DNA of 64,000 nt from Comamonadaceae bacterium. Its GTDB lineage: Bacteria; Pseudomonadota; Gammaproteobacteria; Burkholderiales; Burkholderiaceae_C. The stretch covers positions 1 through 64,000 of the forward strand of contig CANJPU010000024.1 in the NCBI GenBank assembly GCA_947476285.1, written 5' to 3'. The notes beneath the pieces were generated by a model. The model was not told the DNA's origin and ran no database searches. It saw nothing but the letters and a program-made list of their open reading frames with translations. Shown in pieces: positions 1 through 64,000 of the stretch. Every line of letters begins with the position of its first letter. Position 1 is the stretch's first letter. Both the position numbers and the translations under genes were made by a program.

Positions 1-292
1 CGACGCCGCAGGCTAATGCCTGCAAGGAGGAGCAACGCCGCCAGCGGGCTTGCCAGACACCCACTCGAGTGCGTAGCGCTCTCACCCAACAGGTGAGGAA
101 CTTCAAAGCCGAAAAACTCAATGTCCACGGGCACTTCCTGCTGAAAACAAGCGGTCAACTGCCGTTTCTAGGATCATTGTAGTCAGGGTACAGTCTGCTG
201 GGCGCAAGATGGGATATTCCCGTTGAACAGGCGGCCGCTGCCGAATCGTTCAAAATGCTGTCTAGCCCAACCCGTGGACCCTGCATACGCCC
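1..292. other. Left edge, no supported gene
   Basis: No convincing gene is visible here. On the minus strand about 45 codons are open from just after a TAG near 170 to the window edge, and the last part reads as a hydrophobic stretch followed by arginines. It has no good start codon or ribosome site, so I do not call it. The region probably holds the promoter of the MFS gene that starts at 293. Confidence 0.5.
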
Positions 293-1480
293 ATGATCAA
301 CCGCCCCACCCAATACCTGCTGAACATCGGCCATGCGATAGACCACATGTTCCTGCTGATCTTCGCCACTGCGGTGACCAGCATCGCCACCGAGTTCGGC
401 ATTGGGCGCTGGGAAGACCTCATGCCCTACAGCGTGCCGGTTTTCCTTTTCTTCGGGCTCGGCTCGATTCCGGCTGGCCGGCTGGGCGATCACTGGGGGC
501 GCAGGCCCATGATGATCGTCTTCTTCTTTGGCATGGGCGCCGCGGCATTCCTGGTCAGCGCAGCCACGTCGCCCACCATGATGGCGGTGGCCTTGGCGGT
601 TCTGGGTACGTTTGCCTCCATCTATCACCCGGTTGGCATTCCGATGCTTGTGCAGGGTGCGTTGCGGCCCGGCTGGGCGATCGGCGTCAATGGCCTGGTG
701 GGCAACCTGGGCGTGGCAGCGGCTGCGGTCGCCACCGGCTTTCTGGTCAAGTACTTCGGATGGCGCATGGCCTTTGTGGTGCCGGGGATCGTCAGCATGG
801 TCTGTGGTGTGTTGTTCGCCATGTATGCAAGCAAGGAGGTCGCCGCGCCCGCCAAGAAGCGCGCGGCCAGCGCTGCGCCACCGCTCGGGGCCATTGCAAG
901 GCTGCTGTTGATCATGACTCTGGCCGCTACCACCAGCAGCTTGCTGTTCAATTTTTCAACCACATCCAATTACGAGATGCTGGCTGACCGCTTCCAGGCA
1001 ATCACCACCGACCCGGCGCAGATCGGCATGATGCTGGGCATGGTGTACGCAGTCGCCTCGCTGACACAACTGGTGGTGGGCAACCTGATCGACAAGCACT
1101 CGCTGCGCACGATCTACATGAGCGTCATCGGGTTGCAGGTCATCGTCCTGATGCTGGCCGCCACCATGCATGGGTGGATGTTCTATGCGCTTCAGTTGCT
1201 CATCATGGTGACGATCTTCGGCGCCGTGCCTTTCACCGATGCCATGATGGTTCGCTTTGTCGACGACTCGATGCGTTCGCGCGTGTCGGGCGTTCGGCTG
1301 GCCGTCTCGCTGGCGGCGAGTTCGCTGGCGGTGTGGTTGGTCGGGCCGCTGGTCAAGCAGGCGGGGTTCTCCTTCCTGCTGTGGGTGATGGCCGGGATCT
1401 CTGTTGTCACTTTGCTTATCGTGAGCCGATTGCCCGGGCCAGGGCATCAGCTCGGCGGCGGCATAGGCAGTCGGGCCTGA
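293..1480 (+). CDS. MFS transporter
   Basis: A 395-residue inner-membrane transporter of the major facilitator superfamily. About twelve hydrophobic segments span the whole length, and the loop after the second contains GRLGDHWGRRP, the classic MFS motif A. Size and layout match single-domain proton-coupled drug or metabolite carriers, with some likeness to the fosmidomycin-resistance (Fsr) group. The substrate cannot be read from sequence. It lies 200 bp upstream of a sigma54 activator on the same strand, so it may move a substrate or product of the catabolic region that follows. The ATG at 293 has no strong ribosome site; an internal start is possible. Confidence 0.85.
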   Translation: MINRPTQYLLNIGHAIDHMFLLIFATAVTSIATEFGIGRWEDLMPYSVPVFLFFGLGSIPAGRLGDHWGRRPMMIVFFFGMGAAAFLVSAATSPTMMAVALAVLGTFASIYHPVGIPMLVQGALRPGWAIGVNGLVGNLGVAAAAVATGFLVKYFGWRMAFVVPGIVSMVCGVLFAMYASKEVAAPAKKRAASAAPPLGAIARLLLIMTLAATTSSLLFNFSTTSNYEMLADRFQAITTDPAQIGMMLGMVYAVASLTQLVVGNLIDKHSLRTIYMSVIGLQVIVLMLAATMHGWMFYALQLLIMVTIFGAVPFTDAMMVRFVDDSMRSRVSGVRLAVSLAASSLAVWLVGPLVKQAGFSFLLWVMAGISVVTLLIVSRLPGPGHQLGGGIGSRA

Positions 1481-1513
1481 AGGCTGATTGCCGCCAGCGC
1501 ATAAGCAATTAGG

Positions 1514-1632
1514 CATCACCTTGATGTCTCCAGCGCCTATTTGGCCGCTGCCTAGGTGATGTCCCCATCACCTTGCCTGCCATCAGGCTATATAAGAAAC
1601 ACTCAAGGTGGTGACAGTCGGGTGATCAGGTA
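1514..1632. promoter_or_regulatory. Cluster of AGGTGATG palindromes before the activator gene
   Basis: The gap upstream of the sigma54 activator holds a perfect inverted repeat AGGTGATG (1554-1561), TCCC, CATCACCT (1566-1573), a second palindrome CATCA-CCT-TGATG (1514-1526), and related half-sites AAGGTGGTGA (1605-1614) and GGTGATCAGGT (1621-1631). Repeated dyads next to a regulator gene are typical of autoregulatory operators. The central hairpin could also act as a weak terminator for the MFS gene, but no T-run follows. Confidence 0.45.
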
Positions 1633-1677
1633 AACAGTTTGCCTGGGTGCCCACCCATCAGTCCGGAGATTCTTGCC

Positions 1678-3099
1678 ATGCCCTGCAGCTCAGCAGTCAT
1701 CGATCATCTCATTGGCGGTACCGGCGCGATGTCCGCGCTCGACATCCTGGGCGCAGCGCACGACGGCGTGGTGGTCATCGATGCGAGCGGCACCATCGTC
1801 TATGTCAATGAGGCCTACAGCACCTTGATGAAGGTGCCTGCAGTGAAGGCACTGGGTGCCAAGATGGAAGTCATCACGCCCAATGCCAGAACGCTGGCCG
1901 TGCTCAAGACGCACTTGCCTATTCGCGCCGAGGCGCATTTCTCGGAAGAGCTCGGCTTTGACGTAGTGCTCACCGCCAGCCCCATCTTCAAGAATGGTGA
2001 GTTCATCGGCGTGGTCACCGTGTTTCGCGGCTCGCAGGATCTCCTGGAGCTCTATGCCGGCTACCGGCGCGCGCGTGGCCTGGCCGACTACTACCGCGAG
2101 TGCCTGGAGGGAAGTTCGCACCGCATCGAAGGTTTTGATGCGGTGGTGGGGCAGAACCGAGGCCTGCGTCATGTGGTGCAGATGGCCAGCCGCGTGGCCA
2201 TCACCGACGCGGCCATTCTCATCACCGGCGAGAACGGTGTGGGCAAGGACGTGCTCGCCCATGCCATCCACGGCGCGAGCGCGCGGGCTTCCAAGGCTTT
2301 TATCGCGGTCAATTGCGCTGCCATTCCCGATGCCCTGCTTGAGAGCGAGCTGTTCGGCTACGAACATGGCTCGTTCACTGGTGCGTCCAAGGGCGGCCGG
2401 CTCGGGAAATTCGAGCTCGCCAATGGCGGCACCATCTTTCTCGATGAAGTCGGTGACATGAGCAGTTCCATGCAAGCCAAGCTGCTTCGGGTGCTGCAGG
2501 ACGGAACCATCGAGCGGGTCGGCGCCAGCCAAACCAACGCAGTGGACGTGCGCATCATCGCCGCCACCAACCGCGACCTGCACAAGATGGTCGAGAGCGG
2601 CCAGTTCCGCCAGGATCTGTACTACCGGCTCAATGTATTTCCCATCCTGCTGCCGCCGCTGCGCGACCGCAAGGACGACATTCCATTTCTGGCCATGCAC
2701 TTGCTCCAGCAGATCGCCTCGCGTTATGGACGCAGGGCCATGAGTCTGGCACCGGAGTCGATAGAGGAGCTGCAGCGCCACGATTGGCCAGGCAACATTC
2801 GTGAGCTGCGCAACGCCATTGAGCGTGCGGTCATTCTGTGCTCGTCAGATGTGCTCCTGCCCGAGAATTTCGGCCTGCCCACCACCGAAGGTGAGCCAGA
2901 GCCCGTGGCGTCGGCAGTGGGCGGCTTGAAGGCTGATGTCAGGCGCACCGAGCGCCGCGCCTACGAGGAGGCACTGTCGCATGCGCGTGGCAACAAATCA
3001 TTGGCGATGCTGCGCCTGGGCGTGAGCCGGCGCACCTTCTACAAACGGCTGAAGGAATTCGGCATGATCTCGCGCAGTGAGGAATCGCTGCGCCATTGA
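1678..3099 (+). CDS. Sigma54-dependent transcriptional activator (PAS, AAA+, Fis)
   Basis: A 473-residue bacterial enhancer-binding protein that should remodel sigma54 RNA polymerase with ATP. A PAS-like sensor fills about residues 18-120. The AAA+ domain has Walker A GENGVGKD at 184-191, a sigma54-contact loop GSFTGA at 231-236 (consensus GAFTGA, Ala changed to Ser) and Walker B with Asp256-Glu257. A Fis-type helix-turn-helix ends the protein (RLGVSRRTFYKRLKEFG). I chose ATG 1678, with GGAG at 1664-1667, over an in-frame TTG at 1639. Two -24/-12 promoter matches lie downstream at 3599 and 13538, so the catabolic genes are its likely targets. The PAS domain may bind a pathway intermediate. 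Confidence 0.93.
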   Translation: MPCSSAVIDHLIGGTGAMSALDILGAAHDGVVVIDASGTIVYVNEAYSTLMKVPAVKALGAKMEVITPNARTLAVLKTHLPIRAEAHFSEELGFDVVLTASPIFKNGEFIGVVTVFRGSQDLLELYAGYRRARGLADYYRECLEGSSHRIEGFDAVVGQNRGLRHVVQMASRVAITDAAILITGENGVGKDVLAHAIHGASARASKAFIAVNCAAIPDALLESELFGYEHGSFTGASKGGRLGKFELANGGTIFLDEVGDMSSSMQAKLLRVLQDGTIERVGASQTNAVDVRIIAATNRDLHKMVESGQFRQDLYYRLNVFPILLPPLRDRKDDIPFLAMHLLQQIASRYGRRAMSLAPESIEELQRHDWPGNIRELRNAIERAVILCSSDVLLPENFGLPTTEGEPEPVASAVGGLKADVRRTERRAYEEALSHARGNKSLAMLRLGVSRRTFYKRLKEFGMISRSEESLRH

Positions 3100-3216
3100 A
3101 CGCAGCCTGGCCGCTCTGTCCTGCATCTGCAATGGGCCAGCATCGGACAGGCTGCCCGTTACCGTTCGCCCGCGCCGACAATGCGGGCTGCCTGGTCTGC
3201 AGGGTGCTCATGTTTG

Positions 3217-3336
3217 TCACCGCGCCGGCGCGGCATCGAGGACCATCAGCGCATCGACCACCCGCAGGCCATCGGTGGCGCGGTCGATCACGATCAGCGG
3301 GTTGATGTCGACCTCGCGAATCAAGTTAGCCCGCAT
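3217..3336 (-). pseudogene. Remnant: C-terminal tail of an ADP-forming acyl-CoA synthetase
   Basis: Read on the minus strand, 39 codons end in TGA and contain IREVDINPLIV followed by VVDALMVL. This matches the conserved end of the ATP-grasp domain of ADP-forming acetyl/acyl-CoA synthetases (E-[IV]-D-[IL]-NP-L, then an ALDALVVL-like strand). An in-frame stop lies just upstream, and no other part of such an enzyme is visible nearby, so the rest of the gene has been lost. The identification is by motif only. It suggests a former acyl-CoA synthetase gene was deleted between the activator and the present operon. Confidence 0.6.
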
Positions 3337-3460
3337 ATTTCATCAGGGACGTGGGATGGCTGCGGCCGGGTTCGCGGGCGATCTGTCAAGGCTTTGAGCA
3401 AACGATGTGCCCGCTGCAAATGCGCAAGCCGTGCAAGGGAAGGGGCACAAGAGGGCGGCT

Positions 3461-3470
3461 TGTCCGGACA
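3461..3470. promoter_or_regulatory. Palindrome TGTCCGGACA, possible upstream activator site
   Basis: A perfect 10-bp palindrome lies about 130 bp upstream of the sigma54-type promoter at 3599-3614, a usual distance for enhancer sites of sigma54 activators. Half-site matches CTGTCC (3116-3121) and GGACAG (3145-3150) also occur just after the activator gene, where they could instead form a long-loop hairpin. The rest of the 3100-3702 gap holds the synthetase remnant and no other gene that I can support. Confidence 0.35.
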
Positions 3471-3598
3471 GGATGGATACAGTTCCAGTTTCCTTTGTAG
3501 ACACATGCGCGCTCGTTGTATCGTTGGCAATCGGGACCGGGGCTCGGGTTCATGGCGCACATGGCGGCAAACCACCCGCGTGAGTTGCCTGAGCGCGT

Positions 3599-3614
3599 CG
3601 GCATGGTTGTTGCT
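3599..3614 (+). promoter_or_regulatory. Sigma54-type (-24/-12) promoter
   Basis: CGGCATG, four bases, TTGCT matches the sigma54 consensus TGGCACG-N4-TTGCW with the invariant GG and GC in correct spacing. Transcription would begin near 3625, leaving a leader of about 78 bases before the gene at 3703. The adjacent activator gene supports the call. No competing strong sigma70 promoter is obvious. Confidence 0.6.
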
Positions 3615-3702
3615 CAAAAGAGCTATGCGGTGCACCCGAGTACCGGGCCGTGGCCTTTTTCGACTTGAAACATTTATAGACTGACACCTGCGAGGATTTT
3701 CG

Positions 3703-4815
3703 ATGCGCACACCCGTGATGGATATGTTTGGCCTGGACTCGCCAATTTTTGGCTTTTCGCACTGCCGCGATGTGGTGGCGGCAATCTCGCGCTGCGGCGG
3801 CATGGGCACCCTTGGCACTTCGCACTTCACCGCCGATCAGCTCGAACGCGAGCTGTCTTGGATCGACACGCATTCCGACGGCAGGCCCTATGGTGTGGAT
3901 GTGCTGTTCCCCTACGGGTCACCCAAGGAATACGAGAACCTGACGCCGGCCTCCCTGGAAAAACTCCTGCCGCAGGAACACCGCGACTTTGTGAAGAATT
4001 TTCTGGACAAGTACAAGGTGCCGCAGTTTCCAGAAGAGCAGCGCCAGCAGATTCTCAACGAATACATGAGCGATCTGACACGCACCCACCGCGAGGCCGA
4101 GCGCCGCCTGGAGGTTGTGTACCGCCATCCGCAAGCCAAACTGATCGTCAGCGCGCTGGGGCCGCCACCGCGGCATGTGATCGACAAGAGCCATGAGCTG
4201 GGCCGCAAGGTGGCTGGCCTGGTGGGTCACCCCAAGCATGCGAAGCGCCAGGTCGATCTGGGCATTGACGTCATCGTGGCGCAAGGCTGGGAAGCTGCCG
4301 GCCACACCGGCGAAATCTCCACCATGGTGTTGGTGCCTCAGGTGGTGGACATCGCCGGCTCAGTGCCCGTGCTGGCGGCAGGCGGCATTGCGACAGGCAG
4401 GCAGATGGCAGCGGGCCTGGCGCTGGGCGCGCAAGGTGTGTGGTGCGGCACCATCTGGCTCACCACCGTTGAGAGCGAAGTGCTGCCCGAGATCAAGAAG
4501 AAGCTTTTCGAGGCCACTTCCAGCGACACGCTGCGCTCGCGCTACGGCACCGGTAAGCCAGCGCGGCGTATCTCGTCGCCCTGGGTGCTGGCCTGGGAGC
4601 AACCCGATGCGCCCAAGCCCCTGCCCATGCCCTTGCAGTCCATGCTGACCAATGAGCCCGATGAACGCATCAAGAAGTTCCGGGTGGCCGAGCTCATGAC
4701 CTACGCTGCAGGCCAATGCGTCGGGCAGCTTCATGAAGAGACCACGGTCAAGCAGGTCATGCAGGATCTGCTGACCGAGTTTGCTGACGCCCGCGAGCGT
4801 CTGAATCAGGAATGA
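3703..4815 (+). CDS. Nitronate monooxygenase family FMN protein
   Basis: A 370-residue protein of the 2-nitropropane dioxygenase / nitronate monooxygenase TIM-barrel family. It shows the family signature GWEAAGHTGE at about 195-204, which contains the active-site His201, and a phosphate-binding stretch LAAGGIATG near 225-233 that should hold FMN. True nitronate substrates are not implied: relatives such as IpdC of steroid degradation act on CoA-bound ring intermediates, and that role fits the surrounding acyl-CoA genes better. It is the first gene after the sigma54 promoter and overlaps the acyl-CoA ligase gene by four bases, so the two are probably cotranslated. Confidence 0.85.
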   Translation: MRTPVMDMFGLDSPIFGFSHCRDVVAAISRCGGMGTLGTSHFTADQLERELSWIDTHSDGRPYGVDVLFPYGSPKEYENLTPASLEKLLPQEHRDFVKNFLDKYKVPQFPEEQRQQILNEYMSDLTRTHREAERRLEVVYRHPQAKLIVSALGPPPRHVIDKSHELGRKVAGLVGHPKHAKRQVDLGIDVIVAQGWEAAGHTGEISTMVLVPQVVDIAGSVPVLAAGGIATGRQMAAGLALGAQGVWCGTIWLTTVESEVLPEIKKKLFEATSSDTLRSRYGTGKPARRISSPWVLAWEQPDAPKPLPMPLQSMLTNEPDERIKKFRVAELMTYAAGQCVGQLHEETTVKQVMQDLLTEFADARERLNQE

Positions 4816-6482
4816 CGCGCAAGCCAATGCAATACAACTCAGAGTTTTCGCTTCACGATCTCACGCTGCGCACGGTGCTGGCCAGCAGGGCGAAGCAGCA
4901 CGGGAGCAAGATCTACCTGACCTTCGCGCCCGATGGCAGAACCTTCACCTATTCGGACATGGACACGCTGTCCAACCGCATCGCCAATGGCCTGCTCGCC
5001 CACGGCATCGGCAAGGGTGCGCATGTGTCGATGCTCATGGAGAACTGCCCTGAGTTTCTGCTGCTGTTGTTTGGCATCGGCAAGATCGGCGCCGTGGCCA
5101 ACCCGGTCAATGCGGCCGCGCGCGGCGAGTTTCTGCGCTACTTTCTTGAGTTTTCAGACGCCAGTGTGCTGGTGATGGATCTGGACTCGCTGGACCTGTT
5201 CCGGCAGGTGGCCGCGGGTTTGCCCGCCTTCACCCATGTGGTGATCCTGGGCAATGGCAAGCCCGTGCCCGAGCGCATTGACGAGAACCCGAACATCACC
5301 GTCATTGACTACGACAGCCTGCTGGGCGCGTCAAGCGCGGCGGTGGATATTCCGCTCGCGTATTCCGATCTGCTTTTGCTGCCCTACACCTCGGGCACCA
5401 CTGGCCCTTCCAAGCTGAGCCTGTATCCGCATGCGCACAGCCTGCTCTATGGCTTGAGCAATACGCTCGAATTCGGTTACCGAGAAGACGACGTGGCCTA
5501 TGCATGCTTGCCGCTCTATCACACCAGCGCGCTGCTGGGCGTGTCGCTGGCGGCGATGTGGGCCCATGCCAGCGTGGTTCTGACCCGGCATTTTTCAGCC
5601 AGCCGCTTCTGGAGCGACTGCCGCGATCACGGCATCACCTTGGTCAACGCGCTGGGGGCGATGGCCGATTTTCTCTGGAGCCAACCACGATCGCCAGCCG
5701 ACCGCGATCACAAGGTGCGCTTGTGCCGCTTGTCTCCCATGCCGCGTTATGCCAGGGAATTCGAGGAGCGCTTTGGCCTGACCATCGTCAGCGCCTACGG
5801 TGCATCCGACTTCTCGCAGATCACGTCCTTCACCGCCGACTGCCCACGCTCCAAGATGGGATCGACCGGCCGGGCGAGGTCGGGCATCCAGATACGCATT
5901 GCCGATGAGGACGATCAGGAATTGCCGCAAGGCGAAACGGGCGAGATCCTGGTGCGAAGCGACAATGTCTGGAACACCTCGATGGGCTACTACAAGATGC
6001 CCGAGGCCACGGTGGCCTCCATGCGCAACATGTGGTTTCACACCGGCGACCGCGGCTACCTGGACGCGGACGGGTTTCTCTACTTTGTCAACCGCAAGAA
6101 GGACGCCATCCGGCGTCGCGGCGAGAACATCTCATCGGCTGAGGTCGAGCGGCTGATCGCCCGCCATCCGGCAGTGCAGGAAGCGGCGGTGTTCCCGGTG
6201 CAGGCCCAAACCAGCGAAGATGAAGTCGCTGCCACGGTGGTGCTCAAGCAGGGCCATGGCGCCACCGAGCTGGAGCTGATTGAGTTCTGCGTCAAGGAGA
6301 TGCCCTACTACATGGTGCCTCGCTACATGCAGGTGGCTGCCGATCTTCCGCGCACGCTGAGCTTTCGGGTGCAGAAGTTCAAACTCATGGAGGAGGCCAG
6401 GCGCAATCCCGATGCCTGGTTCGATCGCGAGAAGGCCGGCATCGTGCTCAAGCGAGCGCGCGGCGCGGGCCACTCAAGCTAG
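4812..6482 (+). CDS. AMP-forming acyl-CoA synthetase
   Basis: A 556-residue member of the ANL adenylating superfamily that should convert a carboxylic acid, ATP and CoA to acyl-CoA. The P-loop TSGTTGPSK is at residues 193-201, YGASD near 331, and the hinge and C-terminal region (GDRGYLDADGF, then NRKKDAIRRRGENIS) around 416-445. Length and order resemble carnitine/crotonobetaine-CoA ligases, but substrate choice cannot be deduced. The ATG overlaps the stop of the flavoprotein gene (ATGA). It is likely the entry step of the CoA-dependent route encoded downstream. Confidence 0.92.
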   Translation: MTRKPMQYNSEFSLHDLTLRTVLASRAKQHGSKIYLTFAPDGRTFTYSDMDTLSNRIANGLLAHGIGKGAHVSMLMENCPEFLLLLFGIGKIGAVANPVNAAARGEFLRYFLEFSDASVLVMDLDSLDLFRQVAAGLPAFTHVVILGNGKPVPERIDENPNITVIDYDSLLGASSAAVDIPLAYSDLLLLPYTSGTTGPSKLSLYPHAHSLLYGLSNTLEFGYREDDVAYACLPLYHTSALLGVSLAAMWAHASVVLTRHFSASRFWSDCRDHGITLVNALGAMADFLWSQPRSPADRDHKVRLCRLSPMPRYAREFEERFGLTIVSAYGASDFSQITSFTADCPRSKMGSTGRARSGIQIRIADEDDQELPQGETGEILVRSDNVWNTSMGYYKMPEATVASMRNMWFHTGDRGYLDADGFLYFVNRKKDAIRRRGENISSAEVERLIARHPAVQEAAVFPVQAQTSEDEVAATVVLKQGHGATELELIEFCVKEMPYYMVPRYMQVAADLPRTLSFRVQKFKLMEEARRNPDAWFDREKAGIVLKRARGAGHSS

Positions 6483-6500
6483 GTTCAAGGAGTTGATGCG

Positions 6501-7271
6501 ATGGATGATGTGATGGAAGTTGGTGTGGAGTTGACAGGGCACGTTGCGGTCATTGAATTGCGGCGCCCGCCCCATAACTTCGTGGACATGCCGCTGGTGC
6601 GGCAAGTGGCCGACGCACTGGAGGCGCTGGACCGCGACCCGCAATGCCGCGCGGTGGTGCTGGCCGCTCAGGGCAAGTCATTTTGCGCGGGCGGCAACTT
6701 CGCCCGCTATGCGGGTGAGTTCACGCAAGGCAAGGTAGCAACCGTCTATGAGGAATCCATACGTCTGTTTCGCACACGCAAGCCCATCGTTGCGGCAGTG
6801 CACGGTGCTGCCATCGGCGGCGGGCTGGGGCTTGCCTTGTCTGCGGATTTTCGGGTGACGTGTCCGCAGGCTCGATTTGCCGCGAACTTCGTGCGCCTGG
6901 GCTTGAATCCGGGCTTCGGCTTGGCGATCACTTTGCCCGACCTGATAGGCCGCAACCGGGCCGAGCTCTTGATCTACACCGGCCGACGCATTGGCGGGCA
7001 AGAGGCGCTGGACATCGGCCTTGCCAATGTGCTTGTGCCGCAGGAAGAGGTGCGCACAGCGGCAATCGCGCTGGCCCAGGAGATTGCGCAGGGCGCGCCA
7101 CTGGCGGTGGAGTCGGCCCGCGCCACGCTGCGCGCCGGTCTGGCCGATCGCCTGCAGGCCGCGGCCGCCGATGTGATGCAGGAGCAGCGTCGCTTGCGCG
7201 AGACTGAAGATTTCCTGGAAGGCGTGAAGGCCGGCACCGAGCGGCGCACGCCTAACTTCGTTGGGCGGTGA
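6501..7271 (+). CDS. Enoyl-CoA hydratase/isomerase family protein
   Basis: A 256-residue crotonase-fold protein. The first oxyanion-hole segment FCAGGN is at 61-66, followed by the second, GAAIGGGLGLALSADFR, at about 103-119. Crotonases hydrate, isomerise or hydrolyse CoA thioesters; here the region that normally gives the catalytic glutamates reads LNPGFGLAITLPDLIG and lacks the standard Glu, so the reaction may differ from simple hydration. A clear AAGGAG precedes the ATG. It sits 18 bases after the acyl-CoA ligase, the first of three such paralogues in the region. Confidence 0.9.
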   Translation: MDDVMEVGVELTGHVAVIELRRPPHNFVDMPLVRQVADALEALDRDPQCRAVVLAAQGKSFCAGGNFARYAGEFTQGKVATVYEESIRLFRTRKPIVAAVHGAAIGGGLGLALSADFRVTCPQARFAANFVRLGLNPGFGLAITLPDLIGRNRAELLIYTGRRIGGQEALDIGLANVLVPQEEVRTAAIALAQEIAQGAPLAVESARATLRAGLADRLQAAAADVMQEQRRLRETEDFLEGVKAGTERRTPNFVGR

Positions 7272-7322
7272 GGGTGATGATCGGCGGCCATGCCCCTGTC
7301 AAGAATTAAAGGAGACATCGCC

Positions 7323-8321
7323 ATGAACCAGACAAGAAGACATTCGTTGATACGTGGTCTGCTGTGTGCGGCATGCAGCGTGATGCTGGCCGCCGCAGCC
7401 CTGCCGGTGCAGGCGCAGGACTATCCCAGCAAACCGATCACGCTGGTGGTTGCGGCCGCCGCTGGTGGCGGCACCGACTTTTTGGCGCGCACCCTGGCGC
7501 AGGACATGTCGCGCGAGCTTGGCACGCCAGTGGTGGTGGCCAACCGTGCGGGTGCTGCCGGCAACATCGGCACCGACGCGGTTGCCAAGGCCGCCAAGGA
7601 TGGTTACACCCTTCTCCTGACTGCCGGAGCGCCGCTCACCACCAACGTGGCTCTTTACGCCGGCTCACTGCCCTACGATCCGATCAAGGACCTGGCGCCG
7701 ATCAGTCTGCTGGCGGAAACGCCGGAGTTCATCTTGGTCAATCCGTCCTTCGCGGCGCAGACGCTGGATCAACTGGTGCGGATGATCCGCGCCGAGCCCG
7801 GCAAATACAGCTTTGCCTCGGGCGGCACGGGTACCGTGACGCATCTTGCAGGTGAGCTCATGAAGATCATGGGCAAGCTCGAACTTGTGCATGTGCCTTA
7901 TCGTGGCGAAGGGCCTGCCACCAATGAAGTGTTGGGCGGCCAGGTGCCGATGATGTTCGGTACCACCTCGTCATTGCCGCTGGTGCGCGCGGGCAAATTG
8001 CGCGCACTGGCGGTCACCACCGCGCAGCGCAGCCGCGTCGCGCCCGAGGTGCCCACATTCTCCGAGTCGGGCTTTCCTGGTTTTGATCTGGTGGGCTGGT
8101 ATGGGGTGCTGGCGCCAGCGGGCACGCCCGGGCCGATTCTCGAAAAGCTTCAGACAGTGATTGCGAAGATCGGCACCTCGCAGGCTTTCACCGAAAAGGT
8201 CTCCGGCCACGGCATGACGGCACTGGCCGGCTCGCCCGAGCAACTGGCCAACAAGATGAAGTCCGAGACCCTGATCATGTCGCAACTGGTCAAGGCGGCC
8301 GGGCTCAAGCCTGGTCCTTGA
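7323..8321 (+). CDS. Bug/TctC-family periplasmic solute-binding receptor (tandem copy 1)
   Basis: A 332-residue extracytoplasmic receptor of the tripartite tricarboxylate transporter type. An N-terminal signal peptide ends near VQAQ, followed by the family opening DYPSKPITLVV and the GGGTDFLAR segment that helps form the ligand carboxylate site. The ATG at 7323 is chosen because AAAGGAG lies seven bases before it. No TctA or TctB permease gene is present, as is common for the large Bug families of Burkholderiales, where receptors may act as sensors or share a permease. The next gene is a close paralogue. Confidence 0.92.
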   Translation: MNQTRRHSLIRGLLCAACSVMLAAAALPVQAQDYPSKPITLVVAAAAGGGTDFLARTLAQDMSRELGTPVVVANRAGAAGNIGTDAVAKAAKDGYTLLLTAGAPLTTNVALYAGSLPYDPIKDLAPISLLAETPEFILVNPSFAAQTLDQLVRMIRAEPGKYSFASGGTGTVTHLAGELMKIMGKLELVHVPYRGEGPATNEVLGGQVPMMFGTTSSLPLVRAGKLRALAVTTAQRSRVAPEVPTFSESGFPGFDLVGWYGVLAPAGTPGPILEKLQTVIAKIGTSQAFTEKVSGHGMTALAGSPEQLANKMKSETLIMSQLVKAAGLKPGP

Positions 8322-8356
8322 ATCAGACCATCAAAGCAAATGCAAAGGAGACACAG

Positions 8357-9331
8357 ATGAAGAATCTTATTCGGATGATGCTGACGGTCGCCTGTGTATG
8401 CGGCCTGTCTTTCGGCGCAGTGGCGCAGGACTACCCCAGTCGCCCCATCACCCTGGTTGTCGCCGCTGCGCCCGGCGGTAGCACCGACTACATGGCCCGG
8501 CTGATCGCGCGTGAGATGGGCACTGCGCTGGGCAAGCAGGTGGTGGTCGAAAACCGCGCCGGTGCATCGGGCAACGTGGGCACCGACTATGTGGCCAAGT
8601 CCGCCAAGGATGGCTACACGCTGCTCTTCGGATACGGCGCGCCGCTGGCCACCAACGTCAGCCTTTACGGCAGTGTCTTGCCATATGATCCAGTGCGCGA
8701 TTTCATTCCCATCACACTGGTGGCCGAAGCGCCTGAGTTCCTGATGGTCCATCCCTCGGTGCCAGCCAACAACCTCAATGACTTGCTCAAACTGATCAGG
8801 GATCAGCCGGGCAAATACAGCTTTGCCTCGGGCGGCACCGGCACAGTGATGCATCTGGCCGGCGAACTGCTCAAGCTGCGCGCGAAGCTTGAGTTTGTGC
8901 ACGTTCCCTACAAGGGCGAGGGCCCTGCGCTGACCGATGTGACCGGCGGCCATGTGCCTGTCATGTTCGGCACAGCCGCATCCTTGCCCATCGTGCGCTC
9001 AGGAAAACTACGCGCGCTGGCAGTGACCACGCTGCAGCGCAGCCAGCAGGCGCCCACCGTGCCCACTTTCGCCGAGTCGGGCTTCCCCGGCTTTGACATC
9101 AGCGCCTGGTACGCCATCCTCGCGCCCGCCGGCACGCCCCGACCCATCGTCGAGAAACTGCAATCGGTGGTGGTGAAGATCATCGATTCCAAATCGGTCT
9201 CCGATGATTTCATTGCCCATGGCTTGGTGCCCCTGGGTGGCGGTCCAGAAAAACTGGCCGAAAAGATCAAGACCGAAATCTCTCTCATGGCCGAACTGGT
9301 GAAGACGGCTGGATTGAAACCAGGACAATAG
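8357..9331 (+). CDS. Bug/TctC-family periplasmic solute-binding receptor (tandem copy 2)
   Basis: A 324-residue receptor with a signal peptide ending near AVAQ, then DYPSRPITLVV and GGSTDYMAR. It is strikingly like the preceding gene: both keep GKYSFASGGTGTV in mid-protein, and the DNA there is nearly identical over about 30 bases. This points to a tandem duplication followed by divergence, probably to widen or tune ligand choice. The start at 8357 has AAAGGAG upstream. It lies within the same transcription unit as the hydratases, so the ligand is probably a substrate of this pathway. Confidence 0.92.
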   Translation: MKNLIRMMLTVACVCGLSFGAVAQDYPSRPITLVVAAAPGGSTDYMARLIAREMGTALGKQVVVENRAGASGNVGTDYVAKSAKDGYTLLFGYGAPLATNVSLYGSVLPYDPVRDFIPITLVAEAPEFLMVHPSVPANNLNDLLKLIRDQPGKYSFASGGTGTVMHLAGELLKLRAKLEFVHVPYKGEGPALTDVTGGHVPVMFGTAASLPIVRSGKLRALAVTTLQRSQQAPTVPTFAESGFPGFDISAWYAILAPAGTPRPIVEKLQSVVVKIIDSKSVSDDFIAHGLVPLGGGPEKLAEKIKTEISLMAELVKTAGLKPGQ

Positions 9332-9333
9332 CA

Positions 9334-10191
9334 ATGCGACCGATGTCTGGATCCAATGCGTATCACCTGGGCCGCGCGCCCACGGCCGATCTCTCCCAAA
9401 GGGGCAAGCTCAAGGTCGAGCGCCAGGGGCCGGTGCTGACCATCTGCCTCTCGTCTCAGGAGACGCGCAATTCGCTTGATGCGCAAATGTTGGAAGAGCT
9501 TGGCGATGCGGTGGCACAGGCCGAAGCCAACAAGTCGGTGCGGGCCGTGTTCCTCACCGCGCAAGGGCCGGCCTTTTGCTCAGGTGCCAACATCAAGCAC
9601 ATGCCACAGGGCACTGATCCATGGCAGGTCCATCGCAACGCGCGCGGCTTGGGCCGCACGCTGATGCCGCTGATGTGGCTGGACAAACCGGTGGTGGTGG
9701 GCGTCAACGGTCCGGCAGTGGGCAGCGGCATGGGCCTGGCCCTCAGTGGCGATTTGATGCTCGCTGGCGAGTCCGCCAGTTTCACAGCGGGTTGGTTTCG
9801 CCTGGGCGCCATGCCCGACATTGGCATCATGTACAACCTGCCGCGCTTGATCGGCATGGCGCGCACCAAGAATTTTTTGTTCGGTGGCGGCACGCTCAGC
9901 GCAGCCGAGGCGGCCGATCTGGGCCTGGTGCTGCGCATCGTGCCCGACCGACAGCTCAAGGACGAGGGCTTCAACGAAGCCATGCGCCTGGCCGAAGGCC
10001 CGGCCGAAGTGATGGGCCTGGCCAAGGCTTTGCTGGCGCGCACCTTCGAGACGCACATGACCGATATGCTCGCCTTTGAAGGCTTCGGCCAGGCGATGGC
10101 CATGTCCAATCCCGAATTCAAGGAAGGCCTGGCCGCCGCCTGCGAGAAGCGCCAGCCCGACTTCGTGCGTGCCGCGAGCAAGTATTTTTGA
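9334..10191 (+). CDS. Enoyl-CoA hydratase/isomerase family protein
   Basis: A 285-residue crotonase-fold protein beginning two bases after the receptor stop. It carries FCSGANIKHMP for the first oxyanion-hole region and GPAVGSGMGLALSGDLML for the second. About 30 extra residues precede the usual fold start. The active-site region reads GAMPDIGIMYNLPRLIG, with Asp where hydratases often have Glu, so an isomerase or ring-opening hydrolase role is as likely as hydration. Part of the operon that continues into the DUF35 and thiolase-like genes. Confidence 0.9.
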   Translation: MRPMSGSNAYHLGRAPTADLSQRGKLKVERQGPVLTICLSSQETRNSLDAQMLEELGDAVAQAEANKSVRAVFLTAQGPAFCSGANIKHMPQGTDPWQVHRNARGLGRTLMPLMWLDKPVVVGVNGPAVGSGMGLALSGDLMLAGESASFTAGWFRLGAMPDIGIMYNLPRLIGMARTKNFLFGGGTLSAAEAADLGLVLRIVPDRQLKDEGFNEAMRLAEGPAEVMGLAKALLARTFETHMTDMLAFEGFGQAMAMSNPEFKEGLAAACEKRQPDFVRAASKYF

Positions 10192-10228
10192 TAACCATCC
10201 CGAAGACTGTTTACTTGAGGAGCTCAAA

Positions 10229-10636
10229 TTGAACCCAGATCTGCCCCAACCGATCGCCAACGCCGACTCCAAGGTGTATTGGGAAGGCGCGCGCGAAAAC
10301 CGCCTGATGATTCGCAAATGCAATGGCTGCGGCAAGACGCATTTTTTGCCGCGCTACCTGTGTCCCGACTGCTGGTCCGAAGACCTGGCCTGGATTGAAG
10401 CTTGCGGCCGAGGCACCGTGCACAGTTTCACCGTGATCCGCCGCGCACCCACGCCGGCTTTCACTGGCAAGGTGCCTTATGTCGTGGCCTTGATTGATCT
10501 GGAAGAAGGCCCGCGCATGATGGCCAACATCGTTGACGAGCACGCGCTGGACACGCGCATAGGCGACAAAGTCGAGGCCGTCTTTGAAGAGCGGCAAGAA
10601 GGCGCAAAGATTGTTCAATTCATTCGCCGCGCTTGA
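10229..10636 (+). CDS. DUF35 / OB-fold zinc-ribbon protein, partner of the thiolase-like enzyme
   Basis: A 135-residue protein with an N-terminal rubredoxin-like zinc ribbon (CNGCGK and, 15 residues on, CPDC) followed by an OB fold, the usual acyl-CoA-associated DUF35 layout. Start is TTG at 10229, supported by AGGAG at 10218-10222; no ATG fits. DUF35 proteins or domains form complexes with SCP2-type thiolases, for example with the Ltp2 retro-aldolase of steroid side-chain degradation. The next gene encodes just such a thiolase-fold partner, so a complex is expected. The family assignment is firm, the complex is inference. Confidence 0.85.
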   Translation: MNPDLPQPIANADSKVYWEGARENRLMIRKCNGCGKTHFLPRYLCPDCWSEDLAWIEACGRGTVHSFTVIRRAPTPAFTGKVPYVVALIDLEEGPRMMANIVDEHALDTRIGDKVEAVFEERQEGAKIVQFIRRA

Positions 10637-10668
10637 AGCGCATCGCATCCATCCACAGGAAGAATCAA

Positions 10669-11847
10669 ATGATCAGCGGTGAAACCCTAAAGAACAAAGT
10701 GGCCATTGTCGGTGTCGGCGAATCCGAGATTGGCAAAGTGCCCCACATGACCGGCCTGGGCCTGAACGCGCAGGCGGCCAAACGCGCATTGGACGAGTCG
10801 GGGCTGAAGCTCTCGGACATCGATGGCTTGCTCACGGCCTACTCGTTCACCGAGCCCTATCCCATGCTAGGCACGGTGCTGTGCGAATACCTCGGGCTCA
10901 AACCCAAGTATTGCGCGGCCATGATGCTGGGCGGTGCGTCGCCCGCGGTGTTGCTGCGCCATGCGGCCGAAACAGTGGCGGCGGGCCGCTGCAAGGCGGT
11001 GTTGGTGTGCGGCGGCGAAAACCGCGCCACCGGGCAGACCCGCGACCAGGCGGTTGCCACCATCACCAGCATTGGCCATCCGTATCTTGAGACACCCTAC
11101 GGCCCCACCATGCCGGGCTTTTATGCCTTGATCGCGCAGCGCTATATGCATGAATACGGGCTGACCTCAGAGCAACTGGCCACGGTGGCTGTCACATCGC
11201 GCCGACACGCTGGCATGCATCCGGCCGCGCACATGCGCAAACCCATCACCATCGAAGATGTGCTGGCTTCCAAGCCCATCGCTGATCCGCTGCGCATGAT
11301 GGACTGCTGCCTCATATCGGATGCCGGTGGTGCCTTCATCGTCACATCGGCCGAGCTGGCGCGTGACCTCAAGCAAAAGCCCATCTACCTGGCCGGCATC
11401 GGCGAATACCACACCCATGAGCACGTGACCTTCGCGCCCAGCCTGACCGAATTCGGCGCGCGTCAGTCGGGCGAGGATGCGTATGCGATGGCCGGCCTGG
11501 GCCCGGCCGATGTGGACGTGGCTCAGCTCTACGATTGCTTCACCATCGTTCCGATTCTCGAACTCGAAGAACTTGGCTTTTGCGCCAAGGGCGAGGGCGG
11601 TGCCTTCTACACCGCCGGGCATGCCACCATCGGTGGCAAGCTGCCCATCAACACCCATGGCGGCATGCTCTCGCATGCGCATGCGGGCGCTGCGGGCGGC
11701 TTGTTTGGCATCGTCGAGTCGGTGCGCCAACTGCGCGGTGGCCTGGGCCAGCGGCAGGTGCAAGGCGCCGAGGTCGCGCTGGTGCACAACGAAGGCGGGA
11801 TTCTTTCCTCGCATTGCACAGTCATATTGACCGGCGCGCCGGCCTGA
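10669..11847 (+). CDS. SCP2-type thiolase-fold protein, possible retro-aldolase
   Basis: A 392-residue thiolase-superfamily protein. The strand-turn that normally carries the nucleophilic Cys (C-[AGS]-SG) reads MLGGASPAVLL, with no cysteine, while the C-terminal part keeps NTHGGMLSHAHAGAAGG. Loss of that Cys together with an adjacent DUF35 gene is the pattern of Ltp2-like aldolases, which cleave beta-hydroxyacyl-CoA by retro-aldol chemistry rather than by thiolysis. I use ATG 10669 (AGGAAG before it) rather than the TTG at 10633 that overlaps the previous stop. Aldolase function is inferred, not shown. Confidence 0.85.
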   Translation: MISGETLKNKVAIVGVGESEIGKVPHMTGLGLNAQAAKRALDESGLKLSDIDGLLTAYSFTEPYPMLGTVLCEYLGLKPKYCAAMMLGGASPAVLLRHAAETVAAGRCKAVLVCGGENRATGQTRDQAVATITSIGHPYLETPYGPTMPGFYALIAQRYMHEYGLTSEQLATVAVTSRRHAGMHPAAHMRKPITIEDVLASKPIADPLRMMDCCLISDAGGAFIVTSAELARDLKQKPIYLAGIGEYHTHEHVTFAPSLTEFGARQSGEDAYAMAGLGPADVDVAQLYDCFTIVPILELEELGFCAKGEGGAFYTAGHATIGGKLPINTHGGMLSHAHAGAAGGLFGIVESVRQLRGGLGQRQVQGAEVALVHNEGGILSSHCTVILTGAPA

Positions 11848-11858
11848 AGGAGACCCAC

Positions 11859-12482
11859 TTGAGCACAGACAAACCGACTCCATCGCCTGCTGGTGTGGCA
11901 CTGCACGCGCGGCTGCAGGCCTACATTGGCCGTGGCGGCGATCGCCAGATGAAAGCGCGAGATCCGGTCACGGCCGAGGCGATCAAGATGGTTGCCAATG
12001 CAGTGGGCGACCGCAATCCCGTCTACACCGATGCCGACTACGCAGCCAAGTCGGTTCACGGTGGCATCGTCGCGCCGCCGTCCAGCGTGATCTGGTGGCA
12101 CCGGGCCATGTTCGAGCCGGTTGATTCATCCGACTGGATCGATGAGCAGGGCACGCCGCATTTTCGGCTAGAGCCCAATCCGGCCCGTCAGGTGGGGCTG
12201 CGCGAAACCGAGAACGGCCTGCTGGCAGAGGTGGTGCAGCTCATGGCGGATGCGGGCTACACCTCGCTCGCGGTGACCGGCTCTGACACCACGGTCAATC
12301 GCTATCCGCGCATGGGTGATCTGCTGTGCTGCCAGGGGCCGACCATCGAATCCATCGTCGGGCCGAAGAAGACCTCGCTGGGCGAAGGCTTCTTCAGTAC
12401 ATCGAGCTACAAGTTGGTCGATGCCAAAGGCGAGCAGGTTGCGGCATGGACGACCACCCGCATTCATTTCGCTCCCGCATGA
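11859..12482 (+). CDS. MaoC-like hydratase, FAS1-type N-terminal hot-dog domain
   Basis: A 207-residue hot-dog-fold protein resembling the FAS1-type dehydratase/MaoC N-terminal domain (VGDRNPVYTDADYA, then GIVAPPS). Such proteins pair with a second MaoC-like subunit, with catalytic Asp/His usually in only one of them; the pair hydrates enoyl-CoA with bulky acyl groups. Start is TTG at 11859 with AAGGAG at 11848-11853. The partner is almost certainly the next gene. The order DUF35, thiolase-like, MaoC, MaoC mirrors the hydratase/aldolase set of steroid side-chain degradation. Confidence 0.83.
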   Translation: MSTDKPTPSPAGVALHARLQAYIGRGGDRQMKARDPVTAEAIKMVANAVGDRNPVYTDADYAAKSVHGGIVAPPSSVIWWHRAMFEPVDSSDWIDEQGTPHFRLEPNPARQVGLRETENGLLAEVVQLMADAGYTSLAVTGSDTTVNRYPRMGDLLCCQGPTIESIVGPKKTSLGEGFFSTSSYKLVDAKGEQVAAWTTTRIHFAPA

Positions 12483-12516
12483 AGGCGCGGACAAGCTCAA
12501 CCCACACAAGATCGCC

Positions 12517-12975
12517 ATGACGCCACGCAAGTACAACGCCACCCCAAGCCTGAACCTCGCCTCCTTGCAGGTTGGCCATGTTCTGCCCGAATTCATCGTC
12601 GATGTGACGCGCACGCTGATTGTCGGCGGCGCCTTCGCCACACGCGACGTACAGGATGTCCACCATGACCCGGTGATCACTGCCCAACGCGGGTTCAAGG
12701 ACATCTTCATGAACAATTTCACCACCATGGCGCTGGTCACCCGCTACCTCAACGACTGGGCCGGGCCGCAGGCGGTGGTGCAGCGCTTCTCCTTCAAACT
12801 GGGCACGCCGCAGTATGCGCAAGATGCCTTGCGCTTTCGGGGCACGGTTCAATCGGTTGAAAGCGGTGCTGACAAGACCACTTTGGCCGTGGAGGTCACG
12901 GGCACCAACTCGGGCGGCACCCATCTGACCAGCGTGGTCCATTTGGCGCTGGCCCACGCAAACTACCCAGCCTGA
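12517..12975 (+). CDS. MaoC-like hydratase, second hot-dog subunit
   Basis: A 152-residue hot-dog-fold protein. DVHHDPVITAQRGFKDIF is the equivalent of the MaoC hydratase motif, with Asp and His available for catalysis, and the downstream NNFTTMALVTRYLNDW fits the central helix. It probably forms a heteromer with the product of the gene at 11859. ATG 12517 is the first start after the neighbouring stop codon; its ribosome site is weak, which suggests translational coupling. It is the last gene of the first plus-strand run, since the following cupin gene is on the other strand. Confidence 0.8.
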   Translation: MTPRKYNATPSLNLASLQVGHVLPEFIVDVTRTLIVGGAFATRDVQDVHHDPVITAQRGFKDIFMNNFTTMALVTRYLNDWAGPQAVVQRFSFKLGTPQYAQDALRFRGTVQSVESGADKTTLAVEVTGTNSGGTHLTSVVHLALAHANYPA

Positions 12976-12988
12976 ACGCAAGAGGCGG

Positions 12989-13369
12989 TCAGGGGGCTTG
13001 GGTGAACTCAGCGTCCTGGTAAGCGGCGAGGTGGCGGTAGTCGTCCCGGATGGGGGCGAACACGTCCAGATTCAATGCCACCTCATCGCCTGTGGCTTCG
13101 ACATGGTGCATGGTGTGGGGTGGCACCCGCAGCATGGAGCCTGGGGTCATGTCGAAGAACGTGTCACCCACGTGATAGCGGAACTTTCCGCTCACGCAGA
13201 CCACGAGCTGCTCGAAGTCGTGCTGATGAGGCCGCACGTCGATGCGCGGTGCGATCCAGTTCATCACCATCACCACGTTCTCGCCGCGAAAACCGCATCG
13301 CTCGATTCCCTGGCGCACCGCTTCGCGTGGCAGGTCGTTCCAGTTGTACATGGTGGTCATCGTGGTCAT
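12989..13369 (-). CDS. Cupin-domain protein
   Basis: A 126-residue single-domain cupin. The first cupin motif is visible as RPHQHDFEQLVVCVSGKF, with two His and a Glu suited to metal binding, and the second as PGSMLRVPPHTMHHVEA. Such proteins act as small metal-dependent enzymes or ligand sensors. The start is the first of three close ATGs (read from 13369), with AGAGGA upstream. It is divergent from the ketosteroid-dehydrogenase-like gene and convergent with the MaoC pair. No specific substrate can be given. Confidence 0.8.
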   Translation of the reverse strand: MTTMTTMYNWNDLPREAVRQGIERCGFRGENVVMVMNWIAPRIDVRPHQHDFEQLVVCVSGKFRYHVGDTFFDMTPGSMLRVPPHTMHHVEATGDEVALNLDVFAPIRDDYRHLAAYQDAEFTQAP

Positions 13370-13537
13370 GGGATTGATGTTCCTCTTGAAAAATTGATCG
13401 GGGGCGGTGAGCTTTGAATACAGGTAGGTGCATACAGTGTTTACCTTGGGCACTGCCGGCGCATCGTGCAACACCCTGGACTGCACCATTGCGCCTACTC
13501 CAGCCGATGGCGATGTGCAAAAAGCGCGCCACGCCCT

Positions 13538-13552
13538 TGGCACAACACTTGC
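13538..13552 (+). promoter_or_regulatory. Sigma54 (-24/-12) promoter, exact consensus core
   Basis: TGGCAC, five bases, TTGC is an exact match to the core sigma54 consensus with correct spacing, 46 bases before the flavoprotein start at 13599. Transcription would begin near 13564. Together with the similar site at 3599 it suggests that the activator at 1678 drives both plus-strand gene runs. Activator-binding sites are not obvious in 13370-13537. Confidence 0.7.
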
Positions 13553-13598
13553 CTCGCTTTTGCGCTGCGGCGCCCCGACCGCATTGGAGAGACGCCAG

Positions 13599-15248
13599 AT
13601 GTTTTTCGGAAAGAGTCAACGCTGGAACAGCGAAGCCGACCTGGTCGTGATCGGCTCGGGCGCGGCCGGAATGACGGCTGCGCTGCGCGCGCACGACGCC
13701 GGCGCCAAGGTTGTGATTATCGAGAGCACTGCGCTGGTGGGCGGCACCACGGCCGTATCGGGCGGTGGCATCTGGGTGCCGCTGAACACCCGCATGAGCG
13801 AGCGTGGGTTCACCGATGACCGCGCTGATGCCCTGCAGTACTGCCGCACGCTCAGCGCCGGCCGCGCGGCCGATGACTTGATTGAAACCTTCGTCGATCA
13901 GGCCTCGCCCATGCTGGACTACCTGGAGGCGCACACGCCGCTGCGCTTCAAGTGCATGACCGCGCCGGACTACCACCCAGAAGTGCTCGGCGCACGCAAG
14001 GGCGGCCGCTCGGTCGAGGCACAGCCCTTTGAGGCCGGGACGCTGGGCGATTGGCGCAAGCGCCTGCGCCCAGCCAGTGCACTGGCTTTTCCTACCACCT
14101 TGCAGGAAGCCTTCGACGACTTTCAGGCCTTCTACCGGCCCTGGAACATTCCGCAGGACGTGGTGGCCGAGCGAATGAACAAAGGCCAAGTGACGCTGGG
14201 GCAGGCCCTGGCCGCAGGCCTGTTGCGCGCTGTGCTCGACAGAAAGATTCCTATCTTGCTGGAGCATCCCGCGCAAAGCCTGGTGGTCGAAGACGGGCGT
14301 GTGCAAGGTGTGCGGGTTCAACACATGGGCGCGCAGCTTGCCATTCGCGGCAAGCGTGGTGTGCTGCTCGCCAGCGGCGGCTTCGAATGGAACGAGGACT
14401 TGCGCCAGAAATTCATCGGCGGCCCCAAGGTCTCGCCCAATTCGCCGCCTTCGACCCAAGGCGACGGATTGCTGATGGCCATGGAGGTGGGCGCTGATCT
14501 GGCCAACATGAACGAACTGTGGCACTACCCCTCGATCTCCATTCCTGGCGAGACCTACGAGTCAAAGCCGCTGATGCGTGCGATCAAGGCAGAGCGCAGT
14601 GGGCCGCACATCATCTGGGTCAACGCCAGGGGCCGCCGCTTCGTGAACGAGGCGGCCAACTACAACTCCATGGGCCGCATGTTCTTCACCATGCGCACCG
14701 ATGGACCGGCCATGGAGAACCTGCCGGCCTGGGCCGTGTTCGACGCGCAGTTCCGCAAGCGCTACGTGGTGGGCACCACCATGCCCGAAGATCCCGATCC
14801 AGCTTATCTGCTTCGCAGCGACACGCTCGAAGGTTTGGCCGCACAGGCAGGCATCGACCCGGTTGGCCTGGCGCAGACCGTGGCGCGCTGGAATGCCTTC
14901 GTGGCCGAGGGCAAGGATGCGGATTTCGGCAAGGGCGACAGCGCATTCGACCGCTATCAGGGAGACAGGCAGGCCGCGCATCCGAACCTGGGCAGCATCG
15001 TGCAGGCGCCGTTCTATGCGCTGGCGCTGCATCCTGGCGCGCTGGGCACAAAGGGTGGCCCGCGCACCGACAAGCATGCGCGGGTGCTCAATGTGCGGGG
15101 CCAGCCCATTGCCGGGCTGTATGCCGCTGGCAATGTGGCGGCCAGCATGTGCGGGCCCAGCTACTACGGTGTCGGCTCCACGCTGGGCCCAGCCATGACC
15201 TGGGGCTTCATCGCGGGTGCGCATGCAGCCAGCGCTCGGACGGCCTGA
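13599..15248 (+). CDS. FAD-dependent 3-ketosteroid-dehydrogenase-like oxidoreductase
   Basis: A 549-residue flavoprotein of the fumarate reductase / 3-ketosteroid delta1-dehydrogenase family. The dinucleotide-binding motif VVIGSGAAGMTAALRAHDAG begins near residue 13, and VLLASGGFEWN and the C-terminal GGPRTDKHARVL, GLYAAGN and YYGVGSTLGPAM complete the FAD site; a Tyr-x-x-Gly there resembles the KstD active site. It should introduce a double bond next to a ring ketone. Start ATG 13599 has GGAGAG upstream and an ideal sigma54 promoter before it. The steroid-like assignment is by family; the true substrate may be another cyclic ketone. Confidence 0.87.
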   Translation: MFFGKSQRWNSEADLVVIGSGAAGMTAALRAHDAGAKVVIIESTALVGGTTAVSGGGIWVPLNTRMSERGFTDDRADALQYCRTLSAGRAADDLIETFVDQASPMLDYLEAHTPLRFKCMTAPDYHPEVLGARKGGRSVEAQPFEAGTLGDWRKRLRPASALAFPTTLQEAFDDFQAFYRPWNIPQDVVAERMNKGQVTLGQALAAGLLRAVLDRKIPILLEHPAQSLVVEDGRVQGVRVQHMGAQLAIRGKRGVLLASGGFEWNEDLRQKFIGGPKVSPNSPPSTQGDGLLMAMEVGADLANMNELWHYPSISIPGETYESKPLMRAIKAERSGPHIIWVNARGRRFVNEAANYNSMGRMFFTMRTDGPAMENLPAWAVFDAQFRKRYVVGTTMPEDPDPAYLLRSDTLEGLAAQAGIDPVGLAQTVARWNAFVAEGKDADFGKGDSAFDRYQGDRQAAHPNLGSIVQAPFYALALHPGALGTKGGPRTDKHARVLNVRGQPIAGLYAAGNVAASMCGPSYYGVGSTLGPAMTWGFIAGAHAASARTA

Positions 15249-15790
15249 TGAGCGAGCCAGACGACCCGCTCAATGTAGCGCGCGAGCTGTCGGTGCCGCG
15301 CACGCCTGCGCAGGTGTGGCAGTTTGTCTGCGACATGGGCAACTGGGCTGGCCAGATGCCCGGCTATATCTCGCATGAACAACTGGGCCCCGACGATTCG
15401 GTCTGGACTTTGCAACTGAACATCGGGCCTTTCGAGCGGCCGGTCGCCATCGACGTGCACGTACTGCGCTGGGACGAGCCGCATCATGTGGATTTTGAAA
15501 TCAAGGGCAAGCACGATCCGTTTGTTGGTAGCGGCAAATTCAATTCGGTTCAAGAGGGCGACGCAACACGCATCGTGCTGGCGTTTCGCGCCGAACCCAC
15601 AGGGTCGATGGCCAGGGTACTGGCGCCTTTGATGCCGCCCATCCTGAACGAAGTGGCGGACCAGTTCAGCGCCAACCTCGCCAAGGTGCTGGGCCGCACC
15701 ACACCCGCCGCCGCAACCGATCAAGTGCCGCAGCGACGCGGCTTTTGGGCCTGGCTGATGCGCAAGCTTCTGCGCCGCAAGTCCGACTGA
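15248..15790 (+). CDS. SRPBCC / CoxG-like protein
   Basis: A 180-residue protein whose first 150 residues fit the START-like SRPBCC fold of the carbon monoxide dehydrogenase subunit G (CoxG) family: RELSVPRTPAQVWQFVCDM at the start and a long C-terminal helix. The end is basic (WLMRKLLRRKSD), which could bind membrane. Family members bind hydrophobic ligands or help load molybdenum enzymes; here no Mo enzyme is adjacent, so ligand binding seems likelier. The ATG overlaps the stop of the flavoprotein gene (TGATG), so the two are translationally coupled. Confidence 0.78.
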   Translation: MSEPDDPLNVARELSVPRTPAQVWQFVCDMGNWAGQMPGYISHEQLGPDDSVWTLQLNIGPFERPVAIDVHVLRWDEPHHVDFEIKGKHDPFVGSGKFNSVQEGDATRIVLAFRAEPTGSMARVLAPLMPPILNEVADQFSANLAKVLGRTTPAAATDQVPQRRGFWAWLMRKLLRRKSD

Positions 15791-15843
15791 GATTCACTTT
15801 CAAGCCACAGCATTCTTAGCTCACACCCACCGGAGAAGACACC

Positions 15844-16293
15844 ATGAAAGAAGAAATCGAAACCTACGTCACGCAGCACAAACTCTATGAAGAGGGATTC
15901 ACCGAAGAGTTTCTTGATGAGGCCTTGTCGAAAGTGCAGCAGCGGATGTTTGGTGACTGGCCGCTGTTTGGTGCCAAGGAAGCCTATGGCGATCATGATG
16001 CCAAGACCACGCAATACATCTTCGGGCAGATCTTCGGGCGGCCGGGGCTGGATCTGAAGACGCGCGGGCTGATGGTGCTGTCCTGCCTATGCATTTTGCA
16101 GCGCGAAGGCGTGATGCGCATCTGGACCAATGCCTGTCTGAACCTGGGCTGGACCGAAGCGCAGATCAAGGAGATGGGCATGCTGCTGGCACATGCGGGC
16201 GGCTTTCCCACCTCGCGTGGCGCGGTGGTGGTGTTCGACGACGTGTTCGAGCAACGCCGCGCCAACCCTGGCGCGAAATGGGCCGGTGCCTGA
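15844..16293 (+). CDS. Carboxymuconolactone decarboxylase family protein
   Basis: A 149-residue all-helical protein of the CMD/AhpD superfamily, with a good GGAGAAG before the ATG. It lacks the CxxC pair of AhpD peroxidase partners, so a redox role is unlikely. The decarboxylase or another small-molecule role is possible. The next gene is a second member of the same family, and the two may form a hetero-oligomer. Both belong to the run driven by the promoter at 13538. Confidence 0.8.
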   Translation: MKEEIETYVTQHKLYEEGFTEEFLDEALSKVQQRMFGDWPLFGAKEAYGDHDAKTTQYIFGQIFGRPGLDLKTRGLMVLSCLCILQREGVMRIWTNACLNLGWTEAQIKEMGMLLAHAGGFPTSRGAVVVFDDVFEQRRANPGAKWAGA

Positions 16294-16334
16294 GCGCACG
16301 TCAACACTGACTGATTGAAGCTATAGAGGCAAAC

Positions 16335-16733
16335 ATGAGCACACCATCGAATCGACTTTTTACCCAGGGCAAGGAACTGGCCGAGCAACTCTTTGGCAAT
16401 GCGCACGGCGATGTCGGCGACATTCCCATCGATCCCAAGGACGACCTGCCCGACGTGCTGGTGACTTGGCTGTTTGGCTATCTGCTCAAGGAGCGGACAC
16501 AACTGGATGTCAAGACCAAAGTCTTGTCATTGATCGCCATGTGCACAGCCACCAACCAGGAAGACATGCTGGAGCGCTGGATTCCCGCCGCCCGCAAGGC
16601 GGGCTGCACGCGGCTGGAGTTGCAGGAAACCATGGTCACCATGATGATCTATGCTGGCTGGCCGGCCGCGCGGCGTGGCCTCAATATCCTGGCCAGCCAG
16701 TGGCCTTTGAATCCCCAAGGAGACGACAAATGA
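16335..16733 (+). CDS. Carboxymuconolactone decarboxylase family protein (second copy)
   Basis: A 132-residue member of the CMD/AhpD superfamily, paralogous in layout to the preceding gene and likewise without a CxxC motif. The helix pattern DVKTKVLSLIAMCTATNQED followed by a helix ending in ARRGLNIL is typical. A GAGG ribosome site precedes the ATG. Its stop overlaps the start of the downstream cupin gene (ATGA). Its exact reaction is unknown; paired CMD proteins next to a cupin suggest decarboxylation or ring opening of a lactone-like intermediate, which is inference only. Confidence 0.8.
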   Translation: MSTPSNRLFTQGKELAEQLFGNAHGDVGDIPIDPKDDLPDVLVTWLFGYLLKERTQLDVKTKVLSLIAMCTATNQEDMLERWIPAARKAGCTRLELQETMVTMMIYAGWPAARRGLNILASQWPLNPQGDDK

Positions 16734-17113
16734 AGCTGCAAACCAGGGTGACCCATGCTGCGCCCGATGCGTCCGACTATGTGCCGGGCCTTCGCTCGTA
16801 TTTTCAATACCGGGACACGGGCATCAAGGACGCGACGGGTGGAATGTTCACCGCGCACGTGATCCGCGCGGTACCGGGCGAAGAGGTCATCCCCCAGTGG
16901 CACAGCCACAAAGCCAGCTTCCAGATGTTCTATGTGATTGCGGGTTGGGTTGACTTTGAATACGAAGACATCGGCCGAGTGCGCATGCTGCCAGGCTCAT
17001 CGGTGTATCAGCCGCCCGGTGTGATGCACAGAGAAATTGAGCACAGCGAAGACCTGGTGATTCTGGAAGTGGTGTCTCCAGCGGACTTCGCGACCGACCT
17101 GCCCAAAGAGTGA
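16730..17113 (+). CDS. Cupin-domain protein
   Basis: A 127-residue cupin with the metal-binding motif WHSHKASFQMFYVIAGW and a second half PGSSVYQPPGVMHREIEHS, giving three His and a possible Glu for metal. The start overlaps the stop of the CMD gene by four bases, and AAGGAG lies before it. Differs in sequence from the cupin at 12989. Small cupins next to CMD-family proteins occur in aromatic and lactone catabolism, but no substrate can be assigned. Last gene of this run. Confidence 0.8.
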   Translation: MKLQTRVTHAAPDASDYVPGLRSYFQYRDTGIKDATGGMFTAHVIRAVPGEEVIPQWHSHKASFQMFYVIAGWVDFEYEDIGRVRMLPGSSVYQPPGVMHREIEHSEDLVILEVVSPADFATDLPKE

Positions 17114-17126
17114 GGCGCAAGCGCCT
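17113..17126. terminator. Hairpin between convergent genes
   Basis: AGGCG-CAAG-CGCCT forms a five-base-pair stem with a tetraloop right at the stop of the cupin gene and before the convergent receptor stop. There is no T-run, so termination strength is doubtful. Confidence 0.3.
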
Positions 17127-17141
17127 GCTACCCGCTGCGCG

Positions 17142-18107
17142 TCAGTCGATCGGTTTCATATTCGCGTCGCGGAAGAGTTTCTTCCACTTCTCGATTTCTT
17201 CCTTGACCATCTCTGTGTGTCGCGCAGGGGTGGTGGTGGCCACTTCCACGCCGCGGCTGAGGATGAGTTCTTTCACGTCGGGCGCATTCAGAATGGCGCC
17301 TAGTTCGGCGCTGATTTTCTCGACGATGGCTTTGGGTGTACCGGCCGGTGCGAACAGCCATTGCTTGCCAACCGACTCGAAGCCGGGAATGCCGGACTCG
17401 GCAACGGTGGGCACGTCGGGCATCAGGGCGGTGCGCTGCTGGGAAGTGACCGCGATGGCACGCATGGCGCCGGCCTTGATGTGTGGACCCAGCGACGGAG
17501 GCGTGTCGAACATCGCATCGAGCCGGCCGGCCAGCAGGTCGACGATGGCCGGTGAGGGCGCCTTGTAGGGCACGCGATTGAATTGCACGCCGGACATCTG
17601 GCCCAGCAGGATGCCGGTGAGTTGTGATGCGGTGGCTGTGGAGCCCATTGAAATGGTGTTGGGTTTGGCCCGCGCCAGAGCAATGAATTCAGCGAATGTC
17701 TTGGCAGGCAGGTCATTGCGCACCACCAGCACGAAAGGCACCTGAGCCAATTGCGCAACCGGCTCGAAGTCTTTCACCGGGTCGTAATTTAGCTTGGTGT
17801 AGAAGCTCACGTTGATGCCGTGGCTGCCGTTGGAGCCCTGCAGAAAGGTGTAGCCGTCAGCCGGTGAGGTGGCGACAAACTGAGTGGCCACCGAGCCGCC
17901 CGCGCCGAGCTTGGATTCGACAAGCACGGGCTGGCCAAGACGCTGAGAGAGTTTTTCTGAGTAGATCCGGGCCACCATGTCGGTGCTGGTGCCGGCCCCG
18001 AAACCCAGGATGATTCGTATCGGGCGGTTGGGGTAGGCCTGCGCCAGTGCGGCAGCAGTCACGGCCAGGCCCAGCGCGGCGATCAGGCATTTGATGAAGT
18101 GTTTCAT
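17142..18107 (-). CDS. Bug/TctC-family periplasmic solute-binding receptor
   Basis: A 321-residue receptor: signal peptide ending near AALAQ, then YPNRPIRIILGFGAGTSTDM with the family ligand-loop Asp. It ends convergently with the cupin gene. The start ATG at 18107 is preceded by a GA-rich ribosome site; an upstream in-frame ATG would add ten residues before the signal peptide and is less likely. A strong sigma70 promoter match lies at 18225-18252. It probably binds a carboxylate used by the neighbouring CoA pathway; no permease genes accompany it. Confidence 0.9.
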   Translation of the reverse strand: MKHFIKCLIAALGLAVTAAALAQAYPNRPIRIILGFGAGTSTDMVARIYSEKLSQRLGQPVLVESKLGAGGSVATQFVATSPADGYTFLQGSNGSHGINVSFYTKLNYDPVKDFEPVAQLAQVPFVLVVRNDLPAKTFAEFIALARAKPNTISMGSTATASQLTGILLGQMSGVQFNRVPYKAPSPAIVDLLAGRLDAMFDTPPSLGPHIKAGAMRAIAVTSQQRTALMPDVPTVAESGIPGFESVGKQWLFAPAGTPKAIVEKISAELGAILNAPDVKELILSRGVEVATTTPARHTEMVKEEIEKWKKLFRDANMKPID

Positions 18108-18224
18108 GTGTGTCTCTCTCTCTTCATGTGTTGTCAACCACCCCGATGAGGCTGCCGTACGGGCGGGTCGGCCCGCACATACTGACCCACATTACACATG
18201 AATCTGCGTACGGATCAAGTGGGG

Positions 18225-18252
18225 ATTATGCCCCTGGGCTTGTCCCTGTCAA
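18225..18252 (-). promoter_or_regulatory. Sigma70 promoter for the Bug receptor gene
   Basis: Reading the minus strand, TTGACA (18252-18247), 16 bases, CATAAT (18230-18225). This is a near-consensus sigma70 promoter and would give a leader of about 110 bases before the ATG at 18107. Confidence 0.6.
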
Positions 18253-18286
18253 CGATTAATGAACAACGAGCCATAAATCATCTGGC

Positions 18287-18316
18287 TTGACCCCACACCG
18301 GCGTGGCGACCATAAT
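18287..18316 (+). promoter_or_regulatory. Sigma70 promoter for the hydratase / acyl-CoA dehydrogenase pair
   Basis: TTGACC (18287-18292), 18 bases, CATAAT (18311-18316), followed after a very short leader by GGGAGGA and the GTG start at 18341. The divergent gap 18108-18340 therefore holds two back-to-back promoters. Confidence 0.55.
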
Positions 18317-18340
18317 CGACTCTGCTTGGGAGGACCTTTA

Positions 18341-19141
18341 GTGCAAGCTTCCATACTGCTGAACAAGCAGCCCGATGGCGTGGCCACAATCACGCTCAAT
18401 CGCCCGGACAGGCTCAACGCCTTCAACCGGGACATGATCGTTCGCTGGCATGCTGCCTTGGTGGACGTCTTCGCCGACCCCGAAGTGCGGGTGGTGGTCA
18501 TCACCGGTGCGGGGCGCGCCTTTTGCGCCGGTGGCGACATCACCGAAGACTTGGCCGACATGCATGAGCTTGACAGCATGGCCCGCAAGAATTATTTGTG
18601 GGAGCATGTTCACAAGATCGTGATGGCGATCGACCGTGGCGACAAGCCGGTCATTGCTGCAGTCAACGGGCCGGCTCGCGGCGCGGGCATGGACATGACC
18701 CTGATGTGCGACATGCGCATCGCAGCGGCCTCGGCCAGTTTTGCGGAGAGCTACATCAACTTCGGGCTGATCGCTGGCGACGCAGGAACTTATTTTCTAC
18801 CGCGTCTGATCGGTGCGGCCCGCGCGCTGGAGTTGTTCTGGACCGGTCGCACGGTGTCGTCCGAAGAAGCCGAGCGCATTGGGCTGGTCAACCGCGTGGT
18901 GCCCGACGATGAGTTGCACGATGCGGTGATGCAGATGGCCCGGCAGATCGCGGGCCAGTCTTCAGAGGCGATTCGCATGTACAAGCGTGTGGTGTACCAA
19001 AGCCTCACCTTGCCCTTGATGACCCATCTGGACATGGTCTCATCGCATATGGCGGTGTTGGAAGACACCCCTGGGCACAAGCAGCGCATCGAGGCTTTCT
19101 TCCAGGAAAAAGCCAAGCGCGACGCGCTCAAGAAGAAATAA
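18341..19141 (+). CDS. Enoyl-CoA hydratase/isomerase family protein
   Basis: A 266-residue crotonase-fold protein with FCAGGDITED for the first oxyanion-hole element and GPARGAGMDMTLMCDMRIA for the second. The catalytic region reads INFGLIAGDAGTYFLPRLIG, with an Asp in place of the second catalytic Glu. Start is GTG at 18341, chosen for GGGAGGA at 18328-18334. Followed after 16 bases by an acyl-CoA dehydrogenase, giving two consecutive steps of beta-oxidation-like chemistry under one promoter. Confidence 0.88.
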   Translation: MQASILLNKQPDGVATITLNRPDRLNAFNRDMIVRWHAALVDVFADPEVRVVVITGAGRAFCAGGDITEDLADMHELDSMARKNYLWEHVHKIVMAIDRGDKPVIAAVNGPARGAGMDMTLMCDMRIAAASASFAESYINFGLIAGDAGTYFLPRLIGAARALELFWTGRTVSSEEAERIGLVNRVVPDDELHDAVMQMARQIAGQSSEAIRMYKRVVYQSLTLPLMTHLDMVSSHMAVLEDTPGHKQRIEAFFQEKAKRDALKKK

Positions 19142-19157
19142 ACCCCGAGAGAATCGC

Positions 19158-20318
19158 ATGCAGTATTGCCTGAACGAAGAACAAACCCAATTGCAGGATC
19201 TGATTCGACGCGTCTGCGCAGAGAAGGTCGCGGCCCGCGCCGCAGACATCGACCGCACGGCCGAGTACCCGCAGGATATGTTCGAGCTGCTGCAGAAACT
19301 GGATTTGTTCACCGTGCCTTTCTCCGCCGAATATGGCGGCACTGGCAGCGTGCTTTCGGCTTGCATCGCGGTCGAGGAATTCGGGCGCGTCTGCTACAAC
19401 ACGGGCGCACTGCTGGTGACGCAGTGGGTTCCCTTTGGCACCATTCTGGCTGGCGGCAGCCCTGAGCAGCAAAAGCGCTATTTGCCCGGCCTGGCAACCG
19501 GCGAGTTGCGCGGTGCCACATCGCTCACCGAAGCGCAGAGCGGATCGGATGTCTCGGGCATCAAGACCACGGCGCGGCGCACGGCCGATGGCTATGTGAT
19601 CAACGGCGCCAAGATGTGGTGCACCGGCTCGCTGGTAGCCGATTTCATCATGGTGGCTGCGCGCACGCTGGCCGAAGATGGCAAGCCTGTGGGCATCAAT
19701 TTTTTCATCGTCGAGCGCGGTGCGAAGGGTTTCACGGTGGGGCGCAAGGAAGAGAAGCTTGGCGCGCGCGGCATCAGCTCGCATCCGCTGTTCTTTGACA
19801 ATGTGCCGGTTGCTGAGACCGCGCGGCTCGGTCCCGAGGGCGGCGAAGGTTTCAAGCTGGCGATGGAGACGCTCAACAAGAGTCGCCCGATCATCGCGGC
19901 GCGGGCGGTGGGGCTGGCCCAGGGCGCCATGGACCACACCATCGAATTCATACGCAACCGCCGCGCCTTCGGTCACCAGATCAGCGATTTTCAGGGTGCA
20001 CGCTGGATGGTGTCCGACATGGCGATGAAGACCGAGGCGGCGCGCCAGCTTGTGTACCGGGCAGCGGCGATGGTCGACGCTGGCGTGAAGGGCTCTGTGC
20101 TGGCACCGCTGGCGGCGCAGGCTAAGTGCTATGCATCCGATGTGGCGATGCAGGTGGCCACCGATGCGGTGCAGCTCTTCGGGGCGGCGGGTATCTCAGG
20201 CGAGTATCCGATCAACCGCTACTTTCGCGATGCCAAGGTCATCCAGATCGTCGAGGGCACCAATCAGATTCAGCGCAACATCATTGCGGACAGTTTGTTG
20301 GGGCGGGTGAAAAAATAG
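19158..20318 (+). CDS. Acyl-CoA dehydrogenase
   Basis: A 386-residue FAD enzyme of normal length for the family, expected to form the alpha,beta double bond of an acyl-CoA and pass electrons to ETF. Visible landmarks are SLTEAQSGSDVSGIKT (FAD and substrate contact), MWCTGS, and the C-terminal IVEGTNQIQRNII with the catalytic-base Glu. It ends convergently with the DUF2894 gene. It likely works with the hydratase just upstream on the same promoter. Confidence 0.93.
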   Translation: MQYCLNEEQTQLQDLIRRVCAEKVAARAADIDRTAEYPQDMFELLQKLDLFTVPFSAEYGGTGSVLSACIAVEEFGRVCYNTGALLVTQWVPFGTILAGGSPEQQKRYLPGLATGELRGATSLTEAQSGSDVSGIKTTARRTADGYVINGAKMWCTGSLVADFIMVAARTLAEDGKPVGINFFIVERGAKGFTVGRKEEKLGARGISSHPLFFDNVPVAETARLGPEGGEGFKLAMETLNKSRPIIAARAVGLAQGAMDHTIEFIRNRRAFGHQISDFQGARWMVSDMAMKTEAARQLVYRAAAMVDAGVKGSVLAPLAAQAKCYASDVAMQVATDAVQLFGAAGISGEYPINRYFRDAKVIQIVEGTNQIQRNIIADSLLGRVKK

Positions 20319-20325
20319 CCCGCCC
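20301..20325. terminator. Hairpin at the end of the acyl-CoA dehydrogenase gene
   Basis: GGGCGGG (20301-20307), an 11-base A-rich loop, CCCGCCC (20319-20325): a perfect seven-base-pair GC stem that includes the stop codon. It may separate the convergent transcripts; on the minus strand the loop is T-rich. There is no T-run after the stem. Confidence 0.35.
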
Positions 20326-20340
20326 TTGATCAACAAAGCC

Positions 20341-21021
20341 TCATCTCTTTTGGCTGCGTTGTCGTGTCGATTTGGGTTTCGCCGCCTTGGTCTGGTATTG
20401 GGTGTTGGCAAGATCTAGCCACTGCAGCGAATCAACATGCGACAGAAACCGCCGCAGATAGTCAGGCGAGAGGCTGCGCATCAATTCCAGTGAGCGCAAC
20501 ACCAACATATGGGAGTTGAGTGGGCCGGCCTTGTCAGGCCCTAGGCCGACGGCCTGCGTCACCTGCTGCTGTGCAGACATTCTGGACCACGCATCTCTGA
20601 AGCGGCGCACGCTTTTCATCTCGGATGCGGCTTCGTCCCGGGTCCCCAGAGCGCTGCCCATGCCGGCGTGATTGTCCTTGTGCTTCACTTGCGCGAAGCG
20701 CAGATTCAGTTGGTTCAGCGGGGTGCGGGGCTGTTCAGGTGCAGATCGATTGGTCGGATTGCGCAACCCCTTGGCATCTTGCGTGTGCTTTGTTGCCAGG
20801 CTGGGCGTTTGCGTGCCAGCAGCCGTCTGCCTGCGCTCGAAGCGCTCAGCATAGTCGGACAAGGCGACTTTGAGTTTGCCTTCCAGGATGCACCGCACTG
20901 CATCGGGCTGCGTCTGAATGCGCCGCGACAACACTTCGATGTAACGAAATCGCACGGGGTCAAAATTTTGAGCGCCCGCTTCCCGCAAGGCCTCAAGCGC
21001 CGACAGGCCCTGTTCATTCAC
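20341..21021 (-). CDS. DUF2894-type protein, last gene of the motor-like operon
   Basis: A 226-residue protein that I match to the DUF2894 family from memory, with moderate certainty. The first 75 residues look helical, the middle is a low-complexity Pro/Gln/Thr-rich linker, a second helical block runs to about 200 and the end is very basic (KPKSTRQRSQKR). No signal peptide, membrane segment or known catalytic motif is visible, so it is probably cytoplasmic and may bind nucleic acid or membrane with its basic tail. Its start overlaps the OmpA-like gene by eight bases, implying obligate co-expression. Confidence 0.75.
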   Translation of the reverse strand: MNEQGLSALEALREAGAQNFDPVRFRYIEVLSRRIQTQPDAVRCILEGKLKVALSDYAERFERRQTAAGTQTPSLATKHTQDAKGLRNPTNRSAPEQPRTPLNQLNLRFAQVKHKDNHAGMGSALGTRDEAASEMKSVRRFRDAWSRMSAQQQVTQAVGLGPDKAGPLNSHMLVLRSLELMRSLSPDYLRRFLSHVDSLQWLDLANTQYQTKAAKPKSTRQRSQKR

Positions 21022-21667
21022 GCAAGGAGCCCTTCGCGTTGCTGGACTTGGGCACCGGCGCCATTTCCACGCGCCGGTTCAATGCCCGCCCCTTTTCATT
21101 TGCGTTGGACGCCACCGGCTGCTCCGAGCCAAAAGCAGCACCAAACACGCGGGACGACGACATGCCTTCTTCGATCAAGGCGCGGGTCACCGTCAGGGCG
21201 CGCTGGGCTGATAGTTCCAGGTTGTCCTCAAAGCGTTGATTGCCCTCGCGGATGGGTTTGTCGTCGGTAAAGCCGCTCACCATCAACATTTGATCGCGCT
21301 CGCCCAGGTACACCTGCAGTGGGGGCACGAGGCTCTTCAGAAGCAAGCGGCCATCGGGGCGCAACTGATCCGAATTCACCGGGAACAACAGACTGCCGCT
21401 GATGCCAATGCGTCCATTGTTCAGTGTGATGCGGCCGCTCGCCAGCGGAATCGCCAGGGCCTTCTCCAGGGCCATGCGGCGCTGTTCCTCAAGGCGCCGC
21501 TTGGCAACCTCAGATTCCAGGCTGGCCATCAGATCCATTTGCACTGCCAGCACCCCGACCAGGACCAGCACGAATGCACCCAGCAAGCCAGCCATCAAGT
21601 CCCCGAACACCGTCCAGATCGGGGCATGGTACTCGACGCCGTCGCCGCCCTCGTCAAGCTCGGTCAT
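21014..21667 (-). CDS. OmpA/MotB-like stator protein (ZorB-like)
   Basis: A 217-residue protein. A single membrane helix at about 22-43 begins with FGDLMAGLL, where Asp23 sits as the ion-carrying Asp does in MotB and ZorB (D-LM-x-GLM pattern). A short charged helix follows, then an OmpA-like peptidoglycan-binding domain from about 85 to 200 (VSGFTDDKP, LSAQRALTVTRALI, NRRVEM). It should anchor an ion channel to the cell wall. The start overlaps the end of the MotA-like gene by four bases (ATGA), as expected for an obligate channel pair. Confidence 0.85.
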   Translation of the reverse strand: MTELDEGGDGVEYHAPIWTVFGDLMAGLLGAFVLVLVGVLAVQMDLMASLESEVAKRRLEEQRRMALEKALAIPLASGRITLNNGRIGISGSLLFPVNSDQLRPDGRLLLKSLVPPLQVYLGERDQMLMVSGFTDDKPIREGNQRFEDNLELSAQRALTVTRALIEEGMSSSRVFGAAFGSEQPVASNANEKGRALNRRVEMAPVPKSSNAKGSLRE

Positions 21668-23616
21668 CCGGCGACTTCCTGCGCCATTGCCTGTTGCCCG
21701 GTGTGCAACCGGCGCAGGTCTTCGATGATGCCTTGCTGAGAGGAGATGCTGAGGTCGATGACCTCACGCGCCTGGGCCACGTAGTAGGCGAGTTGTTCGT
21801 CGCTGCGCGCCAAGGACTGCTGCGCGGCGCCCTCGATCCGCTGCAGGCTTTCCATCAGCTTCTCGTTGCTCGCGGTGAATAGCTGCACGCCATGGTTGAA
21901 AGCTTCGCCCAGGCTTGATAGCTCGATGGCGCTGCCGGTGACTTGCGCCGCCACCTCCTGGGTGCGAGTTGACTGCGCGCCCAGCTCTTGCGAAAACTGG
22001 CGACTGGCCTTGTCCAACACCTCTGCCGCCGACGCGACCAGTGACTCAATCGCGGCGCGCTGCGCGTCCGCGCTCTGGTGAACGGTCTGCAGCAGTGTGC
22101 TGACTTTCTCGCCAAGGACAACGCGCTCTTGCAAGGCGAGATTGTCGCGTTCGGTCAAGTGGCTCATTTCCAGGCGCAGTTGCGCAATCACCTCGGCCGC
22201 TGCCCGGGGTACTTCAGAGGCGGTATGCAGCAGCCGGTTCAGCGGCGTCTCCAGCGCGGCGCCCAGTGTGGCCAGGTGGCTTGCCACGGCGGCCTGCAGC
22301 TCGTCCAGGCGGTCCACTGCGGCTTGGCCGCGCCCGGCCTCATCCTGCCTGAGCTTGGCGAGTTCGGTGCGCCACAGTGTGCTTAGTTGGTCCATGCGCT
22401 CGCCATGCTGCTGGGTCAGGCTGGCCTCGGCCTCGGTGCGCGAGCGAACCAGTTCTTCGGATCGGTTCAAGAGCCGGGCAATTTCTGCGATCGTGCGTTC
22501 GGCCTGATGGCTGGCGTGTTCGGTGACTTTGCTGGCGGTCCTCTCCAGCGTCTCGCAGGTGGCTAGCTGCCGCGCCAGCGTCTGCTCCCCCACTTGCTGC
22601 CATTGCTTGTGCAGCGTGGCGGCCATGGCGTTGGTGCTGACACTGAACTGGCCTGCCAAGCCATCCAACTGCGCTTGCACCGCATCGCGCACTCGCTCGT
22701 GCATGCGCCGTGAGTCTTCCGCGATGGCTGTCATCGCGGACTCCACCACGGGCTTGATGCTCTCGCCAGCCAGCCTCGCGCTCTGCATCAAGGTGTCTTT
22801 TAGCGACTGCTCCACGGCGCGGGCCAGATCGGTGTAGGCGACGGTTACGTTGCGGTGGAAGTCTGCCTGCCGGGCGAGCAATCGCTCGTCCTGTTGCTGG
22901 CTGCGGCGTTCCAATTGTTCGATCAGCGCCTGCAGCTTGTCAGCTACATCGGGCAGGGCATGGGCCTGCAACTGCAGCGCCTTGAATGTTTCCTCGCGCT
23001 GGTGGACATGCGAGAAGGGCCGCAACACGGTGCTGATGCGGATGTCCAACTGCCGCGAGGCATCCATCCGCTCGCGTCGGCAGATGGCCGACATCAGCCC
23101 AAGCATTGCCGATGAAGCCACCCCGGCCACGGAGGTGCCGAAGGCCAGACCCAATCCCTGTATGGGCGCCGCCAGCGCCGAGCGCACCGCTTGAAGATCG
23201 GCCGAGCCCTCCAGCGCGAACACGGCTCCCTTGAAAGTCACCACCATACCCAGGAAGGTGCCGAGCATGCCCAGCATCACCAGCAGCCCAACCAGGTAAG
23301 GCGTGAGCGCAAGGCTGGGCAGTGCAGCCCTCTCACCCTCGATCCTGCGGCGCACGCTGGTGTGAAGGGAGGGATGCAGGCTGCCAAGCCAATCGCCGAT
23401 GTTCGAGAGTGGATCCGGAATGTTGGCCAGCGTGCTCGCCAGTGAAGACGTGACGGCACGAAACCGCTTGATCTCCAACGCGCCTACCAAATAGACCGCG
23501 CCAATGACGATGGTCATGGCCAGGGCTGACCAGTTTGAGCCGACAAAGCCCACGCCCACCCACAGGACGGATATCAGGCCCAAGGCAAAGGCCGCCGCCA
23601 AACTAATTCTGTTCAT
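21664..23616 (-). CDS. Long-tailed MotA/ExbB-like channel protein (ZorA-like, DUF802)
   Basis: A 650-residue protein with four membrane helices at about 5-25, 30-48, 104-127 and 150-178. The third and fourth carry LGMLGTFLGM and LAFGTSVAGVASS, with Thr120 and Thr161 placed like the pore Thr/Ser of ExbB and MotA. Residues 185-650 form one long, almost wholly helical, Gln/Ala/Glu-rich tail. This layout (channel plus a cytoplasmic tail of several hundred residues) is that of ZorA rather than of ordinary MotA or TolQ. The tail seems to match the DUF802 family. Flanked by an OmpA-like partner, DUF3348 and DUF2894. Confidence 0.82.
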   Translation of the reverse strand: MNRISLAAAFALGLISVLWVGVGFVGSNWSALAMTIVIGAVYLVGALEIKRFRAVTSSLASTLANIPDPLSNIGDWLGSLHPSLHTSVRRRIEGERAALPSLALTPYLVGLLVMLGMLGTFLGMVVTFKGAVFALEGSADLQAVRSALAAPIQGLGLAFGTSVAGVASSAMLGLMSAICRRERMDASRQLDIRISTVLRPFSHVHQREETFKALQLQAHALPDVADKLQALIEQLERRSQQQDERLLARQADFHRNVTVAYTDLARAVEQSLKDTLMQSARLAGESIKPVVESAMTAIAEDSRRMHERVRDAVQAQLDGLAGQFSVSTNAMAATLHKQWQQVGEQTLARQLATCETLERTASKVTEHASHQAERTIAEIARLLNRSEELVRSRTEAEASLTQQHGERMDQLSTLWRTELAKLRQDEAGRGQAAVDRLDELQAAVASHLATLGAALETPLNRLLHTASEVPRAAAEVIAQLRLEMSHLTERDNLALQERVVLGEKVSTLLQTVHQSADAQRAAIESLVASAAEVLDKASRQFSQELGAQSTRTQEVAAQVTGSAIELSSLGEAFNHGVQLFTASNEKLMESLQRIEGAAQQSLARSDEQLAYYVAQAREVIDLSISSQQGIIEDLRRLHTGQQAMAQEVAG

Positions 23617-23618
23617 TC

Positions 23619-24332
23619 TTATTTCTTGATTTCGTTGAACGCTTCAATCATTCCCACAACCGGCTCCAAGCGAACGTCCAGCTCTGCCAGCAGGGCCTCA
23701 CGCCATTCTTTGCCAAAGACCTCCAGCCATTGCGCCGTCCGCGCAGGCGCATCGGGCTCGTGCTTGTGCTGATCGCGCAAGTCTTTGAATCGTCGTTGAA
23801 GCAGCACAGGCACCGTGGCCAGCAATTGTTGCTGCCGCTCATCGAGCATTTGCTCCATCACGGCATCCAGGACAGCCAGTTGTGCAAGCGCTGGCGAGAC
23901 CTTTGAAATTATTTGCCGCACATGGTCACGCAATGCGTGAATCATCGATGCCATGTTGCGTTGCTGGTGGAGATAACGCTCGTGATACGGTGCGTATTCA
24001 TTCGCCATTTCAGAGGTTGCCTGCGGCTCTGGTGCGTGGGTCCTGGCTCGGGACAACTCGCTCGTTGTGATGGCGCCTACCAGAGCATCTTGCACCCGGT
24101 GGAATTCTTCTTGCACCGCGAAGGCTCTCACCGACCGCGCAGCCGATGGCCTGGCGCTGCCCGCTGACTTGATCGACTGGTGCGCCGCATGCAGCGTGAT
24201 GGCATCGGACACACCCACCCACTGACCCAATCGTTCCGCAAAATTCTGTCTAGACGCCCGCGCATCCACAGGCGCCCAATCACTGAGCATGCGAACCAGT
24301 CTGGAGCTGTTGAACTCATTGCGCAAATGCAT
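23619..24332 (-). CDS. DUF3348-type protein, first gene of the motor-like operon
   Basis: A 237-residue, mostly helical protein that I match to DUF3348 with moderate certainty. It begins SSRLVRMLSDWAPVDARASR and ends in helices rich in Leu, Gln and Glu (MEQMLDERQQQLLATVPVLL). No signal peptide, membrane helix or catalytic motif is visible; it is probably a cytoplasmic partner of the motor. Its stop lies two bases before the channel gene start, so all four genes are one transcript. The upstream gap of about 100 bases to the CoA transferase gene must contain the promoter; no consensus boxes stand out. Confidence 0.75.
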   Translation of the reverse strand: MHLRNEFNSSRLVRMLSDWAPVDARASRQNFAERLGQWVGVSDAITLHAAHQSIKSAGSARPSAARSVRAFAVQEEFHRVQDALVGAITTSELSRARTHAPEPQATSEMANEYAPYHERYLHQQRNMASMIHALRDHVRQIISKVSPALAQLAVLDAVMEQMLDERQQQLLATVPVLLQRRFKDLRDQHKHEPDAPARTAQWLEVFGKEWREALLAELDVRLEPVVGMIEAFNEIKK

Positions 24333-24435
24333 ACCTTGGCTCCCACAGAGGGGGTCATAGAAATTTCTGAAAGTCCGTGGCGGTTAACTGGGGCCTTGTT
24401 CCGGCACGCAGGGTGCATGGAAAAAGCAGTTCGAC

Positions 24436-25650
24436 TCAATTGCTTCGTTGGATTGCCGCGCCCGAGTCGATCAACCCGTCGATGCTTTGCGCATCGAAGC
24501 CGGCCTCTTGCAATATCTCGCGGGTGTGCTGTCCCAGGCGGGGCGGCACACCGATCGCACCATCGCGATGATCAAAGCGCAAAGGCGGACGCGGCATGCG
24601 CAGCGAGCCCATGTCTTTGTCGTGCACTGTCTTGAAAAATCCGGTGGCGCGAAGATGCGGATCGTCCTGCAGATCTTCCATCAGGTTCAGGCGCGAGGCG
24701 GGAATGTCCAGCCGATCGCACATCTCAAGCCAATCGGCGCAAGTGCGTTGCAGGACGGTCTCGCCCAGGATGGCATAGAGCTCTTCGATGTGGCGGGTGC
24801 GGGAGGTCATGCCGATGAAGCGCGGGTCAGTGACAAGCTGCGCGCGGCCTGCTTGCTCCAGAAAGTTCTTCCAGTGCAGATCGGTATAGGGCATGAGGCA
24901 GATGTAGCCATCCAGCGTTTTGAAAGGCCGGCGCCACGGGGTGAGTAAACGCTCGTAGCCCGGCAGGCCCAGCGGCGGCTCGAAATGCGCGCCCCAGCCG
25001 TGCTCCACCCAATTGAACCCGGCCATGACTTCCAGCATGGGGACTTCCACGTAGCAGCCTTTGCCATCACGCGCCCGGCTCACCAGCGCCATCAGCACTG
25101 CCTGCGCGGCATACAGGCCGCAGGTCTTGTCCGCCATGGCAAAGGGCATGTAGGCGGGCTCGCCACCCACGCGCAGCGCCATGCCGGCCATGCCGCTCAG
25201 GCCTTGAATGATGTCGTCGTAGGCGGGCTTGCCCGAATAGGGGCCGCCTTCGGCAAAACCATACGCGGCCACCACGATCAAGCGCGGGTTCCTGGCCATC
25301 AGCACGTCGGGCCCCAGGCCCAGACCGGTCATCTTCTGCGGACGCATCGCGTGGATGAGCACGTCCGCGTCATCCACCAGGCGCAGCAAGGCCGCGCGTG
25401 CGCTGTCTTGCTTGAGGTCGAGCACGATGCTGCGTTTGCAGCGGTTGGTGCCGATGAAAAGCGCACCCATACCCGCCTCGGTGGTCGGGCCGGTCTTGCG
25501 GGTGGAATCACCACCAGGCGCCTCCACCTTCACAATGTCAGCACCATAGTCACCCATGATCTGGGTGGCGTAGGGGCCAGCCAGCACGGAGGTCAGGTCA
25601 AGAACGCGAATGCCTTGCAGCGGGCGGGCGGGGGTGTGTGGGTCTTGCAT
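24436..25650 (-). CDS. Family III CoA transferase (CaiB/Frc)
   Basis: A 404-residue enzyme that moves CoA between carboxylic acids through a covalent acyl-aspartate. The N-terminal IRVLDLTSVLAGPYATQ and GADIVKVEAPGGDSTR are diagnostic, and Asp174 in MADKTCG aligns with the catalytic Asp169 of formyl-CoA transferase. Full length for the family. It is read in the same direction as the motor-like operon but separated from it by 104 bases. Donor and acceptor acids are unknown. An alternative CoA-activation step for this region next to the acyl-CoA ligase at 4812. Confidence 0.92.
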   Translation of the reverse strand: MQDPHTPARPLQGIRVLDLTSVLAGPYATQIMGDYGADIVKVEAPGGDSTRKTGPTTEAGMGALFIGTNRCKRSIVLDLKQDSARAALLRLVDDADVLIHAMRPQKMTGLGLGPDVLMARNPRLIVVAAYGFAEGGPYSGKPAYDDIIQGLSGMAGMALRVGGEPAYMPFAMADKTCGLYAAQAVLMALVSRARDGKGCYVEVPMLEVMAGFNWVEHGWGAHFEPPLGLPGYERLLTPWRRPFKTLDGYICLMPYTDLHWKNFLEQAGRAQLVTDPRFIGMTSRTRHIEELYAILGETVLQRTCADWLEMCDRLDIPASRLNLMEDLQDDPHLRATGFFKTVHDKDMGSLRMPRPPLRFDHRDGAIGVPPRLGQHTREILQEAGFDAQSIDGLIDSGAAIQRSN

Positions 25651-25864
25651 CGTGGGTGATCGGGGCCTGTGTCGGCGCGTGCTGCAGGCTCACCGTGGGT
25701 GGGCCTGCGTGCTTCGAGGGTTCGAAAGCGGTTAGTGCATTATAAAAGCTGCCTGCTGTGCATGACTCGCTCGGTGGGCCCGGCCTTGGCGGCACGCGCC
25801 GTGCCCGCGAAAATCCTATATTCTGCGCAATCCCCCTTCTTTTCCAACCGCGGGCTTTCGCACC
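25651..25864. promoter_or_regulatory. Divergent promoter region
   Basis: A 214-bp gap between divergent genes. A perfect TATAAT reads on the minus strand at 25744-25739 toward the CoA transferase, but its -35 is poor. TATATT at 25817-25822 on the plus strand fits a -10 for the aldo/keto reductase, again without a clear -35. No gene is visible. Confidence 0.35.
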
Positions 25865-26926
25865 ATGAACAAGATCCTGCTCGGTCAGAGCGATTTGTCG
25901 GTCACTCCCATTTGCCTGGGCACCATGGTCTTTGGCCAGCAGGTGGATGAGGCGACGTCTCATGCCATTCTTGATCAATCCTTGGCACGCGGCGTGAACT
26001 TCATCGACACCGCCGAAATGTATGCGGTGCCGTCGCGTGAGCAGACCTACGGCGTCACCGAGCGCATCATCGGCAACTGGTTTGCCAGCCGTCCCGGTGC
26101 GCGTGCGAAGGTGGTGCTGGCCACCAAGGCGGCAGGGCCATCGCGCGGCATGCCATGGGTGCGCGAAGGCAATGGCTTGACGGGGCGCGACATCATCGCT
26201 TCGTGCGAGGCGTCGCTCAAGCGTTTGCGTACCGACGTGATCGACCTCTATCAAATTCATTGGCCCGAGCGCAATGTGCCGATGTTCGGACAGATGTATT
26301 TCGATCCGACCCAAGAGCGCACTCAGACATCCATCCTGGAGCAACTGCAGGCACTGGGCCAACTGGTTCAGCAAGGCAAGGTTCGCCACATCGGCCTTTC
26401 CAATGAAACGCCTTATGGTGTGCATGAGTTCGTGCACCTGGCCCAGCAACACAATCTGCCTCGCATCGCCACCGTTCAAAACCCCTACTGCCTGATCAGT
26501 CGCGCGGTGGAAAACGGGCTCGACGAAACGCTGTACCGCTTGAAGGTGTCATTGTTGGCCTATTCACCGCTGGGCTTTGGCTTGTTGACCGGCAAGTACG
26601 ACACATCGGGTACGACTGGCCCCGATGCGCCGAAGAATGCGCGCATCGCGCTGTTCGAGTCGGTGCGCAAGCAGCGTTGGGGCCGGCCGAAGTCGCTGGA
26701 AACCGCGCGCCGCTACAACGCGCTGGCGCGTGCCAACGACTTGACTCCCACTCGCATGGCCCTGGCCTGGTGCTACACCAAATGGCAGGTGGGCAGCACC
26801 ATCGTCGGTGTGACGTCGCTGGCCCAACTCAATGAGAACCTCGACGCCTGGGGCACGCAACTGTCGCCAGAGCTGCTGGCGCAGATCGATCAGATCCGCC
26901 AGGAAGTGCGCGACCCAGCCCACTGA
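25865..26926 (+). CDS. Aldo/keto reductase (Tas-like)
   Basis: A 353-residue NADPH-dependent carbonyl reductase with a TIM-barrel fold. The catalytic tetrad is visible: Asp48 and Tyr53 in FIDTAEMY, Lys88 in VLATKAAG and His132 in YQIHWPER. The long insert after the His and the overall length match the Tas / YghZ-like group rather than the shorter plant-type reductases. C-terminal residues AWCYTKWQVGSTIVG place the cofactor phosphate. The physiological carbonyl is unknown. A single gene with its own upstream region. Confidence 0.92.
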   Translation: MNKILLGQSDLSVTPICLGTMVFGQQVDEATSHAILDQSLARGVNFIDTAEMYAVPSREQTYGVTERIIGNWFASRPGARAKVVLATKAAGPSRGMPWVREGNGLTGRDIIASCEASLKRLRTDVIDLYQIHWPERNVPMFGQMYFDPTQERTQTSILEQLQALGQLVQQGKVRHIGLSNETPYGVHEFVHLAQQHNLPRIATVQNPYCLISRAVENGLDETLYRLKVSLLAYSPLGFGLLTGKYDTSGTTGPDAPKNARIALFESVRKQRWGRPKSLETARRYNALARANDLTPTRMALAWCYTKWQVGSTIVGVTSLAQLNENLDAWGTQLSPELLAQIDQIRQEVRDPAH

Positions 26927-27027
26927 AAAGCTGCGGCGCTGCGTACTGGCAGAATGGAGCCGGTCGGGCTTGCTCATCCATCGTGATGGGCAAGCTGACG
27001 GCAACATCGTTCTTTTCGGAGTCACGC

Positions 27028-27657
27028 TTGGAACTGCTTTATTCCCTTATTGCCGGGGTGCTGGCCTACCTGGCGGGCTCGGTCGCCTTCGCTGTCGTCG
27101 TCAGCCGTGTCATGGGTCTGAAGGACCCACGCACCTTTGGCAGCAAGAACCCGGGCGCGACCAATGTGCTGCGTTCGGGCAGCAAGGCCGCCGCTATCGT
27201 CACGCTGCTGCTCGATGCAGTCAAGGGCATGGTGCCGGTGCTGCTGGTCAAGTGGCTGGGCAAGCCCTATGGCCTGGAGGACGGCACCATTGCTTTGGTG
27301 GGCCTGGCTGCATTTCTCGGTCATCTCTGGCCGGTGTTTTTCAGGTTTCACGGCGGCAAGGGCGTGGCCACCTTCATCGGTGTGGTGTTCGGCATCGACT
27401 GGATGCTGGGCGTGGCCACCTGTGTCACCTGGCTCATCCTGGCTTTCTTCACACGTTACGCATCACTGGCATCCCTGGTGGCCGGGGTGTTCGCGCCTGC
27501 GTTCTACCTGATGGGCGATCGGGTGCAGTGGTATGCCGAGACGCCCATTGCGCTGGCACTGGCCGCCATGGCGATGCTGCTGGCCTGGCGCCACAAGGCC
27601 AATATCGACCGGCTGCTCAAGGGCACTGAGTCGCGCATCGGCGCTGCAAAGACCTGA
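27028..27657 (+). CDS. plsY: Acyl-phosphate glycerol-3-phosphate acyltransferase
   Basis: A 209-residue membrane enzyme making lysophosphatidic acid from acyl-phosphate and glycerol 3-phosphate. Three conserved cytoplasmic motifs are present: GSVAFAVVVSR near the start, GSKNPGATNVLR, and GHLWPVFFRFHGGKGVAT. About five membrane helices. I choose TTG 27028, with CGGAG at 27017-27021, because it places the first helix at the normal position; GTG 26983 or ATG 26986 would add about 15 residues. An essential phospholipid gene, thus a marker of chromosomal core. Confidence 0.92.
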   Translation: MELLYSLIAGVLAYLAGSVAFAVVVSRVMGLKDPRTFGSKNPGATNVLRSGSKAAAIVTLLLDAVKGMVPVLLVKWLGKPYGLEDGTIALVGLAAFLGHLWPVFFRFHGGKGVATFIGVVFGIDWMLGVATCVTWLILAFFTRYASLASLVAGVFAPAFYLMGDRVQWYAETPIALALAAMAMLLAWRHKANIDRLLKGTESRIGAAKT

Positions 27658-27675
27658 CCTTGACCTGATGCTGAA

Positions 27676-27691
27676 CTGAGGTTGGCCTCAG
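27676..27691. terminator. Hairpin between plsY and the convergent MFS gene
   Basis: CTGAGG-TTGG-CCTCAG: a six-base-pair perfect stem with a tetraloop lies just after plsY and covers the stop of the MFS gene. It could serve both strands, though no T-run follows. Confidence 0.4.
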
Positions 27692-29295
27692 CGGTCCACC
27701 ACGTAGCGGGTGACCACTGGCGGCTCATCTCCGATGTGATAGGCCAGCTTGCGTTCGCGCACCTGTACATCGGCGGCGGTGACACGGTCGAAGCGGCGCA
27801 AGTGCTCAGTCCAGGATTCGTCGGTGATCTGCTCGATGATGCGGCCCGGTTCGTACAAGTCCTGCATCACTTGCCAGTCCAGCACGCCGTGGCCCATGCG
27901 GCTGCGCCGACTCTCCTGCATCAGCGCCATGAACTCATCCACCCGCGCCGGGTCAATGCGGTATTCGATGCTCACCTGGATGCGTCCGGGCCGCGGCGGT
28001 GCCTCAGCCAGAGGCGAGCGCAGCACGCCACGCGCCGGCGTCAGGTCTTCTTCGATGCCCCAGTCCACTGTCATGCGCTGGGCGACGATCATCGTCACCA
28101 CGCTGGAGATGGCGGCAATCGACAGGCTATCGTGGATGTTGGTCCAGGTGGCCACCTGTCCCCACAGCGCAGCGCCGGCCGCGGTGGCACCCATCAGACT
28201 CATCTGATAGATGGACATGCCGCGCGCCCTGACCCAGTCTGGCAATGACATCTGCGCGCGCACCGCCAGCGAGTTGGCCAGGCTGATCCATGCCATGCCC
28301 GCTATGAACATCGCGGGCACCATCACATAGATGCTGGGCGCCCAGGCCACCATCAGCATGGCTGTTCCCTGCAGGGCAGTGGCCACCATCAGCAGCGCCT
28401 TGAAGGACAGGACCTGCCGCAGGCGCGGCATCTGCAAGGCGGCAAAGATCGATCCCACCCCCATTGCAGCCAGCAGCAGCGTGAAGGTGCCGGCATTGCC
28501 GCCGGGCATGCTGCGCGCCACCAGTGGCAGCAGTGCCAGCAAGGCGGTGAAGTGAAAGAAGCACAGTGAGATCAGGGTGATCACCACCCGCATGCGGCGC
28601 GACTGCCAGACGAACTGCACGCCCACCCGCATGGCGCTTGGCAGACGCTCGCGGCCCAGCGGGCTGGGCTTGTGCTCGCGGCGCCAGAAGATCACCGCAA
28701 TGGCCGCCGCCACCGACAGCACCGCGTTGAGCGCGAACACCCAGGCGCTGCCGACGCTGGCGATGATGGCCCCAGCCATCAGCGGCCCCACAATGCGCGA
28801 GACATTCATGCCGATGCCGTTGAGCGCCATGGCGGCGGGCAGTTGCGAGCGGGGCACCAGCTCGGGCACGGTGGCCGCGAAGACGGGCCAGCGCATCGCC
28901 AGCCCCACCCCGTTGGCGAAGGTCAGGGCCAGCAGCAGGGGCGGGGTCATCCAGCCCATCATCACGGTCAGGCTGATCAGGCAGGCAATGCCCGCAGCCC
29001 AGAACTGGGTGACGATCAGATAGCGCCGCCTGTCCAGTGTGTCGGCCAGCGCGCCGCTGGGCAGACCCAGCAGGAACACCGGCAGAGTGGAGGCCGACTG
29101 CACCAGCGCCACCATCAGCGGCGAATCGCTCAGCGATGTCATCAGCCAGGCGCTGCCCACATCGTTCATCCACATTGTGGTGTTGGCTGCCAGCCAGGTC
29201 AGCCACAACAGGCGGTACATGGGAATGCGCAGAGGCACCAGTGCCGCAATCATGCCCGCGCGGGGTGGCGGTGGCTTGCTCAACGGGTCGACCAT
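27688..29295 (-). CDS. MFS exporter of the EntS-like group with a C-terminal extra domain
   Basis: A 535-residue transporter. About twelve membrane segments fill residues 30-410, with GALADTLDRRRYL as motif A, as in the enterobactin-exporter (MFS_3) group. The last 110 residues are soluble (IQVSIEYRIDPARVDEFMAL, then MQDLYEPGRIIEQI) and look like a small ferredoxin-like domain of the antibiotic-biosynthesis-monooxygenase type; this MFS plus ABM fusion is known in Proteobacteria. I take ATG 29295 because the preceding codons are not protein-like. Likely exports a small molecule; substrate unknown. Confidence 0.87.
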   Translation of the reverse strand: MVDPLSKPPPPRAGMIAALVPLRIPMYRLLWLTWLAANTTMWMNDVGSAWLMTSLSDSPLMVALVQSASTLPVFLLGLPSGALADTLDRRRYLIVTQFWAAGIACLISLTVMMGWMTPPLLLALTFANGVGLAMRWPVFAATVPELVPRSQLPAAMALNGIGMNVSRIVGPLMAGAIIASVGSAWVFALNAVLSVAAAIAVIFWRREHKPSPLGRERLPSAMRVGVQFVWQSRRMRVVITLISLCFFHFTALLALLPLVARSMPGGNAGTFTLLLAAMGVGSIFAALQMPRLRQVLSFKALLMVATALQGTAMLMVAWAPSIYVMVPAMFIAGMAWISLANSLAVRAQMSLPDWVRARGMSIYQMSLMGATAAGAALWGQVATWTNIHDSLSIAAISSVVTMIVAQRMTVDWGIEEDLTPARGVLRSPLAEAPPRPGRIQVSIEYRIDPARVDEFMALMQESRRSRMGHGVLDWQVMQDLYEPGRIIEQITDESWTEHLRRFDRVTAADVQVRERKLAYHIGDEPPVVTRYVVDR

Positions 29296-29317
29296 GTCCG
29301 GCGAACGGGGTGCAGGC

Positions 29318-29803
29318 TCAATCGCGGAAGTTGTTGAAGGACACAGGCACGTCAGTGATGTCCTTGCGCACCAGGGCCATCGCAGCCTGCAGGTCATCGC
29401 GCTTGGCGCCGCTCACTCGCACTGCGTCGCCCTGTATGGCCGCCTGCACCTTGAGCTTGCTGTCCTTGATGAGGCGGGTGATCTTCTTGGCCATCTCGGA
29501 TTCGATGCCGTTGCGCACCTTCATCACCAGCTTGACTTTGTCGCCGCCAATCTTTTGCAGCTCGCCTTTGTCCAGAAAACGCACGTCCACACTGCGCTTG
29601 ACGAGTTTGGCGGTCAGGATGTCCTCGACCTGGGCAATCTGGAACTGGGCGTCGCCAAAGAGCGTGATCTCTTTGTCCTTTAGCTCCAACGCGGCGGATG
29701 TGCCCTTGAAATCGAAGCGCGTGGCGATCTCCTTGGCGGCGTTGTCCACGGCGTTTTTCACCTCCACCATATTGGGTTCGCAGACTGTGTCAAAGGAGGG
29801 CAT
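29318..29803 (-). CDS. yajQ: YajQ family nucleotide-binding protein
   Basis: A 161-residue protein with the two ferredoxin-like domains of YajQ. It starts [20 protein letters not shown] and ends FNNFRD, both highly conserved. Family members bind cyclic di-GMP in some bacteria, or tRNA/GTP according to other reports, and act as regulators. Divergent from murB with a 45-base gap, an arrangement usual in Burkholderiales. Confidence 0.95.
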
Positions 29804-29848
29804 GGATGATTCTCGAAATAGATATTGTGCAGATGCGACAATTCTCCC

Positions 29849-30889
29849 ATGTTAGTGGAGCAAAACGTGGCCTTGCAGTCGCACAATAGCTTTGGCATCG
29901 TGGCCAAGGCGCGTGCGCTGGTGCGCGTGCGCGGGCAGTCTGATGTCCAGCAGCTCCTGGCCGATCCGCAGTGGCAGGACATCCCAAAGTTCGTGCTGGG
30001 CGGTGGAAGCAACATCGTGCTGACTGGCGACGTCAAGCCTTTGGTGCTCAAGGTAGAGGTGCCTGGCCGGCGCCTGCTCGATGACGGGGCGCGGGCCTGG
30101 GTGGTGGAGGCGGGCGCGGGCGAGAGCTGGCATGACTTCGTCGGCTGGACGCTGGAGCACGGATTTGCAGGCCTGGAGAACCTGGCCCTCATCCCCGGTA
30201 GTGTGGGCGCCTCGCCGGTGCAAAACATTGGCGCCTACGGGGTTGAGCTGCAAGACCGCTTCGATTCACTGGATGCGATCGATCTGCATAGCGGCAAGGC
30301 CTTCACCCTCGATGCGGGTCAATGCGCCTTTGGCTACCGCGACTCGATTTTCAAGCACATGGCCGCCAAGGAAGGCGATTTCGGTCTGGCCGGGCGCGCA
30401 CTCATCCTTCGCGTGCGGTTTCGGCTGCCCAAGCCCTGGAAACCGGTGCTGGGCTACCTGGACTTGGCGCGCAAGATGCACGACAGCGGCATCCGCGAAC
30501 CCAACGCCCGGCAGATCTACGACTGGGTCTGCGCCATTCGCACCGCCAAGCTGCCCGACCCGGCCGTGATCGGCAATGCTGGCAGCTTCTTCAAGAACCC
30601 CACCGTCACGCCCGAGCAGTGCCAGGACATCATCGCCAGAGAGCCCAACATCGTGCACTACCCCATGCCCGACGGCAGCGTCAAGCTGGCGGCAGGCTGG
30701 CTGATCGACGCCTGCGGCTGGAAGGGCAAATCAGTGGGCAATGCCGGCGTCTACGAAAAGCAGGCGCTGGTGCTGGTCAACCGCGGCGGCGCCACCGGCG
30801 GCGAAGTCGTCACCCTGGCGCGGGCCATACAGACCAGTGTGTATGAGCGCTTCGGAATTCGGCTGGAGCCCGAGCCGGTGGTGGTGTGA
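29849..30889 (+). CDS. murB: UDP-N-acetylenolpyruvoylglucosamine reductase
   Basis: A 346-residue FAD enzyme that reduces the enolpyruvyl group to give UDP-N-acetylmuramate in cell-wall synthesis. It opens with LQSHNSFGI, has [10 protein letters not shown] for FAD, then [17 protein letters not shown], and Ser246 in [10 protein letters not shown] as the proton donor. Length and the extra loop fit the type I enzyme of E. coli. ATG 29849 is taken in preference to an in-frame ATG eight codons upstream. Confidence 0.96.
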
Positions 30890-30934
30890 GGCCCTGATTG
30901 CCTATGTGGGCCGATCAGTGCCCGGATGCGGCAG

Positions 30935-30948
30935 AATGTGCGTACATT
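30935..30948. promoter_or_regulatory. Likely GntR operator upstream of its own gene
   Basis: AATGTGCGTACATT is an almost perfect palindrome about 85 bases before the GntR gene. It matches TGTACGTACA at 45186-45195, in the promoter of the large operon, in nine of ten central positions. A TATATT that could be the -10 box of the regulator lies at 30972-30977, so the palindrome would overlap or precede its -35. Confidence 0.6.
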
Positions 30949-31030
30949 GTGTGCGTCGGCTTGTCCCAGTTTATATTTTCCGCGAAGCTGATTCGACCGA
31001 CTCCAGGACTTCTTCTATATTCACCGTGCA

Positions 31031-31825
31031 ATGAACCCCCGTCGTATCGTCACGCCTGCGCTTACAACTCCTGCGGCTGGCGCTGCCCGCGTGTCGCGCT
31101 ACGCCAGTCTTGCGGCGGCGCTCACAGGCGATATTTCGAGCGGGCGCTACAAAGTGGGGTCGCCCATTCCGACCGAAAAAGAGTTGTGCGACATGTACGG
31201 GTGCAGCCGGCATACGGTGCGCCAGGCTCTCAACAAACTGAAGGAACAAGGTCTCATTTCCTCGCACGCGGGGATTGGCACCCTGGTGAAGGGCTTACCC
31301 GATTCACCCAAGTTTCTCAATGAAATCAGCACAGTGGCTGAACTGCTGCAGTTCGCCTCATCGACGCGAATGCACGTGGTGTCCCGCCGCAAGCTGGTCA
31401 CCGATGAGGCGCACGCCACGCTGCTGCATTGTTACCCCGGCGAAAAATGGAACCTGATCTCTTACCTGCGCAAGGTTCCGGCCGATCGCCTGCCAATGGG
31501 CTTTTGTATGGTCTACATCCGAGGGGAATATGCCGATGCGGTGGCTGGCATCAAGACCGTGGAGGGCTCGATTTCAGCCTTGCTGGAAAAGCACAGCGGC
31601 GTGCGCATCAACGAGATTCAGCAGGAAATCACCGCGGCGCATCTTCCCGCTTCCATCGCTGAGAGTGTGCTGGCCCAGCCCGGGCAGGCAGCCTTGAAAA
31701 TCACCCGTCACTTTTTAGATGTGGATGGCAAGATGATCCAGGTCAGCATCGGCTACTACCCCTGTGATCGATACCGACACGTGTCGCAGTTCAAGGCACG
31801 AAAACCTGGTGTGAGCATCCCATGA
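31031..31825 (+). CDS. GntR-family regulator, HutC/UTRA type
   Basis: A 264-residue regulator. The winged helix-turn-helix covers about 22-90 (SGRYKVGSPIPTEKELCDMY, then SRHTVRQALNKLKEQGLIS) and a UTRA effector-binding domain about 105-255. UTRA proteins usually repress catabolic or transport operons and are released by a small ligand. The gene is convergent with the long operon ending at 31829, and near-identical palindromes occur before both this gene and that operon. The 20-residue N-terminal extension is unusual but not rare. Confidence 0.92.
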   Translation: MNPRRIVTPALTTPAAGAARVSRYASLAAALTGDISSGRYKVGSPIPTEKELCDMYGCSRHTVRQALNKLKEQGLISSHAGIGTLVKGLPDSPKFLNEISTVAELLQFASSTRMHVVSRRKLVTDEAHATLLHCYPGEKWNLISYLRKVPADRLPMGFCMVYIRGEYADAVAGIKTVEGSISALLEKHSGVRINEIQQEITAAHLPASIAESVLAQPGQAALKITRHFLDVDGKMIQVSIGYYPCDRYRHVSQFKARKPGVSIP

Positions 31826-31832
31826 TGCTCAC
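31811..31832. terminator. Bidirectional hairpin covering two stop codons
   Basis: GTGAGCATC (31811-31819), CCAT, GATGCTCAC (31824-31832): a perfect nine-base-pair stem with a four-base loop. It includes the stop codons of both the GntR gene and the convergent GMC oxidoreductase gene, which end three bases apart. Probably ends or insulates both transcripts, though neither side has a T-run. Confidence 0.5.
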
Positions 31833-33514
31833 GGGGATCGTTCAGGTTCTGTGCCCGAACGACTGCTGAGGTCTTGCTCGGGCAGTGCCGGCTTGCCCAG
31901 AATCATGTCGGCGCCTTTTTCGGCAATGGCCAGTACGCAGGCCATGGTGTTGGCCGAGGTAATGTCCGGCATGATGGAAGCATCGACGATGCGCAAACCT
32001 TCAATGCCACGCACGCGCAACTGCGCATCCACCACCGCAAGCCGGTCGTCCTCAGGCCCCATGCGGCATGTGCCCATGAGGTGATACGAGGTGTTGCCCG
32101 ACCTTCTGGCAAAGTCCAGCAACTCATCGTCCTTCACGCACTCGGGTGGCGGTGAAGTCTGGCTTTGCACGTAGCGAGCCAGCGCGGGCGTCTGCAGCAG
32201 CTGGCGCGTCAGTCGCAAGGCGTTGACCACCACCGACTGATCGATCTGATCGCTGAGGTAATTGGGCTGGATCTGTGGATCGGCATAGGGGTCTGCCGTG
32301 ATCGCGCGCACATAGCCGACACTGCGTGGCCGCATTTGACCGAAGCCCAGTGTAAGACCTGGAAACCGATCGAGCAGACCGGAAACGCTGGCAACATAGC
32401 TGCCTGGTGTGAACACCAACATGATGTCGGGTGAGGCAATCTGCAGGCTCGATTGCCAGTAAGCATAGGCGACAGATGGGCTCAGAGTCAGGATGCTTGG
32501 GCGCCCCACCGCCCATCGTGCCACCTGACCGAGCAGGCGCAGTCCGCGAGCGTTGTCGTTGATGGTGGTCGCGCCCGTCACCCGGGCAACCGAGCGCACG
32601 ACGTAGTGGTCGCGCAAATTCTCGCCCACGCCTGGTACGTCGATGACGGTGCGCACGCCAAGCGATGCAAGATGCCCAGCCGACCCAATGCCAGAAATCT
32701 GGAGCAGCTTGGGAGAATTGGCCGCGCCGGCGCACAGCACCACCTCTCGCGTTGCGCGCACGCTGTGCATGGGCTGGCCCGGCCCCCGATTGAACAGGAC
32801 GCCCACAGCGCGCTGGTTCTCGAACTCCAGGCGAGTCACTTGCACATTGGTTCGAATATCGAGATTGCGACGGCCGCGCGCAGGGCGCAAAAACGCCGTT
32901 GCCGCACTCACACGCCATCGGCCCAGGATGGTGCGCTGAAAGTAGCCTGCCCCTGCTTGAGCGGCACCGTTGTAGTCGGGGTTGCGCGGGATACCCAGGC
33001 TGCCTGCTGCTTGCAGAAATGCTTCACACAGCGGGATCGGCCAGTTGCAGTCGGTCACTGGCAAGGCGCCTTGCTCGCCGCGATAAAGTGGGTCGTGTGC
33101 GCCGATACGCCGCTCGCTGCGCTTGAAATAGGGCAAAAGCTGCCCATAAGACCAACCCGGATTGCCAAGGGCCGCCCAGTGGTCGAAGTCATGGGCCCGC
33201 CCGCGGTTGTAGACGAAGCCATTGATTGAGCTCGATCCGCCCAGCGTTCGGCCCTGGGGAATCGAGATCGGCCGCCCGGCCGTACCTGGGCCGGCCTGTG
33301 TCTTCAGTGGCCAGGTGAATTTCGGATTCGACACGACCTTGATGAATCCGCCAGGAATGTGCAGAAAGGGATGCGAATCCACCGGGCCGGCTTCCAGCAG
33401 GCACACTGTGTAGCGTCCGTCCTCGCTCAGTCGGTTTGCCAGCACGCAGCCGGCAGTGCCTGCGCCGACGATCACGTAGTCGTAGCTGCCGGCTGCGCGG
33501 GGCAGATCGGTCAC
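31829..33514 (-). CDS. GMC-family FAD oxidoreductase
   Basis: A 561-residue glucose-methanol-choline oxidoreductase, expected to oxidise an alcohol. FAD-binding motif YVIVGAGTAGCVLANRLSEDG lies near residues 12-32, GGSSSINGFVYNRG is GMC signature 1, and the C-terminal YHLMGTCRMG carries the catalytic His; MPDITSANT supplies the paired Asn. Length suits choline-dehydrogenase-like members. Its start overlaps the dikinase gene by four bases. With the aldehyde dehydrogenase of the same operon it could convert a primary alcohol to an acid. Confidence 0.93.
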   Translation of the reverse strand: MTDLPRAAGSYDYVIVGAGTAGCVLANRLSEDGRYTVCLLEAGPVDSHPFLHIPGGFIKVVSNPKFTWPLKTQAGPGTAGRPISIPQGRTLGGSSSINGFVYNRGRAHDFDHWAALGNPGWSYGQLLPYFKRSERRIGAHDPLYRGEQGALPVTDCNWPIPLCEAFLQAAGSLGIPRNPDYNGAAQAGAGYFQRTILGRWRVSAATAFLRPARGRRNLDIRTNVQVTRLEFENQRAVGVLFNRGPGQPMHSVRATREVVLCAGAANSPKLLQISGIGSAGHLASLGVRTVIDVPGVGENLRDHYVVRSVARVTGATTINDNARGLRLLGQVARWAVGRPSILTLSPSVAYAYWQSSLQIASPDIMLVFTPGSYVASVSGLLDRFPGLTLGFGQMRPRSVGYVRAITADPYADPQIQPNYLSDQIDQSVVVNALRLTRQLLQTPALARYVQSQTSPPPECVKDDELLDFARRSGNTSYHLMGTCRMGPEDDRLAVVDAQLRVRGIEGLRIVDASIMPDITSANTMACVLAIAEKGADMILGKPALPEQDLSSRSGTEPERSP

Positions 33515-36219
33515 ACGGGCGTCCCGATCAGGCTGATGCGGCCGGTCTCGCCATTGACTTCGACCATGCTGCCGTCGGTGATGCGCTGCATCGCGTTACG
33601 CAGTTGCACGGCGGCCAACCCATACTCTCTGGACAGGCAGGCGCCGTGCGAGAGCATGCCGCCCGTCTCCATGATCAAGCCGCCGATCAGCGGAAACACC
33701 GGAGCCCAGGCCGGGTCGGTGCTGTTGCAGATGAGGATGTCGCCGGCTGCGATGCGTCCGATGTTCTTCAGGTCGGCCACGACGCGTGCACATCCGCGTG
33801 CCACGCCGCGGCTGATGCTGACGCCTTGAAAGCCGTCGCCGGTGCTCACGGTGTCGGGTTGCTCCAGATTGGCCTCGATGCTGCCTTTGAGAAAGGCCGG
33901 CGGGGCCTCCTGATGGGCCAGGAAGCGATCGAAGACATTGGCGCGGCTTTGAACCTTGGCCCGTATCAGCGGCTGCTGCGCCTTCCCGTCGAGCAGGTCG
34001 TACAGCTCCTGTTCAGACAGAAAATAGAAGTCGCGCTCGCTTTGGAGCAAGCCACGTTCGAACGCGCGCAGGCCGAGTTCTTTGAAGGCCCATTTCTTGG
34101 CCAGCGTGACTCGATTGACCGAATGGCGCCAGTCATCGCGTAGCAACAGGAAATCCATGACCCAGTTGTGCACCAGCTTGAAGGCGGTGGCCTTCATCGG
34201 GCCAAAGAATTCGCTGCGAATGGAGGCGAGCACGCGTGCCATCGTGTCCTCGCGCTTGCGAATGAGGCGGGCCTCGTGCTCTTCGGGCGGCGCGGAATCG
34301 GGCGCCTTCAGCAGTACCTTGATCGACTCGTAGTCGAGGGTCGGGTCTTCGATCCGGCGGTTGAAATAGATGTCGCGATACGAGTGCCCGTTGTGGCCGT
34401 GCCGTGTCACGAACAGCTTGTACTTTTCAAGAAAGGCTCGCCCCTCTTCGGTCTTTTCTGCCGCCTCAAGGAACGCTTGTCCAGGCGAGTCCGTGAACAG
34501 GCGTGTGAGCGAATCAGACTCGCGCACCACCTGGGCCAGACGCCAGAGTTCGCGCGATTCCTCGCTCAGCAGGGAAGGCTTGGACAATCCGCTGATGAGG
34601 TCTTGCAGCGTGAATGCGTCAGCCTCCTTGCACCAACTGCGCAGCAACAAGCTGAGCAGGCTGATGATGGGCTTGGCATGCACATAGGCACCCAGCGCCG
34701 TGTACTCAAGAAATTCGTCGGCAAGCTTGACCTGGTCCAGCGCATAGGTGCGAACCTGGGGGTCGGACCACCCCCTCAGGGTGGCCTGCGATGCAAAGTC
34801 AGCGTGATCGACCTTGTCGTGCATGAAGGTGCGCAGCGTGCGCTCCCAGCGGTGGACGCCAAGACGTGGCTTGAGCGAATAGAGGCTTGTCATCGCCTCG
34901 AAGAATCGCTTGAGATCCATCGGCTCAGATGCGATCTTGTCGCGCAGTCCTGGTGGGTGATACCCCAGTGCGCCGCCGCGAAGTGCCTTGGGCAGCAGGT
35001 ACTTGTAGAGGCGGCTGTCGACCTCGGTGTTGTAGAACGCGGTGCCGCGCCGGTATTTGGTCCAGCGCAGCTGCATCAGGTCTTCGAATCCGAGTAGCCG
35101 GTAGGTTCTGGAATTGCGACTCCACATCTCGCGCGCCCGAATCGAATAGAACAGCGGCGTGATCGGCCCGGACCAGAACTCGGCGGCCCAGCCACCCGAC
35201 CACACAGTCTCGTCGTCTTCGGCAATCGTCTGCCACGCATCGACGTCTTCGTCCCAGGTGAACTCCACGCCCGTGATCGCCCTTGATTGCAGCAGAAATA
35301 TCTGGCCGCTTGAGATCGCCCACTCGATGTCCTGAGGAAGTCCCCCGTGATAGGCCATCACCCGTTGTCCCAGCTCACCCAAGGCGCGGATCTGGGCGTC
35401 GTCCAGCGACATGACTGATTGCCGATCCGCCTGCACCGGCTGGGTCACGGTGCCCGAGTTGGTAGCCGGGTTACGAACCACCTGGATCTCTTTACTGCCA
35501 ATACGGTGCCGCCGGGACGCGAGGGTGCGACCATCCAGGATGATTTCGTCGGGATCAAGAATGCCCGAGACCAAGCCCTCGCCCAGACCCCAGCTTGAAT
35601 TGATCACGATCTCGTCGGTGCGGGCGTTGAGCGGGTTGGCGGTGAACATGACGCCGCTCACATCGGACTGCACCATCAACTGCACCACCACCGCAATGCG
35701 TGCCGACGCGTGCTCAAAGCCAGCCGAATGCCGGTACGCGACGGCACGTGCGGTCCACATGGAAGACCAGCAGCGCCTGACTGCCTGGGTCACCGAAGCC
35801 GCGCCGGTGACATTCAGGTAGGTGTCGTGAAGTCCGGCGAACGAGGCCTGGGCGGTGTCTTCCGCAGTGCCTGAAGAGCGCACGGCCACTTGCGCGTCAG
35901 CGCCCATGCTGCGATAGGCCGCGCCAATCGCATCTTCGACTTCGGCAGGAATGGGCTGGGTGAGAATGAGCTCACGAATCTTCTCGCTGCGCTCTTCAAC
36001 CTGCGTTGCCTGGGCATGATCCAAGCCGGCAAGAAGTTGAGTCAGGCGCGCCGCCACGCCGCTGCGCTCCATGAACGCCTCGTACACCTGTGTGGTCACA
36101 ACAAAACCAGGCGGGACTGGCAGCCCGGCCTGGACCAAGCGGGCCAGACCGGTTGCCTTCCCTCCGGCAAGGCCGGTGGCCTGCGGGTCGATTTCGTCGA
36201 TGCGAAGGATCTGTTTCAT
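33511..36219 (-). CDS. PEP-synthase/rifampin-phosphotransferase-like dikinase
   Basis: A 902-residue protein. Residues 1-310 form the pyruvate-phosphate-dikinase type ATP-grasp domain (GLAGGKATGLARL, VRSSGTAEDTAQASFAGLHD, QSDVSGVMFTANPL). A middle block of about 430 residues has no motif I know. The end is the swivelling phosphohistidine domain, with the phospho-acceptor His858 in GGMLSHGACLSREYG. This three-part order (ATP, substrate, His) is that of rifampin phosphotransferase rather than of PEP synthase, whose C-terminal PEP barrel is absent. So it should transfer the beta-phosphate of ATP to a small molecule, probably an alcohol, brought in by the adjoining transporter. Substrate unknown. 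Confidence 0.88.
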   Translation of the reverse strand: MKQILRIDEIDPQATGLAGGKATGLARLVQAGLPVPPGFVVTTQVYEAFMERSGVAARLTQLLAGLDHAQATQVEERSEKIRELILTQPIPAEVEDAIGAAYRSMGADAQVAVRSSGTAEDTAQASFAGLHDTYLNVTGAASVTQAVRRCWSSMWTARAVAYRHSAGFEHASARIAVVVQLMVQSDVSGVMFTANPLNARTDEIVINSSWGLGEGLVSGILDPDEIILDGRTLASRRHRIGSKEIQVVRNPATNSGTVTQPVQADRQSVMSLDDAQIRALGELGQRVMAYHGGLPQDIEWAISSGQIFLLQSRAITGVEFTWDEDVDAWQTIAEDDETVWSGGWAAEFWSGPITPLFYSIRAREMWSRNSRTYRLLGFEDLMQLRWTKYRRGTAFYNTEVDSRLYKYLLPKALRGGALGYHPPGLRDKIASEPMDLKRFFEAMTSLYSLKPRLGVHRWERTLRTFMHDKVDHADFASQATLRGWSDPQVRTYALDQVKLADEFLEYTALGAYVHAKPIISLLSLLLRSWCKEADAFTLQDLISGLSKPSLLSEESRELWRLAQVVRESDSLTRLFTDSPGQAFLEAAEKTEEGRAFLEKYKLFVTRHGHNGHSYRDIYFNRRIEDPTLDYESIKVLLKAPDSAPPEEHEARLIRKREDTMARVLASIRSEFFGPMKATAFKLVHNWVMDFLLLRDDWRHSVNRVTLAKKWAFKELGLRAFERGLLQSERDFYFLSEQELYDLLDGKAQQPLIRAKVQSRANVFDRFLAHQEAPPAFLKGSIEANLEQPDTVSTGDGFQGVSISRGVARGCARVVADLKNIGRIAAGDILICNSTDPAWAPVFPLIGGLIMETGGMLSHGACLSREYGLAAVQLRNAMQRITDGSMVEVNGETGRISLIGTPV

Positions 36220-36232
36220 TGGCTAAACGTCA

Positions 36233-37378
36233 TCAGGGTGCAACGATAAATTTTGCATCCTTGACGGTCAAGACTTGAGAGCCGTAATTGGGCGCGCGGC
36301 TGGCATCGAAACTGAACTTCCCGCCACCGAGCACCACGGGCAGATCACGGATCGCGGCGAGGGCGGCACGCACCTTCTCGCGGTCCGGTGTCGGGCCTGA
36401 CTGCCTGATCGCGGCAGCCGCAACATGCAGGGCAGAGTAGCCAAGCGCTGCGAGCGCGTCCGGCTCCTTGTTAAATTTGGCCTTGAACGCATCAACGAAG
36501 CGCTTGTTCTGATCGCTGACAGTGCCCGGAAAATAATCGGATGCGAAGGCCGCGCCCTCGACTGCCTTGCCGCCCACTTGAATGAAGCGTGACGAGCCCA
36601 TGGCGGGCGTGCCGATGAAACGCGTCTTGGGATCGATCCCGGCCTGACGGGCCTGGATGATGAAATTGGCACTTTGCTCTGAGGGGTTGGCCAGGAAGAT
36701 CGCGTCAACCGGCCTGGCCTGAAGCTTGGTCACCAGCGCGGAAAAATCGGTATCGGCACTGAGCACAGACTCTTCGGCAACAATCTGTGCGCCGGCAGCC
36801 TTGAGCGCGTCGCGTGCCACGTTCTTCTGAGCGATGGCGCCGTCATTGTCCCGTACAAACACAAGCGCTGCGGTCTTGACACCTTGCTTGCTCACCGCAT
36901 AAGTGGCGATCGATCCAATTGTGTTGGCTGCGCTCGCTGGCGTACGGAAAGACCACTCACCGGCCTTGATGATGTCATCGGCAATTGCGGTGGTCGTCAG
37001 CAGCGGTACTTTCAAAGTGTTGGCAACAGGCGCTACTGCAACGCCTTCAAGACTGGAGCTGGGCCCCAGTACCAGGACAATGTCGTTGCGCCGTCCAAAC
37101 TGGTTGATCAGTGCAATGGCTTGCTGCTTGTCGCTTGCGGTATCTTCGATCGTGAGTTTGATGGTGTGGGCGCCTGCAAGTTTGCGCGAATTGATTTCCT
37201 CCAGCGCGATCATCAGCCCGTCCCTGCTGGGAACGCCCGCGAACGCATAGGGGCCTGTCAAGGCGAGCTGGGCTCCCACATTGACTTCAGCGGCCGAGAC
37301 ATTGAACGAGGAAGCAAGCGCCGCGGATACGGCGACTGCGATTGTCAAAAAGTTCGAAGGGATGGATTGTCTGCTCAT
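36233..37378 (-). CDS. Branched-chain-type ABC transporter substrate-binding protein
   Basis: A 381-residue periplasmic protein of the Leu/Ile/Val-binding (Peripla_BP_6) family. Signal peptide of about 29 residues ending in VSAAE; mature start VNVGAQLALTGPYAFAGVPS. Despite the family name, these receptors often bind aromatic or other organic acids and amides. It precedes the dikinase gene by 14 bases and follows four ABC components in the same operon, so its ligand is probably the operon substrate. Confidence 0.9.
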   Translation of the reverse strand: MSRQSIPSNFLTIAVAVSAALASSFNVSAAEVNVGAQLALTGPYAFAGVPSRDGLMIALEEINSRKLAGAHTIKLTIEDTASDKQQAIALINQFGRRNDIVLVLGPSSSLEGVAVAPVANTLKVPLLTTTAIADDIIKAGEWSFRTPASAANTIGSIATYAVSKQGVKTAALVFVRDNDGAIAQKNVARDALKAAGAQIVAEESVLSADTDFSALVTKLQARPVDAIFLANPSEQSANFIIQARQAGIDPKTRFIGTPAMGSSRFIQVGGKAVEGAAFASDYFPGTVSDQNKRFVDAFKAKFNKEPDALAALGYSALHVAAAAIRQSGPTPDREKVRAALAAIRDLPVVLGGGKFSFDASRAPNYGSQVLTVKDAKFIVAP

Positions 37379-37410
37379 TTATTTCTCCTGAAAGTTGCTC
37401 TGTTTGAAAC

Positions 37411-38181
37411 TCATGTCGTTGCCAAAAAGGGCGGACCCGCCCCGCCCACCACGGGCTCTAACGCCGCCCGGGCACCTGTGCCCAGATAGGCTTGCACGAT
37501 CGCAGGGTCATTGCGAACGTCAACGGCCGATCCATGACTGGCGATCAGGCCGCGTTCGAGGACAAAGGCATAGGACGCCGCGTCCAGTGCTCTTCGCGCA
37601 TTTTGTTCGACCAGCAACAGGGTCAGCCCATCGGCCGCCAGTCGCTCGATCGCTTCAAACACCATCTTCACCATCACCGGCGACAAGCCCAGGCTGGGCT
37701 CGTCCAGCAGCAGCATTTTTGGCCGGGCCATCAGCGCGCGGCCTATGGCCAACATCTGCTGCTCGCCGCCACTGAGCGAGCCGCCAAGCTGGCGCTGCCG
37801 TTCGGCCAGCCGTGGAAAGAGTTCAAAGATCCGGTCGAAATCTTGTCTGCGACGGGCCCCGCGCTTGCCCAGCGCCTGCCAGCCGATTTCGAGGTTTTCA
37901 AGCACGGTGAACGGTGCGAGGATTCGGCGCCCCTCGGGCACCTGCACCAGACCGAGCCGAGAGATCTGATGCGGCTGCAAGCGGGAAATATCCTGGCCGT
38001 CGAAAACAATGCTGCCTGCACGTGCCCGGACAATGCCGGTGACGGTGTTGATCAGAGTGGTCTTGCCGGCGCCGTTGGCACCGATCAAAGTGGTGACCGA
38101 CCCTGCTGTCACAGACAGATCGACACCGCGCAACGCATCGATGCCGCCATAGGATGTCACGAGTCCTGTTACCTTGAGCAT
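37411..38181 (-). CDS. ABC transporter ATP-binding protein, LivF type
   Basis: A 256-residue nucleotide-binding subunit with Walker A GANGAGKTTL, signature LSGGEQQML and Walker B MLLLDEPSLGL. Its sequence order and short length match LivF, one of the two ATPases of branched-chain-type importers. It lies four bases after the LivG-like gene and 32 bases before the receptor gene. The last 25 residues (ALEPVVGGAGPPFLATT region) extend beyond typical LivF. Confidence 0.92.
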   Translation of the reverse strand: MLKVTGLVTSYGGIDALRGVDLSVTAGSVTTLIGANGAGKTTLINTVTGIVRARAGSIVFDGQDISRLQPHQISRLGLVQVPEGRRILAPFTVLENLEIGWQALGKRGARRRQDFDRIFELFPRLAERQRQLGGSLSGGEQQMLAIGRALMARPKMLLLDEPSLGLSPVMVKMVFEAIERLAADGLTLLLVEQNARRALDAASYAFVLERGLIASHGSAVDVRNDPAIVQAYLGTGARAALEPVVGGAGPPFLATT

Positions 38182-38185
38182 CTGT

Positions 38186-38941
38186 TCAGGTCCCCAGGTA
38201 AGCTTCGATGACCCGCGGATCGCGCAGGGCGCTATCGGCTGGGCCGGAGGCGATCAGCTCGCCTGACGACAACACATGGATGTGATCGCACAAGCCGGCA
38301 ACGAAGGGCATGTTGTGCTCGATCAGCAGCACGGCCACGCCTTCTTGCGCAAGCGATCGGAAGATTCGCGCGAGGTCAGCGCTTTCCACGTCGTTCATGC
38401 CCGCGACTGGCTCGTCCAGCAACAACACCAAAGGGCGAGCCGCCAGGGCCCGCATGATTTCAACACGCCGCTGATGTCCGTAGGACAACTCTCCCGCCAG
38501 ACGGTGGGCGTACTCTGCCATGCCAAACCGCGCCAGCAGCCCTCTGGCTTGATCGGCGAATTCAAGCTCTTGCCTGCGAACCTTGCGCGAGCCCATGAGC
38601 CGCTCAATGAGTGTTGTGCGATCGTGCAGATGCATGCCAGACATCACGTTGTCCAGCACGCTTGCCTCCTTGAGCAGGCGAATGTTCTGGAAGGTGCGGG
38701 CGATTCCAGCAGCAGCGATTCTGTGCGGTGGCAGCATCGAAATGTCCTGACCATCCAGCACGACCGAGCCTGCATCGAGTTTGAGCAGCCCCGCGATCAG
38801 GTTGACCACGGTGCTCTTGCCTGCGCCGTTCGGGCCGATCAGCCCAGTGACCTTGCCGCTTGGGACCTCCAGCGACAGCTCGCGCACCGCGAACAGCCCA
38901 CCGAACCGCCGAGACATTCCCTGCAGCACGAGAGACGTCAT
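38186..38941 (-). CDS. ABC transporter ATP-binding protein, LivG type
   Basis: A 251-residue nucleotide-binding subunit with Walker A GPNGAGKSTVV, signature ELSYGHQRRVEI and Walker B VLLLDEPVAGM, as in LivG. It retains the LivG-specific C-terminal ending (RDPRVIEAYLGT). The ATG at 38941 overlaps the end of the LivM-like gene; a longer frame upstream belongs to that neighbour. Works with the LivF, LivH and LivM homologues of this operon. Confidence 0.92.
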   Translation of the reverse strand: MTSLVLQGMSRRFGGLFAVRELSLEVPSGKVTGLIGPNGAGKSTVVNLIAGLLKLDAGSVVLDGQDISMLPPHRIAAAGIARTFQNIRLLKEASVLDNVMSGMHLHDRTTLIERLMGSRKVRRQELEFADQARGLLARFGMAEYAHRLAGELSYGHQRRVEIMRALAARPLVLLLDEPVAGMNDVESADLARIFRSLAQEGVAVLLIEHNMPFVAGLCDHIHVLSSGELIASGPADSALRDPRVIEAYLGT

Positions 38942-39831
38942 GACGCGGCCCTTGCAGCGGCTTGCGGCCCGCTCTTGCCGGACATCGCTGCCTGCCTGCG
39001 CCGCGCAAGCTTGAGCAGCCATGTGTCGACGACGCCATGTGGCAGATAGACGATGGACACGATGAGCAAGGCGCCATACATGATCATGCGGTTATCTGCG
39101 AACGGCCTGGCAACTTCCGGAAGGATTGTGAGGAAAAGTGCGCCAACGATGGGCCCAGCCAGCGAGACAAGCCCGCCGAAGATCACAAAGGACAGCACCG
39201 AAATCATCATGTGAAAGCCAAACTCCGCCGTTGCCACGCTGTAGTTGTGGCCGGCCATCAAGCCGCCTGCGACGCCCGCGATGCAGCCGCTCAGAATGAA
39301 CGCGAGCCGGTGGTGGGGCACCACATCGATACCCAAGGACACCGCGACTGTTTCATCTTGGCGGATGGTGTCAAAGGCCCGGCCGGTCGGGGACTTGCCA
39401 AGCCGCGACAGCACAAAGACAACGCCGATCAGCACCACCAGAAGATGCCAGGTCTCAACGACTTTGGGAATGGCATTCAAGCCCGTTGCTCCGCCGGTGA
39501 GCGAGTCGGAGTACAGCGCGAGAGACATGACAATCTGCACAAAAGCCAATGTTGCAATGGCTTGGAACACGCCACGCAGTCTGGCCAGTGGGGCCGCCAG
39601 AATCATGGACACGATGCCGCCCAGCAATCCGGCCGCCAGCACGGCAAGCGCCGGATGAACCGCCTGACGCAGCATCAAGTTGCCGGCCGTGTAGGCCCCG
39701 ATGGCTGCGATGCCAGCGGTGGCCAGTGAGAACACCCCGGCGCGCAAGACCACGTATTGGCTGAGCGCCAAAACCGCATTGATGATGCACAGGTTCAGCA
39801 GTGCCTGGTGCGAGAGCAGGAAATTGGTCAT
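38938..39831 (-). CDS. ABC transporter permease, LivM type
   Basis: A 297-residue inner-membrane permease with eight or nine hydrophobic segments. The cytoplasmic coupling loop reads GRAFDTIRQDETVAVSLGID, the EAA-like motif of LivM proteins. The end is basic and Ala/Gln-rich. Starts four bases inside the LivH-like gene and ends four bases inside LivG-like, typical of a tightly coupled transporter operon. Confidence 0.92.
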   Translation of the reverse strand: MTNFLLSHQALLNLCIINAVLALSQYVVLRAGVFSLATAGIAAIGAYTAGNLMLRQAVHPALAVLAAGLLGGIVSMILAAPLARLRGVFQAIATLAFVQIVMSLALYSDSLTGGATGLNAIPKVVETWHLLVVLIGVVFVLSRLGKSPTGRAFDTIRQDETVAVSLGIDVVPHHRLAFILSGCIAGVAGGLMAGHNYSVATAEFGFHMMISVLSFVIFGGLVSLAGPIVGALFLTILPEVARPFADNRMIMYGALLIVSIVYLPHGVVDTWLLKLARRRQAAMSGKSGPQAAARAAS

Positions 39832-40721
39832 ACCCGCGCCACCCGAGTTTGAAGCCGCAGGGTTCCGTACAGGCCGGTGGGGCGCAGCAGAAGCACCAGG
39901 AACAAAATCGAAAAGATGATGGCATCGCTCAGAGCCGCCGATAGATAGGCGATTGTGAGCGTGTGCACAACGCCCAGGGCGAGCCCGGCGATCACTGCGC
40001 CGCCAATGCTGCCCAGCCCGCCTAGCACGATGATGACGAAGGCGCGCAGCATATAGGGCTCGCCCATCAGGAAGTGAACTGAATTGAACGCAATGCCGAT
40101 CAAGACACCCGCAACCCCGGCCAGTGCACCAGAGATGAAGAAGGTCTGAAAGTAGACCGCATCGGGATTGACGCCCAGCAGGCTGGCGGTACGCTCGTCG
40201 ATTGCGATGGCGCGGATGCGTTGACCGAACGACGTAGCAAAGAGCAGGAAACCCAGCGCCAGCAATATCACGCAGACCGATCCGATGATCGTGATCTGCA
40301 GCAATGAAATGCGCAACCCCAGCACATGGAAGATCTCGATCGGGAAAGTACCAAACGGGTAGCGCATGACTTCGGTGTGCGAAACGCGTTGCGCCACATT
40401 GGTCAGGATGAGACCGGCTCCGATCGATGTCACGATGGCTGAAAACTCGGAGTACCCTGCCTTGCGCAGTGGTCGAAAGGCAATCCAGTCCACCGCGACG
40501 CTCAGCAAGCCAGCGGCCAGCGCCGCGATGACGAGCACCACGGGAAAAGGCAGGTTCAAAATGGTGACGCAATAGATCCCAACGAACGCGCCCCACATAA
40601 AGATGGCGCCGTGTGCCAGATTCAAAATGTGGTGTATGCCAAAGATCAGCGTGAAGCCCAGAGCAAACAGCGCATACACGCTGCCAGTGACCAGACCGTT
40701 GAGCAGTTGTTGCTGCAGCAT
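39828..40721 (-). CDS. ABC transporter permease, LivH type
   Basis: A 297-residue permease. It opens LLNGLVTGSVYALFALGFTL and has the loop GQRIRAIAIDERTASLLGV, both standard for LivH. Eight hydrophobic segments are visible. It begins directly after the phosphatase gene stop (no gap), placing transport and metabolism in a single transcript. Substrate is undefined, since LivHMGFK systems move amino acids, amides and many organic acids. Confidence 0.92.
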   Translation of the reverse strand: MLQQQLLNGLVTGSVYALFALGFTLIFGIHHILNLAHGAIFMWGAFVGIYCVTILNLPFPVVLVIAALAAGLLSVAVDWIAFRPLRKAGYSEFSAIVTSIGAGLILTNVAQRVSHTEVMRYPFGTFPIEIFHVLGLRISLLQITIIGSVCVILLALGFLLFATSFGQRIRAIAIDERTASLLGVNPDAVYFQTFFISGALAGVAGVLIGIAFNSVHFLMGEPYMLRAFVIIVLGGLGSIGGAVIAGLALGVVHTLTIAYLSAALSDAIIFSILFLVLLLRPTGLYGTLRLQTRVARV

Positions 40722-41372
40722 CTACGCGCCTTTGCCGTCCGTGGCGTTCAATAAAAAATCACTTCGAGCAACATACCCGAAGCGCATGCGACTGGCGCCT
40801 TCGATCTCAAGGCGGCTGACACTGCAGTTCGCGATGGCGATCTTCATCGGAAATGGCTGGTCAAGCAAGTGAGAGAACCCTGCACGCAGCAGGCCCGCAT
40901 GGGCTGCGACCACGCTCGGTTCGCCTGCCGCCGCCACGGTGACCCGCGCCAGCGCAGCCTGTATGCGCTCCGACATGCTCAAGTGATTCTCGCCACCAGG
41001 GAAAGCCCGGGCACGGTCCCCATCGCGCCATGACTGCAGCACTTCCCAGTAAAACGCCATCGCGTCAGCGTCAGAGCGTCCTTCGAGGTCTCCGAGGTCG
41101 ACTTCGCGAAGCTCTTCCAACACTTCAATGGGCCGACCCAAGTGAGCGCCGATGATTTCAGCGGTCTGCACGGCGCGAAGCAGAGGGGATGAGAAAACTG
41201 GCCCCGCTCCCATGGCCTGCGTTCCAAGAAACCGTGCCACCTGCTCGGCTTGCGTCACGCCCTTTTCCGTCAGCGGCAGATCGACGCGCCGGTTGGAGAA
41301 CTGGCCAGTGACATTGGCCAGATTCTCGCCGTGACGAACCCAGTAGACGATGGAGGGGTTGGCGGTCAGCAC
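40722..41372 (-). CDS. Histidine phosphatase superfamily protein
   Basis: A 216-residue phosphatase-fold protein. The phospho-histidine motif VRHGENLANVTG is at about 13-24, and the second-half His is in VVAAHAGLLRAG. Such enzymes remove phosphate from small molecules or move it between positions. Here it is encoded with a dikinase that should phosphorylate a small molecule, so the two may act on the same phosphorylated intermediate, one adding and one removing phosphate; this is inference. It overlaps the lyase gene by seven bases. Confidence 0.88.
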   Translation of the reverse strand: MLTANPSIVYWVRHGENLANVTGQFSNRRVDLPLTEKGVTQAEQVARFLGTQAMGAGPVFSSPLLRAVQTAEIIGAHLGRPIEVLEELREVDLGDLEGRSDADAMAFYWEVLQSWRDGDRARAFPGGENHLSMSERIQAALARVTVAAAGEPSVVAAHAGLLRAGFSHLLDQPFPMKIAIANCSVSRLEIEGASRMRFGYVARSDFLLNATDGKGA

Positions 41373-42331
41373 ACCTCGGCCCTCCCTTTGCCGGCGGCAG
41401 CGGTTTGCATCAGCTCGCTGCGCGAACCGCAGTGCGCAACATGTCCCACCGGTTCGATGTTCAATAGTCTTGCGATGTCGCGTGATGCCGCGATGACTTC
41501 CTCAAGATCAATGCCGGTGTCGATTCCGCTTTGATTGAGCAAGTAGACGATATCTTCGCTGGACAGATTGCCAGTCGAACGCACCGAGCCGGGCAGGGCG
41601 ATTCCGCCGCCAATGCCGCAGATGGCGCCTTCCAAAAAGCTGGCGCCGCCATCGAGCGCGGCCAAAATATTCGCAGTGGCCAGGCCCGCCATGTTGTGAA
41701 CATGGAAGCCAAGTTCGAGGTCGGGCCATTCGGTCTTGACGGCAGTGAACAGTTGGTTGACGTGCACGGGGTCTTCCATGCCGAGGCTTCCCGCCAGGTA
41801 CAGGCTGCGTATGCCTGCGTCATGGAATCTGCCCACCAGGCCCATCACCTTGGACTGCGAGGTGAGCCCGTCATACATATCCCAGAAAGCCCCTGCAATG
41901 GCCATCACGAAAGACAGCCCCGCTGCGCTCGCGATCCGGAAGGCAGCGATCGCTTCCTGAACCGCCTGCTCGGTGCTCATGTTCTGGTTCTTGGCAAGGT
42001 AGGTGTCGCTGGCCACGATCAAGCCCAAAATCTGGTCGGGCGGTGCCTCAGACTTGACTGCGCGCTCGGCCCCGCGGGCGTTGGGCACCAGAGCCCGGTA
42101 CACGGTACCGGGCCGCCTGCGAATTCCCGCCATGACCAGTTCGGCATCCTGCAGGGTCGGTACAGCGCGCGGGTGAGCGAACGCTGTCACTTCGATGACG
42201 GGAAAGCCGACCTCGCTCAGTCGGTCGACCATGGCGATCTTGACCTCGGTGTCGACCCAGCGCCCGAAGCTTTGCAAGCCGTCGCGGGCGGCAACGTCGA
42301 CCACTTTCACCTTCTTGGGCAGATTGAGCAT
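41366..42331 (-). CDS. HMG-CoA-lyase-like protein lacking the loop cysteine
   Basis: A 321-residue DRE-TIM metallolyase-family protein. ARDGLQ (Arg16, Asp17) and HVHN (His210, His212) match metal- and substrate-binding residues of hydroxymethylglutaryl-CoA lyase, and Asn255 in STGN fits the conserved loop end. The mobile catalytic loop, normally GLGGCPYA, reads GIGGGIALPG, with Gly243 in place of the catalytic Cys and three extra residues; the nearest Cys is 238. So it may use a different base, or catalyse another aldol cleavage of a CoA ester. It lies between the phosphatase and the CoA transferase genes. Confidence 0.82.
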   Translation of the reverse strand: MLNLPKKVKVVDVAARDGLQSFGRWVDTEVKIAMVDRLSEVGFPVIEVTAFAHPRAVPTLQDAELVMAGIRRRPGTVYRALVPNARGAERAVKSEAPPDQILGLIVASDTYLAKNQNMSTEQAVQEAIAAFRIASAAGLSFVMAIAGAFWDMYDGLTSQSKVMGLVGRFHDAGIRSLYLAGSLGMEDPVHVNQLFTAVKTEWPDLELGFHVHNMAGLATANILAALDGGASFLEGAICGIGGGIALPGSVRSTGNLSSEDIVYLLNQSGIDTGIDLEEVIAASRDIARLLNIEPVGHVAHCGSRSELMQTAAAGKGRAEVC

Positions 42332-42348
42332 GGTGCTGTGTCCGAGCC

Positions 42349-43566
42349 TTAGACCGAAATGCCCGCAGCCAGCAATTCTTCTGCGGTGAATCCGAGCCGA
42401 TCGATCAGGATCTCGCGATTGTGTTCGCCAAGTTTCGGACCGGCGCGACGCACACGCCCCGGCGTGCGCGAGAGTTTACCCACGACATTTTGCATTCTCA
42501 CCGGTCCTCCAAGCTCCTCATCTTGTACGGTCACGAGATTTTCGCGTGCAATGAAATGCGGGTCAGCGAAAGTCTGAGCGACATCGTAGACCGGTGCCAC
42601 GGCCGCATCGCTGCGCTCGAATCGCGCCAGCAAATCAGCCAGATCGAATCGGCTCACTGCTGTCTGCACGTGCGCATCGAGTGCATCGACGTTCTTGATG
42701 CGCAACTGGTTGTTGACAAACAGTGGATCGGTGCTCAGCTGGGGCATCTCAAGTGCCTCGCAAATTCTTTCGAACACGGCCTGCGTGCTGCCAGCGATGG
42801 CCACCCATTTGTTGTCACGCGTCTGGTAGGTGTTACGTGGCGCGGTGAAGGGAAGGCGGCTGCCCGCGCGCTGCTGCACGATGCCCAGCTGGTCGTAGTT
42901 GACAACCTGCGGGCCCAGCAAGGTGTAGAGCGTTTCATACAGGGCCAGGTCGATCGTCTGGCCTCGGCCGCCGTTGGCATTGCGCTCGTGCAGCGCCACC
43001 ATGATCTGGAATGCGCCCATCAGACCGGTACTTGCGTCACCAAGCCCGAAGCCGGGCAGAAGGGGGCGGCCATCGGCCTCGCCCGTGATGTGTGCATAGC
43101 CTGTCAAGGCCTCGGCCAGCGTGCCAAACCCGGGCTTGTGGGCGTTCGGCCCGGTCTGACCGAAGCCGCTGATCTTGAGCATGACCAGCCCAGGGTTGAT
43201 CTGACTCAGCACGTCATAGTCTATGCCCCACTTCTTGAGGGTTCCGGTGCGGTAGTTCTCCAGCACCACATCGGCGTCCTTGACCAGGCGCTTGAGTATT
43301 TCGACGCCTGTGGGCGTGTGCAGATCAACCGTCACCGACTTCTTGCCACGGTTGACGACCTTGAAATAGAGGCCAACCCCATTCTTTGCATTGCCCCAGC
43401 GGCGCAACTCGTCACCCAGGCCGGGACGCTCGAACTTGATGACGTCCGCACCAAAATCGGCCAGGTACATGGATGCTGTCGGCGCCGCCAGATGATTGGA
43501 GATGTCGATGACTTTCACGCCGGCCAGAGGCAGCGCCGGGCCCGGGGGGTCGTTCGGAATGTTCAT
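42349..43566 (-). CDS. Family III CoA transferase (CaiB/Frc)
   Basis: A 405-residue enzyme with the family opening VKVIDISNHLAAPTASMY, GADVIKFERPG, and Asp177 in GFGLGDASTG as the likely acyl-carrying residue. It would activate the acid made by the aldehyde dehydrogenase of this operon using CoA from another acyl-CoA, giving the lyase-like enzyme its substrate. Distinct in sequence from the CoA transferase at 24436. Separated from its neighbours by 17 and 36 bases. Confidence 0.92.
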   Translation of the reverse strand: MNIPNDPPGPALPLAGVKVIDISNHLAAPTASMYLADFGADVIKFERPGLGDELRRWGNAKNGVGLYFKVVNRGKKSVTVDLHTPTGVEILKRLVKDADVVLENYRTGTLKKWGIDYDVLSQINPGLVMLKISGFGQTGPNAHKPGFGTLAEALTGYAHITGEADGRPLLPGFGLGDASTGLMGAFQIMVALHERNANGGRGQTIDLALYETLYTLLGPQVVNYDQLGIVQQRAGSRLPFTAPRNTYQTRDNKWVAIAGSTQAVFERICEALEMPQLSTDPLFVNNQLRIKNVDALDAHVQTAVSRFDLADLLARFERSDAAVAPVYDVAQTFADPHFIARENLVTVQDEELGGPVRMQNVVGKLSRTPGRVRRAGPKLGEHNREILIDRLGFTAEELLAAGISV

Positions 43567-43602
43567 GAAGATTTCTCGTTGGGATGGCGTGCGCTGGCGC
43601 CG

Positions 43603-45108
43603 TCAGATCTTGACCACGAAGGGGTCTTGCACTTCTTCGCTCAGCTCGCACCAGACGCTCTTGGTCTGCAAGTATTGGTAGATGGCGTCGATGCCGTTTT
43701 GGCGTCCGATGCCGCTGGACTTGTATCCACCGAAAGGCGAGCTAAAGCCCATCGTGCGGTAAGTGTTGAGCCAGATGGTGCCCGCCTGCAGGCGGCGCGC
43801 CATCACGTGTGCACGCCCGAAGTCTCGCGTCCATACACCGGCGGCCAGTCCGAAGGTGGTGCCATTTGCCAGGTCAATCACATCATCGACATCGTCAAAG
43901 GGCGTCACGGTCAGGACCGGGCCAAAGACTTCGTTCTGGATAAGAAAGTTGCGTTGGTCGGTGACACCCACGATGGTGGGTTCGAAGAAAAATCCGTTCG
44001 GAAATTGCGCCATCGCGGGCCGTCGGCCGCCACACAGCAACTGCGCCCCTTGCGCAATCGCGCGCTGAACCATTGACTCGTCTTTTTCCAATTGGGTCAG
44101 GGTTGCAATGGGGCCCATCTGCGTCTGCGCCTGCGTCGGATCTCCCAGGCGGATTGCTTGCGCACGCTGCACAAGCTGCTGGACGAACTTGTCGTACACG
44201 CTGCGTTGGACATAGGCGCGAGAGCCGGCCACGCAACTCTGCCCGGCGGCGGCGAAGATGCCCGAGAGAACGCCGGCTTGCGCCGCCTCCAGGTTGGCAT
44301 CGGCAAAGACGATGTTGGGGCTCTTGCCGCCCAACTCCAACACGCAGCTTGCAAGCCGCCGGCCCACGCCGGCCGCGACTGAGCGCCCGGCATTTTCGCC
44401 GCCGGTGAAATTGATCTTGGCCACCAAGGGATGATCGACCAGCGCCTCGCCAGCCTCTCGCAGGCCGGTGACGACGTTGATGACGCCCGGTGGAATGCCT
44501 GCGCGTTCGGCCAGGCGAGCCAGTTCAATGGCAGAGGCCGACGCGACTTCGGAGGGTTTGATGACCACTGTGTTGCCCGCCGCCAAAGCCGGCGCGGCGG
44601 CCATCATGATGACCAGTGTGGGCGAGTTCCAGGGGACAATCACACCGACGACGCCCATGGGCTCGCGCAAGGTGTAGTTCATGACGCTGGGCCGCTCTGA
44701 CGGAACCACAGCACCCTGCACTTTGTCGGCAAGCCCGCCGAAGTAATAGAGCCAGTCCTGTGCCACGCGAGCCATCGAGCGCAACTCGCTCATCAGCTTG
44801 CCGTTTTGCTCGCTCTCCAGGCGTGCGATCAGATCGGCGCTATTGGCGATCTCATCGCCCCATCGCATGAGCAGCCTGCCCCTGCGAGTTGGCGACAGGC
44901 TCGCCCACGCACTTGTGCGAAAGGCCCGGTCCGCAGCTTTGACCGCCAGATCAACGTCCGGGGCGAGCGAGTTCGCAAAGCGGCCCCAAAGGCCGCCGGT
45001 GGTCGGATTGACCGCATCAAACACCTCGCCGGCCAAGGCGTCAACAGCGCAGCCGTCGATGTGATTTTGGTAGCGGGCAGGCGTGGTGCCCGAAGGATTG
45101 CTGTCCAT
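43603..45108 (-). CDS. Aldehyde dehydrogenase
   Basis: A 501-residue NAD(P)-dependent enzyme of the classical ALDH family. The signs are VIVPWNSPTLVIM and VIKPSE (cofactor), CVLELGGKSPNIV (general-base Glu) and AAGQSCVAGSR (catalytic Cys). I chose ATG 45108; an in-frame ATG at 45141 and a TTG at 45171 would lengthen the N terminus but lack ribosome sites. It is the promoter-proximal gene of the ~13 kb operon, with a regulatory palindrome at 45186. It would oxidise the aldehyde from the GMC enzyme. Confidence 0.92.
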   Translation of the reverse strand: MDSNPSGTTPARYQNHIDGCAVDALAGEVFDAVNPTTGGLWGRFANSLAPDVDLAVKAADRAFRTSAWASLSPTRRGRLLMRWGDEIANSADLIARLESEQNGKLMSELRSMARVAQDWLYYFGGLADKVQGAVVPSERPSVMNYTLREPMGVVGVIVPWNSPTLVIMMAAAPALAAGNTVVIKPSEVASASAIELARLAERAGIPPGVINVVTGLREAGEALVDHPLVAKINFTGGENAGRSVAAGVGRRLASCVLELGGKSPNIVFADANLEAAQAGVLSGIFAAAGQSCVAGSRAYVQRSVYDKFVQQLVQRAQAIRLGDPTQAQTQMGPIATLTQLEKDESMVQRAIAQGAQLLCGGRRPAMAQFPNGFFFEPTIVGVTDQRNFLIQNEVFGPVLTVTPFDDVDDVIDLANGTTFGLAAGVWTRDFGRAHVMARRLQAGTIWLNTYRTMGFSSPFGGYKSSGIGRQNGIDAIYQYLQTKSVWCELSEEVQDPFVVKI

Positions 45109-45183
45109 GCTGGTGGTCTCGATCAGACAAGCCCTGCTCATGTGCCAGGATTGCGTGCCCAGGTTGTTCAAGCGTCGTTTTTC

Positions 45184-45212
45184 ATTGTACGTACATTTAA
45201 ACGCAGTCGCAA
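45184..45212 (-). promoter_or_regulatory. Promoter and GntR-type operator of the aldehyde dehydrogenase operon
   Basis: Read on the minus strand: TTGCGA (45212-45207), 17 bases, TACAAT (45189-45184), a good sigma70 match. The perfect palindrome TGTACGTACA (45195-45186) covers the -10 box, so a bound repressor would block polymerase. The same palindrome with one change stands before the GntR gene at 30935. Confidence 0.65.
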
Positions 45213-45272
45213 TCTCTTGCCTGCGGTGGTTTGCGGGCAGGCCTAACTAGCCGAGAGTCGACAGACTTCGGG

Positions 45273-45683
45273 TTAACCCTGGCCGAACACGAGGCGACCG
45301 AGCATTCGATACGGCAGCAGAGTGAACGCGCCAGCGATGACCAGGCCGGCGAAGGCGCTGAGCATGGTGATGCGGTGACTGCGAATGCGTTTGCTGCGGA
45401 TGTGCATCACGCCCAGCGGCACACTGACCAGAATGAGGATGCTCAGCAGATGGATCAGGCTGAAGCGATCGCGGGCTTGAATGAAAAAGGAAGTGAGCGC
45501 CACGCACAGCATCAGGCAAACCCAGGCCCATCCCATGGCTTTGTGAAGGCCATCACCTTTGCGCCGCAGCAGCACGCTGGTACCGATCACCAATGCAGCC
45601 AGCGCCAGGGCGAGGTGCGCCAGCACATACCAGGGTGCGGTGGCCAAGGCGTGGATTTCCAGGGGAGGGGTTTGCGGGTTCAT
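45273..45683 (-). CDS. DUF2306-like small membrane protein
   Basis: A 136-residue protein with four hydrophobic helices (about 18-38, 47-67, 77-95, 106-125) and a basic loop IRSKRIRSHRITML, the pattern of DUF2306 membrane proteins. Function is unknown in general. It stands alone, followed by 120 bases of gap and then the molybdenum hydroxylase genes on the same strand. Confidence 0.75.
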   Translation of the reverse strand: MNPQTPPLEIHALATAPWYVLAHLALALAALVIGTSVLLRRKGDGLHKAMGWAWVCLMLCVALTSFFIQARDRFSLIHLLSILILVSVPLGVMHIRSKRIRSHRITMLSAFAGLVIAGAFTLLPYRMLGRLVFGQG

Positions 45684-45803
45684 GGCGGTGCTTCAGGCCA
45701 GTTGCGTGTGATCGGTGAGTACTTCTTCAATGGTCTGCCAGGCCATGGCCGATTCAGCTTTGCCGCCGGCAGGCTCTTGGGCATTGGAACGGCCAAGCCG
45801 CGC

Positions 45804-48023
45804 TCAAATCTTGGCGGTTTTCTCGCTGGCTTGCGCGAACAGGGCTCTCATCCTTACTCGCGTGAGCGGCACCGTGCGGGCACGCACGCCAGTGGCATCG
45901 AACACTGCATTTGCCAGCGCCGCCGGTACCGGGCTGGACGCCGCTTCGCCTGCGCCCAGCGGTGGCTGATCGATGCGCTGGATCAGATCGATGTCCAGGC
46001 GCGGCACTTCTGGAAAGCGCAGCAGTGGGTAGGTGGTCCAGTTGACACTGGTCACGCGCGAGCGGTCGAAGGTGGTTTCTTCGTGCAGGGTGCGCGAGAG
46101 TGTTTGCAAGATGTTGCCCTCTACCTGCGCGCGCACGTTGTCGGGGTTGATCATCAGGCCGCAATCGTGGGCGCAGGCCACGCGCGTGACACGGATCTCG
46201 CCGCTGCCACGGTCGACTTCTACTTCCATGCCCATGGCTACGTAGGTTTCGTTGTGCTTGTAGTGAATGTAGGCCATGCCTCTGCCGCTGGCCAGGCGCC
46301 GCTGCGCGCCGGCTCGGGGCGATGGGCGTGGCGACCAATTCATCAGTTTGGCCAGCCGCTCTATCACTTCGCGCCCGCGTGGGTTGGCCAGGTCGCGCAG
46401 GCGGAATTCGATTGGATCGACACCGGCCTGCGCGGCCAGTTCATCGACGAAACTCTCTACTGCGAAACCATTGGCCACCTTGCCCGGCGCGCGAATGTTG
46501 GATGGGCGTAGCGGCGCAGCGCCCAGCCAATTCACATGCACCTTCACTGCATTGGCCGCATAAGAAGGATCACCGTTTTGCGTGACCAGGCCAGTCGCCT
46601 GGCCCACGGGCTGTTTCAAGCCCGCCGCCAATGGCGAAAGCAGCGGCACCCATTCGAGGTTGGCGGTAGCGCGCGGCAGCCACATCTCGGTTTCCCAGGC
46701 GTCGATGTGGCCTTCGGGCGTCAAGGTGGCGCGCAAGTCCAGCATCTGCGGCGGGCCCTTGGGGTCCCAGCCCAGCTCTTCTTCGCGGCTCCATTGCACA
46801 CGCACCGGCTGGCCGGTTGCCTTTTACAGCATGGCCGCTTCGGCGGACGCATCATCATGGCCATTCATGCCGTAGCAGCCCGAGCCATCCAGGTAGATCA
46901 CACGCACCTTGTCGCGCGGCATCTCCAGCAAGGCCGCGCAGGAGTTGACCAACCGGTGGCTGGCCTGCGATGCGGTCCACACGGTGGCGCTGTCGGCTTT
47001 GACATCGGCCACCGCACAGGATGGCCCCATGGAGGCGTGCGATTGCAGCGGCCAGACATAGGTGGCTGAGATCTTGCCCGGTGCGTTTTGCAGGGCGGCC
47101 AACTTGGCAGCATCGCCTTTGTTGACAATGGTGTCGTGCCCCAGGAAAGGCCCGCGGCGCGCCCAATCGACCACGCCTTTGTCTGTGACCAAAGGGGTGC
47201 TCTCGCTCCACTGCACCTTCAGTTCGCGCGCGGCGCGAAGGGCGGCCCATTCATCATGGCTGACCACCGCGACAAAATCATTGATGCGCACCACGCGCAC
47301 GCCCGGCAGCGCCGCAACCGATGACTCATCGACCGCCAGCACTTTCGCACCCACGGCGGGCGGGCGCACCACGCGGCCGTGCAGCATGCCGGGCAGCTTG
47401 AAGTCATGCACATACACATGGCGGCCGCAGGCCTTGTCGGCGATGTCGGGTCGGGGCAGGGCGTGGCCCACTTGGGTGTACTGCGCGGGGTTCTTCAAGG
47501 GCGCTTTGGGGTTCATCTTCAGGTTGAGCGGCCGCTCACCCGCGAGCTCGCCGACCGTGGCTCTGGCACCATCGGTGGACTGCACCACGCCGTCGTTCAG
47601 CGTCAGGCTGTCGGCGGGCTTGTTCAGCCGCTGCGCCGCCAGCGCAAGCAGGCCTTCGCGCAAGGTGGCTGCTGCCTGCCGCAGCTCGACGCCGCCGCGC
47701 ATCACGCCGGTGCTGCCGGCAGTAGGGCCCTGATTGGGCGTCTGCGCGCTGTCGCCTTCGATGAGATCGATGCGGTTCACAGGCAAGGACAATTCTTCCC
47801 CGACCATCTGGCGCATCGCAATGCGGTGGCCTGTGCCCAGATCGACCTTGCCAGAGTAGATGATGGCCGAGCCGTCGTTGCGCAGGGCCAGGAATGAATC
47901 GACCTCGCCCAGGGCCAGCGAGCGGCGCGCGGGTGCGGCACTCTGGCCGATGGCGGCAGGCACGCCCGAGAAAGAAAAGCCGACGACCAGGGCGCAGCTC
48001 TTGAGCAGTTTGCGGCGGTCCAT
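45804..48023 (-). pseudogene. Molybdenum hydroxylase large subunit interrupted by one stop codon
   Basis: Two abutting parts in the same frame encode a xanthine-dehydrogenase-family molybdopterin subunit of the isoquinoline 1-oxidoreductase beta type (IorB), about 738 residues. A single TAA at 46826-46824 splits it after AEAAML; the frame resumes KATGQPVRVQW, exactly as in intact homologues. One base change from TCA would explain it. The N terminus has a Tat-like DRRKLLK signal. With the stop, neither half keeps the whole cofactor site, so it is probably inactive unless the stop is read through or is a sequence error. The 2Fe-2S partner lies just upstream. Confidence 0.85.
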
Positions 48024-48024
48024 A

Positions 48025-48495
48025 TCAGGCCTGCCTCTGACCGCTGGCACGCTCGACTGCCTTGAGCACGCGGTCATGCGATCCGCAGCGGCACAGGTTG
48101 CCGGCCAATGCGGCTTGTGCTTGCACACGCGTGGGCTTGGGATTGCGTTGCAAGAGGGCTACCGTGCTCATCACCATGCCGTTGGTGCAATAGCCGCATT
48201 GCGCAGCCTGCTCGGCGATGAACGCAGCCTGCACAGGATGAGGCTTGTCAAGTGTGCCCAGGCCTTCGGCGGTGGTGATGCGCTGGCCGGCGGCTTCAGA
48301 GACTTTGACAAGGCAGGATCGCACTGCCTTGCCGCCCATGAGCACGGTGCAGGTGCCGCACTGGCCCTGGCCACAGCCGAATTTCGTGGCGTGCAGCCCC
48401 AGGTCATTTCGCAGCGCATAGAGCAGCGGCATGTTGGCATCCCATGCCTCTATCGGCCGGCTGGTTCCGTTCACGACAAGCTGATAACGCGCCAT
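48025..48495 (-). CDS. 2Fe-2S subunit of molybdenum hydroxylase (IorA type)
   Basis: A 156-residue protein with two [2Fe-2S] clusters: a plant-type N-terminal site (FGCGQGQCGTC plus a later Cys) and a C-terminal helical site (QCGYCTNG and GNLCRCGSH). Such subunits relay electrons from the molybdenum subunit; as no FAD subunit is encoded, the acceptor is probably a cytochrome, as in isoquinoline 1-oxidoreductase. AGGAGG precedes the ATG at 48495. The stop is one base before the partner gene start, so they are coupled, but the partner contains a stop codon. Confidence 0.92.
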   Translation of the reverse strand: MARYQLVVNGTSRPIEAWDANMPLLYALRNDLGLHATKFGCGQGQCGTCTVLMGGKAVRSCLVKVSEAAGQRITTAEGLGTLDKPHPVQAAFIAEQAAQCGYCTNGMVMSTVALLQRNPKPTRVQAQAALAGNLCRCGSHDRVLKAVERASGQRQA

Positions 48496-48561
48496 GGCTG
48501 CTGCCTCCTGGATTGGACGAGGCAGCTTACACGCGGCGCGCGGGTCGCGCCACAAGGGTTT

Positions 48562-49932
<1,371 letters not shown>

Positions 49933-50250
49933 CTAGCCGAAATGGCAGATGTAGTGATAGGCCTGCTCCACCCGGATGTCAAAGCTGGAGTTGCCGGGAA
50001 TGCTGAATCGTTCGCCGGGGCTGTTTTTCTTCCATTCGTTGCTGCCAGCCAGCTTGTATTCGCAGGCGCCGGCAACGCATTCCATGATTTCGGGTGCGCC
50101 GGTTTTGAAGGTGAGTTGGGAGGGCAGCACGACGCCCACGGACAGCTTGGTGCCGTCTGCGAGCGCAAGGCCGTGGCTCACGCACTTGCCGTCAAAGTAC
50201 ACATTGGCCTGGGTGGTGACGCAGGCGCCGTCGATTTTTTCGGTGGTCAT
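49933..50250 (-). CDS. ppnP: Pyrimidine/purine nucleoside phosphorylase
   Basis: A 105-residue single-domain cupin of the PpnP (YaiE, DUF1255) family, which phosphorolyses many nucleosides. Recognised by VYFDGKCVSHGL, LPSQLTFKTGAPEIMECVAG and the ending SFDIRVEQAYHYICHF. Its normal length supports completeness. It sits 15 bases before argG, on the same strand. Confidence 0.93.
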   Translation of the reverse strand: MTTEKIDGACVTTQANVYFDGKCVSHGLALADGTKLSVGVVLPSQLTFKTGAPEIMECVAGACEYKLAGSNEWKKNSPGERFSIPGNSSFDIRVEQAYHYICHFG

Positions 50251-50298
50251 TGAAAAGAGAACGCGCCCCTACAGGGACGCATGCAGATGAGAAAGACC

Positions 50299-50330
50299 GC
50301 CGATTTTACCAATCGGCCCGCAAGGGCCGA
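50299..50330 (-). terminator. Two mutually exclusive hairpins after the glycine-zipper gene
   Basis: TCGGCCC-GCAA-GGGCCGA (50313-50330) is a perfect seven-base-pair stem with a tetraloop, and GCCGATT-TTACC-AATCGGC (50299-50317) is a second perfect stem sharing bases 50313-50317, so only one can form. Transcripts from 50370 downward would meet the GC-rich stem first, then TTGGTAAAAT. Either a terminator for that gene or a switch before ppnP. Confidence 0.4.
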
Positions 50331-50369
50331 ATTCAGGGCCAGTTGCCTGGCCCGTACTGCCCCGCTTGC

Positions 50370-51131
50370 TTAGCGCCAGCGTCGGCCGCTGTAGCCGCCG
50401 TAGCTGCGTGAATAGCCCAGATTGAGTGAGAGCCTCAGGGGCACTGCGGCGCCGTAATAGTAGGGGGCGTAGTAAGAAGGCGCGTAGTAAGGCGCATAGG
50501 CTGGCGCGTAGGCCGGGGCGTAATAGGCGGGCGGCGCATAGTACGGCTGCGCTTGGTAGCCCGGATACGCCACCGGCGGGGCAGTGATCATCGGTTGCGC
50601 GGCCATGGGCGGCGCGGTTACCACGCCTGAGTTGGCCATGGGCTGGCCCGGCTGTGCGCCCATTCCCATGGGTGCCACCTGCAACTGGATGGTCGGCCCC
50701 GGGTCTTGTGGCATCTGAACCGCGTACTGCCTGCCCGCGTATTCATAGCTCACGTTGTAGCCGGTGGTCTGGTTCTCGTACACAGTCTGTGTGCTGCACT
50801 GCTGCATGTTTTGCGCCTGAGGACCCGAGCTTTCCGCATTGTTCCCAAGTGCAGCCCCGCCGATCACGCCGAGCATGGTGGCGGCTGCACGGCCAGTGCC
50901 GTGGCCTATCGCATTGCCCAGTGCCCCACCCACGACCGCGCCCATCACGGCGCCTATGCCTGAATTGGGTTGCTGCATCGCCATTGGCTGCTGGCCGCAG
51001 ACTTGGCGATTCACGGCCACCTGCTGCACGATAGGCGTGCTGGAAATCACGCGGCCAACTTCCTGCGCATAGGCGGTGCCGGCTGCCATGGCTGCCAGGC
51101 CGATTGTTGAGATCATCACAGTTGTTTTCAT
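50370..51131 (-). CDS. Glycine-zipper surface protein with Tyr/Pro/Ala-rich tail
   Basis: A 253-residue exported protein. Signal peptide ends near AYAQ; ATG 51131 has AAAGGAGTC upstream. Residues 58-95 form a glycine zipper (IGAVMGAVVGGALGNAIGHG and LGVIGGAALGN), as in 17-kDa-surface-antigen-like outer-membrane proteins. A small beta-like block follows, then about 60 residues very rich in Tyr, Pro and Ala (repeated YYAP and AYAP units) and a basic Arg/Gly/Ser end. Probably a structural envelope protein; function unknown. Confidence 0.82.
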   Translation of the reverse strand: MKTTVMISTIGLAAMAAGTAYAQEVGRVISSTPIVQQVAVNRQVCGQQPMAMQQPNSGIGAVMGAVVGGALGNAIGHGTGRAAATMLGVIGGAALGNNAESSGPQAQNMQQCSTQTVYENQTTGYNVSYEYAGRQYAVQMPQDPGPTIQLQVAPMGMGAQPGQPMANSGVVTAPPMAAQPMITAPPVAYPGYQAQPYYAPPAYYAPAYAPAYAPYYAPSYYAPYYYGAAVPLRLSLNLGYSRSYGGYSGRRWR

Positions 51132-51180
51132 CGATGACTCCTTTGGTGCTCGAATGCCTTGAATTTTAGGCGGCGGCACT

Positions 51181-51201
51181 CCCAATCGTGTGTTGATTGG
51201 G
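51181..51201 (-). terminator. Hairpin between the Spx/YffB-like and glycine-zipper genes
   Basis: CCCAATC (51181-51187), seven-base loop, GATTGGG (51195-51201), a perfect seven-base-pair stem 25 bases after the stop of the Spx/YffB-like gene. No T-run; might also be an operator for the downstream gene. Confidence 0.35.
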
Positions 51202-51225
51202 TAAACCAAAGGTAAAAGACTGCTT

Positions 51226-51579
51226 TCAGCGACCGCAAAGCACGGCCCATTGCGCCGGATCAAAGCCAACTGTGGTTTTCCCGCCCCATTGAACGACCGG
51301 CCGCTTGACCACGCTTGGCTGCGCCAGCATCAGGGTGCGGGCGCCGGCGGTGCTGGCTGCCTGCTCTTGCGCGGCCGCGTCAAGCTTGCGCCAGGTCGTG
51401 CCCTTGCGGTTCACAAGCTTGTCCGCCCCCACCTCGGCCAGCCAGGCGTCTAGCTGCTGCGGCGCCAGGCCTTGTTTCTTGAAATCATGAAACTGATAGG
51501 GCAGGGCTTGCGCATCCAGCCAGGCACGAGCCTTTTTCACCGTGTCGCAGTTGGGTATGCCGTAGAGAGTGATTTGCAT
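51226..51579 (-). CDS. Spx/ArsC-like thioredoxin-fold protein (YffB type)
   Basis: A 117-residue thioredoxin-fold protein of the ArsC/Spx/YffB family. It starts ITLYGIPNCDTVKKARAWL, with Cys11 and no second Cys in CxxC position, then KLVNRKGTTWRKL and RPVVQWGGKTTVGF. Such proteins may be glutathione-linked reductases; arsenate reductase function is unlikely as ars genes are absent. A 62-codon open extension upstream of ATG 51579 is not protein-like. Confidence 0.88.
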   Translation of the reverse strand: MQITLYGIPNCDTVKKARAWLDAQALPYQFHDFKKQGLAPQQLDAWLAEVGADKLVNRKGTTWRKLDAAAQEQAASTAGARTLMLAQPSVVKRPVVQWGGKTTVGFDPAQWAVLCGR

Positions 51580-51601
51580 GCGCCGATGATAAAGCGCCGG
51601 C

Positions 51602-52015
51602 TTATCTGGGGAAGGTCGGATCGTAGTTGGCTTGTCGCGCCAGCAGCCGCCAGCTTCCATCCTCGCCACAACTCCAGACGTCGATGGCCAGGACGTGGCT
51701 GACGCGGTCGGCCTGCGTGCCTTTGAGTCTGACCACAATCTTCTCGACCAGGCTGACGATCGCGGTGTTGCCCGATACGATCACCTTTTGGCTGGTTACA
51801 TCGATGCTGTGGTAAACCGTGCGTTCCAGGCTTTCCAGAAAGCTGCGCTTGTCATCGAGCTTGCAACTGGCATGCCGATAGAACAGAGCGTCCTCGCACA
51901 TGTCGCGCAGAGTTGCCACGTCTCCTGCAAGCAAAGCCTGGCGGCGTTGCTGTTCGCGCTGTGCCACCGCATCCGCATGCGCGGATGTTGACGTCTGAAG
52001 GTTTGAATTTGTCAT
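51602..52015 (-). CDS. NTF2-like (SnoaL/DUF4440-type) protein
   Basis: A 137-residue protein with the cone-shaped NTF2-like fold suggested by LLAGDVATLRDMCEDALFYR, a central VTSQKVIVSGNTAIVS and a C-terminal DGSWRLLARQANYDP. Members include small isomerases, dehydratases and ligand-binding proteins. It lies 24 bases after the TauD-like gene in the same direction and may be part of that transcription unit; it could process the same compound. Confidence 0.8.
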   Translation of the reverse strand: MTNSNLQTSTSAHADAVAQREQQRRQALLAGDVATLRDMCEDALFYRHASCKLDDKRSFLESLERTVYHSIDVTSQKVIVSGNTAIVSLVEKIVVRLKGTQADRVSHVLAIDVWSCGEDGSWRLLARQANYDPTFPR

Positions 52016-52039
52016 GTGATGGTCCTGTGCCCTTGTTGT

Positions 52040-52915
52040 TCAAGCCTGCACCGAATGACCGGAGGGCTCACCCTGTACTGCCGTGCGCCGCATGTAGCGC
52101 ACCTGGCGCTTGTCGTAGTCGCCCAGCGCCTGATGAATCGTGCAGCGGTTGTCCCAGATCAGCAGATCGCCTGCTTGCCACTGCTTGCGGTAGACGAACT
52201 CCGGCGAGGTGGCGTGTTCGCACAGGTAGCGCAACAAGGGCTGGCTCTCGGCGTGAGTCCAGTCCTCAAAACGCACTGCGCGCTCGCTCAGGAAAAGCGC
52301 TTTGCGGCCGCTCTCGGGATGCACTCGCACCACAGGCTGCGCCACCGGCAGGTTCAACTCGCGCAACTCAGCCACCACCTTGGGGTCGCGGTTGTCCTGC
52401 GGCCGCACGCTGGCCATCACGTCATACACCGCATGCATGCCCTCCAGCGTTCGCTTCAATCCGGGCGATAGCGCCTCATAGGCCATGTACATGTTGGCGA
52501 ACATCGTGTCGCCGCCCACATCGGGCAACTGACCGCCCCACAAGATCGATGCCTTGGTCGGCTTCAGTGTGAAGTCCAGATCCGAATGCCAGCGCCGGCC
52601 CACATCGCGTGAGGGAGATGGGTTTCCCTCTTCAGTGGGTTTGTTGGTGAGTTCAATGAGTTCGGTGTGGCCCTTCATGCGGTAGCTGGGGCTGCTCTCG
52701 TTGCGATCGAGTTCGCCAAAGCGCCGTGAAAATTCCAGGTGCTGCTGCGGTGTCAGTGCCTGCTGCCCGGGCAGCACAACGATCAGGTTGTCGATCCAGG
52801 CCTGGTAGATCTGCGCAAAGGTGTCCGCAGGCAGCGGCTGGGTCAGGTCTATGCCCAGAATCTCCGCGCCCAGAGCATGCGAGAGTTTGCGTGTGCGAAT
52901 CTTTTCCATGCGCAT
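52040..52915 (-). CDS. TauD/TfdA-family Fe(II)/2-oxoglutarate dioxygenase
   Basis: A 291-residue dioxygenase. The iron-binding facial triad is His110 and Asp112 in WHSDLDF and distal His261 in TIHQA; Arg near 276 in RYMRRT should bind the 2-oxoglutarate carboxylate. Such enzymes hydroxylate sulfonates, aryloxyalkanoates or other acids, often leading to fragment release. Start ATG 52915 overlaps the ThDP enzyme stop (TGATG) and has CGGAG before it; a GTG one codon earlier is possible. It is controlled with the ThDP gene from a promoter near 54660. Confidence 0.92.
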   Translation of the reverse strand: MRMEKIRTRKLSHALGAEILGIDLTQPLPADTFAQIYQAWIDNLIVVLPGQQALTPQQHLEFSRRFGELDRNESSPSYRMKGHTELIELTNKPTEEGNPSPSRDVGRRWHSDLDFTLKPTKASILWGGQLPDVGGDTMFANMYMAYEALSPGLKRTLEGMHAVYDVMASVRPQDNRDPKVVAELRELNLPVAQPVVRVHPESGRKALFLSERAVRFEDWTHAESQPLLRYLCEHATSPEFVYRKQWQAGDLLIWDNRCTIHQALGDYDKRQVRYMRRTAVQGEPSGHSVQA

Positions 52916-54564
52916 CACTCCGGCCGGCCACGGCGGTGGGAAGAACGGGTCTCCTGGCTGGTCATGAACTCCAGCAGGCAGGGCCGCCCTTCAATCGTCT
53001 GTTTGCGTGCCCGCTCAATTGCCGGCCCAATTTGCGCCGGATCGGTGACCCGCTCGGACCAGCCGCCCAGCGCGCGTGCGATGTCAGCGTAGTTGCCGCC
53101 GAGGTCGCGCGTGCGGTAGCGCTCATGCGATAACTTCATGGTGGTGGTCTCGATCGCCATGGAGTTGTTGTTCATCACGATGGTGAGAATGGGTGCGTCA
53201 GCGCGCACCGCAGTCTCAAAATCAAGACCAGTCATGCCGAAGGCAGCGTCGCCCATGAAGTTCACGCAAAATTTCTCGGGCCGGGCCAGCTTGGCACCTA
53301 TGGCCAGGCCCAGGCCGCTGCCAAGCTGGTGCGACTTGCCCCAGCCGATGTAGCCGCCCGGTGTCGTGGCCTGGTAGAAGGGCGTGAGCTGATCGCGCGG
53401 GCTTCCCGAATCGTGGGTGACGATCGCATCGGCCGCATTGACATGGCGGATGAACTCCGAGACCACGCGGTAAGGCGTGATCGGCACTTCGCTCGATTGC
53501 AAAATTGGGTTCCACTTGGCGAGCCAGGTCTCGTTCATCGCGGCGATCTCACGCGCACGCACAGGGTCGCGCGGCTTCTTGCCAAGACGCTCTCGCACCG
53601 CCTGCACCAGCAAGTCCAGCCCCAGCGCGGCATCGCCCAGCAAGGGAATGTCAATCGCATAGCCTCGGTTGAAGTCACGTGCATCGTTGGTGAGCTGAAT
53701 GAACTTCTTGCCATCGGGAATCGGCGGGTTGACGATGGCATGCTTGGTCAGGCTGGAGCCGACGGCGAAGTACACATCAGCGCGCGGCATGAACTGATAG
53801 ACGCTGTTGCGCATGGTCAGGCCCGCCGCGCCCAATGAGAGCGCATGGTCCTCGGGGAATGCGCTCTTGGCGTCGATGGTGGTCATCACCGGTGCGTCCA
53901 GCAATTCGGCCAGCGCCACCAGTTGCTTGGACGCCTGGGCATAGAGCACACCCTGGCCGGCATGGATCATCGGGCAGGCGGCGGCCACCAGCATGTCGGC
54001 GGCATCTTCTATGTCGCGCGTGTCAGGGCAGGAGCGCGCGCCTCGTACCGGTTGATAGATCACCTCGTCGCTGCCGAAATCCGCCTCCACCACGTCGGAC
54101 GGCACTTCCACCATGACCGGGCCGAAGCGGGCGTTGCGCAAGTTGCTGAAGGCACGCCGCATCACATTGACCGTCTCGCTGGGCAAGGTGATCTCTTCCA
54201 CCGACTTGGTCACCGACGCATAGGTGCGGGTGGACTTGAACATGCCATGCGTCTGGCTGCGGGCGCGGTCCTGGCCCAGGGGCAGCAACAGCATGGGCGT
54301 TGAATCCGAATAGGCGCTGGCAATGCCGGGAAAGGCGTTCTCCGCCCCTGGGCCGAACTGCATCGCGAACACCGCCGGGCAATTCGCCCCGCCGGCGCGC
54401 GCATAGCCATTGGCCATGTCCACACCTACGCGCTCTTGCCGGCACAGTATGGGTCGTATGCCGGCGGCCGCAGCCGCTTCGATGATGGGCGTGGTTGGAA
54501 AGCAAAACAGTTTCGATACGCCTTCGCGCTTGAGTACCTCGGCAATGGCTTGCATGACCTGCAT
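52915..54564 (-). CDS. Thiamine-diphosphate-dependent enzyme
   Basis: A 549-residue enzyme of the acetolactate synthase / benzoylformate decarboxylase / oxalyl-CoA decarboxylase superfamily. The N-terminal catalytic Glu44 is in CRQERVGVDMANGYAR, the middle NAD-like domain follows, and the ThDP-Mg motif runs from GDAAFGMTG to MNNNS near 435-463. The reaction, decarboxylation or carboligation of a 2-oxoacid, cannot be told further. AGGAGA precedes the ATG. Cotranscribed with the TauD-like dioxygenase. Confidence 0.9.
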   Translation of the reverse strand: MQVMQAIAEVLKREGVSKLFCFPTTPIIEAAAAAGIRPILCRQERVGVDMANGYARAGGANCPAVFAMQFGPGAENAFPGIASAYSDSTPMLLLPLGQDRARSQTHGMFKSTRTYASVTKSVEEITLPSETVNVMRRAFSNLRNARFGPVMVEVPSDVVEADFGSDEVIYQPVRGARSCPDTRDIEDAADMLVAAACPMIHAGQGVLYAQASKQLVALAELLDAPVMTTIDAKSAFPEDHALSLGAAGLTMRNSVYQFMPRADVYFAVGSSLTKHAIVNPPIPDGKKFIQLTNDARDFNRGYAIDIPLLGDAALGLDLLVQAVRERLGKKPRDPVRAREIAAMNETWLAKWNPILQSSEVPITPYRVVSEFIRHVNAADAIVTHDSGSPRDQLTPFYQATTPGGYIGWGKSHQLGSGLGLAIGAKLARPEKFCVNFMGDAAFGMTGLDFETAVRADAPILTIVMNNNSMAIETTTMKLSHERYRTRDLGGNYADIARALGGWSERVTDPAQIGPAIERARKQTIEGRPCLLEFMTSQETRSSHRRGRPE

Positions 54565-54632
54565 GTGTATGTCTCCTGGTGGATCGCTCTGCCTTCTGTC
54601 TGTTTATGCTGGGTGTTTGGAAGAGCAAAAGC

Positions 54633-54662
54633 ATGGTAAGGGTGGACTGACTCATGTGTCAA
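54633..54662 (-). promoter_or_regulatory. Promoter and TetR-type operator of the ThDP enzyme operon
   Basis: Minus strand: TTGACA (54662-54657), 18 bases, TACCAT (54638-54633). The -35 lies in TGACTCATGTGTCA (54648-54661), which is TGACA-N4-TGTCA with one mismatch. Two better copies of the same palindrome occupy the -35 regions at 54731 and 57600. Confidence 0.5.
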
Positions 54663-54729
54663 ACGGGTATCTGATAAGTTGGGACCGGGCGCCGCTGATT
54701 GGCGCGGCCGTGATGCGGGTCCGATTCGA

Positions 54730-54759
54730 TTGACAGCACTGTCAGCACACCCTTAGGAT
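54730..54759 (+). promoter_or_regulatory. Promoter and TetR-type operator of the receptor/aldolase genes
   Basis: TTGACA (54730-54735), 18 bases, TAGGAT (54754-54759). The perfect palindrome TGACAGCACTGTCA (54731-54744) covers the -35 box. Directed toward the Bug receptor at 54816. The rest of the 54565-54815 gap shows no gene. Confidence 0.6.
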
Positions 54760-54815
54760 TCGAGCCTCATGCCATGGGCTGCCCCGGCATGCACTCACAT
54801 CAGGAGACAGCTTGC

Positions 54816-55787
54816 ATGAAACTCTCGCGTAGACAACTCATGAGCGGCGCGGCTGCGATGGTGGCATCGCCCTGGACGCTGGCACAGTCGCAGGCCTGGC
54901 CGGCCAAGCCGATTTCCCTGATCGTGCCCTTTACCGCGGGAGGCGCCGCTGACGGCATCTCGCGTGCGGTGGCGCAAAAATCGGGGCCGGTTCTGGGCAC
55001 CACAGTGGTAGTGGAGAACCGCGCCGGCGCCGCGACCCTGGTGGGCTCGGAATACGTGGCGCGCTCCGCACCCGATGGCTACACCCTGCTGGTGATTTCC
55101 AGCGCATTACCCAGCACCTTGGCGCTGCGCAAGACAGCGCAAGTGAACCTGGGACAGTTCGCGCCCATCACTGTGATGGCCGAAGCGCCGCTGGCTCTGG
55201 CTGTGAGGTCCGGCATACCAGTGAACTCGGTGGCTGAGCTGGTGGCCTATGCCAAGGGTTTGCCGTCCAAACTGAGCGTGGCCACCAACGGCGTGGGCAC
55301 GACATCGCACCTGATGGCCGCCAAGTTCGGCATCGAAGGCGGCTTTGGCATCACCGATGTGCCCTACCAGGGCTCGGCGCAGGCCTGGCAAGACGTGATC
55401 GCGGGGCGAGTCGATATTTATTTCGATGCCTTGCAAAGCGTGCTGCCCCATACCAGGGCAGGCCGCGCGAAACTCATGGCAGTCACCTCAGCCGAGCGCA
55501 GTCCGGCCTCACCTGAGACGCCCACCATGCGCGAGGCCGGCTACCCGGCGCTGGTCAACAGCCCGTGGTGGGGAATCGCGGCGCCCATAGGCACCCCTGA
55601 GGCCGTGCTGCGCCAACTTGAAAAAGTTTTCGTCGATGCTGGCAGCAGCGAAGAGGTGCGCGCCCGGCTGGTCGCATTCGGGGGCAGGCCGGTGTTCAAT
55701 TCGCGTGCCGAAGCCTCGGCCATGCTCAAGCGCGATTTCGATTTCTGGACCAGCGTGGTGGACACCGCTGGCATCAAGGTTCAGTAG
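54816..55787 (+). CDS. Bug/TctC-family periplasmic solute-binding receptor
   Basis: A 323-residue receptor. The signal (KLSRRQLMSGAAAMVASPW, ending near LAQSQ) has a twin-arginine look. The mature protein opens AWPAKPISLIVPFTAGGAADG, with the ligand-loop Asp. ATG 54816 has AGGAGA upstream. Followed by an aldolase gene after 11 bases, so its ligand is probably a carboxylate fed to that aldolase and to the divergent ThDP/dioxygenase pair. Confidence 0.9.
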   Translation: MKLSRRQLMSGAAAMVASPWTLAQSQAWPAKPISLIVPFTAGGAADGISRAVAQKSGPVLGTTVVVENRAGAATLVGSEYVARSAPDGYTLLVISSALPSTLALRKTAQVNLGQFAPITVMAEAPLALAVRSGIPVNSVAELVAYAKGLPSKLSVATNGVGTTSHLMAAKFGIEGGFGITDVPYQGSAQAWQDVIAGRVDIYFDALQSVLPHTRAGRAKLMAVTSAERSPASPETPTMREAGYPALVNSPWWGIAAPIGTPEAVLRQLEKVFVDAGSSEEVRARLVAFGGRPVFNSRAEASAMLKRDFDFWTSVVDTAGIKVQ

Positions 55788-55798
55788 GCCCGCAGCAC

Positions 55799-56581
55799 AT
55801 GCGTCCCAACCCAGTCAAACGCAAGCTGCTTGAAGGCGGCAAAAGTTACGGCACCTTCGTCGGTGAATTTTTCACGCCGGGCCTGCCGCAGATTCTGCGC
55901 AACGGCGGTGCCGAGTTCGCCATCTTCGACATGGAGCACAGCGGCGCCAGCATCGAAACCCTCAAGCAGCAGTTCTCCTATTGCCGTGGCATCGGCCTGG
56001 TACCCTTTGCGCGGCCGCCGCAGCATGACTACCACTTCCTTGCGCGTTTGCTTGATGTGGGCGCCATGGGTCTTGAAGTGCCCATGGTGGAGACTGCAGA
56101 GCAAGCGCGCGAGATCGTCAGCTTCATGCGTTATCCGCCCCTGGGCCGGCGCGGTGTGGCCTTTGGTGGCTCGGCCCATGACGACTATCAGGGCGGTGAT
56201 CTGGCCGAGCTGATGGCCGCTGAGAACGAACGCACCTTGCTCATCTGCCTGATCGAAACCGCGCAGGGCATTGCCAATGCGGACGAGATTGCAGCGGTTG
56301 ATGGTGTCGATGTGCTGTGGCTCGGCCAGGTGGATCTGACTTGCTCCATGGGCATCCCCGGCGACTACGCCAGCCCTGCCTACCTGGAAGCCGTGGACAT
56401 TCTGCTGGCTGCCTGCAAACGCCACGGGAAAGTGGCGGGCATGACGCCCTTTGATGAAGCCTGGGCGCGAGACTACATGCGCAGAGGCTTCCGCATGGTG
56501 GCCTGGTCCAGCGACACGCGCATGCTCAAGAATGCTTTGACGGCCGGCATCTCCACACTGCGCCGCATTGAAGACGAATGA
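55799..56581 (+). CDS. HpcH/HpaI-family class II aldolase
   Basis: A 260-residue metal-dependent aldolase that splits or forms 2-oxo-4-hydroxy acids using pyruvate-like donors. Catalytic His47 is in FDMEHSG, Arg72 in FARPP, and metal ligands Glu153 (LIETAQG) and Asp179 (LGQVDLTCSMG). Full length. It is cotranscribed with the Bug receptor upstream and ends convergently with another receptor gene, eight bases apart. Its pyruvate-type products could link to the ThDP enzyme of the same regulon. Confidence 0.92.
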   Translation: MRPNPVKRKLLEGGKSYGTFVGEFFTPGLPQILRNGGAEFAIFDMEHSGASIETLKQQFSYCRGIGLVPFARPPQHDYHFLARLLDVGAMGLEVPMVETAEQAREIVSFMRYPPLGRRGVAFGGSAHDDYQGGDLAELMAAENERTLLICLIETAQGIANADEIAAVDGVDVLWLGQVDLTCSMGIPGDYASPAYLEAVDILLAACKRHGKVAGMTPFDEAWARDYMRRGFRMVAWSSDTRMLKNALTAGISTLRRIEDE

Positions 56582-56588
56582 GACTGTC

Positions 56589-57557
56589 TCACTGATCCTT
56601 GATGCCTGCCACCTTGATGATCTGCGCGTTGTAGACCGAATCTGCTTTGAGCCGGGCCATGTAGTCCTTGCCCGCTGCATAGGCGGGCACCGCACTGTTG
56701 CCGCGCATGGAAGCTGCGGCCTCGGGCTCGGCCATGATGCGCTTGACCTCGGCATTGAGCCGCTCCACGATGGCCGCTGGCGTGCCCTTTGGCACGAAGA
56801 GTCCGCAGTCGGGCGCGGCCACAGGCTTGGTCACGCCGGCTTCGATGATGGTGGGCACCTCTGGCATCTCGGGGTGGCGCACCGGCATATAGGCGGCGAT
56901 GGCGCGCATGCGGCCGCTCTTCACATGGGGCAGTATCTGCGGCTCTATCACCACGTCCACCTGCCGGCCCAAAGCCGCGCTGAGCAGATCGCCGGTGCCG
57001 CGATAGGGAATGTGCACGATGTGCAGACCGAACTCATGCTTGAGCCCTTCCATCGCCAGATTGGCAAAAGAGCCCTGGCCCACCGACGCATAGCTGAGCT
57101 GGCCCGGCCGTGCCTTGGCATAGGCGATGAATTCGCGCACCGTGTTCACTGGCGATTCAGTGGGCACAGCCATCATGCTGAGGAACACGCCCAGCTCAGC
57201 CACTGCCTCGAAGCTCTCGAACGGCGAATACGGCACCTGCCGGATGTGCGGCAGGATGTTCAGTGAGGTGTTGGCTGCGGCGACCAGTGTGTAGCCATCG
57301 GGCGCGGCGCGCATCGCGTTCTCCAGCCCGATCACAGTCTGCGCACCCGGTTTGTTGTCGATGAACACCCGCTGGCCCAGCGACTGCCCCATCCGGTCGG
57401 TCAGGTAGCGGGCAATCTTGTCGACATTGCCACCCGGTGGGTAGGGCACTACCAGCCTGATGGGCCGAGATGGCCAAACATCTTGTGCACGGGCCAGGCC
57501 AGCTACCGCCACTGCGGCGGCTGCGCCGGCACCCACGATCACTTGTCTGCGGTGCAT
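56589..57557 (-). CDS. Bug/TctC-family periplasmic solute-binding receptor
   Basis: A 322-residue receptor, the sixth of this family in the window. The signal segment HRRQVIVGAGAAAAVAVAGL is Tat-like and ends near ARAQ; the mature part begins DVWPSRPIRLVVPYPPGGNVD with the ligand Asp. ATG 57557 is preceded by AAGGAGA. It is divergent from a TetR gene, with a perfect palindrome at its promoter, and convergent with the aldolase gene. Confidence 0.9.
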   Translation of the reverse strand: MHRRQVIVGAGAAAAVAVAGLARAQDVWPSRPIRLVVPYPPGGNVDKIARYLTDRMGQSLGQRVFIDNKPGAQTVIGLENAMRAAPDGYTLVAAANTSLNILPHIRQVPYSPFESFEAVAELGVFLSMMAVPTESPVNTVREFIAYAKARPGQLSYASVGQGSFANLAMEGLKHEFGLHIVHIPYRGTGDLLSAALGRQVDVVIEPQILPHVKSGRMRAIAAYMPVRHPEMPEVPTIIEAGVTKPVAAPDCGLFVPKGTPAAIVERLNAEVKRIMAEPEAAASMRGNSAVPAYAAGKDYMARLKADSVYNAQIIKVAGIKDQ

Positions 57558-57585
57558 GCGACTCTCCTTGGTTTTCCTGCTGGCG

Positions 57586-57614
57586 ATGTTGATGGCTGCT
57601 GACACCTGTGTCAA
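57586..57614 (-). promoter_or_regulatory. Promoter and TetR-type operator between the receptor and tetR genes
   Basis: Minus strand: TTGACA (57614-57609), 17 bases, CAACAT (57591-57586). The perfect palindrome TGACACCTGTGTCA (57600-57613) covers the -35 box and lies 54 bases before the divergent TetR gene, so it could also govern that gene. Same TGACA-N4-TGTCA pattern as at 54648 and 54731. Confidence 0.6.
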
Positions 57615-57666
57615 CCGCTCTTACCCCAGCCTGCGCTTGAGCCGCGCCTTGCACTACCATCCCGAC

Positions 57667-58374
57667 ATGCGCGACAAAATCAAGGCGGCGGCAAAAGACC
57701 TTTTCATTCGCCATGGCCTGGGCAGTCTCACGCTGGGCGAAGTGGCCGATGCAGTGGGCATCAGCCGCCCTGGCATTCACTATCACTTCAAGACCCGCAC
57801 CCGCTTGGCCGAGGAGGTGCTGCAAGACTATGCGCGGGCCAACCTGGACCAGTCCCGCGCGATCTGGCTGGACCCCAAGGTCACCTTGAGCGAGAAGTTC
57901 GCGCGCTCGCTTGATTTTTCCCGCAGACGTTATCTGCAATACAACCCATCCGGCCGGGGCGATCGGCCCTGGAGCTTGTTTGCCCGCTTCTATCAAGAGA
58001 GCGAGTTGATGACGCCGGCCATGATCGCGGTACTCAAGAATGCGGCGCGTGAGCAGGAGACCTATTTCGGCGTTGCGGTGGAGATGGCCGTGGTGCGCGC
58101 AGAGCTTGTGCCCGACACGCCCGCGGCCGAAGTGGCGCTGCAGATTGTGGCCCTGGTCAATCAGGTGGGCTGGCTCACCTGGAGCAGTGGCAGTTTCAGT
58201 GCGGTTGAGCGCCTTTACCAAGCCACGCTGCATGGGCTGGCGCGCGCCTATGCGGTCGACGGGCAGGTGCAGGTGACCCGGCCGACAAGCACACCGACAA
58301 GCACACCGAGAACCAGGCCAAGCAAGACCGCGGCTTCCGCCAGCGCCCGGCGCAAGCGCAGCAACTCAACCTGA
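57667..58374 (+). CDS. TetR-family transcriptional regulator
   Basis: A 235-residue regulator. The DNA-binding part is residues 1-50, with helix-turn-helix LGEVADAVGISRPGIHYHF. The ligand-binding domain follows to about 200 and the end is a Thr/Pro/Arg/Ser-rich tail of about 30 residues not typical of the family. ATG 57667 is the first start giving the normal N terminus. It likely binds the TGACA-N4-TGTCA sites, repressing the adjoining receptor, the receptor/aldolase genes and the ThDP/dioxygenase genes until an acyl or acid effector binds. Confidence 0.92.
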   Translation: MRDKIKAAAKDLFIRHGLGSLTLGEVADAVGISRPGIHYHFKTRTRLAEEVLQDYARANLDQSRAIWLDPKVTLSEKFARSLDFSRRRYLQYNPSGRGDRPWSLFARFYQESELMTPAMIAVLKNAAREQETYFGVAVEMAVVRAELVPDTPAAEVALQIVALVNQVGWLTWSSGSFSAVERLYQATLHGLARAYAVDGQVQVTRPTSTPTSTPRTRPSKTAASASARRKRSNST

Positions 58375-58413
58375 TCTGCGTGCCCGGCCCTGACAACTGT
58401 GACAATGCGGGCC

Positions 58414-59697
58414 ATGGAAACTTTGCAAGACTGGCTGGCGCATTGCGAGCGCATTCATCCTAGAACCATTGAACTTGGACTGGACCGGGTGCGCTCTGTA
58501 GCCCAGCGCATGAGTCTGCACTTGAGCTGCCCGGTCATTACCGTGGCCGGCACCAATGGCAAGGGCTCGACCTGCGCCATGCTAGAGGCGATCTGTTTGC
58601 AGGCGGGTTATCGGCCTGGGGTGTATACCTCGCCGCATCTGGTGCACTTTGAAGAGCGCTGCCGCATTGGCGGCGAGATCGCGCGGCCCGAGCATCTGGT
58701 GCCACATTTCGCAAAGGTGGAGGCAGCACGCCAAGAAGTGTCGCTGAGCTACTTTGAATTTTCCACACTGGCCATCATGAGCCTGATGGCGGAGTCGGCG
58801 CTGGACGTGGCCATTCTTGAAGTCGGCCTGGGTGGCAGGCTCGATGCGGTGAACATTGTGGATGCCGACTGCGCGGTCATCACCAGCGTCGATCTGGATC
58901 ACATGGAGTACCTTGGTCCCGACCGCGAAAGCATAGGCCACGAGAAGGCCGGCATCATGCGCACCGGCCGGCCCGCCATCGTCAGCGATCCGGCCCCGCC
59001 GCAAAGCGTGATCGACTGGGCCACTGAGATTGGTGCGGATCTCTGGATGCTGGGACGCGACTTCAATTTCTCGGGTGACAAACTGCAATGGGCCTGGGCC
59101 GGGCGCGGCAGGCGTTATTCGGGCCTGGCTTATCCGGCCCTGCGCGGGGCCAATCAGTTGCTCAATGCATCGGGCGTGCTTGCTGCGTTGGAGTCCTTGC
59201 GTGCGCGCCTGCCGATCACGGCGCAGGCGGTGCGCAATGGCTTGGCCATGGTCGAACTGCCGGGGCGCTTTCAGATTGTGCCGGGCCAGCCCGCGCTGGT
59301 GCTGGACGTGGCGCACAACCCGCATGCGGTTTCTGCACTGGCGGCCAATCTGGACGCCATGGGCTTTTATCCCACCACGCACGGCGTGCTCGGTGCCATG
59401 TCGGACAAGGCTTTGCTGCCCATGCTGCGCAAGATGGATCCGTTGATTGACCGCTGGTACTTCAGCGACTTGCCCACGGCGCGGGCCGAGCCGGCTGCCG
59501 GCCTGCTGGCCAAGTGGCAGAGCCAGCGCAGCCGGGCCGACACGCAGGCCAGCACCCATGCCGATCCCATGTCGGCGCTGCAAGCGGCTGTGGCCGCTGC
59601 CGACCCCGCTGATAGAATCGTCGTCTTCGGATCGTTCTACACGGTGGGAGGCGTTCTGAAGGACGGGCTTCCCCGACTTCAGGCCAAACATCTGTAG
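58414..59697 (+). CDS. folC: Dihydrofolate synthase / folylpolyglutamate synthase
   Basis: A 427-residue Mur-ligase-like enzyme adding glutamate to dihydropteroate and to folates. The ATP loop is GTNGKGST at 46-53, and LEVGLGGRLDAVN, EKAGIMR and DVAHNPHA are further family signatures. ATG 58414 is chosen; GTG 58399 and ATG 58405 are possible upstream starts, none with a clear ribosome site. First gene of the folC - SPOR - cvpA - purF - metZ series. Confidence 0.95.
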   Translation: METLQDWLAHCERIHPRTIELGLDRVRSVAQRMSLHLSCPVITVAGTNGKGSTCAMLEAICLQAGYRPGVYTSPHLVHFEERCRIGGEIARPEHLVPHFAKVEAARQEVSLSYFEFSTLAIMSLMAESALDVAILEVGLGGRLDAVNIVDADCAVITSVDLDHMEYLGPDRESIGHEKAGIMRTGRPAIVSDPAPPQSVIDWATEIGADLWMLGRDFNFSGDKLQWAWAGRGRRYSGLAYPALRGANQLLNASGVLAALESLRARLPITAQAVRNGLAMVELPGRFQIVPGQPALVLDVAHNPHAVSALAANLDAMGFYPTTHGVLGAMSDKALLPMLRKMDPLIDRWYFSDLPTARAEPAAGLLAKWQSQRSRADTQASTHADPMSALQAAVAAADPADRIVVFGSFYTVGGVLKDGLPRLQAKHL

Positions 59698-59725
59698 GCT
59701 CAGCAAGCCCCAGGCGATAGCTTTC

Positions 59726-60508
59726 ATGGCGTTTTTCAAGTTTCGTAAAGGTGGCGACGACGCCTCGGCCATTCCCCGCCAGCCCGAAAGCGTCGAGGCG
59801 ATGCGCAAGCGCGCCAAACACAGGCTGTTGGGGGCGGTGGTGCTCGTGCTCATCGGCGTGGTGGGCTTCCCGCTTTTGTTCGACACCCAGCCCAGGCCGG
59901 TTGCCGTTGACATCCCCATCGACATCCCCGATCGCAACAAGGCCAAGCCGCTCACGGCGCCAAGCACGCCCCTCAAGCCTGCTGCGCAGGCGCAAGCGGT
60001 GTCCGGCCCCGTGACCCTACCCGAGCCTGAGAAGAAGCCTGAAGCAGCGGCCCAGAAGGCGCCAGAGAAACCCGCAGACAAACCTGCCGAGAAGCTTGCT
60101 GAAAAAGCATCAGAGCCCACGCCAGTACCCAAGGCAACGCCCAAGCCCGCGGCCAGTGTCGCGGCTGCTACGCCGGTTATTGCGCCGCCCAAGGCCGACG
60201 ATGGTGCCAAGGCGCGCGCCCAGCTCGAAGGCAAGCCGGTGCAGCCAGCATCCGCCCAAACCGCGTCGGCGCCTGCTGAGGGCCGCTTCGTGGTGCAGGT
60301 AGGCGCATTTGCCGATGCCACCAAGGCCCGTGAGGCACGCCAGAAGCTTGAGCGGGCGGGCCTCAAGACTTACACGCAAGTGGCCGAAACCAAAGACGGC
60401 AAGCGCATACGAGTGCGGGTGGGGCCGTTTGGCTCCAAGGCGGAGGCAGACAAGGCAGCCGGAAAAATCAAGGAACTGGATTTGCCGGCCGCCATCTTGA
60501 CTCTGTAG
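59726..60508 (+). CDS. SPOR-domain protein (DedD-like)
   Basis: A 260-residue membrane-anchored protein. A short basic cytoplasmic part, one membrane helix at about 33-52, a long Pro/Ala/Lys/Glu linker (about 60-180), and a C-terminal SPOR domain (RFVVQVGAFADATKAREARQ) that binds denuded peptidoglycan at the division septum. The same gene order with folC and cvpA is found for DedD in E. coli. Probable role in cell constriction. Confidence 0.9.
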   Translation: MAFFKFRKGGDDASAIPRQPESVEAMRKRAKHRLLGAVVLVLIGVVGFPLLFDTQPRPVAVDIPIDIPDRNKAKPLTAPSTPLKPAAQAQAVSGPVTLPEPEKKPEAAAQKAPEKPADKPAEKLAEKASEPTPVPKATPKPAASVAAATPVIAPPKADDGAKARAQLEGKPVQPASAQTASAPAEGRFVVQVGAFADATKAREARQKLERAGLKTYTQVAETKDGKRIRVRVGPFGSKAEADKAAGKIKELDLPAAILTL

Positions 60509-60520
60509 TGCAGGCTTGGA

Positions 60521-61009
60521 ATGGCTGAGCTTGATTTGGTTTTCCTGGCCGTGCTGGTCCTGTCCCTCACATTGGGGGCATGGCGTGGCCTGGTGTATGA
60601 AGTGCTGTCGGTGGCAAGCTGGATCGCGGCCTTCGTCGCCGCGCAGTGGTTCGCGCCAGTGGTGGCGCAGCGGCTGCCCCTGGGCAGCAGTGGCGATGGG
60701 GTACGCTACTTGGCTGGGTTTCTGGTCGTGTTCATTGCGGTGGTGTTTACCGGTGGACTGGTGGCCTGGCTTGTCAAGAAACTGGTGCAGGCCGTGGGCT
60801 TGCGGCCGATAGATCGTGTGCTGGGCGCGGCCTTTGGCCTGGTCCGTGGGGTCGTGCTCTTGCTGGTGCTGGCCGTGGTGGTGAACATGACGGCCCTCAA
60901 GACCACCGATTGGTGGCTGGAATCAAAAGGCGCGGACGCATCGATGGCCGCGCTGCGGGGACTGCGGCCAGTGCTGCCCGATGGTTTCGGGCAATACCTG
61001 CCGCAATAG
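60521..61009 (+). CDS. cvpA: CvpA family membrane protein
   Basis: A 162-residue protein with four hydrophobic helices, beginning LDLVFLAVLVLSLTLGAWRG, the typical CvpA start; RPIDRVLGAAFGLVRG is another family landmark. CvpA is linked to colicin V export and envelope homeostasis and is regularly encoded before purF, as here. Starts 12 bases after the SPOR gene. Confidence 0.93.
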   Translation: MAELDLVFLAVLVLSLTLGAWRGLVYEVLSVASWIAAFVAAQWFAPVVAQRLPLGSSGDGVRYLAGFLVVFIAVVFTGGLVAWLVKKLVQAVGLRPIDRVLGAAFGLVRGVVLLLVLAVVVNMTALKTTDWWLESKGADASMAALRGLRPVLPDGFGQYLPQ

Positions 61010-61059
61010 AAACAAGAGAAACAAGAGAAACAAGAAGTCAGAAGTCAGAAGTCAGAGGT
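61008..61059 (+). repeat. Two adjacent short tandem repeats between cvpA and purF
   Basis: Directly after the cvpA stop come three near-perfect copies of a nine-base unit (GAAACAAGA) and then three to four copies of a seven-base unit (AAGTCAG, last copy altered to AGGTC). The tract lies in the leader of purF, about 50 bases before its ATG, and is free of GC-rich content unlike the rest of the window. Confidence 0.8.
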
Positions 61060-61107
61060 CATCCGGATTTTTTCGCCCCGCAAAGGGCGTCAACGAGAGT
61101 ATCGAAC

Positions 61108-62616
<1,509 letters not shown>

Positions 62617-62632
62617 CCAACGCGTGCAACAC

Positions 62633-63850
62633 ATGTCGGACGCGAAACAACTACCACCCAATCTGCACCTGGAAACCCTGGCGGTGCGCACCGCCGTGGA
62701 CAAGAGCCAGTACGGAGAAAACTCCGAGGCGCTGTACCTCAGCTCCAGCTTCACCCAGCCCGATTGCGAGACCGCAGCGCGGCGCTTCGCCGGTGAACAA
62801 GAAGGCTACATCTATTCGCGCTTCACCAACCCCACCACCGCCAGCATGGAACAACGCCTGGCCGCGCTGGAGGGCATGGAAGCTGCCATCGGCACATCCA
62901 GCGGCATGAGCGCGGTGCTGCTGCTGTGCATGGGCCTGCTCAAGGCGGGCGACCACGTGGTGTGCTCGCAATCGGTGTTTGGCTCCACCATCAAACTCAT
63001 TGGCACTGAGTTCGGCAAGTTTGGCGTGCAAAGCACCTTTGTCTCGCAGACCGACGCAGCGCAATGGCAGGCGGCCATGCGGCCCAACACACGCCTGCTG
63101 TTTGCCGAGACACCCACCAACCCGCTGGGCGATGTGTGTGACATCCAGGCGCTGGCCAACATCGCCCACAACGGCGGCGCGCTGCTGGCCGTGGACAACT
63201 GCTTTTGTTCGCCGGCGCTTCAGCAGCCAGTGCGCTTCGGCGCCGACATCGTGGTTCACTCTGGCACCAAGTATCTGGACGGGCAGGGCCGCGTCGTGGC
63301 CGGCGCCCTGGTCGCCAGCAAGAAACTGATCACCGAGAAATTCATCCCCATCATGCGCAGCGCCGGCATGAGCCTGTCGCCCTTCAACGCATGGGTGGTT
63401 CTCAAGGGCATGGAGACACTGGGCATCCGCATGGAAGCGCAATCGCAGCGCGCGTTGGAGCTTGCGCTGTGGCTGGAGAGCCATCCCAAGATCGAGCGCG
63501 TCTACTACCCCGGCCTCAAGAGCCATGCCCAGTATGAGCTGGCCATGGCCCAGCAGTCGGGCCGCGGCGGGGCGGTGGTGTCCTTTGACGTCAAAGGCGC
63601 TGACCCTGCGCAAGGGCGAATCAACGCCTTTAGCGTCATTGATTCGACGCAACTGCTCTCAGTCACAGCCAACCTGGGCGACGTCAAAACCATCATCACG
63701 CATCCGGCCAGCACATCGCATGGGCGCCTGAGCGAAGAGCAGCGTCTGGCCGCCGGCATACGCCAGAACCTGGTGCGCGTGGCGGTGGGGCTTGAGCATC
63801 TGGACGACGTCAAGGCAGACCTCTCGCGCGGCCTCGATATGCTGCGCTGA
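62633..63850 (+). CDS. metZ: O-succinylhomoserine sulfhydrylase
   Basis: A 405-residue PLP enzyme of the Cys/Met metabolism family. Lys213 in HSGTKYLDGQGRV carries the cofactor; YIYSRFTNPTTASMEQRLAA and FAETPTNP are family motifs. Closest in pattern to MetZ, which makes homocysteine directly from O-succinylhomoserine and sulfide, and the purF-metZ order is usual in Burkholderiales. Other family members, such as cystathionine gamma-synthase, cannot be fully excluded. Confidence 0.92.
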   Translation: MSDAKQLPPNLHLETLAVRTAVDKSQYGENSEALYLSSSFTQPDCETAARRFAGEQEGYIYSRFTNPTTASMEQRLAALEGMEAAIGTSSGMSAVLLLCMGLLKAGDHVVCSQSVFGSTIKLIGTEFGKFGVQSTFVSQTDAAQWQAAMRPNTRLLFAETPTNPLGDVCDIQALANIAHNGGALLAVDNCFCSPALQQPVRFGADIVVHSGTKYLDGQGRVVAGALVASKKLITEKFIPIMRSAGMSLSPFNAWVVLKGMETLGIRMEAQSQRALELALWLESHPKIERVYYPGLKSHAQYELAMAQQSGRGGAVVSFDVKGADPAQGRINAFSVIDSTQLLSVTANLGDVKTIITHPASTSHGRLSEEQRLAAGIRQNLVRVAVGLEHLDDVKADLSRGLDMLR

Positions 63851-63854
63851 CGCG

Positions 63855-64000
63855 ATGGACTACACCGTTGGCGATCTGATCGCGCAATTTCTTGAAGCCG
63901 CCGGCGTCAAGACCGCGTTTGGAATTGTCTCGGTGCACAACATTCCATTGCTCGATGCGATTGGCCGGCGCGATGTGATTCGATTTGTGCCCACCCGTGG
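63855..64000 (+). CDS. Thiamine-diphosphate-dependent enzyme, N-terminal part (cut by window edge)
   Basis: The first 48 codons of a further ThDP enzyme, starting MDYTVGDLIAQFLEAAGVKT and continuing AFGIVSVHNIPLLDAI, the typical opening of acetolactate-synthase-like proteins. The ATG is four bases after the metZ stop. The window ends before the catalytic Glu. Confidence 0.82.
   Translation, partial: MDYTVGDLIAQFLEAAGVKTAFGIVSVHNIPLLDAIGRRDVIRFVPTR

What the first reader, a model, noticed from the sequence alone, without database searches (positions are those of the whole stretch)
20341..24332. Zorya-like ion-driven motor with two uncharacterised partners
Four overlapping or abutting genes encode DUF3348, a four-helix MotA/ExbB-like channel with a 465-residue helical tail, an OmpA/MotB-like partner with a membrane Asp (Asp23 in FGDLMAGLL), and DUF2894. 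Channel plus long tail plus wall anchor is the ZorAB layout of Zorya anti-phage defence. The usual ZorC/D or ZorE effectors are absent; two small proteins without known function take their place, one ending in a strongly basic tail. This could be a new class of signal-transmitting motor used in defence or in envelope surveillance. Against defence: no other defence gene is nearby and the flanks look like ordinary metabolism.
Basis: partly seen in the sequence, partly recalled or inferred. Interest (0 to 1): 0.87.

Follow-up and report, generated by a model that had tools for sequence, protein, structure and literature searches.

The report
Zorya type III anti-phage motor operon
Four adjacent genes encode a membrane ion-driven motor with a long inner tail and two helper proteins; this is a member of an already described bacterial phage-defence system (Zorya type III), and comparing relatives points to a strongly conserved tail tip as the likely place where the helpers dock.

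Summary
In detail: four tightly packed minus-strand genes (24332-20341) encode DUF3348, a MotA-like channel with a long tail, an OmpA/MotB-like partner with Asp23, and DUF2894. "New class" is wrong: this is a complete Zorya type III operon. PADLOC models match all four proteins (ZorA3 1.6e-245, ZorB3 1.6e-105), and Payne 2021 named the type and showed protection in E. coli (PMC8565338). Gene order is the same in 113 of 113 loci holding all four genes. It is patchy: 30 of 60 genomes of the genus, against 55 of 59 for murB. Its neighbours differ: 5 of 210 genome pairs share one, against 193 of 210 around murB. No defence island was seen. Worth following: ZorA ends in a tip almost as conserved as the channel (loose motif 110 of 112, strict 75 of 112), joined to it by a spacer of very variable length. 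I propose that the tip docks DUF3348/DUF2894, which are all-helical without a solved-fold match. How type III stops phage remains open.

The parts
23619..24332 (-). DUF3348 protein, 237 aa (ZorF in Payne 2021 and Mariano 2025; labelled ZorG in PADLOC-DB)
   Evidence: PF11828 2e-67; PADLOC PDLC00658 2.9e-72; AlphaFold2 model all-helical, mean pLDDT 87.5, no PDB match at E<=0.001
21664..23616 (-). ZorA3: MotA/ExbB-like channel (residues ~1-190, four helices by eye) with a long cytoplasmic tail (about 465 residues), 650 aa
   Evidence: PADLOC PDLC00648 1.6e-245; T120, S162 and S169 invariant in 36 of 36 aligned; profile matches the solved type I ZorA chain 8vvn_C, 1.9e-4
21739..21813 (-). ZorA3 C-terminal tip, residues 602-626, holding SDEQLAYYVAQAREVIDLS; proposed docking site
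   Evidence: loose motif YYVxQA[RK][ED] in 110 of 112 intact ZorA, strict motif in 75 of 112; window residues 601-625 mean conservation 0.89, against 0.95 (101-125) and 0.91 (151-175) in the channel
22267..22641 (-). ZorA3 variable spacer, about residues 326-450 (missing from part of the homologues)
   Evidence: occupancy 0.69-0.86, conservation 0.39-0.51; DUF802 best stretches at about residues 320-380 in 6 of 8 relatives, none in the window protein
21014..21667 (-). ZorB3: one membrane helix with Asp23, then OmpA-type peptidoglycan-binding domain, 217 aa
   Evidence: PADLOC PDLC00651 1.6e-105; PF00691 4.4e-15; Asp23 invariant in 32 of 32 aligned and 117 of 117 by motif
20341..21021 (-). DUF2894 protein, 226 aa, strongly basic end (ZorG in Payne 2021 and Mariano 2025; labelled ZorF in PADLOC-DB)
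   Evidence: PF11445 2.8e-56; PADLOC PDLC00652 2e-61; net charge +15, last 25 residues +6; model all-helical, confident in the N-terminal 70 residues, pTM 0.42

Best explanation
This is a complete Zorya type III anti-phage operon. ZorA and ZorB form an inner-membrane ion-driven motor of the MotAB kind (5:2 by homology, not modelled here), with Asp23 of ZorB and the conserved Thr/Ser of ZorA as the ion path (conservation shown; ion flow inferred). When phage entry disturbs the envelope, the ZorB OmpA domain grips peptidoglycan, the channel opens and the ZorA tail turns or changes shape (inferred from types I and II). In type III the tail is a variable-length stalk ending in an almost invariant tip (shown). 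I propose that the tip holds or releases the two all-helical partners, DUF3348 and the basic DUF2894, and that DUF2894 contacts nucleic acid, or the acidic ZorA tail, at the entry site (inferred). No nuclease was recognised in the operon (at this sensitivity), so the last step is either blocking or packing of incoming DNA, a host nuclease recruited by the partners, or loss of the ion gradient.
For: Family: PADLOC hits for all four proteins; same gene order in 113 of 113 loci with all four genes. Activity of the type: a Stenotrophomonas nitritireducens type III operon lowered plaquing in E. coli for at least one phage and protected liquid cultures from PVP-SE1 at low MOI (Payne 2021, passages). 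Motor: Asp23 117 of 117; T120, S162 and S169 invariant in 36 of 36; profile match to type I ZorA 8vvn_C; [quoted passage not shown] Tip. Operon genes stay together: distance correlations among them 0.67-0.78, against 0.25-0.35 (weaker, though all p<0.005) with murB. Partners change fast: mean distance about 0.50-0.53, ZorA core 0.35, ZorB 0.24, murB 0.17. Accessory distribution: 26 of 45 good genomes of the genus, against 41 of 44 for murB; shared neighbours in 5 of 210 genome pairs against 193 of 210.
Against: No defence-specific gene among 130 neighbours from 39 loci (one generic RtcR-like regulator matched; no positive control was run); no phage record with DUF3348, no viral contig with ZorB (close relatives only), and only large replicons (366 kb to 3.5 Mb) among 27 plasmid records. 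By contrast Zorya II is often in defence islands (preprint PMC13192584, passages). In B. cenocepacia K56-2 no predicted defence system changed fitness in a CRISPRi screen with phage Bcep176, though the first one or two genes of Zorya III changed in transcription (PMC12584637, passages). The ZorAB tree clusters by genus, so transfer is mostly between close relatives. Type III protection in print, as far as I saw, comes from expression in E. coli. The docking role of the tip and any DNA contact of DUF2894 are untested.
Confidence: 0.75

Rival explanations
1. The motor serves an ordinary envelope task (for instance sensing or mending cell-wall stress), and the phage protection seen in E. coli is a by-product of expression from a plasmid.
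For: No defence gene among 130 neighbours, not found in the phage or viral collections, plasmid hits only on large replicons; shown as highly conserved in R. solanacearum (PMC13064858); no fitness effect in one native phage screen (PMC12584637).
Against: Patchy within a genus and rarely with the same neighbours, unlike a housekeeping envelope system; partners diverge fast; direct protection reported for one operon.
Confidence: 0.15
2. Type III works by opening the channel and collapsing the ion gradient of infected cells (abortive infection), with DUF3348 and DUF2894 only as gate regulators.
For: No nuclease domain and no solved-fold match for the two partners; Payne 2021 proposes that they regulate ZorAB.
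Against: Types I and II are thought to act through nuclease partners gathered by the motor (PMC11890865); a pure leak does not by itself explain a conserved tail tip.
Confidence: 0.25
3. An unlinked nuclease or other host effector is recruited by DUF3348/DUF2894.
For: Operon without a recognised effector; [quoted passage not shown]
Against: No recurring fifth neighbour: no Pfam family in more than 4 of 130 flanking proteins; protection was seen in E. coli with the cloned type III system, so the effector would have to be common to distant hosts.
Confidence: 0.25

Closest known systems
Zorya type III (Payne et al. 2021; ZorA3-ZorB3-ZorF-ZorG)
   Same: All four families, gene order and tight packing; each protein matches its PADLOC model strongly.
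   Different: Nothing found that sets this copy apart; its ZorA (650 aa) is at the shorter end of the range 452-1056 and shows no DUF802 match.
Zorya types I and II
   Same: MotA-like ZorA with long tail and MotB-like ZorB with membrane Asp and OmpA domain; weaker PADLOC ZorA1/ZorB1 matches (3.2e-9, 1e-16).
   Different: No ZorC, ZorD or ZorE among the window proteins scanned; ZorA length varies widely in type III, while component size is reported as well conserved within types I and II.
Flagellar stators MotAB/PomAB and ExbBD/TolQR
   Same: Channel family and ion path by homology; ZorB domain resembles MotB structures (3khn 5.4e-12).
   Different: Long tail and two extra partners; MotA_ExbB Pfam score below cut-off.

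Membership tests
Zorya type III | ZorA3 channel with long cytoplasmic tail | tested here: met
   PDLC00648 1.6e-245
Zorya type III | ZorB3 with membrane Asp and OmpA domain | tested here: met
   PDLC00651 1.6e-105; Asp23 117 of 117
Zorya type III | DUF3348 and DUF2894 genes flanking zorAB | tested here: met
   order in 113 of 113 loci with all four
Zorya type III | Protection against phage | not testable with these tools
   Shown for another member in E. coli (PMC8565338)
Zorya type III | ZorA5B2 stoichiometry | not testable with these tools
   Single-chain prediction only; 5:2 shown for types I and II
Zorya type I | ZorC and ZorD | tested here: not met
   None at 1e-10 among 54 of the 56 other genes called in the window, nor in the operon; the rest of the genome was not searched
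Zorya type II | ZorE HNH nickase | tested here: not met
   None at 1e-10 among 54 of the 56 other genes called in the window, nor in the operon; the rest of the genome was not searched
Flagellar stator (MotAB) | Pfam MotA_ExbB over cut-off | tested here: not met
   15.1 bits against cut-off 22.9

The most novel reading that the evidence does not exclude
Type III Zorya is a motor weapon without a nuclease. A stalk of freely varying length (292-885 residues between channel motif and tip) carries an almost invariant tip, which upon motor activation hands over or reshapes two helical proteins, one strongly basic, that act on incoming phage DNA or on the channel itself. Stalk length would then be a natural series for asking how far torque or a signal travels.
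Probability: 0.3. Interest if true: 0.65.

Novelty: new member of a known kind. Interest (0 to 1): 0.33.

Why it matters
The system itself is catalogued, so the locus adds one member. What may be of use: the papers I saw solve or dissect types I and II, and leave type III without a mechanism. The comparison gives testable handles: an almost invariant ZorA tip, natural stalks from short to very long, and two fast-evolving helical partners without a recognised nuclease. The distribution (patchy, with changing neighbours, yet without defence genes beside it in the loci examined) also raises the question whether defence is its only job.

Tried and rejected
New class of motor: rejected, PADLOC names all four proteins. 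Universal locus: rejected for this genus, though shown as highly conserved in R. solanacearum.

Window's flanks as an ancestral site: in 40 loci (20 kb or less each) relatives of the flanking acyl-CoA dehydrogenase or CoA-transferase appear in only 4 (L030, L046, L048, L051), at 25-33% identity and not next to the operon; TctC-type receptors like the window's third neighbour appear in 13 of 40 at 30-44% identity, a family I recall as very numerous in these bacteria, and below the 45% I required for a shared neighbour. Genus searches with the two flanking proteins (read by eye): in G344, G352 and elsewhere in the window's own genome (contig C40) relatives of both lie side by side without the operon, but those CoA-transferases are only 44-47% identical and none has the window's facing arrangement, so no empty site is claimed.

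Foreign origin of the window's copy: the quick tree put it outside the main Ramlibacter group, but trees that join it to that group, or to two Polaromonas-like rows, scored higher than the free quick tree (AU p 0.71 and 0.88), so its place is unresolved. The tree clusters by genus (9 changes against 25.5 in shuffles, 51 of 103 rows counted).

Fold matches for DUF3348 and DUF2894: none at E<=0.001. Unit length in the stalk: weak signal near 50-52 residues (0.18 against about 0.13 expected; 8.0 and 3.5 scored the same), not claimed. Helical periodicity in the tail: not above shuffles. Fused DUF2894 in L041: the open frame of 1826 codons is mostly a masked run, not a shown fusion. Promoter and terminator scan no better than shuffles; no Rfam match, no tRNA. 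Fifth operon gene: no recurring neighbour family (which shows only the 25 commonest of 127 families, so single transposase or integrase neighbours could be hidden). A literature search for the letters ZorG returned Dutch health-care papers.

Rows left out: L079, L085 and L090 (judged repeats of L038, L030 and L035 from shared flanks and contig lengths) are out but; frames cut by contig ends or masked are out of the length and motif counts; 130 of 157 chosen flanking proteins (39 of 40 loci) went into; 54 of 56 other window genes into; 65 of 105 DUF3348 and 65 of 79 DUF2894 relatives, plus the window, into the models. Genes in flanks were called by my own simple script.

Full report
Observation. 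Pfam recognises DUF3348 (2e-67), OmpA (4.4e-15) and DUF2894 (2.8e-56); the channel scores below Pfam's MotA_ExbB cut-off. DUF802 is not detected in this ZorA.

Identity. PADLOC-DB matches all four as Zorya type III: ZorA3 1.6e-245, ZorB3 1.6e-105, DUF2894 2e-61, DUF3348 2.9e-72. Payne et al. 2021 (PMC8565338, passages) report 6,401 such gene sets, name them Zorya type III, and find that a Stenotrophomonas nitritireducens system lowers plaquing in E. coli for at least one phage and protects cultures at low MOI. Mariano et al. 2025 (PMC11890865; abstract, section 6 part 1 of 2, section 10 and passages) solved types I and II as 5:2 complexes and list type III with DUF3348 as ZorF and DUF2894 as ZorG. 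PADLOC-DB 2.0.0 uses the two letters the other way round.

Motor. Asp23 is invariant in 32 aligned ZorB, and F[GA]DLM is present in 117 of 117. In 36 aligned ZorA the residues T120, S162 and S169 are invariant. The ZorA profile finds type I ZorA 8vvn_C (1.9e-4) with the GTF and TSV motifs aligned. ZorB resembles MotB domains (3khn 5.4e-12).

Operon. In 120 loci (40 from the genome search, 80 from genome contigs, where the best 80 of 549 were kept; three look like repeats of genomes held twice) all four genes were found in 113, always in the same order. In six of the other seven the contig ends within zorA or less than 0.8 kb upstream of the called frame. The seventh, L122, has 2.5 kb upstream in which no DUF3348 was found.

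ZorA tail. Among 103 ZorA with a normal N-terminus lengths run from 452 to 1056. Mean conservation by window residue is 0.95 (101-125) and 0.91 (151-175) in the channel, falls to 0.39-0.51 at 326-450 (occupancy down to 0.69), and rises to 0.89 at 601-625. Of 112 intact ZorA, 110 carry the loose tip motif, 75 a stricter 17-residue motif and 62 the exact 20-residue string; the two without the loose motif are L051 (a frame that runs into ZorB) and L109 (one residue off). In the 101 rows that carry both anchors, 18 of the 20 positions of RSDEQLAYYVAQAREvIDLS are at 0.95 or more; over 34 residues the tip averages 0.82, channel helix 3 0.90 and a stretch of spacer 0.39 (rows were chosen by the motifs, which nearly all carry). 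The distance from channel motif to tip runs from 292 to 885. DUF802 matches lie in the spacer of 6 of 8 relatives scanned, with up to six stretches (L063). The passages of Payne and Mariano that I read do not mention such a tip, and 'tail length' and 'C-terminal tip' do not occur in Mariano's main text; I did not search the literature for it more widely.

Partners. AlphaFold2 models from 66-row alignments: DUF3348 all-helical (pLDDT 87.5, pTM 0.84), DUF2894 all-helical with a weak overall arrangement (pLDDT 78.1, pTM 0.42). Foldseek against the PDB gives nothing at E<=0.001 for either. DUF2894 is basic (median net +9, window +15; last 25 residues +5 or more in 88 of 116), ZorA acidic (median -15, window -10). 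Between 20-21 genomes of the genus, distances of the four genes correlate with each other at 0.67-0.78 and with murB at 0.25-0.35, the latter weaker but all above chance. So the four genes travel together, partly apart from the species.

Distribution. Family sample: DUF3348 in 87 of 299 genomes; class sample: 8 of 369. Genus: ZorA in 30 of 60 (26 of 45 of good quality); murB in 55 of 59 (41 of 44); both counts include the window's genome. With five neighbours on each side in 21 genomes, 5 of 210 pairs share a neighbour around the operon against 193 of 210 around murB. A first pass with seven on each side gave 10 of 325 pairs in 26 loci. The ZorAB tree nevertheless clusters by genus, so movement seems to be mostly among close relatives.

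Surroundings. Of 130 flanking proteins from 39 loci (157 were chosen from 40) none matched a defence-specific PADLOC model at 1e-15; one generic RtcR-like regulator did. No positive control was run. Among 54 other window proteins PADLOC gave matches at 1e-10 that look generic to me (mad3, mad8, RtcR-like, AriA). Plasmids: 27 of 72,556 records with ZorB, 366 kb to 3.5 Mb. Phages: none with DUF3348. IMG/VR: none with ZorB, a search that reaches close relatives only.

Function. Protection has been shown for the type in E. coli. Against: in B. cenocepacia K56-2 no predicted defence system changed fitness in a CRISPRi screen with one phage, though the first one or two genes of Zorya III changed in transcription (PMC12584637, passages). 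R. solanacearum type III Zorya is shown as an example of a highly conserved system (PMC13064858, legend and passages). A review (PMC12904381, passages) describes the type I model: ZorB binding to peptidoglycan, motor activation, recruitment of ZorC and ZorD. A preprint places Zorya II often in defence islands (PMC13192584, passages). So defence is the best reading, but a second role is not excluded.

Verdict. Ordinary in kind, well supported in identity. The tip-plus-variable-stalk layout is the part worth following up.

Noticed in passing
window 20341-24332 (naming): PADLOC-DB 2.0.0 labels DUF3348 as ZorG and DUF2894 as ZorF, while Payne 2021 and Mariano 2025 call them ZorF and ZorG. Any transfer of results by letter will mix them up.
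   Followed up: yes
L035 and L052 (both genome G344): One genome carries two type III operons on different contigs; its listed contamination is 9%, so a second organism is possible.
   Followed up: no
L122: ZorA-ZorB-DUF2894 without a DUF3348 found in the 2.5 kb upstream, and a long branch in the tree; could be a three-gene form or a decayed one.
   Followed up: partly
L082: A record titled Pseudotabrizicola (Paracoccaceae) holds an operon that sits among Hydrogenophaga rows in the tree; more likely a misplaced contig in a metagenome bin than a transfer.
   Followed up: no
window 29825-30886: The murB ORF begins at TTG, while several relatives show a stop inside the match with an open frame of 351 aa, so the true start is probably a few codons further in.
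   Followed up: no
window 15000-31000: G+C of the operon (0.60-0.65) is like its flanks (0.60-0.67), giving no sign of recent foreign origin.
   Followed up: partly
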